A stretch of DNA of 32,996 bases from Verrucomicrobiota bacterium. Lineage in GTDB: Bacteria > Verrucomicrobiota > Verrucomicrobiia > Verrucomicrobiales > Akkermansiaceae. Position numbers and translations under genes: made by a program. This document shows positions 1 through 32,996 of the stretch, one piece after another. The stretch's first letter is position 1; each line of letters starts with the position of its first letter. Location: positions 1 through 32,996 of the forward strand of contig JAURPJ010000083.1 of NCBI GenBank assembly GCA_030835305.1, written 5' to 3'. The notes under the pieces were generated by a model. That model worked only from the letters and a program-made list of their open reading frames with translations, did not search any database and was not told the origin of the DNA.

Positions 1-370
1 CCGAGGCGGCAAGGTGACTTCGGCCTGCACCGCGGGCGGAACCTACACCGCCCAACTTGCGGGACTGCGGGACACTGAAATGACGAGCTCCGCCTTGCGT
101 CATCTCAAGAGCCAGGCCCCCGGCATTATTACCGGCGGCGGAAGCTACTACTACTATACCCATTACTACGCGATTCAGGCGATGGTGCAGGCGGGCGATG
201 ATGAATATGCGAAGTGGTATCCCCAGATTCGCGACGCACTCATCACCAGACAAAACGAAAAGGGCGCCTGGGACAAAGGGAGCGGGCACGGAGGGGGAGG
301 CTATTCAACTCCCATGGCAATCATCATCCTTGCCACCCCGCATCGTTACATCCCAATCTATCAAAGGTAA
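1..370 (+). CDS. Alpha/alpha-toroid (prenyltransferase / squalene-cyclase-like) protein, 3' end only
   Basis: Only the C-terminal part (about 122 residues) lies in the window; the reading frame is open to the left edge, with the first full codon at position 2. The sequence resembles the end of the terpenoid-cyclase/prenyltransferase-fold proteins common in Planctomycetes and Verrucomicrobia. It has an aromatic helix (YYYYTHYYAIQAM), then a KWYPQIRDALITRQ helix, then the repeat-type QxxxGxW segment (QNEKGAWDKGSG), a Gly/Tyr turn and a closing helix ending RYIPIYQR. Each matches the QW-type repeats of that fold. The catalytic half is not visible, so a real cyclase cannot be told from a non-enzymatic toroid. 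The stop codon TAA shares its last base with the ATG of the next gene (TAATG), so translation is probably coupled and the genes are likely co-transcribed. Confidence 0.75.
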   Translation, partial: RGGKVTSACTAGGTYTAQLAGLRDTEMTSSALRHLKSQAPGIITGGGSYYYYTHYYAIQAMVQAGDDEYAKWYPQIRDALITRQNEKGAWDKGSGHGGGGYSTPMAIIILATPHRYIPIYQR

Positions 371-3219
371 TGACAGGTCGGTCGAAGGATCTGCGATTCC
401 TTGCCATTTGTGCGGCAAGTGTGGCTCTTGCCTTCGCTCAGCTTTACCACGCACAGGAGGGGGCGGCCGGCATTCCGGAGAAGGAGATCGTCGCGCTGCA
501 GAAGGAACTGATCGCAGCCGCCGGGGCTTCCTCATCGACCCGAAAGCGCCGCGCCTACAAGAACGTCGTTCGGGACGGGGAAGACCTTCTCGAAAAATCA
601 CCGGAGGCTGCGAGTCGGTTCCGCGTTCTGGAGATCATCTTTCAAAGCCAGAAAAGATTGTTGGCGTTGGATGATTCCGATCGGAACCGCGAGGCGCTTT
701 TCGATACCGGCAGCAAGCTGGTCAAAGCACCGGACGAGCTTGCCGATTTGCGCCTTGAGGCGGACTTGTTACTTTCGGAGAGGGACTTGTCGGGCTGGAA
801 TGCGGATGTGAAAGAGCGTGCCGAAGCGCTCGACGGACTGATCGCCCGCTACCGTAGTACCCCGGCGGAGGCGATGAGCCTGATGATGGCCGCGCAGATT
901 GCTCCGAAGCTGCAAGCCTTCGAATTGCAGAAGAGAATCCTAGACTCCCTGGGGGAACGTTTCGCAGGTGATCCGGGCGTGATTGAGTTTCGGCGGGAGA
1001 ACCTGGGCCTCGGGCGACTGGACGTGTTGTTTGCCGGAACCTTCACCCGTGCGGACGGCGTGACTTTGCGTTTTCCGGATGATCTGATGGGGCGGCTGGG
1101 CGTCATGGTATTTTGGTCAAGTCAGGTGCCGGGCTTCGAGGCATACCTCCAGCAAATCAAGAAGCAGGAGGATCAATTCCCTGACCGGTTCGAGGTCTTC
1201 AGCTTCAATGTTGACGAACTGCCCGATGCGGGCGCGGCAACGCTGAAAGCCCTGGACCTCAACTGGACGGTCATGCGACTGCCCGGTGGTAGAAAAAGCC
1301 AGGCGTATCGGACCTACGCGGTGCAGGATCCCGTCGGGTTTCTTGTTAATGCATTCGGCCATGCTCTTCTCGAGCCAGCCTTATTGAACGTGGCGGATCA
1401 GGCCGACCTTGGAGTGCGTGGCCTGTCTTCATCGATGTCCACCTTGAATCGGCGCCTCGACGAACCACGTTATCTTTCACAATTGCAGTCGCTGTTGGTG
1501 GGCGATTTTTTGGTCACAGAGCCCGATGGTGACCTGGATGTCACCTTGCCCCCCGAGGTGAAAATGGTTTCGATGAACCCTAAGCTAACTCGTGTCGCCG
1601 GGTCAGTTCCTGCCGAAATGCTGAACGCCATTCAGGGATGTTTCACTCCGGCACCCTTCCGCTACCGGCTGACGACCAGCGAGGCACTGGCAAATTACGA
1701 GAAGGCCGAGCGGTTGTGCAGTGAGGCCGTCAAGCTACACCCTGCTGCGCCCGATCTCTGGATCGTGCGCAACCGAAGGATCATCGCTCTTCTGGGCATG
1801 TGGAATCTTGCAGGAGAGCCCAAGTATCTGAAGCAAGCGGCCCGGGAGGCGGGCGTATCTCTGAGCTCAACGCTGCCGCCAGGGGCTGACATCGTCCCGC
1901 GTTTTTGTCTCGCCAGAGAGGTAATTCGGCAAGGGAACTCGCAGCCGGATTCCGTCCTCGCGGATTTGATCGAGAAAACGGGTGGGGCAAAAGCGCTCAC
2001 TTCAGCCCATGCCGCGACCGCAATCCTGGCGTTAAACGCCAACGCGCGGGACTTGTATAATCACTCCCGCGCTAAGTTGCTGGCGCTGCCGGACGGGGCC
2101 AATCCCATGCTTTGGTCGATGCTCTCGTTCCTGCGTGACCGAATCCACAACTACCGTCTGTTTAAGGGCAATTATATCGGGAAGGAACGCGGATCGGTGC
2201 GTGGCTACATGATCAATCATGGCGGCCCTCCGATGACGAAAATGTTGCCGGCCATGACGCTCAAGACCCTGGATGGGCGAACGCTGAATCTTCCGGAGGA
2301 TACCAAGGGCAAGGTGACGCTGTTGGTCTTTGTCGAGCCGTCCGCGGAGCCCGGTGCGGAGTTTCCGGTCGATGTCGGGGAAGGTGAAGACAAAAAGCCA
2401 CACCATCATTTTCTCCAATACGCGTGTGACCTTCAGGACAAGCATGTCAACAAAGGGGTCACAACGATCGCGGCCTTCTTGACTGAAGATGTGGAACGCA
2501 TCGAGACTCTGATGAAAACAAGGGGGCTGACCTGCCAGGCCGCCATCGTGGCGGGCGGTCTTACGAACCCGCTGGTGCGCCGACTGGGCGTTCTTTCCGC
2601 AGATCGTATTCCGAACGTCTTCTTGCTCCGCCGGGACGGCTCCATCGCTTGGAACGCATCGGGACTCCCCTACGAAGATAGCGAAAGATTTGTGAACTTG
2701 CTTGCCGCGAAAGTCCACATCGAGACCTGCGAAGTGGAGACGGCCTACGAGGCTCTCAACAAGAGCGATTTCAAGGAGGCGGCACGGCTATTTAGCGGCC
2801 CTTATTTGCCCTGGGAACCCGATCGCTTCGGATGGCGGCCTCCGCGCTATCATGGAAAGGCGCTGGCCTACATGGGCATGGAAGATTGGAAAGCCGCGCT
2901 CGAGTCCATCGAGGTGGCGATCGAAGCTCATAATTTGAATTACTTACGGGGGCGAAAAAGAGAAAGGGCTCCAAATTGGCGCAAGGACGCAGCCAAGGTT
3001 ACGGTGGTAAATCCTGATGACATTCTGACGGAGCTATGGAACACCAAGGCGCAGATTCTGGCCAAGCTCGGGCGAGAGGATGAGGCGGCCCAAATACGCG
3101 AACGCTACGCCGAACCGGCCACCCCGTTTCCGCCGGGCACTTACAAGGCATTCCACGAAAAGTTGATGGAGTGGAAAGCGCGTAACGAGAACCAGAATGA
3201 TCAGACAAAGAAAAATTAG
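370..3219 (+). CDS. Secreted protein with two degenerate thioredoxin-like domains and TPR-like helices, paralog 1
   Basis: This 949-residue protein has no named function that I recognise. I chose the ATG at 370 because it overlaps the previous stop and gives a signal peptide (basic MTGRSKDLR, then a hydrophobic stretch to about residue 24); a longer open frame to 214 would bury that signal. Visible order: helical region about 35-215; thioredoxin-like fold about 218-335, where the active-site loop reads VFWSSQVPG with no CxxC; helical TPR-like region about 360-600 containing the family motif RNRRIIALLGMW; second thioredoxin/TlpA-like fold about 627-780 with RIPNVFLLRRDG and a single Cys722; C-terminal TPR-like helices about 785-930. 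Homologous along its length to the genes at 5121 and 7840. Likely periplasmic or extracellular. With no redox cysteine pair, a scaffold or binding role is more likely than oxidoreductase activity, but this is inference. Confidence 0.8.
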   Translation: MTGRSKDLRFLAICAASVALAFAQLYHAQEGAAGIPEKEIVALQKELIAAAGASSSTRKRRAYKNVVRDGEDLLEKSPEAASRFRVLEIIFQSQKRLLALDDSDRNREALFDTGSKLVKAPDELADLRLEADLLLSERDLSGWNADVKERAEALDGLIARYRSTPAEAMSLMMAAQIAPKLQAFELQKRILDSLGERFAGDPGVIEFRRENLGLGRLDVLFAGTFTRADGVTLRFPDDLMGRLGVMVFWSSQVPGFEAYLQQIKKQEDQFPDRFEVFSFNVDELPDAGAATLKALDLNWTVMRLPGGRKSQAYRTYAVQDPVGFLVNAFGHALLEPALLNVADQADLGVRGLSSSMSTLNRRLDEPRYLSQLQSLLVGDFLVTEPDGDLDVTLPPEVKMVSMNPKLTRVAGSVPAEMLNAIQGCFTPAPFRYRLTTSEALANYEKAERLCSEAVKLHPAAPDLWIVRNRRIIALLGMWNLAGEPKYLKQAAREAGVSLSSTLPPGADIVPRFCLAREVIRQGNSQPDSVLADLIEKTGGAKALTSAHAATAILALNANARDLYNHSRAKLLALPDGANPMLWSMLSFLRDRIHNYRLFKGNYIGKERGSVRGYMINHGGPPMTKMLPAMTLKTLDGRTLNLPEDTKGKVTLLVFVEPSAEPGAEFPVDVGEGEDKKPHHHFLQYACDLQDKHVNKGVTTIAAFLTEDVERIETLMKTRGLTCQAAIVAGGLTNPLVRRLGVLSADRIPNVFLLRRDGSIAWNASGLPYEDSERFVNLLAAKVHIETCEVETAYEALNKSDFKEAARLFSGPYLPWEPDRFGWRPPRYHGKALAYMGMEDWKAALESIEVAIEAHNLNYLRGRKRERAPNWRKDAAKVTVVNPDDILTELWNTKAQILAKLGREDEAAQIRERYAEPATPFPPGTYKAFHEKLMEWKARNENQNDQTKKN
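523..650 (+). repeat. Near-identical tract shared with 5274-5401 (copy 1)
   Basis: This 128-bp stretch in the helical N-terminal part of paralog 1 differs from 5274-5401 at five positions by my manual alignment. All five are synonymous transitions, while the flanking paralog sequence is much more diverged. The encoded peptide runs from GASSSTRKRRAYKN to EIIFQSQ and is identical in the two proteins; the third paralog differs at many residues in this region. Confidence 0.9.
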
Positions 3220-3223
3220 AAAT

Positions 3224-5110
3224 ATGAAGAAACCCAACCTCATCAAGAATGTCTGGATCGCGATGATCCTGACCCTATCGACATCGGTCCTTGCTGCGGG
3301 CAAATCAGAGCCAATCATCCTGAACCCCGAAGGAAGGAAACTCGAGGCGCATTACAGCAAGATGCTGGCTGACTTGAAGGAAACGATTACGCGGCTGGAA
3401 CCCAAGGTGGACGAAAAGAAGAAGGCCCAATTCACCAAGCAGTTAGGCTCGCTTGGGAGTGTCCCGGCCGTGACCAAGACCGTCATGGGAAATGAAGTCG
3501 CCGTGAAATACGGCCCGGACAATCCTGCCTTTGTTGGAAAACAGAAAGAGGTCCTTACGGCAGCCAGAGTCGTTATGAAGGACCTTGAAACATTTCTCAC
3601 CGGGGAGGAGGCGCTGGCCACCATGGCGAAATTCGCACTTCTCTCTGATGCCACGCCGGAGGGCCTGGCCGGGTTTGCGCAAAAAGGCGAAGCGGAAAAA
3701 GCGCTGATTGACCAACTGCTCAATGATGATCAACTCGTCGTGCAGGCCATGACAATGGGAGGTGCCAGCGGCGGCAACTACGGCCAGGCGATGCGAAATT
3801 ACACCGCCATCCAGAAAGCCGCCGAACGTTCTCACGAGGGGTTCTTCCAAGTGTGGGCCCTGGCTGTCTCGCTTCAGTATACGGGTGATACTTATGTCTA
3901 TCCCGATGTCCCTGCAGCCGAATCATTGGTCCGGTATTACCTGAACTACCTGAAGGCATACGACGACGGCATCCTGGATCCCGCATTTTCTGAATTGGGT
4001 GGGATAGGGTGGAACTACCGTTTTGTCTTTCCAGATTCCTACACGCTTGAAGATATCGACTGGATTAGAAAGGTCTTGCGCAACTACCGTCCCGATCACA
4101 CGCGCCTGGATTACCGATGGCGTTACTGTCGGATCGTGCGGAGCGATATTCCCTATACCAGCGGCGTCGATCGAAGCGGGATGCCAGACGAACTGAGCAA
4201 TATTCAAAAGTTCTTCCTGGAGGGCGGTATTTGTGGTCCCCGTGCCTTTGTTGGGCAAATTTCGGGATACGCTTTTGGGATCCCTTCCCGTCGTGCACCT
4301 TCCCCGGGTCATGGTGCCATGGCGCACTGGACTCCGGACGGCTGGACAACGGTCCTGGGTCCGCATTTCTATTTCTGCAGCCACATCAATGGAATGCCCC
4401 CCATGGATTTTCTGCTGGCATCACAGGCACAAGAAGATCCCAAGGGATTCAAAGAGGCGCTGATGTGTGAGTGGTTGGGGGAAGCACTGGCCGAAGAGGC
4501 CCCTCGCGACTACGGATCAAGCGGTGGGCTCTGGCGATTGCTTGGCTTCTATAAACGACAGGCTATTGTCGAAGATCAGAAAATAAAGGACATCGGAGCG
4601 ACCGGTGAAGAGCTTGCGGAATCGAATGTCAGCAGCGAGAAGGAAGAGGTCGAGGAAATCGAGATCTCCGAGGAATTTAAGAAGATCACGGTGGCCGGGG
4701 ATGGTACCATCACCATTCCCGTGGCGGCATGTCGATCACCGAAGAATGGTGAGAAGATCAGGTTCATGGAAAGCATCGATGGCGGAATGCAAGTGCACTA
4801 CGGTTTGGCAGGTCGCCGCCCGGAGTTACTGAGTTACAATGTCGAAGTTCCCAAAGCCGGTAAGTACGAATTTACGGGACAGGTATGCTCGGTGACGATG
4901 AATCAGGAATTTCTGCTTCGCATCAACCGGAGAACACTCGTGGATGTCAACATTCCCTACACCAAAGCCGACTGGATGGAGACCGAACCCGTTGTCCTCG
5001 AATTGAAAGAGGGACGAAACCGGATCTCCTTTACCCAGAAAGCTCCAAATAAGGGATTAAGTATTAAGGGATTCAAGCTGAAGCCCGTGACGGAGACAGG
5101 CGGACGGTAA
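3224..5110 (+). CDS. Secreted transglutaminase-like protein with C-terminal carbohydrate-binding-like beta-sandwich
   Basis: A 628-residue protein starting at the ATG at 3224, four bases after the previous stop. An in-frame ATG at 3197 would add nine residues and overlap the previous gene by 23 bp. The signal peptide is MKKPNLIKN followed by a hydrophobic stretch ending about VLAAGKS. Residues 30-330 are helical and tyrosine/tryptophan-rich, partly like an alpha/alpha toroid (ELGGIGWNYRFVF). At 333-380 a cysteine-peptidase/transglutaminase-like core is visible: GGICGPRAF with Cys337, GIPSR, then PGHGAMAHW with His363 and His368, and PDGW with Asp372, matching the Cys-His-Asp order of that fold. 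A Glu-rich linker (about 470-485) leads to a beta-sandwich at 488-622 resembling family 6/35 carbohydrate-binding modules. It could crosslink, deamidate or hydrolyse an envelope protein, or bind a glycan. The triad assignment is inference. Confidence 0.7.
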   Translation: MKKPNLIKNVWIAMILTLSTSVLAAGKSEPIILNPEGRKLEAHYSKMLADLKETITRLEPKVDEKKKAQFTKQLGSLGSVPAVTKTVMGNEVAVKYGPDNPAFVGKQKEVLTAARVVMKDLETFLTGEEALATMAKFALLSDATPEGLAGFAQKGEAEKALIDQLLNDDQLVVQAMTMGGASGGNYGQAMRNYTAIQKAAERSHEGFFQVWALAVSLQYTGDTYVYPDVPAAESLVRYYLNYLKAYDDGILDPAFSELGGIGWNYRFVFPDSYTLEDIDWIRKVLRNYRPDHTRLDYRWRYCRIVRSDIPYTSGVDRSGMPDELSNIQKFFLEGGICGPRAFVGQISGYAFGIPSRRAPSPGHGAMAHWTPDGWTTVLGPHFYFCSHINGMPPMDFLLASQAQEDPKGFKEALMCEWLGEALAEEAPRDYGSSGGLWRLLGFYKRQAIVEDQKIKDIGATGEELAESNVSSEKEEVEEIEISEEFKKITVAGDGTITIPVAACRSPKNGEKIRFMESIDGGMQVHYGLAGRRPELLSYNVEVPKAGKYEFTGQVCSVTMNQEFLLRINRRTLVDVNIPYTKADWMETEPVVLELKEGRNRISFTQKAPNKGLSIKGFKLKPVTETGGR

Positions 5111-5120
5111 AAGGATCGAG

Positions 5121-7853
5121 ATGATGGCAAGACGATTGGCAATGGCTTGTTTCCTGGTGGTTCTGCCGGGATTCTGGAGCTTGGGGGTTGCCGGGGAACC
5201 GGCAGGGGAGATCTCCGAAGCCATTTCCGGGAAAGAGATCTTCGCGCTGCAGAAGGGATTGATCGAAGCGGGCGGGGCTTCCTCGTCGACCCGAAAGCGC
5301 CGCGCCTACAAGAACGTCGTCCGGGACGGGGAAGACCTTCTCGAAAAATCACCGGAGGCTGCGAGTCGATTCCGCGTCCTGGAAATCATCTTTCAAAGCC
5401 AAAAGCGCTTGCTGGTCTTGGAGAATTCCGATCGAAACCGGGAGGCGCTTTTCGCTACCAGTCGCAAGCTGGTCGAAGCCCCTGACGAGCTTGCCGATTT
5501 GCGTCTCGAGGCGGACATGTTACTTGCTGAGCGAGACTTGTCGGAAAGGAACGCGGATGTGAAGGCGCGCACGCAGGCGCTCGCGGAGCTGATCGCCCGA
5601 TACCGGCATACGCCGGGCGAGAAAAAGAGTCTCATGATGGCCTCGCTGATCGCGCCCAAGCTGGAGGCATTCGAGCTTGAGAAACAAATCATACGCGCAA
5701 TGAACGAGCGCTTTGCAGGGGACTATGATCTGATTGAGTGGAGGCGGAAAAATAATGGCAACTCCAACGAGAGTGTCCTGTTCACTGGATCTTTCAAACG
5801 TGTCGATGGATCGTCGCTGACCTTTCCCATCGATGGCATCGGTCACACCTGCGTGTTGGTCTTTTGGTCAAAAGATACGCCGGAGATCGCCGCGCGATTG
5901 GCGAAGGTCAAAGATCTGCAAACCCGGTTCCCAGGTCATATCGATGTCTTCAGTTTCAACGTGGACGTGCTCGCTGACGGCGGTGAGAAAACGCTGCGGT
6001 CGCTGGGATTGGATTGGACGGCGATGCTGTTACCCGAAGGGAAAAAAAGTCAGACCTATCGCGTTGTCGCGAGACAGGATCCGATGGTGGTGCGGGTCAA
6101 TGCACACGGACATGCCTTCCTACCATCGACCCTTATCGATGAGCTGCTCAAGGAGGTGTCGATGGAACAGAATCTTGATGACCCGCGTTACCTTGCCCAA
6201 TTGCAGTCGCTGCTCGTTGGCGAGTTTCTCCTGCCCCGGGACATCCCGGCACCCGCGGCGGGATCGGTTCCGGAGAACGTGCGCAAGGCAATCCAAGATT
6301 GCTTTATCGATGCGCCCCTTCGTTACCGGCTGACGCGTTCGCAGGCGCTGGCGAACTACCACAAGGCGGAGAAACTCAGCCGTGATGCCATCGCGCAGCA
6401 CCCGAAGGCGTCGGATCTGTGGCACGTGCGCAATTGCCGGATCATTGCTCTGCTCGGTATGTGGAAGCTTGCTTTTGAACCACAGCATCTGGCGGACGCG
6501 GTGGCTGAGTCACGCATTGCCCTGGCCGCGACGATCCCGGATAGAGCGAAGGTTGTCCCGCGATTTTGCCTCGCGATAGAGGCGCTGCGCCGTGGTGAAT
6601 CCACCCCGCTCCTGGTGCTGACGGAATTGGTCAATGATGGTGCTCTGCCTTCGGCTTATGCGGCGGCCGCCGTCCTCGCGATGAATTCCAACTCAGTTGA
6701 TCTGCATGCTAGATTCCGGGGGGAACTCCTCGAATCCTCCCAGGATGATCCGGCGCTCTGGCCCGTCGTTTCTTTCCTCAAGGATCAGAATCATCGCTTC
6801 CGTCTGTTCAAGTATAACTACTACATGCCGGCGAGCCTGGCGCGCAGGATCGTGCGTGCCGACCTGCGCAGCAATGCGGCGGATCTCGACGCCCCTGCGG
6901 GCACAAGCGGTCCTGTCGAGGTTGAACTCACGACGCTCGCCGGCGAGAAACTGAGTCTGCCGGAGGCGACCGATGGCAAGCTGACGTTGTTGATGTTTGT
7001 CGAGCCGCCCGCCGACGGGGACGCAGAGTTTCCGACCCTGATCAATGGGGCGGTCACCGAGGACTCCCGGGGCCGAAAAGTCGAGACCTTGGGAGTAATG
7101 CAACAGGCCTTCGGGTTCACCGGACAGCATGTCCACAAAGAGATCAAAGTCATCGCGGCTTTTCTGAGCGACGATACAGATCGCATCAAAGCCCTGATGC
7201 AGCAGAATGCCTGGCCGTGTCAGGTGGTCATGGTTCCAGGCGGGCTCAACAATCCACTGGTGCGGCGCCTCGGCGTCCTTTCTGCGGATCGCGTGCCCAA
7301 CATTGTCCTCCTCCGTCCCGATGGAACGATCATCTGGAAACTGTCGGGATCGGTGCATCCGCAGGTAAGGAGTGAGGGACTTGGTGAAACTCTCGGTGTC
7401 ATCAGCCGCGCGCTCAAAACCCAGATTGATCGCTACGAAATCGAACGTTCGATTGTCGCGCTGGAGCAGGGGGATCACGACGAGGCCGCCCGGCTTTTCT
7501 CGGGGCCATTCCCGCCCCCGGAGAGACCAAATCCCGACGGGTGGACCGCGCCTCGTCTGCATGGCCGCGCGTTGGCAAATATCCAACTGGAGCGTTGGGA
7601 GGCAGCGCTGTCGGATCTTGATGCCGCCATCATGGCGCATGAATCGGTATTCAATCGCAAAAAGCCCTGCGGGTGTCATCGGGTGGCAGGCCTGCTTGTC
7701 ACCAAAGCAAAAGTGCTCGATCAACTGGGGCGTTCGCAAGAGGCGGGGGACGTGAGGAAACGTGCGGGCGCTGCCAAGTTCACTCATCCCGACACGCGCT
7801 ACGGATCACTCCACGATCGAATCGAGGAGACAAAAGCGAATGAGAAAAAGTAG
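5121..7853 (+). CDS. Secreted protein with two degenerate thioredoxin-like domains and TPR-like helices, paralog 2
   Basis: A 910-residue paralog of the 370-3219 product. The ATG at 5121 is preceded by AAGG six bases upstream, a plausible ribosome-binding site, ten bases after the preceding stop. The N-terminus MMARRLAMACFLVVLPG is a signal peptide. Domain order is the same: helical region; thioredoxin-like fold with the active-site loop replaced by VFWSKDTPE (Trp249 at the usual Trp position, no CxxC); TPR-like middle with RNCRIIALLGMW; second thioredoxin-like fold with WPCQVVMVPGG (Cys700 conserved in all three paralogs) and RVPNIVLLRPDG; C-terminal TPR-like helices. Residues encoded by 5274-5401 are identical to paralog 1. 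The 3' end overlaps the next gene by 14 bases, indicating co-transcription. Function unknown; likely periplasmic or secreted. Confidence 0.8.
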   Translation: MMARRLAMACFLVVLPGFWSLGVAGEPAGEISEAISGKEIFALQKGLIEAGGASSSTRKRRAYKNVVRDGEDLLEKSPEAASRFRVLEIIFQSQKRLLVLENSDRNREALFATSRKLVEAPDELADLRLEADMLLAERDLSERNADVKARTQALAELIARYRHTPGEKKSLMMASLIAPKLEAFELEKQIIRAMNERFAGDYDLIEWRRKNNGNSNESVLFTGSFKRVDGSSLTFPIDGIGHTCVLVFWSKDTPEIAARLAKVKDLQTRFPGHIDVFSFNVDVLADGGEKTLRSLGLDWTAMLLPEGKKSQTYRVVARQDPMVVRVNAHGHAFLPSTLIDELLKEVSMEQNLDDPRYLAQLQSLLVGEFLLPRDIPAPAAGSVPENVRKAIQDCFIDAPLRYRLTRSQALANYHKAEKLSRDAIAQHPKASDLWHVRNCRIIALLGMWKLAFEPQHLADAVAESRIALAATIPDRAKVVPRFCLAIEALRRGESTPLLVLTELVNDGALPSAYAAAAVLAMNSNSVDLHARFRGELLESSQDDPALWPVVSFLKDQNHRFRLFKYNYYMPASLARRIVRADLRSNAADLDAPAGTSGPVEVELTTLAGEKLSLPEATDGKLTLLMFVEPPADGDAEFPTLINGAVTEDSRGRKVETLGVMQQAFGFTGQHVHKEIKVIAAFLSDDTDRIKALMQQNAWPCQVVMVPGGLNNPLVRRLGVLSADRVPNIVLLRPDGTIIWKLSGSVHPQVRSEGLGETLGVISRALKTQIDRYEIERSIVALEQGDHDEAARLFSGPFPPPERPNPDGWTAPRLHGRALANIQLERWEAALSDLDAAIMAHESVFNRKKPCGCHRVAGLLVTKAKVLDQLGRSQEAGDVRKRAGAAKFTHPDTRYGSLHDRIEETKANEKK
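5274..5401 (+). repeat. Near-identical tract shared with 523-650 (copy 2)
   Basis: Second copy of the 128-bp tract in paralog 2. The five differences from copy 1 are third-position transitions in Ser, Val, Arg, Val and Glu codons. Nucleotide identity falls sharply just outside both ends. Confidence 0.9.
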
Positions 7854-10569
7854 TATCATGACGGCTTTGAAAACTCACATATTTTTGGCGGCATTCCTTC
7901 TTACAGGAGTTTTTGTTGGTGTCGCAAAATCACAGGATGCCGCCGGCGAGATCTCCGAAAGGGAAATTATCTCGCTGCAAAAGGAACTGGCCGAGGCGGG
8001 CGAGGTCTCTTCAAAGACGAGGATGCGCCGGGCCTACAAGGGAGTTGTCCGCGGCGGCGAAAAGCTCTTGAAGTCATCCTCGGCGGCTCCCAACCGCTAC
8101 CGCATTTTGGACATCGTCTTCCAGAGCCAGAAGCGTCTTCTCGCCCTTGAAAACTCAGATGAGAATCGCGACGCTCTCCTTGAAACCTGCGCCATGCTGG
8201 CCGGGGCGCCTGACGAGGTGGCGGATCTGCGCCTCGAGGCGGACTTGTTGATCATGGAGAGGGAACTGTCGATCAAGAAGGCGGATGTGAAGGAGCGTGC
8301 CGGAGCGCTCGAGAAACTGATTGCACGATACCGTGACACGCCGGGTGAGGCGAAGAGCCTGATGTTTGCCTCGCAAATCGCACCGAAGCTTGAAGCCTTC
8401 GATTTGGAAATGCAGATCCTGCGCACCATGCAGGAGCGTTTTTCCGACCATCATGGCGTGATTGAGTTCCGCCGCAAAAGTCTCGCTGCCGGTCGCATTG
8501 AGGCGCTTTTTCGCGGCACCTTCACCCGCGCGGACGGGACCTCGTTGAGCTTTCCGGTCGATCGTTTGGGGTATCCCTGCTTGATGGTGTTCTGGACGAA
8601 GAAGACGGAGGGTTTCGAGGTCGCTCTAAAACAGATCAACGAGTATGAGGAACTCCATCCGGGCCGCTTTGATTTCTACAGCTTCAACCTCGATGAGTTG
8701 CCGGACGCGGGAGAATCGACGCTGCGCGCCCTCGGGTTGAAATGGACGGCGCTCCAACTCTCCGGTGGAAAGAAAAGCCAGACTTTCCGCACCTATGGTC
8801 GCAGAGATCCGGTGAGCATTTTGGTCAATGCCTACGGATACACCTTACTGTCGCCAACCGAGAACTATGGCCACGGCCAAGGAGGGAAGGTAAACCCCTA
8901 CAAGATCGATGATGTCAGGCTCACTAGCGAGCGTTATTTGGCGCAGTTGCAGTCCTTGTTCATTGGCGATTTTTTGGTGGCCAATACAGAAATCCCAGAG
9001 ACTGGCGGGCTGGCCGCTTCGCTTCGGGAGATCCAGGAGTGTTTCGTCAGTTCACCGTTCCGCTATCGGCTCACTCGCGAGGAGGCATTGGCAAATTATG
9101 GGAAGGCATTGAAACTCTCTGCCGATGCGATCGTCAAATATCCCCGGGATCCCGATTTGTGGCAGGTCCGCAACCGCCGGATCATCGCCTTGTTGGGAAT
9201 GTGGAAGATGGCCGCTGATCCTAAATACTTCGAGCAGGCGGCCAAGGAAGCGCGCACCGTTTTGGAGATGACCCTGCCCGACGGTGCCGATCTTGTTGCG
9301 CGATTCTGTCTGGCGAAAGAGGAGCTTCGTCAAAGCGCTGCTGAAGCCAAGTCGATTTTATCAGGACTAGTCGATGAGGGAGGAGGGAGCTCAATTGCCG
9401 TTGCGGCCGCAGCCATTCTCGCTATCGATGCCAACTCGCCGGAGCTGCACGAACACTATCGCAATGTGCTCCTCAAGAATGACACCAACGATTCCAGATT
9501 GTGGGAAGTGGCGGCGTTTTTGCGCGATCGCTATCACCGGTTGGACCTTCTCAAAGTGAAACTCTCTCGCCCTGAGCGTCGTGTCAGGGCGCGTTACGGA
9601 TATATCGTTTCGCCGCGTGAACATGCCGTCAACCACGGTCTCGACCCGATGACCGAGCGCCTGCCTGAGCTTGAGCTGAAGACGCTTGACGGTGACGTGA
9701 TGAAGCTGCCGCGTGAGACACAGGATAAGTTGACCTTGCTCATGTTCGTCGAGCCCCCGGCAGAACCCGACGCTGACTTCCCTGTGCCTCTGGATAGGAA
9801 TCGAAAACCACAGAAGAAAAATGACCCGCTGAGAAACGTCATGAACTATGCATTCGACGTCGCTGAGCGCCACATTCACAAGGAAGTTGAGGTGATTGCG
9901 GCTTTTCTTTGCGACGATGCCGAACGGGTGCGGGCATTAATGGCGAAAAACAAATGGCCCTGCCGGGCCGCGATGGTTCCAGACGGTTTGAAAAATCCGA
10001 TGGTCCGTCAGCTGGGGATCCTTTCCTCCGACCGCATTCCCAACGTCTTCCTGTTGCGCCGTGATGGCACGGTCGCCTGGCACACTTCGGGGTTCGTTTA
10101 CAAATCCGACTTTGGGTATCCGTTTGCGATTTGGCTCGCAATGGGAGTTCATATTGAAGTTTGTGATACGGAGCTAGCTTACCGGGCCTTGGTCGCCGGT
10201 GAATTTGCGAAGGCCAAAAAGATTTTCTCCGGCCCCTTTCTCCCAGGAAAAGATGAACGCTACCGCTGGCGTGCACCGCGTTTTCACGGACGAGCAATGG
10301 CGAATATGGGGTTGAACGATTGGAATTCCGCGTTGATTGACATCGATACGGCGATTGAGGCGCACAAGAAAGAGTTCGATCGCAAGGAAGATGCGCCGGG
10401 TGCGAGTCTGGTCGAGATGCGCACACTCAGAGCACTCATCCTGGAGAAACTCGGTCGAGCCGAAGAGGCCAAAGCGGCCCGGGAACTGGCCGTCGTCGAT
10501 CCTACTCCTTATTCGACATCAATCTACCAAATGTTCCACGACAGATTGTATGAATTGAGACGAAAATAG
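7840..10569 (+). CDS. Secreted protein with two degenerate thioredoxin-like domains and TPR-like helices, paralog 3
   Basis: A 909-residue third paralog. The ATG at 7840 lies inside the end of the preceding gene, with AGGAG about ten bases upstream; an ATG at 7858 is an alternative. The signal peptide is MRKSSIMTALKTHIFLAAFLLTGVFVGVAKS. The first thioredoxin-like fold has VFWTKKTEG in place of the CxxC loop (Trp252). The middle region has the family signature RNRRIIALLGMW. The second fold has KWPCRAAMVPDG (Cys708) and RIPNVFLLRRDG, followed by TPR-like helices. It differs from the other two by an insertion after the first fold (about residues 345-360, GHGQGGKVNPYK). It does not share the near-identical tract of paralogs 1 and 2, so it looks like the older branch. 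Last gene of the string: the next gene is on the opposite strand. Confidence 0.8.
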   Translation: MRKSSIMTALKTHIFLAAFLLTGVFVGVAKSQDAAGEISEREIISLQKELAEAGEVSSKTRMRRAYKGVVRGGEKLLKSSSAAPNRYRILDIVFQSQKRLLALENSDENRDALLETCAMLAGAPDEVADLRLEADLLIMERELSIKKADVKERAGALEKLIARYRDTPGEAKSLMFASQIAPKLEAFDLEMQILRTMQERFSDHHGVIEFRRKSLAAGRIEALFRGTFTRADGTSLSFPVDRLGYPCLMVFWTKKTEGFEVALKQINEYEELHPGRFDFYSFNLDELPDAGESTLRALGLKWTALQLSGGKKSQTFRTYGRRDPVSILVNAYGYTLLSPTENYGHGQGGKVNPYKIDDVRLTSERYLAQLQSLFIGDFLVANTEIPETGGLAASLREIQECFVSSPFRYRLTREEALANYGKALKLSADAIVKYPRDPDLWQVRNRRIIALLGMWKMAADPKYFEQAAKEARTVLEMTLPDGADLVARFCLAKEELRQSAAEAKSILSGLVDEGGGSSIAVAAAAILAIDANSPELHEHYRNVLLKNDTNDSRLWEVAAFLRDRYHRLDLLKVKLSRPERRVRARYGYIVSPREHAVNHGLDPMTERLPELELKTLDGDVMKLPRETQDKLTLLMFVEPPAEPDADFPVPLDRNRKPQKKNDPLRNVMNYAFDVAERHIHKEVEVIAAFLCDDAERVRALMAKNKWPCRAAMVPDGLKNPMVRQLGILSSDRIPNVFLLRRDGTVAWHTSGFVYKSDFGYPFAIWLAMGVHIEVCDTELAYRALVAGEFAKAKKIFSGPFLPGKDERYRWRAPRFHGRAMANMGLNDWNSALIDIDTAIEAHKKEFDRKEDAPGASLVEMRTLRALILEKLGRAEEAKAARELAVVDPTPYSTSIYQMFHDRLYELRRK

Positions 10570-10756
10570 CGAATATAAGGGTGAATACCTATCATAGAGC
10601 CTCTCCCACAACCCGGATCCAAGAAGTCGGTAGGGCGGTGCCCCAACCATCTGACTCCGCGAAAGGAGGTTGATGGAGGTGGTGATGACGGATGCGTTCT
10701 TTCGTCTTAAGTTGGTTGACTTTTTAGGGTCCGCTTTTGTCGGGGATACGGTCCGA
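10570..10756. other. Convergent intergenic region
   Basis: 187 bp between two converging genes. I see no credible coding frame and no strong stem followed by a T-run; a short GGGC/GCCC stem near 10632-10644 is too weak to call a terminator. Confidence 0.5.
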
Positions 10757-13207
10757 TCAACGAGTCACTCTAAAAAACAGCCTGGATGATCCGGGTGCCG
10801 GATTGGCAAGAGGCCCGACCGTGGTGCTGGTTCCGTTGGCCTGAATTCCGTCGATGAGTTCATTGTCGAAATCCATCAAGTCGCTCGACCAGAATATGTT
10901 GTAAACCCGGCCTGCAACAGAATTGAAAGTGAGCGAGATTTGATCGGTTTGTTGATCGTAATCGATTCCAGTAATCTTGAGCTGTGAGGGGCCTACGGCA
11001 GCGTCAGGGCCTGCCTCGAAACTGGCTTGCACGGCGGCATCGTTCATGGCGCCTTCGTAGATGCGGAACTCATTTAGGTCTCCATTCAAGTAGTTGTCAG
11101 CCGTCCAGTTGGACCGTCCCAACCAGTTGTTGACGTCATTGATATCCCGGGGAGTGAAGGTGGTGGTTCTGCTGGATTCTCTCACTCCATCGCGGTAAAC
11201 CGTCAGCTGGCCTCCGCCGGTGCCATCGGAAGTCCAGATGCCGGCCACATGGTATTCCTGGCCTGTGACACTGGCAACTGCGCTATCAGCGGCTTCTTCG
11301 GTTCCATCAACCGGGCCGATTCCTCCTCCAAGGGCAGCCGCGTCGTTGTTTCTGATTGAAGTGCGCTGTAGGTTGAGGTCGGCGGCTTGGCTTGGAGCAT
11401 AGATAAAGTAGTCGAATCCTTCAGATCCGCCGATATTTGTTGTAAAGACTTCTCCGACCGCAGAGGAACCGAAGTCCCAAATTCGTCCCCAATTTTGAAT
11501 GGAGGTGACAGTATACCAAGCCTCGAAAGTGACATGATCGTGGGCGGAAAGAAGGCCGTTGGGCAGGTCGACGTAGGCGGCATTCGCCGTTGCACCATCT
11601 CCACCGGGAAGAGACAGGGCGCTTCCGGACCAGTTTCCACCTGCACCGATAATGGTTCCGTCGGCTCCTCCGATGGAATCAACCACGGTAGTGCCTTCGT
11701 CGGCTGCTCCTGCCGGCTCGTTGAAGGAGTAGCGGTGCACAAGAGCGGGAGTAGTTGCGTCAGACTGAAGTGGATCAGTTCCCGCGAAGACTTCCGGACC
11801 ATCATTGATGCCATCGCTATCGGTGTCGGCGGTGAGCGGTAGCGTTTCGGTGGTATTCACTTCATCTCCGTCTGAAAGACCATCGTCATCACTGTCTGCA
11901 TCAAGAGGAAGAGTATTGGTGGTGTTGACTTCCTCGCCATCGGTCAGATCGTCACCGTCGGTATCCCCATTGTCCGGAGCGGTTCCGATTTGAAACTCCT
12001 CGAGGTTGGTCAAGGTGTCAGAGTCTTCGTCGAGCGCGGCATCTCCCGGGGCGTTGGGATCAAGGAAAGCGAACTGTGTTTCATAGCCATCGGTGATTCC
12101 GTCACTGTCACTGTCGTCATCCAAGGGCAGGGTATTGGTGGTATTGAGTTCCTCAAAATCGGTGAGCCCATCGTCGTCAGTATCCATCTTGAGCGGGTCC
12201 GTCCCCTCGGTCTCGACCTCCTCGCCATCTAGAAGTCCATCGTCGTCGGTATCGTCGTCATTTGGAATGGTGCCCTCTTGGAATTCCTCAAGGTTGGTAA
12301 GGCCATCGCTGTCTTCGTCGAGTGCCGCATCGGAAGGATCGCCGGGATCGAGAAAGGCGTAGAGATCTTCGAAGGCGTCAGACATACCATCGCCGTCGCC
12401 ATCAGCAGTGAAGTCGATGGGGGTGTCGGGCCCGGAGTTCATACTCGCGGTGACCTGCTGCTCGACGAGCGCGGTGTCATAGATCCGGAATTCGTCGAAA
12501 GTCGCGTTCACATTGGCATCGGCGGTCCAATTGGAACGTCCCAGCCAGTTGTTGACGTCATTCAGGTCAGCAAGATTGGAATTGACGACCGCGTCGGTGG
12601 TCAATTGGACGCCGTCACGCCAGTAGTTGATGACGCTGGTGCCTACTCCGGTGTCTTCCCAGGTGACGGCAAAGTGAATGGGATCGCCAACCGTGGTGAC
12701 CGCGGCACTGTCAAAGGTGTAAATACCACCTCCCGCCGGATCTTCATTTCGCACTTCAATTCTTTGGAGGCCGTAGTCGCCACCACGGGTCGCCGAAAGC
12801 AAGAGATAGTCGGTTCCGTTGCCGCCTCCGCCAGGGCCGTTGACCTCGGTGAGATTGCTTGATCCAAAATCAAAAATGCGTCCCCAGTTTTGATCGGTGG
12901 AATCAATGGTGACCCAACCCTCGATGGTCACGGCAGTTTGAGAGGAAATGAGCCCGTTGGGGAGATCGCCATAAGCTTGAGTGGCGGAAGATCCCCCGGG
13001 CAGATCGAGGCCGGTTCCGGTGAAGAGAGCACCGGCCCCGAGAACCGTGCCATCAGCTCCTCCGACAGAATCGGTCAGGGTGGCGCCGCTGGCATCACCA
13101 GCGGGTTCGTTGAAACTGTAGCGGTGAATGAGTTGGGCGTGGAGGGGGCAAGAGGCGCCCAGAAGGAGGGCAGAAAGCCCCATCCGCAAGGTGGTTTGGA
13201 GGGTCAT
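10757..13207 (-). CDS. Secreted protein with two LamG domains and aspartate-rich calcium-binding repeats
   Basis: An 816-residue exported protein. Signal peptide residues 1-24 ([19 protein letters not shown] to LHAQ). The first concanavalin-A/LamG-like domain is at about 26-258 ([42 protein letters not shown]). At about 266-485 lie thrombospondin-type-3-like DxDxDGxxD repeats that probably bind calcium, built from two tandem 96-residue units. A second LamG-like domain occupies about 489-733, again with [17 protein letters not shown] and [10 protein letters not shown]. The tail at 742-816 ([20 protein letters not shown]) is a beta-rich module seen at the C-termini of many Verrucomicrobial secreted proteins. 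No PEP-CTERM tail is present. LamG domains usually bind glycans or proteins; the ligand is unknown. The leader upstream of the ATG is A/C-rich without a Shine-Dalgarno. Confidence 0.85.
11780..12067 (-). repeat. Tandem 288-bp unit 2 (residues 381-476 of the LamG protein)
   Basis: Encodes 96 residues beginning [17 protein letters not shown], aligning without gaps to the unit at 12068-12355. Confidence 0.8.
12068..12355 (-). repeat. Tandem 288-bp unit 1 (residues 285-380 of the LamG protein)
   Basis: Encodes 96 residues beginning [17 protein letters not shown]. The two units are directly adjacent and the same length, each with the [13 protein letters not shown] and TLPL landmarks. Confidence 0.8.
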
Positions 13208-13395
13208 GATGTTTGTTTGGTTTATGGTTTGGAGGTGCCGGTGGAGGCAATTGTGTGAATGAGAAACTAGCTTAATCTTTGCTTGGGAAATAGGATCACT
13301 CCGACATATTTTGTGTTCAAGTGCGACAAGGACTGAAGCTTTTGAGGTTGGTTTGAAGGATTTTGGAGCTGAATGATTTCCAGAAGGGGTTCCGT
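13208..13395. other. Intergenic region, probable promoter/leader of the LamG gene
   Basis: 188 bp between two minus-strand genes. It should hold the promoter of the LamG gene and the 3' end of the VCBS transcript. I see no confident -35/-10 pair and no terminator stem. Confidence 0.4.
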
Positions 13396-16300
13396 TTATG
13401 GTTCCAATGACAGGGTTTTCGAGCCTGCAGGAACCGCGATGGTTTTTGTGGAGCCATCGGGCCTGCGGATGGTGGCGCTGGTATCTTTGGGAGGTGAGGG
13501 GAAGGTGAGGCCGGCCGGAGACTGGGCGAGGTAACCGCCTCCGCCATATAGGGATCGAGTCACGCCATCGATGGTGATTTTGATGCCGGTATCGGCCGGG
13601 GTGAGCGGGATCTTGAGGGCGTCTGTTGTTGCCTGATTCAAGTAGGTGATGGTATTGCCATCATTGATTCCGAAGACGAGATCGAGACGATTGTCTTGGT
13701 TTAGATCGCATACTGTCAGGCTTTTTGCGTCTCCTTGAATGACCAGGCCGCTTTCGGCAGCGGTCATCGGTGCGAGATTTCCCGAGCCGTCATTCTCAAG
13801 AATGAGGCCGAGTCCTCCGTCCATCCGTCCGGTCTCGCGTTGAGGATTATAGAAATTCTGGGCGAGGACGGCGTCGAGATCTCCATCGGCATCGAAATCT
13901 TCCAAGGCGACGCCAAACGCGGGAGCAATTTGGGCAAGGCGTGGCAGGGGGCTCCATGTAAAATGAGCATTTCCATCGTTGAGGAGGATTCCTGATTCGA
14001 GGGTGTTGGCTTCAAATTTAAGGGCGTTTTCAAGGCGCGTGTCCTGATAGAGATCGGTCAGAGCGGAGCTGGCAAAATTGTGGAAAGTTCCGACTTTCGC
14101 CTGGAGCGAGGGCATGGCGCTCTTGGAGCAACTGAATCCCCGGCGGGGAAGCAGTTTGCCATCGGAGACCTTGGCTTCGATGAGGTGGGGTTTGCCGCTG
14201 CCATCGACATCACCGTAGTAGACCAGAGCGGGCTTTTTCGTGGAGGCCTTGTATTTTGTATTGAGTCCGAAGTTGGTCACGAGGAAGTCGAGATCGCCGT
14301 CACCATCGAGGTCTCCGGCGGCAATGCCATTCCACCATCCGGTCCGACCGGTGAGTCCGGCCTCTGCGGTTTGATTAACGAGTTTTCCTTCTTTGTTTTT
14401 GAAAAAGTGGACCGGTCCCCATTCGGTGGTCACAAGGAGGTCGATCCAACCGTCGTCGTTGGCATCGGAGAAGACGGCGCTGGTGACCATGCCGAGATCA
14501 GGGAGCATTTTGGAGGTGAACTTGCCTCCCTGGTTGATGAGAAGTTGGCTTGGCGGAGCCTTGGGATATTGGCCGGGGATGAGGCGTCCGCCGACGAAGA
14601 GGTCGAGGTCGCCATCGCGGTCGATATCGGCACAGGCAACCGGTCCGGAGCTCATGGGCAGTTTGGGAAGGCTGCCGTCCGGAGCGTTGGTGAAGTTTCC
14701 CTTTCCATCGTTGAGGTAAATTTGATCGCAGTAGGAAGAATGACCGGGTTGATCCTCGGAGCTGCCGTGGGCAATGAAGAGATCGAGGTCACCATCGTTG
14801 TCGCAATCAAAAAAGAGAGCTCCCATGTCTTCGGATTCACGGCTTTCTTCCAGGACCGGTGTGTTGAGCGGAGTGAAGTTTCCCTCACCGTCATTGCTGA
14901 ACATTTGACCGGTCTGACCTTTGGCTCCGCCGAGGAAGAAATCGTCATCGCCATCGCCGTCGAGGTCCCCCCAGGCCATGCCGGGCCCGTTTTGCGAGAG
15001 CTTGTTGGGGAGAAGGGGTTGAAGTTTGAAATCATCGAAAGGAGTTTCTTGATGGATCGCTTTTGCGAGATGATCGGACTCGGCAAAAAGCGGGGTGGGA
15101 GCTTCGGGAGCCGGGGGGGCAGGCTGCCCAATGGGTTCCGAGACGATGAAATGTTGATTGGCGTCGAGGTTTTCAAAAACCTGCCGGACCTTGCCGGGCC
15201 AGTGAATTTCGAGGCGCTGGACTTTGTCGATTGAACCCAGTCCGAATACGGCGGTGGTATCGCTCGCAGAAAGCCAACCCCTAGCCGAGGTGATGCTGCG
15301 TGATTGCAGTCCTGCTTCGGTGGTCACGAGGATGGTCGCGCCGAGGCCCCTTTGATTGCTGGCGACTCCACGGAGGGATACTTTGATGCGATTATTTTTC
15401 GAGGTGTTGTTGCGATAAATACTCACCGGACCGTCGGCATTGTTGATGATGAGGTCGCTGTCACCATCGCCGTCGAGATCCGCTGTGGCGGCCCCGTAGC
15501 TGACGCCGTTTCTTTCCAGACCCCAATCCCCGCCCATGGATTTAAATTTCATGTCTCCCATGTTTTTGAAGGCGAGGTTCTTCTCCTTACGCATTGGTTT
15601 CTCCAACCAAAATTTGACGTATTCCGGCGAGCCTGGCTTAAGGTTTTTCTCGGCATAGTTGGAGAGGTCGGAGTTCATGCTATCCCTCATGATGCCATTG
15701 GTGACGAAGACGTCGGCGAGGCCGTCCTGATCAAAGTCTTCAATGCGGGGGGACCAGGTCCAATCGGTGCTGGAAAGTCCGGCAAGAAAAGCGGCTTCCT
15801 GAAAACGACCCGTGCCAGAGTTGAGGTAGACCGAATTTCGCATGAATTGGCGGGGCTCGGCCCAGTCAAGAAACCACCCGCTGTCGTCCATGTTTCCCAT
15901 CATGACCTTGGAGCGGTAGTGGGAGGTGGCGGACATGTCGGAAGCGAAGAGGTCGGGGAGGCCGTCATTATTAAGATCGCCGACATCGCTGCCCATCGAG
16001 AACCAAGGAGTATGCGGGGTCGCTTCGCGGGTGACGTTTTCGAAAGTTCCGTCACCGCGGTTGCGATAGAGGATGTCCGGTCCGGTGTAGTCGTTGGAAA
16101 CGTAGAGGTCGGCATCGCCGTCGGCGTCGTAATCGAGCCAGGTCGCGGAGAGAGTGAAGTAGTTGCCATCGATTCCGGCGGACTTTGAAACATCGACAAA
16201 CTTTCCGTGATCGTTGCGGAAAAGATGATCGTATTGAGCGGCCTCGGTACGGCGAACCTTGTCACCGGGCAGATAGAGAATGTCCCAGTATTCCCGAAGC

Positions 16301-17040
16301 TCTGGCAAGACCACGGGGACTTCGACGCCATCGCTTTCGCGCGGGACGAATTTCACCTGGAATTTTGTGCCTGCAGGGGGAGCTACGGCAGTGGTGGCAA
16401 GGTAGCCATCAAGATCTCCATCGTTATCGATGTCGGCGAAGCTCATCATCATGCTGCCCCCTTTGAAATCAAGGCCCAGTTGCTTCGCTTGGTCGGTGAA
16501 TTTCCCGTTGCCATCGTTGAGGTAAAGCTTGTTTGGGCACTGATATCCGCAGGCGTAGAGGTCGAGGTCGCCATCGTTGTCAATATCGACAAAGCTCGCT
16601 CCGGTTCCCCAGAATTCGGGATCAGAAACGCCGGCGGATTGGGTGACGTCCTCGAACTTGAAATTGCCGAGATTGCGGTAGAGTCGATTCCCGCCGGAAG
16701 GGCTTGTGATGTAGAGGTCGGGGAGTTGGTCTCCATCGTAGTCGCCCGTGCAGATCCCGCCGGATGGATTCAGGAAAAGAAATTCTTTGAGGTTTCCCTC
16801 CGGATCGTTCCAATGCAGTCCGTAGTCGACTCCGCTGTGAGCCGTTTCCACCAATTCGAAAAGAGTCCCGCCTGCGCTTTGATCGGAACGGTCCGGTAGC
16901 GGAGTGGAAGTGATTGAACCCTCAACGGGCTTGGGAGATGAGGGGGCGGTGGACTCTGGCGCCTGCGATGATTCCTGCTTGCAAGCGGACAGGAGCAGCA
17001 GAATTGAGAGCGAATAGAGAATACGGAACAAGTGAAACAT
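13396..17040 (-). CDS. Lipoprotein with FG-GAP/VCBS beta-propeller repeats and ASPIC/UnbV domains (CRTAC1-like)
   Basis: A 1214-residue protein with a type II signal peptide: hydrophobic stretch to LLLLSAC, so Cys20 is the probable lipidation site, followed by a Ser/Pro-rich linker to about 55. Residues 90-540 contain repeated FG-GAP/VCBS units with calcium-type loops such as [26 protein letters not shown] and [10 protein letters not shown], expected to form a beta-propeller. Residues 550-635 match an ASPIC/UnbV domain ([30 protein letters not shown]). A second propeller set spans about 680-1140, and a second ASPIC-like end follows ([19 protein letters not shown]). Such proteins are frequent in PVC bacteria and are usually regarded as surface or periplasmic binding proteins; substrate unknown. 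It lies between two genes encoding related LamG domains, suggesting a shared surface function. Confidence 0.88.
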
Positions 17041-17083
17041 GGCCGAGTTGGAGGTTTGGTAAACTCGATGGGATGGGCGTTGG

Positions 17084-17115
17084 AAAAAAAACCCGCCCTC
17101 TTCAAGAGGGACGGG
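17084..17115 (-). terminator. Rho-independent terminator downstream of the LamG PEP-CTERM gene
   Basis: On the minus strand a stem (CCCGTCCCTC pairing with GAGGGCGGG, one bulged base, short TTGAA-type loop) is followed directly by eight T residues. It lies about 50 bp after the LamG PEP-CTERM stop and just before the VCBS gene start, so the two genes are probably separate transcription units. Confidence 0.85.
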
Positions 17116-17163
17116 TGATTAAAAATCGGGTGATTTAGAACCCCCGTCAAACTGTGGATCTTT

Positions 17164-18015
17164 TTAGCGGCGGCGAACGCGTATCAAAATACCGAGACCA
17201 AGAAGGCTGAGGAGCCCGGAGCTTGGTTCCGGGATCAAGGTGTTGGGACCGGCAGCGAGACTGGCGGCAACCTCGGATCCGCTCAGCGCGCTGTTGTAAA
17301 TGCGAAACTCGTCGAAGGTTCCGTTCAGGTTGGCATCGGCTGTCCAGTTGGAGCGGCCAAGCCAGTTGTTGACGTCATTCAAGTCTCCGAGTTCCGAGCC
17401 GACATCGCCATCGATGGTAAGATGCACGCCATCCCGCCAGTAGTTGATGGTGCTGCTTCCGTCGCCATCGTTTTCCCAGGTGACCGCGAAATGAAAGGCT
17501 TGTCCGAAGGTTGTTGGTACGCCGCTATCAAGAGTGGCGATACCTCCTCCGGCGGGATCTTCGTTTCGAACTTCGATTCTTTGGGCATTGTAATCAGTGC
17601 CCCGGGCGGCCGAGAGCAAGATGTAATCGGTCCCGGTTCCTCCTCCGCCGGGGCCAATCACTTCGGCAGAGTTACTCGATCCGAAGTCAAAGACACGTCC
17701 CCACCCATTGCCACCACCATCGACAGAGACCCAGCCTTCGAGGGTGACTGCGGTTTGCGTCGAGATCAGATTGTTCGGGAGATCTCCATAGGCTGCTGTT
17801 CCAGAGCCACCACCGGGTAGACTGAGGCCGCTGCCGGTGAAGGTTGCTCCGTCACCACGAACGATACCATTAGCTCCTCCGATCGAGTCGGTGAGAGTTG
17901 CTCCGGAAGCGTCTCCGGCGGTGTCGTTGAAGCTATAGCGGTGAATGAGAGCTCCGTGGGTGGCAAGTGAGCCGGCTCCCAGGAAGAGGGTGGATAAGAT
18001 GAGGTTTCGATTCAT
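17164..18015 (-). CDS. LamG-domain protein with PEP-CTERM sorting signal
   Basis: A 283-residue exported protein. Signal peptide about 1-22 (MNRNLILSTLFLGAGSLATHG). One LamG/concanavalin-A-like domain fills about 23-258 and is strongly similar to the first LamG domain of the gene at 10757-13207, sharing [14 protein letters not shown] and [18 protein letters not shown]. The last 23 residues form a PEP-CTERM tail: IPEPSSG, a hydrophobic helix (LLSLLGLGILI) and a basic end (RVRRR). PEP-CTERM proteins are sorted by an exosortase and typically end up in the envelope or an exopolysaccharide matrix; the exosortase is not in this window. Followed by a strong terminator at 17084-17115. Confidence 0.88.
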   Translation of the reverse strand: MNRNLILSTLFLGAGSLATHGALIHRYSFNDTAGDASGATLTDSIGGANGIVRGDGATFTGSGLSLPGGGSGTAAYGDLPNNLISTQTAVTLEGWVSVDGGGNGWGRVFDFGSSNSAEVIGPGGGGTGTDYILLSAARGTDYNAQRIEVRNEDPAGGGIATLDSGVPTTFGQAFHFAVTWENDGDGSSTINYWRDGVHLTIDGDVGSELGDLNDVNNWLGRSNWTADANLNGTFDEFRIYNSALSGSEVAASLAAGPNTLIPEPSSGLLSLLGLGILIRVRRR

Positions 18016-18302
18016 AGTGTGCAGACGAATTTGTAATTTGACACATCAAGGATGATCGAAAATCTGCTGGGATTCTAGGATGAAAGCGTCATATCATGTG
18101 TAAATATGCGCCGTAATGAGGGCTTTTCAACGGGAGATGGGGATCAGCTTGAGTGATGCTTTTCGGAGCGAAAAATTGCAGGGCAGGTGGAGGAATCTTC
18201 GAAGTTGTCGGAATAAGCCACGGATCTTGGCGGGTTCCACCTAGTTCAATTCCGTGGATTGGGGTATCTTGTCCGACCGGCACACTCGAAGCTCCTCTGT
18301 TT
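18016..18302. other. Divergent intergenic region
   Basis: 287 bp between the divergent LamG PEP-CTERM and lamin-tail genes. It must hold two promoters, but I cannot place -35/-10 boxes with confidence. An open frame from 18153 runs in phase into the lamin-tail gene; I regard it as an upstream extension because a signal peptide begins at the ATG at 18303. Confidence 0.4.
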
Positions 18303-21936
<3,634 letters not shown>

Positions 21937-21944
21937 CCAGGAAC

Positions 21945-23186
21945 ATGAAGTTTTTTTCTACCTTTCTTTTTCTGGGGTTGCTGGGGTTGTCTCCGGCGGA
22001 CGAACCCGTCGCCTTGAGAGACGCCTTCAAGGATCACTTCCTCGTCGGCACCGCAGTCAATCGCTCCATCGTCACCGGCCAGGCTGGCTATCGGCGGGAT
22101 GCCGATCTGGTTGCGGGCGACATCGCTTTGGTGAAAGCTCAGTTCAACCAAATCGTCGCCGAGAACGACATGAAGTGGATGATGTTGCATCCGCGCAAAG
22201 GCGCTGATGGCTACGATTTCACGGCTACCGATGCGCTGGTGAAATTTGGAGAGGCGAACGGCATGGAGATCGCCGGGCACACTTTGGTGTGGCACAGCCA
22301 GACGCCAAACTGGGTCTTCGAGGGGAAGCATTTGCCTCCGGGTGTCGAAAAGGCACCCGAGCCCGAAGCCGAGCCCAACAGGCCCGGCCGATTCGGGCGT
22401 CCTCGTCAATTCAACCTGGACGGTCCACGTGCTTCCCGCGAAGAATTGCTGGAGCGCATGCGCGATCACATCCATACCGTGATGGGTCGCTACAAGGGCA
22501 AGATCAAAGTCTGGGACGTGGTCAATGAAACGATCTCCGACGGCGGCGACGAAGTCCTGCGCAAGTCGCCATGGTCGGAGATCATCGGACCGGATTTCAT
22601 CAACAAGGCCTTCGCGTATGCTCATGAAGCCGACCCCGACGCCATTCTGCGCTACAACGACTACGGCCTGGAGAATCCCGACAAGCGAGCCAAGCTGATC
22701 AAGCTCATCACCTCGCTGAAGAAACAAGGCGTGCCTGTCATGGCGATCGGTTGGCAGGCCCATCTGAATGTCTCGACCAGCTTTGAAAAGATGGATCGGT
22801 GCCTGACGGAAATGGCCACGCTGGGCTTGCCCATTCATATCACCGAACTCGATGTGAACAGTGCGGTGCGCGGGCAGCGTGGAACCGGCGCCGACATCGC
22901 GTAGAACGCCAATGCGACTGAGGGCGGGCTCGTTGATGAGGCCAACCGCAAACTCGCAGAAGCTTACGAGGGCATTTTCAAGGCCTTCATCAAACACCGC
23001 GACTCGGTGGAAATGGTCACCTTCTGGGGCGCGAACGACGCCGTCTCCTGGCGACGTGGCGGCAATCCGCTGCTCTTCGACGGGGACAACAAACCGAAGC
23101 CCGCATTCGATGCCGTGATAGGTGTTGCCAAGTCTGCAGAAGCGAAGTCGCCTTTGCCAAAAGCTCAAACCGACGCTGCCGAATAG
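21945..23186 (+). pseudogene. GH10 endo-xylanase interrupted by an in-frame TAG
   Basis: The start at 21945 follows the esterase stop by eight bases, with AGGA close upstream. Signal peptide MKFFSTFLFLGLLGLSPA. The first 319 residues are a GH10 (beta/alpha)8 barrel: NDMKWMMLHP, HTLVWHSQTPNW, acid/base Glu195 in WDVVNETISD, RYNDYGLE, and nucleophile Glu301 in ITELDVN. A TAG at 22902-22904 interrupts the frame after GADIA. The same frame then runs another 93 codons, encoding the missing end of the fold (EMVTFWGANDAVSWRRGG, LLFDGDNKPKPAFDAV), to a TAG at 23184. A CAG (Gln) to TAG change is the simplest explanation. Without the last strand and its Trp residues the product should be inactive. An EP-rich then RPGRFGRPR-type insertion lies at about 135-160. 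Possibly a recent nonsense mutation, a consensus error, or low-level readthrough. Confidence 0.82.
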
Positions 23187-23202
23187 CCAAGCGATCTCAC
23201 AA

Positions 23203-23286
23203 TTTTCTCCTGCCATGATTGGTTTCGAAGCTCTTCCCGCCGACGATCTCAAGGCCTTGCTGGAATATCTTTCTCAGCCGCATTGA
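23203..23286 (+). pseudogene. C-terminal fragment of a cytochrome c-type domain
   Basis: Just after the GH10 stop a short frame encodes MIGFEALPADDLKALLEYL and ends SQPH with a TGA at 23284. This resembles the last helix and Met-ligand loop of class I cytochrome c domains fused to dehydrogenases. No CxxCH or upstream part of such a gene is present, so this looks like the 3' stub of a deleted gene. The match is short and could be coincidental. Confidence 0.4.
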
Positions 23287-23310
23287 GGAATTTCTCGAGA
23301 GATCGATTTG

Positions 23311-23337
23311 TGGCGGCGGATTTTACCCGCCACGCCA
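23311..23337. terminator. Stem-loop between the GH10 locus and the AraC gene
   Basis: TGGCGGCGG pairs with CCGC and CGCCA, with a two-base bulge and a loop of about seven bases. No T-run follows on either strand. It lies between convergent genes, so it may act as a bidirectional 3'-end structure; weak as an intrinsic terminator. Confidence 0.35.
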
Positions 23338-23413
23338 ATCTGACAGATCGACCTGGAGCAATATTTGAGAATACTGGCCCCGCTTAGGTGGGACTCGCGG
23401 GCTGCTCGAAAAA

Positions 23414-24163
23414 TTAGCGATAAGGCGGATTGCTTCCGGGTAATTTGGCGAAGCGCTTGCGGTAGGCGCTGGGAGGTTCTCCGATGAGCTGGGAGAATTT
23501 TCGTGAAAAGGCGCTGTGATCGTAAAATCCCACGTCGAGTGCGATGGTGGTAACCGGGATGACCCCGGAGCGCAACATTTCGCAGGCTCGCAGAATTCTC
23601 AGGCGCATGAGATACTGGCTCGGTGTGGTTTTGTAGATCTCCTGGAATTTGCGTTCCAGTTGTCTGACCGACATGTCGGCGTCTGCCGCAATATCAGCAA
23701 TCGTGATTTTTTCGGTGTATCTTTCGTTGAGCGTTTCGGTGACTCTTCGCAGGCCTTGATCAAGTTCGACCTGATAGCTTCTCACCAGACCACACAAGCC
23801 TGCGATTTTTCCTTCCCGGGTGAAGAGGGGAATCTTGTCGGTGGTATACCACTCGGGACGGCCCAGTTCATTTGGGAAAAGCTCCACGATATCATTAATG
23901 GGTTTGCCCGTTTTTAGGATGATGCGATCATCCTGAGCGAACTTTTCAGCCATTTGGGGCGGGAAAATTTCATGATCTCTTTTTCCGATGAGTTCTGTTT
24001 TATCCGAGAGTCCGCAGTGGTGAACAAAGGACTGATTGCCAGCGACAATGCGCAATTGGGAGTCTTTTGCGAAATACATGAGGTCGGGCAGGAATTCAAA
24101 GAGATCGCGCACGGTACCTGGTCTGAGATTCTCATTCCATTTGGCGACTTCTTCCTCCAACAT
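23414..24163 (-). CDS. PAS-domain AraC-family transcriptional regulator
   Basis: A 249-residue regulator if started at the ATG at 24163 (MLEEEVAKWNENL). The frame extends to an ATG at 24241, but that would overlap the divergent oxidoreductase start and leave no promoter. Residues 15-130 are PAS-like (LFEFLPDLMYFAKDSQLRIV, GLSDKTELIGKRDHEIFP, a PLFTREGKIAGLCG strand pair). Residues 145-243 are the double helix-turn-helix of AraC proteins: ITIADIAADADMSVRQLERK, then IALDVGFYDHSAFSRKF and PPSAYRKRF. The PAS domain probably senses a small ligand or cofactor, unlike the cupin sensor of classical AraC. It is divergent from the oxidoreductase and dehydrogenase genes and likely regulates them, possibly through the 76-bp gap. 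Confidence 0.88.
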   Translation of the reverse strand: MLEEEVAKWNENLRPGTVRDLFEFLPDLMYFAKDSQLRIVAGNQSFVHHCGLSDKTELIGKRDHEIFPPQMAEKFAQDDRIILKTGKPINDIVELFPNELGRPEWYTTDKIPLFTREGKIAGLCGLVRSYQVELDQGLRRVTETLNERYTEKITIADIAADADMSVRQLERKFQEIYKTTPSQYLMRLRILRACEMLRSGVIPVTTIALDVGFYDHSAFSRKFSQLIGEPPSAYRKRFAKLPGSNPPYR

Positions 24164-24239
24164 GTCGGGAATATACACGAAATAAACGTTTTCATACAAG
24201 ACGTGATTTCCCTTCAATGCTAGGGTCCTGCAAGTCAAC

Positions 24240-25367
24240 ATGTCGAATCAACCAAATATCGCAATCGTCGGTCTCGGCTTCGGTGCCGAGTTTATCCCCA
24301 TTTACCAGCGTCATCCCAATGCCAACATGGCCGCGATTTGCCAGCGCACCGAATCATCATTACACGAAGTCGGTGACAAGTATGGCATCGAAAAGCGCTA
24401 CACCAGCTATGAAGAGCTTCTGGCGGATCCGGAGATCGATGCGGTCCACATTAACTCTCCAATTCCGAATCATGCCGAGCAAACCATCGCGGCGCTCAAG
24501 GCCGGGAAGCATGTTGCGTGCACGGTCCCGATGGCCACCTCGGTGGAGGACTGTAAGGCGATCGTCGATCTTTGTGCGGAGACCGGCTTGAAATACATGA
24601 TGATGGAAACGGTGGTCTATGCCCGCGAGTTTCTCTTCATGAAGGAACTTTACGACAAAGGCGAACTCGGGAAGCTTCAGTTTTTGAAAGCCTCCCACCA
24701 GCAGGATATGGATGGCTGGCCCGGATACTGGCCAGGCCTTCCTCCCATGCACTATGCCACCCACTGTGTTGGACCGCTCCTCGGTCTTGGTCGCCACCAG
24801 GCCGAGTATGTCTCGTGTTTCGCCTCCGGCACGATCCGCGAGGAAATGCATGCTTGCTATGGTTCGCCCTATGCGGTCGAAAGCTGCCACGTCAAGTTCA
24901 AGGACAGCGATCTTTCCGGGCTCGTTTATCGATCTCTCTTCGATGTGGCCCGACAATACCGCGAGTCCATTGAAGTCTACGGTGATAAAAAAGGAGTCGA
25001 GTGGCCGCTCATTGAAGGTGAGCAATTGGTGGTGCACACCGCCAAGAAGCCCGAGCCGGAAATCCCAGAGCGCGTGGAGTGCCCGGACTTTGCCCATTTG
25101 CTACCCGAAGAAATTGCGCCCTTCACCACAGGTGGCGTTTACGGCGGCGAGGAAGGGGAAGAGCATCTGAGCTTCACCCAGGGTGCCGGTCACGGTGGAT
25201 CCCATCCTCATCTCGTGCATCAGTTTGTCGAACTGCTCCGCGGACAGGGTGAGGGGTATCCCAATGAAGTGCAGTCAGCCAATATCACCTGCACTGGAAT
25301 TCTGGCCCACGAATCCGCTCAAAAAGGAGGCGAAATCGTGCGTCTTCCGGAATTCACTCTCAGCTAG
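24240..25367 (+). CDS. Gfo/Idh/MocA-family oxidoreductase
   Basis: A 375-residue cytoplasmic protein with an N-terminal Rossmann fold (IAIVGLGFGAEFIP, residues 7-20; then INSPIPNHAEQTIAALKAGKH in two parts about 71-91) and the family's C-terminal alpha/beta domain. No signal peptide is visible. The usual EKP catalytic motif is replaced by CTVPMATS (residues 94-101), so the conserved Lys is Val96. His171 and His175 in MHYATHCVGP occupy the usual histidine motif. Members oxidise, reduce or epimerise sugars with NAD(P). The Lys loss suggests altered chemistry or a subfamily with a different acid/base. Divergent from the PAS-AraC gene and 36 bp upstream of the ThuA/dehydrogenase gene, so probably part of one sugar-catabolic unit. 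Substrate unknown. Confidence 0.85.
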   Translation: MSNQPNIAIVGLGFGAEFIPIYQRHPNANMAAICQRTESSLHEVGDKYGIEKRYTSYEELLADPEIDAVHINSPIPNHAEQTIAALKAGKHVACTVPMATSVEDCKAIVDLCAETGLKYMMMETVVYAREFLFMKELYDKGELGKLQFLKASHQQDMDGWPGYWPGLPPMHYATHCVGPLLGLGRHQAEYVSCFASGTIREEMHACYGSPYAVESCHVKFKDSDLSGLVYRSLFDVARQYRESIEVYGDKKGVEWPLIEGEQLVVHTAKKPEPEIPERVECPDFAHLLPEEIAPFTTGGVYGGEEGEEHLSFTQGAGHGGSHPHLVHQFVELLRGQGEGYPNEVQSANITCTGILAHESAQKGGEIVRLPEFTLS

Positions 25368-25403
25368 ACTAATTCCAATCGCCTCACTTCCACCATTTTT
25401 TCC

Positions 25404-28400
25404 ATGAAACGTCTTCCTCTTTTACTTGCCCTGGCCATTGCCGTCTTTGCTTTGGGTCAGAATTTAGTGACTCCAAAACCTGAAGGCCGTCGCCTTAATG
25501 TGCTCTTTTTTGGAGCCCCGACTGCCAACGGCCCAGGGCACGATCCCATCACCCGCTATCGGGTTATCAAAAACCACCTCGGAGTGGAAGGGGTAGACTT
25601 CACCTACTCGGAAGACCCGGCTGAGGTCTTTAACAAGGAAACACTTGGGAAGTACGATGCTCTTCTGATGTATGGAAACTGGGAGCAAAACGGCGCCATG
25701 CCCGGTGATCAACAGAAGGCTCTCCTTGATTGGGTGGCTCAGGGTGGGGCGTTTCTACCGATTCATTGTGCCTCGGCTTGCTATGGAAAATCACCGGCTT
25801 TTGTCGAATTGGTGGGGGCGAAATTCAGGTCTCACACCTCCGGGGTCTTTGCCCCCAAAACCATCGCAAAACATCCCATCGTGGATGGTTACAAATCTTT
25901 TGAAGCCTGGGATGAAACCTATGTGCACTCAGACCACAACGACGACCGGACGGTCCTGCAGGTTCGGGAAAAAGAGCCATGGACGTGGGTCCGGGAACAC
26001 GGGAAAGGTCGCGTCTTTTATACTGCATCGGGCCACGATCATCGTGTCTGGGATACTCCTGCATTTCAGGATCTCATCAAACGGGCCGTTTATTGGTCCG
26101 TTGGCGGCGAAAAGTATCAGCTGCTGAAGGAACTGGATCTCCCCAAGCTGGAGCAGGAGCGCGTGTCACTTCCCGGTTACCGGGAGAGAAAAGAAATCAC
26201 AATGGGTCAGAAGCCTCTCTCTCCCGCGGAATCGATGAAGCTCGCCCAGGTTCCCGCTGGCTTTGAGCTTTCCCTCTTTGCGGCCGAACCGGATATCGTG
26301 AACCCGATCTACGTGAACTGGGATCATCGCGGGCGGGCTTTCGTCATCGAAACCGTCGATTACCCGAATAACCTCCAAAAAGGTGATCTCGGACATGATC
26401 GCATCACGATCTGCGAAGACACCAATGGAGATGGCCGCGCGGACAAGTTTACCCGCTTCGCCGAGAAGCTCTCCATCCCGACCTCCCTCGTCTTTGCCAA
26501 TGGCGGAGTGATTTGCACGAACGGCACCGAGCTTTTGTTTCTCAAGGACACCGATGGTGATGACAAGGCTGACGTTCGTGAAATCCTGATCAATGGATTT
26601 TCAATGGGGGATACTCACGCGGGCCCTTCAAACTTAAAATGGGGCCCGGACGGCTGGATCTATGCGACCATTGGATACTCTGGTTTCAATGGCACGGTCG
26701 GAGGAAAAGAGCACCGCTTCGCCCAGGGGCTCTTCCGCTTCCTGCCTGATGGTTCTGCGATGGAATGGCTCCAGCCAACCACCAACAATACGTGGGGTCT
26801 CGGCTTCACGGAGGAATTCGATATTTTGGGCTCAACGGCCAACGGGAACCCGTCATTCTATTTCACCTTCCCGAAGAGTATCTACGAGTCGGCCGGCCTC
26901 GACCAAGGGCGCACTCCACGGGCGGACGATAATCCGATTTTTAATCCGTCCTCGGCTGATATTCGGCAAGTGGATCAGTTCGACCGATACACCGCGGCCG
27001 CCGGGCATGCCGTTTATACCTCGATCCGCTTTCCGGAGTCTTACCAAAACAAAGTGGCTTTCGTGTGTGGACCAACCGCGAAACTGGTGGGGCATTTTGA
27101 CCTCAGCCCTCATGGTGCCGGTTGGAAGGCGGAGCAATCGCCCAACAACTTCTACAACTCCGCCGATGCCTGGTCGGCACCGGTTTGCGCTGAAGTCGGA
27201 CCGGATGGAGCGATGTGGGTGTGCGATTGGTATAATATCATTATTCAGCACAACCCGACTCCTTCGGAGCGCTCGGCCGGGATTGCAGCCAAAACGGGGC
27301 GTGGGAATGCCTATGAAACTCCTCATCGCGACAAAGAGCACGGCCGGATCTATCGCATTTATCCGACCGGTTCAAAGGATGAAGCCAACCCGCAATTGGA
27401 TCCGCAAAAACCCGCCAGCCTCGTGGCCGGGCTTGAGCATCCGAATTTGTTCTGGCGACTTCATGCCCAACGACTCATCGGAGAGGGGAAAGATTTCAAA
27501 AAGATGGTTCCGGAACTTGAGCTGCTTGCCAAGGTGAATCCGACAGCCGCCGGACATTGCCTCATGGTCCTCCAGCGCAGCGGTCAACTCAAGTCCGATT
27601 TCCTGGCACCATTTTTGACGGTAAAGCACCCGGCTGCCCGACGAGCCGCGATCCGGTTGGCGACTCCGGATCAACTTAAAGCGCGCCTGGTTTCCGGTGG
27701 TCAGATTCAGGCGAAAGGTCGTGACCTCGCCGAAGTTCTCGTCGGATTCTCCCGTGCTGCGAGAGACCCCCAAATTGGAGAAGCGATTCACAATCTTGCG
27801 GCGAATCATGTAAACCTCTTCGCTGACGATACACTTCGCGATGCCTGGAGCATCGCGGCCCGCCGCCACGCCTCCACCGTGCTGGCGGCCTCCGGGGGGA
27901 ATGACGAGCCTGAGGAAGTTGCTCCGGTAAATCTCATCCCCAATGCGGACTTTGAAGAAACGACCGACGGCAAGCCCACAGGATGGAGCGACCTGCGCAC
28001 CTATCAGGGAGCCGGAGCCGACAAGATTGAAGTCAGTTCTTCGCCCAATGGCCGGACCGGCAAGTGCCTCAAAGTGACCGCGACCGAAGACACCGACAGC
28101 GGAGTGGCCATTTCCATTCCCATCAAAAAAGGAATGCGCTACCGCCTCTCCGGTTGGATCAAAACCGAGAACTTGACAACCCGCAGAAATGCCCCCGGCG
28201 CTCTGCTCAACCTCCACGGGGGACAACGCACCAACAGCGTCAGAGGGACGAAAGATTGGACCGAAGTCTCGGTCGAGTTTGAATCCGGCGCGGATCGAGA
28301 AGCCTTGATTCATTGCCTCTTCAGCGCCTACGGATTAGGGCAGGGCACCGTCTATTTCGATGATATTTCACTCACCCCGATGTCGAGTGCAAACAACCTT

Positions 28401-28862
28401 GCCGGAGCGCTCGCCAATCTGAAAAAGTTTGCCCAATCGGGAGGCGGGCCGACGAAGCCTATTGTGCGAAAGTTCAAGCCAGATCCCAAGGTTCACAAAC
28501 GGGGACTTGCGGTCTTCAATCTCACGTGCGCGGCCTGCCACGGTGTCGATGGCAAGGGGGTTCCTGAAACCTTTCCTCCTCTTGATGGCGCGGCCTGGGT
28601 GATTGGTGATCCGGAGCGTGCGACCAAGATTGTCCTTCACGGACTCATGGGAGAACTTGAGGTGAAGGGACATACATACAATAACGTGATGGCCCCGCTG
28701 GGAGCCGCCCTCAACGATCAGCAAATTGCCGACGTTCTCACCTACGTTCGTCAGAATTGGTCCAATGATGCTTCCCCGGTATCGGAGGAGCAGGTCTCCA
28801 AAGTCCGCAAAGGGACCGCTGCCCGCAAAACGATGTATCAGCCTCCCGAGTTGAAAGAATAA
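25404..28862 (+). CDS. ThuA / PVC-type dehydrogenase / CBM / cytochrome c fusion protein
   Basis: A 1152-residue exported protein with signal peptide MKRLPLLLALAIAVFALGQ. Residues 30-235 form a ThuA-like (trehalose-utilisation, glutamine-amidotransferase-like) domain: NVLFFGAPTANGPGHD, DALLMYGNW, GGAFLPIHCASACYG, HPIVDG. Residues about 262-660 match the PVC-type membrane-bound dehydrogenase propeller: GFELSLFAAEPDIVNP, CEDTNGDGRADKFTRF, HAGPSNLKWGPDGWIY, CGPTAKLVGHFDLS, MWVCDWYN. A helical, HEAT-like stretch follows (about 670-835). A CBM4/9-like beta-sandwich lies at about 843-992 (NLIPNADFEETTDGKPTGW, FDDISLTP). A class I cytochrome c ends the protein: heme motif CAACH at 1042-1046, with a likely axial Met in NNVMAPLG. 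Expected to oxidise a sugar in the periplasm and pass electrons through its own heme; substrate unknown. Confidence 0.88.
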   Translation: MKRLPLLLALAIAVFALGQNLVTPKPEGRRLNVLFFGAPTANGPGHDPITRYRVIKNHLGVEGVDFTYSEDPAEVFNKETLGKYDALLMYGNWEQNGAMPGDQQKALLDWVAQGGAFLPIHCASACYGKSPAFVELVGAKFRSHTSGVFAPKTIAKHPIVDGYKSFEAWDETYVHSDHNDDRTVLQVREKEPWTWVREHGKGRVFYTASGHDHRVWDTPAFQDLIKRAVYWSVGGEKYQLLKELDLPKLEQERVSLPGYRERKEITMGQKPLSPAESMKLAQVPAGFELSLFAAEPDIVNPIYVNWDHRGRAFVIETVDYPNNLQKGDLGHDRITICEDTNGDGRADKFTRFAEKLSIPTSLVFANGGVICTNGTELLFLKDTDGDDKADVREILINGFSMGDTHAGPSNLKWGPDGWIYATIGYSGFNGTVGGKEHRFAQGLFRFLPDGSAMEWLQPTTNNTWGLGFTEEFDILGSTANGNPSFYFTFPKSIYESAGLDQGRTPRADDNPIFNPSSADIRQVDQFDRYTAAAGHAVYTSIRFPESYQNKVAFVCGPTAKLVGHFDLSPHGAGWKAEQSPNNFYNSADAWSAPVCAEVGPDGAMWVCDWYNIIIQHNPTPSERSAGIAAKTGRGNAYETPHRDKEHGRIYRIYPTGSKDEANPQLDPQKPASLVAGLEHPNLFWRLHAQRLIGEGKDFKKMVPELELLAKVNPTAAGHCLMVLQRSGQLKSDFLAPFLTVKHPAARRAAIRLATPDQLKARLVSGGQIQAKGRDLAEVLVGFSRAARDPQIGEAIHNLAANHVNLFADDTLRDAWSIAARRHASTVLAASGGNDEPEEVAPVNLIPNADFEETTDGKPTGWSDLRTYQGAGADKIEVSSSPNGRTGKCLKVTATEDTDSGVAISIPIKKGMRYRLSGWIKTENLTTRRNAPGALLNLHGGQRTNSVRGTKDWTEVSVEFESGADREALIHCLFSAYGLGQGTVYFDDISLTPMSSANNLAGALANLKKFAQSGGGPTKPIVRKFKPDPKVHKRGLAVFNLTCAACHGVDGKGVPETFPPLDGAAWVIGDPERATKIVLHGLMGELEVKGHTYNNVMAPLGAALNDQQIADVLTYVRQNWSNDASPVSEEQVSKVRKGTAARKTMYQPPELKE

Positions 28863-28917
28863 AGAGAGGATTGTTGGGTCATCGTTTGTTGCTCTTCAAC
28901 CAGTAAGAGGACAAGCA

Positions 28918-31900
28918 TCATTCGCTGTCTTTTGGCAGACCCCGGTAAATCTGGAGTCCGGGGTTTTTGGAAAACGCGGGTGATCCTGCGATCAAGATTC
29001 CTCCGTCGGGACTGAAGTTGAGGTTGCTGATGGATGTTCCACTGCGGCGAATGGCGAAAAGCTCGGTTTCAGTGGCAACATTCCAGAGCCGAATGGTCCC
29101 ACCACTGCCACTGCTTGCGAGGGTCCGGCCGTCCGGGGAGAAGGCGAGATTCCAAATTCCCTGTTTGTGTCCTTTGAGCAAACCACGTTCTTTCCCTGAC
29201 TGCGAATCTAAAACTACAATCGCGTTTTCGTAGTCTCGAAACCCGAGTGTTGCTGCCAGAATTGAGCCATCGGGAGAGAGGGTGAATCGACTGCCTGGCT
29301 CAAATGGGGGTAACTGGAATCGGCCTTTTTCAAGGCCGTTGGAGGTGGCATAGGATATGGCCAAACCACTCTTTGCGAGCGTCACCAGTGATTTTCCATC
29401 ATTGGTAAAAAGAGCAATACTCGCCTCGTTCATTATGATGGGCTTCTCCGGGGATTTCAGGTTCCAGCAGCGTAATCCTTTCCGCATGTTGGTGGCCGCC
29501 AGCCACAAGCCATCGGGGGAGAGAGTCAGAGAATCAATACTCTTAAGGTCTGATGAGATGGTTACCGTTGTCTGATCGCCAAGGTGGGTGACTTTGATGA
29601 GTCCAGGCCCGATTCTCTCGACTCGTGTAGATTTTTTTTGATCAACCGGGATTCCGAAACCCTCTTTTTGATTAAGGGCCGGTGCCGGATTCGAATCAAC
29701 CATTTTACTGGTTTCAAGATCGAAGGTTCCCAGCTTTCCGGAGGCATGATAGCTGACAAGCTTGTTTCCAGAGGGCAAAAATTCGAGAGGCACCCAGGCC
29801 CCATTAATGGTAGGCTGTCGGACTTGTTGCTGCGTGGGCCAAATTCTCACTTCACCGTCCTTACTTCCGCTGGCGACAGACAAACCGTCCGGAGAGAAAG
29901 CTACCGAAAGAACTTCGCTCCGATGCCCCAGGAGTTTCCGTTTCAGTTTTCCTTTATTGAAGTCCCAAATCCGAACCGAGTGATCCCGGCTTCCGGTCAC
30001 CAGGTATTTGCCTTCCCGGTCAAATCCCATTTCTGAGACTCTTCCGTTATGCCGATCGGATTGGGGGCTTCGGGCAAGCAATTCGATTTCGCGTCCGTTT
30101 CCTACATCGCAAAGAGCAATCGCAAAACCGTCCGGACTCGGATCTTCGTTTTTGGCAAAGACAAAAAACCGGCCATCGGGTGAAAAACGGAAGACATGCT
30201 TTCCGGGGAAACTCCGGGTTGAGTTTTCAATCATGACGGGAGCTTTTGATTCTTCCGGTGCCAGTAACGTGATCCCTTCGTTTGTTTGGGTAGCGAGAAC
30301 TCCGGTTATGGGTGAGAAAAGTACAGCGTCGGCTGGGAGAGCGAAATATTTTTCACGGGTCCAGGTTTTGGTGTTCCACATAAAGGTACCGTCCGCTCCG
30401 GTGGTTGCCAGTCGAGAACCGTCAGGTGAAAAGGCGGCGCTCTGACCGTAGCCCTCGAGCTCCCAGATGGGCCTTTCCAATGCAAGATCAATGACAATCA
30501 CTCCTTCCCGGCCGGTGATCAGAAGTTGGCGTCCGTCTCCTGAAAATTCCACCGACTTTCCGTCATGGTCGTAGGTTGAAGCAATCCGCTTTTCATGGCA
30601 GGACCAGAGATGCACCTGGCCCCGGGTGGCGATTGCCACGAGGCGACCGTCCGGCGAGAAGGAAAGGGCATCTGCGGGGCTCCCAAGAAGCGGAAGACTC
30701 ACGTGGTCGTCCTCGGCGCAGCGATCCATGAGATACCACCACTCGAAACCTCTCAAATCTTCATCCTGCGACCCTTCCGGATTCCAGCGCTCCAAAAGAA
30801 GTCGGGCCTTGGAAAGGTGTCCATTGGAAATGGCCTGATGTGCGAGATTGATATTGGCCACGTATTGATGCAGACGGGCTTCTGTCGACGATGCAATGGC
30901 AAGGGAGCGATCTTGTTCAGCTCTGAGACGCAGGTCCTTCTCAGTTTCCTTCGCTCGTCGCGCCCGGACTCCGGAAAGGTAGCTGACTGCCGTAGTGGAG
31001 AGGAGTGCGATGGCAAGAAAACCCGATAGACTGACGGTCACGCGATTTCTACTGATGAAGCGTCCTATCCGATATTGCCAACTCGGCGGTCTTGCCCTGA
31101 TGGGTGAGCCTTCAAGGTGCAACTCAAGGTCGCGGGCCAGCTCGTTGCTGCTGCCGTATCTCCGGTCGCGGTCTTTTTCGAGACAGGTCATCACCACCCA
31201 GTCAAGATCACCACGAATTTCGGAGAGGAGTCGCTTTGAAGAGCATGACCGTGCTTGTGCGATTTCCGCAGCTTTGATTGGATCCAGGCTTTCAAAGTAC
31301 GAAGAAGGTCGGAGAAAGCGACCTTGATTGAGGAGTGCGAGAGCTGCTCCTGTGCTTTCATCCTTGCCGAGAGCGGATTCCAGGGGTGTTATCCCGGTGA
31401 GTAGCTCGAAAAGGATGACGCCCAGGGAATAGATGTCTGCCCGCGTGTCGATATCACGTCTGCCGTCTGCCGCCTGTTCGGGGCTCATGTAAGCCGGTGT
31501 TCCGATGATCGGGTCATTCAAGGTTAACTTGAGGGGAGCTCCTTCAAAGGGGTCCATCGCTTTGGCGACTCCAAAGTCGATGACTTTTGGTGCTGATCTG
31601 GCGTCCTCCTCGCGAACGAGGATATTTGAAGGCTTGAGGTCGCGATGGATGATCCCTTTTTGGTGGGCGTGCTCAAGGGCGCGGCAGATTTTGATGAAAA
31701 CATCCAGTCGCTGCCGAATGGTGAAGTGGTGCTCGTCGCAATACTCTGTTACGGGGTCGCCGTCCACATATTCCATCACGAAAAATGGTCTTCCGCTCTC
31801 CGTCTTCCCGGCATCGAGTACCTTCGCAATTCCAGGATGATCCATCATGGCAAGCGTGTGCCGTTCCGCTTCAAAGCGATCCAGGACATTGGCCGAATTT

Positions 31901-32268
31901 GCACCTGTCTTGAGAATTTTGAGGGCGACCTGTCGTTTGACCGGATCTTTTTGAACAGCAAGGTAGACCATGCCACCGCCCCCCTCACCAATCACTCGGA
32001 TCAGTTCATAGGGGCCGAGTTTCGTGCCACTGAGGTTCTCCAATAAAGGGGGGCGGGAGGTGCGCTCTCCGAGGACAGGGGTTAAGAGAAAGTCATCAAG
32101 CTTCCGGTGGTCCTCGAGCATGGATTCCACTTGATCCCGCAACTTGGGATTTTGTCGGCCAACTTGTTCAAGCAGGGCTTCCTGTTCTTTTGGACTGTCG
32201 CAATCCAGAAGGTCGGCGAAAATCTCGCGTAATCCTCTCTCTTTGTCCGTTGATGAAGATGAAGCCAC
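28918..32268 (-). CDS. Hanks-type Ser/Thr protein kinase with C-terminal WD40 repeats
   Basis: A 1116-residue membrane kinase. Residues 1-80 are a short helical region typical of PVC kinases of this layout. The kinase domain spans about 86-390 with glycine loop GEGGGGMVYLA (94-104), Lys117 in VALKILK, HRDLKPSNIL (208-217), DFG at 231-233 and GTPAYMSPEQA (256-266), so all catalytic residues are present. A single membrane helix follows at about 409-433 (VTVSLSGFLAIALLSTTAVS) and a coiled-coil-like basic stretch to 460. Residues about 530-1110 hold roughly a dozen WD40-type units (SFSPDGRLVAIA, GSRDHSVRIWD, AFSPDGRTLASSGSG), probably an extracytoplasmic sensor propeller pair. It is divergent from an ECF sigma factor 143 bp away, a kinase/sigma arrangement reported in PVC bacteria. 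The signal sensed is unknown. Confidence 0.92.
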   Translation of the reverse strand: MASSSSTDKERGLREIFADLLDCDSPKEQEALLEQVGRQNPKLRDQVESMLEDHRKLDDFLLTPVLGERTSRPPLLENLSGTKLGPYELIRVIGEGGGGMVYLAVQKDPVKRQVALKILKTGANSANVLDRFEAERHTLAMMDHPGIAKVLDAGKTESGRPFFVMEYVDGDPVTEYCDEHHFTIRQRLDVFIKICRALEHAHQKGIIHRDLKPSNILVREEDARSAPKVIDFGVAKAMDPFEGAPLKLTLNDPIIGTPAYMSPEQAADGRRDIDTRADIYSLGVILFELLTGITPLESALGKDESTGAALALLNQGRFLRPSSYFESLDPIKAAEIAQARSCSSKRLLSEIRGDLDWVVMTCLEKDRDRRYGSSNELARDLELHLEGSPIRARPPSWQYRIGRFISRNRVTVSLSGFLAIALLSTTAVSYLSGVRARRAKETEKDLRLRAEQDRSLAIASSTEARLHQYVANINLAHQAISNGHLSKARLLLERWNPEGSQDEDLRGFEWWYLMDRCAEDDHVSLPLLGSPADALSFSPDGRLVAIATRGQVHLWSCHEKRIASTYDHDGKSVEFSGDGRQLLITGREGVIVIDLALERPIWELEGYGQSAAFSPDGSRLATTGADGTFMWNTKTWTREKYFALPADAVLFSPITGVLATQTNEGITLLAPEESKAPVMIENSTRSFPGKHVFRFSPDGRFFVFAKNEDPSPDGFAIALCDVGNGREIELLARSPQSDRHNGRVSEMGFDREGKYLVTGSRDHSVRIWDFNKGKLKRKLLGHRSEVLSVAFSPDGLSVASGSKDGEVRIWPTQQQVRQPTINGAWVPLEFLPSGNKLVSYHASGKLGTFDLETSKMVDSNPAPALNQKEGFGIPVDQKKSTRVERIGPGLIKVTHLGDQTTVTISSDLKSIDSLTLSPDGLWLAATNMRKGLRCWNLKSPEKPIIMNEASIALFTNDGKSLVTLAKSGLAISYATSNGLEKGRFQLPPFEPGSRFTLSPDGSILAATLGFRDYENAIVVLDSQSGKERGLLKGHKQGIWNLAFSPDGRTLASSGSGGTIRLWNVATETELFAIRRSGTSISNLNFSPDGGILIAGSPAFSKNPGLQIYRGLPKDSE

Positions 32269-32411
32269 TTTTTACTTTTTGTGGAGGTTCGTGTTGGGAG
32301 AGCCTCCGCTTTTGTTCATGCGCAAAAAATTTGCAGACTCCTCAGGGAAATTGCCATTTTTTAGGAAGGAATACGAAACTTTTCAAATGCTCTCGAGTCT
32401 GGCAGTCTCCG
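32269..32411. other. Divergent kinase / sigma-factor intergenic region
   Basis: 143 bp between the two divergent starts; should contain both promoters. A GAAACTT at 32375-32381 resembles an ECF -35 element, but spacing to the start is very short, so I do not call it. Confidence 0.35.
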
Positions 32412-32963
32412 ATGCCTATGGACGACGTGACCTTGATTCTTTCCCGGATGGAAAAGGGGCAGGCATCGAGCCAGGAGCTGCTGGGTGTGGTCTACGAGGA
32501 GTTGAGACTTCTGGCTCGCGGGAAAATGGCGGGAGAGCGAAAGGGGCATACTCTTCAGGCGACCGCACTTGTGCATGAAGCTTGGTTGACCCTGGGTGGG
32601 ACGACGCAAAAGCGGTGGGAAAACCGGCGTCATTTTTTCGGAGCGGCGGCTGAAGCGATGAGACGAATTTTAGTGGATCATGCGCGGAAAAAGAGTGCGG
32701 CTAAGAGAGGTGGAGGAGTCCATGTAGCAAGATTCTCCGAGGAATTGATCGAGTTTTCAGCTCCGGTCTCCGAGTTGCTGGCGGTTCACGAGGTCATGGA
32801 GGAGTTGGAGCAAGAGGATCCGGAGGTCGCAGAGCTGGTAAAGCTGCGATATTTCGTTGGAATGACGATGCAGGAAACCGCCGATGCCATGGGCTTGAAA
32901 AAGAGGACGGCCGAGGGAATCTGGCAGTTTGGGCGGGTCTGGCTCAAGCAGCGGCTGGGTTAG
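32412..32963 (+). CDS. ECF-family RNA polymerase sigma factor (Acidobacteria/PVC type)
   Basis: A 183-residue sigma factor starting at the ATG at 32412 (MPMDDVTLIL); an ATG two codons later is equivalent, and the open frame further upstream lacks family features. Region 2 spans about 20-100 (YEELRLLARGKMAGER, LQATALVHEAWLTL, RRHFFGAAAEAMRRILVDHA, RKKSAAKRGG), the hallmark of the subfamily often found beside kinases. Region 4 is at about 130-180 (DPEVAELVKLRYFVGMTMQE, TADAMGLKKRTAEGIW). No anti-sigma gene is visible. The divergent WD40 kinase is the likely regulatory partner, perhaps through phosphorylation. Targets are unknown. Confidence 0.9.
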   Translation: MPMDDVTLILSRMEKGQASSQELLGVVYEELRLLARGKMAGERKGHTLQATALVHEAWLTLGGTTQKRWENRRHFFGAAAEAMRRILVDHARKKSAAKRGGGVHVARFSEELIEFSAPVSELLAVHEVMEELEQEDPEVAELVKLRYFVGMTMQETADAMGLKKRTAEGIWQFGRVWLKQRLG

Positions 32964-32996
32964 GCGTTTTTTTTGATGAATCTTTGTGGACTTTTC

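Follow-up and report, generated by a model that had tools for sequence, protein, structure and literature searches.

A predicted MoxR-DUF58-BatA envelope operon in Verrucomicrobiota ends in genes for a transglutaminase-like protein and double thioredoxin-fold proteins

Five co-linear genes at a contig edge

The window analysed here is a whole contig of 32,996 nt from a Verrucomicrobiota bacterium (JAURPJ010000083.1), and its left edge interrupts a longer operon. Five genes lie at this edge (Table 1): the remnant of a toroid gene, three paralogous genes for thioredoxin-fold proteins (TRX-alpha, TRX-beta and TRX-gamma) and a gene for a transglutaminase-like protein (TGL). The successive junctions are a 1-nt overlap, +4, +10 and -14 nt, the last becoming +4 nt with the alternative start of TRX-gamma. 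The N-termini of all four complete proteins resemble Sec signal peptides, as judged by eye. Both the tight co-linear arrangement and the signal peptide on every complete product had been claimed in a preliminary description of the locus; the arrangement was borne out, and the look of the N-termini agrees with the signal peptides. The toroid fragment aligns at 98% identity with residues 254-375 of the toroid from a relative, and Pfam SQHop_cyclase_C was matched on an intact toroid from a relative.

Table 1. Positions of genes and features in the window
Feature	Position	Strand	Remark
Toroid fragment, C-terminal 122 residues of an alpha/alpha-toroid (squalene-hopene-cyclase/TED-like)	2..370	+	no start; 5' part lost at contig edge
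TRX-alpha, exported, with TPRs and two degenerate thioredoxin folds, 949 aa	370..3219	+	
TRX-alpha N-terminal stretch, DNA 84% identical to TRX-beta	473..923	+	probable gene conversion
TGL, secreted, transglutaminase-like, with a CBM6/35-like domain at the C-terminus, 628 aa	3224..5110	+	
Codon of TGL Cys337	4232..4234	+	invariant in 42/42
Codon of TGL His363	4310..4312	+	invariant in 42/42
TGL CBM6/35-like domain, residues 494-621	4703..5086	+	from structure comparison; below Pfam CBM_6 cut-off
TRX-beta, exported TPR/double-TRX paralog, 910 aa	5121..7853	+	
TRX-beta N-terminal stretch matching TRX-alpha	5225..5674	+	
TRX-gamma, exported TPR/double-TRX paralog, 909 aa	7840..10569	+	alternative start 7858 possible
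TRX-gamma second thioredoxin fold, residues 603-778	9646..10173	+	without CXXC

Thioredoxin folds and the transglutaminase-like core

AlphaFold2 placed two thioredoxin folds inside helical repeats in the TRX proteins (pLDDT 83.3, pTM 0.79). The second fold of TRX-gamma was best matched by the structure 3gl3_B (Z 14.7), and profile comparison of the first fold with the second gave an E-value of 1.5e-10. Among 33 TRX proteins, the TPR families TPR_2 and TPR_14 were matched in 12 and 8, respectively. The fold is the same as in ResA/DsbE/TlpA-type thioredoxins; unlike these, the TRX proteins carry two folds, together with helical repeats, in a chain of ~900 aa and have no CXXC. The motif was present at neither TRX site in any of the 33 proteins, one of which has a CXXC elsewhere. 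A redox-active thioredoxin was therefore rejected, and the folds are predicted from their motifs to be non-catalytic, with loss of the redox motif. Cysteines are conserved outside the usual site, for example at position 490 (32/33) and position 401 (31/33).

We rejected a recent origin of the three TRX genes by tandem duplication, because their bodies belong in the tree to three groups common to other genomes. The likeness of TRX-alpha to TRX-beta is confined to the N-terminal stretch, and tree support for the N-terminal pairing is modest (91/64 in the window, 92/82 in locus L043). It probably arose by gene conversion; strong conservation by selection may be an alternative source.

The C-terminal domain of TGL is predicted to have a CBM6/CBM35-type fold. 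It was supported by AlphaFold2 (pLDDT 87.8, pTM 0.87) and by comparison with the structure 5fui (Z 14.8, rmsd 2.0, 119 aligned). Pfam CBM_6 scored 14.2 bits on the window TGL, which did not reach the cut-off of 28.9, and was matched at E <= 0.01 in 9 of 42 TGL relatives. Fold searches with TGL returned match lists filled by CBM-type domains, and when solved structures were searched with the single sequence and with a profile, it was the CBM part that matched, along with one weak match to residues 17-99.

For the core of TGL, the domain from the window matched no Pfam family at E <= 5. PF01841 was matched weakly in 6 of 26 TGL domain members (best E 0.0081, below the curated cut-off), and a single HMM of genuine transglutaminase (TG) domains gave weak matches to TGL (best E 0.096). 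Profile-profile comparison of TGL with the TG profile gave an E-value of 8.5e-6 (controls 0.087-0.49), and four bridging proteins connect TGL to the transglutaminase superfamily; it is because of these two results that we assign TGL as TG-like. When TGL was aligned to genuine TG domains, the Cys-helix, the GIP and the His-Trp pattern, which it has in common with the PF01841 superfamily, were in register. TGL differs from that superfamily in having no Asp at the third catalytic position and, for the window protein, in lying below Pfam detection. The Cys and His are invariant in all 42 TGL proteins, whose third position is L, F, Y or Q followed by an invariant Gly (42/42); a full Cys-His-Asp triad was found in none of them. 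Together, these comparisons suggest that the TGL core resembles the transglutaminase superfamily and that the Cys-His pair are candidate catalytic residues. The domain readings of the preliminary description, namely two non-catalytic thioredoxin folds within TPR-like helices and a secreted transglutaminase-like protein with a carbohydrate-binding-like domain, agree with these data; the cysteine triad that it proposed keeps its Cys and His but loses its Asp.

An Asp-less active site beside degenerate TRX folds would also be expected if TGL were a dead, substrate-binding protein and the whole module were structural or adhesive. We consider this improbable: the Cys, the His and the motif around them stay invariant even among proteins of only ~20% identity, and the bridging proteins that score above the PF01841 cut-off retain Cys and His and, as judged by eye, likewise lack the Asp.

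The longer operon in related genomes

The gene order in relatives, obtained by tblastn, is MoxR, DUF58, BatA-like VWA, VWA/GATase, DUF4175-like, toroid, (SASA esterase), TRX, TGL, TRX, with the SASA esterase gene present in only part of the loci. Five repeat loci (L040, L043, L051, L057 and L058) and 14 loci picked for TGL relatives lacking TRX were left out of this set. The closest relative (G008:C62) has the complete operon from MoxR to TRX/TGL, and in eight loci MoxR and DUF58 form one contiguous run with the genes for the BatA-like and DUF4175-like proteins. Locus L094 gave Pfam matches to AAA_3 and DUF58, and L068 matched VWA_2 above the cut-off and BatA slightly below it. The MIDAS motif DxSxS is present in 16/16 BatA-like, 15/15 VWA/GATase and 8/8 DUF58 proteins, and Walker motifs in 8/8 MoxR proteins, with Walker A in the form G-PG-AKT in 8/8. 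The toroid of G027:C153 and G042:C10 was missed by the tblastn gene-order search and found in a separate search. The TGL-TRX pair lies ~22 kb from the toroid in G048 and ~8.5 kb from it in G008:C59.

TRX proteins and strong DUF4175-like proteins occur in the identical 13 of 60 family genomes. A chance neighbourhood of the five window genes was rejected, as the gene order recurs in relatives and the genes co-occur. The upstream half, on the MoxR and DUF58 side, is outside the window, beyond the contig edge, and the window's own assembly, searched for a second DUF4175-like or BatA gene that would belong to the window copy, gave no strong candidate. By gene content and order, the five genes are predicted to be the 3' part of a MoxR-DUF58-BatA envelope operon. 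The preliminary description had viewed them as a compact operon in themselves; their linkage stands, but they form the downstream end of a longer unit. The linkage of toroid, TGL and TRX across genomes, which it had set as a check, was found as the same genes in the same order in relatives.

As described in PMC3557215, Bat (Bacteroides aerotolerance)/MoxR operons encode a MoxR ATPase, DUF58, a BatA-like VWA protein with MIDAS and TPR proteins at the envelope, all of which the present operon has in common with them. The likeness rests on MoxR, DUF58, BatA-like and TPR components, to which DUF4175-like, toroid, TGL and double-TRX genes are added here. These shared components and the conserved off-site cysteines of the TRX proteins would fit a role in oxidative stress (aerotolerance) like the one proposed for Bat proteins, with the TRX-fold proteins taking a redox part. 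Such a role seems very improbable with CXXC missing from both sites in 33/33 proteins, and it leaves TGL and its CBM-like domain unexplained.

A MoxR-DUF58-transglutaminase cluster, PFNA of Bifidobacterium, is already in print and, as here, combines AAA/MoxR, DUF58 and transglutaminase-like genes (PMC8430577). Its transglutaminase-like protein has transmembrane regions, whereas TGL is an exported protein with a CBM-like domain and without the Asp; double-TRX proteins are not named in the available part of the description of the cluster (PMC8430577). Locus L172 of the same family has a six-gene operon, MoxR-DUF58-BatA-VWA/MG2-DUF4175-like-toroid, which corresponds in content and order to the first six genes of the longer operon, with TRX and TGL missing. 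The earlier view that this composition has no described counterpart is not supported, given the MoxR-DUF58-BatA context and the published Bifidobacterium cluster. No title or abstract opening of openly licensed papers, among the matches listed, described this gene set. PADLOC defence models matched 0/9 operon proteins at E <= 0.001, and PHROGs gave no match to TGL or TRX-gamma at E <= 0.01; anti-phage defence or a phage origin was rejected on these grounds.

A possible role in acting on glycan-bearing substrates

The neighbours of 50 TGL genes were counted from ORF calls, in a set that drops the same five loci as contig repeats, counts incomplete genes as well and may take more than one gene from a single genome. 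A TRX gene lies within 5 kb of 29/50, and 28 of these 29 are within 210 nt on the same strand. The other 21 have no TRX within 5 kb; TGL can therefore work without TRX. Peptide:N-glycanase is a deglycosylase/amidase of the TG fold, and TGL could likewise be mainly a secreted TG-fold amidase or deglycosylase, part of a unit that breaks down glycans or glycoproteins and to which esterases and sulfatases also belong, with the MoxR/Bat half only maturing or regulating it. SASA genes lie within 5 kb of 17/50 TGL genes, above a rough expectation taken from the SASA density of each gene's own genome alone with genes treated as independent, and within 110 nt on the same strand of 11/50. They are also near 10 of the 21 TGL genes that lack TRX, sulfatases occur near some TGL genes, and TGL has its CBM-like domain. 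We nevertheless regard a breakdown unit as unlikely. The strict co-occurrence of TRX with DUF4175-like proteins connects this branch with the envelope operon, SASA is absent from the 5 kb around 22 of the 29 TRX-linked TGL genes, and the SASA counts come from sequence clusters for which the Pfam check covered two representatives.

We tentatively favour, at a little short of even confidence, a MoxR/Bat-type envelope system of some Verrucomicrobia to which a secreted TG-like enzyme and redox-dead TRX scaffolds have been added. Its target is probably a glycan-bearing substrate. Gene content and its conservation in relatives come from sequence comparison, and from them we infer the following mechanism. 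MoxR and its VWA partners would build or reshape a complex in the inner membrane. In the periplasm, the TRX/TPR proteins would serve as scaffolds without redox activity and would dock by way of an N-terminal helical domain, kept alike in TRX-alpha and TRX-beta by gene conversion. These scaffolds would position the TG-like Cys-His enzyme, its CBM-like domain would direct it to the glycan-bearing substrate, and TGL would break or make an amide-type bond there. A more specific form, possible though rather doubtful, is that the MoxR-VWA machine builds an exported complex in which an Asp-less Cys-His TG-fold enzyme, aimed by its CBM and held on gene-converted double-TRX/TPR scaffolds, acts on an amide linkage, either in a glycoprotein or in an amidated glycan.

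Points for the envelope system with TGL and TRX are operon content and order, the shared 13 of 60 genomes, TRX-TGL adjacency, the MIDAS and Walker motifs, CXXC loss, Cys/His invariance, the TG profile, the CBM fold, SASA adjacency and N-terminal homogenisation. Points against it are the upstream half outside the window, the assembly without a strong second DUF4175-like or BatA gene, the toroid distances in G048 and G008:C59, the missing Asp, the 21/50 TGL genes without TRX and the modest 91/64 support.

To our knowledge, few MoxR-VWA operons have an established assembly product. Here, co-occurrence in individual genomes links such an operon to a defined exported module that contains a candidate Cys-His pair, and this module would give it a concrete client. 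The results also suggest a TG-like subfamily without the third catalytic residue, and that thioredoxin folds have been reused as non-redox scaffolds.

An operon of predicted exported thioredoxin-fold proteins and its probable upstream half

The source genome is fragmented (133 contigs, 4.45 Mb) and the window is its complete contig C67. At the left edge of the window five plus-strand frames lie in line, with gene junctions of, in order, -1, +4, +10 and -14 (or +4) nt, and the N-termini of the four complete products were judged by eye to be hydrophobic and signal-peptide-like. The tightly joined, co-linear set of five genes with predicted export of every complete product, as proposed in the preliminary description, was borne out.

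Features of the window
Positions	Strand	Product	Remarks
2-370	+	alpha/alpha-toroid protein	last 122 residues only
370-3219	+	TRX-alpha	
3224-5110	+	TGL	
5121-7853	+	TRX-beta	
7840-10569	+	TRX-gamma	
10757-18015	-	LamG/TSP3, FG-GAP/UnbV and LamG proteins	LamG protein: weak PEP-CTERM match, 17 bits vs cut-off 20.7
18153-18488	+	lamin-tail-type frame, first ORF	one in-frame stop, 18486-18488
18504-19568	+	same frame, second ORF	relatives of at least 1259 aa in several loci
19633-21936	+	esterase-like	top match xylanase/feruloyl esterase model, under that model's cut-off
25404-28862	+	PVC-type heme-binding CxxCH protein	
28918-32268	-	Ser/Thr-kinase-like	weak TolB-propeller match

The split lamin-tail-type gene may be a pseudogene. 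The LamG/TSP3, FG-GAP/UnbV and LamG cluster types also flank the operon in the closest relative (G008:C62).

Gene places were mapped by tblastn on 49 stretches, the window and 48 others, some sharing a contig, with families assigned by Pfam. In relatives, the genes 5' of the toroid encode a MoxR ATPase, a DUF58 protein, a BatA-like VWA/CARDB protein (~720 aa), a VWA/GATase-like protein (~800 aa) and a DUF4175-like protein (~1500 aa). The run from MoxR to DUF4175-like was unbroken at eight places (L091, L160, L158, L161, L156+L096, L094, L073+L093 and L092), and G008:C62 (L091 and L064) holds the whole set from MoxR to TRX-gamma, with 90% identity to the window in TGL and 87% in TRX-gamma. MIDAS motifs were present in the BatA-like (16/16), VWA/GATase (15/15) and DUF58 (8/8) proteins, as were Walker motifs in MoxR (8/8).

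The check proposed in the preliminary description, whether toroid, TGL and TRX genes stay linked across relatives, came out in favour: across the 49 stretches, window included, DUF4175-like and toroid genes run on the same strand into TRX/TGL at 21 places, with no more than a SASA carbohydrate esterase or an unassigned gene in between. Further toroids sit at a fitting position on G027:C153 and G042:C10. Exceptions are G048 and G008:C59, where the toroid lies ~22 kb and ~8.5 kb, respectively, ahead of TGL-TRX; in the remaining stretches either the sequence stops before this point or there is no TRX gene. A second, diverged operon of the window's genome, on contig C80, comprises TRX, TGL, toroid, DUF4175-like, VWA/GATase and BatA-like genes. 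No strong DUF4175-like or BatA-like match was found elsewhere in this genome than on C80, so we infer the 5' half of the operon copy in the window from relatives.

The TGL and TRX proteins

The AlphaFold2 model of TGL (pLDDT 87.8, pTM 0.87) predicts a CBM6/35-like domain at residues 494-621 (5fui, Z 14.8, rmsd 2.0, 119 aligned). In the core, the Cys337-His363 pair is invariant, as are Trp374 and Gly379 (42/42), among relatives reaching down to 20% identity. The Asp that we take to be expected four residues past the Trp in the transglutaminase motif is absent from this third catalytic position in the 42 aligned rows. A profile of the TGL core matched a profile built from 26 genuine PF01841 domains with an E-value of 8.5e-6 (probability 83%), with the Cys, GIP and His of the two in register, compared with 0.087-0.49 for six control segments. 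At four bridging places the PF01841 cut-off was exceeded by 0.5 to 5.7 bits and the TGL profile scored E 3e-10 to 2e-12, with the same Cys stretch in register and, in L166, the His too. Transglut_core matched 6 of 26 TGL domain members (best E 0.0081), exceeding every other family. By these profile comparisons TGL resembles a TG-fold thiol enzyme linked to the transglutaminase superfamily; we do not count it as a PF01841 member.

Among 50 TGL genes, a count including partial genes and several per genome, 17 had a SASA esterase (classed by sequence clusters, two representatives Pfam-checked) within 5 kb and 11 had one on their own strand at a distance of at most 110 nt. From the density in the window's own genome (33 in 4.45 Mb), and with genes taken as independent, the chance of such proximity is roughly 4e-7 (5 kb) and 2e-10 (110 nt). 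Of the 29 TGL genes linked to TRX, 22 had no SASA inside 5 kb, and some TGL genes lie near sulfatases or BD-FAE-like esterases. Together with the CBM-like domain, these neighbours point to a glycan-bearing substrate.

TRX-gamma was modelled with AlphaFold2 from an alignment with 32 other rows (pLDDT 83.3, pTM 0.79), and its second TRX fold resembles ResA/DsbE-type proteins (3gl3_B, Z 14.7, rmsd 2.5, 140 aligned); profiles of folds one and two matched at E 1.5e-10. CXXC was found at the active-site position of either fold in 0/33 rows. Cysteines outside this site are kept, such as 401 (31/33) and 490 (32/33). In a tree of residues 210-900 each of the three paralogs falls into a supported group of its own, together with genes from other genomes (beta, 3 rows, 100/100; gamma, 6 rows, 100/100; alpha inside a 13-row group, 100/100). 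Alpha and beta are 47% identical over this region and 87% over residues 45-150, with 84% DNA identity across 452 nt; tree support for their N-terminal pairing is modest, at 91/64 in the window and 92/82 in L043. We read this as gene conversion keeping alike an N-terminal domain that may serve in docking.

Spread among relatives

In a family sample of 60 genomes, the window's own included, TRX was present in 13. DUF4175-like matches at E below 1e-200 fell in exactly these 13 genomes (29/60 at E <= 0.001), and the chance figure for the identical sets, 1.9e-13, overstates the case because kinship of the genomes is not counted. All of the 13 but one have strong BatA-like orthologs (E below 1e-225; 12 genomes), and in the remaining one, G033, the contig stops within the preceding gene. 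BatA-like and toroid proteins each occur in 55/60 genomes (E <= 1e-10), and TGL or a relative in 28/60. A general Bat/toroid system is therefore widespread in the family, one branch of it having TRX and TGL.

A stretch of G023, L172, carries a six-gene version whose DUF4175 match is under the Pfam cut-off, and no TRX match was found in that genome; ORFs of L174 (G006) agree with this version in size and order. In this six-gene operon of L172 the VWA/GATase-type protein (8838-11264) has an MG2 domain (33.8 bits vs cut-off 32.8) and the toroid (14822-15880) a borderline TED match (22.1 vs 22), which hints at parts of a system resembling alpha-2-macroglobulin. Across 288 genomes sampled from the phylum, TRX turned up in two, the window's own and one with a weak match (21 bits) to the helical part only, and TGL matches in 96, part of them to the CBM portion alone.

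TGL copies 73-80% identical across the best segment occur on contigs labelled Deltaproteobacteria, Phycisphaerae, Pirellulaceae or Planctomycetota (L045, L047, L048, L049 and L061), and TRX rows of L045, L047 and L048 were placed among verrucomicrobial rows; transfer and mis-binned contigs are both readings of these loci. Longer TGL relatives (~700-890 aa) without TRX neighbours occur on G000 C48 (L063) and elsewhere, and the gene clusters flanking those of G000 and G008 (L063, L066) are conserved.

Comparison with known systems and a possible mechanism

No published account of this gene set was found among the listed titles and abstract openings of openly licensed papers. The nearest described counterparts are Bat operons and clusters of the MoxR-DUF58-transglutaminase type, for example PFNA. 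In contrast to these, the present operon has toroid and DUF4175-like genes, several double-TRX/TPR paralogs, and a TG-like protein that is exported, CBM-bearing and without the Asp. MoxR ATPases are described as chaperones for multi-protein complexes (PMC8430577); in Bat proteins, VWA and TPR parts are described as forming complexes, and MIDAS metal placement is postulated for MoxR (PMC3557215). A DUF4175 protein, AdvA of Acinetobacter, is described as a cell-division protein (PMC7481262). In the mechanism we propose, the MoxR/VWA half would build an inner-membrane complex on which the TRX/TPR scaffolds would dock, and this complex would set TGL on its substrate.
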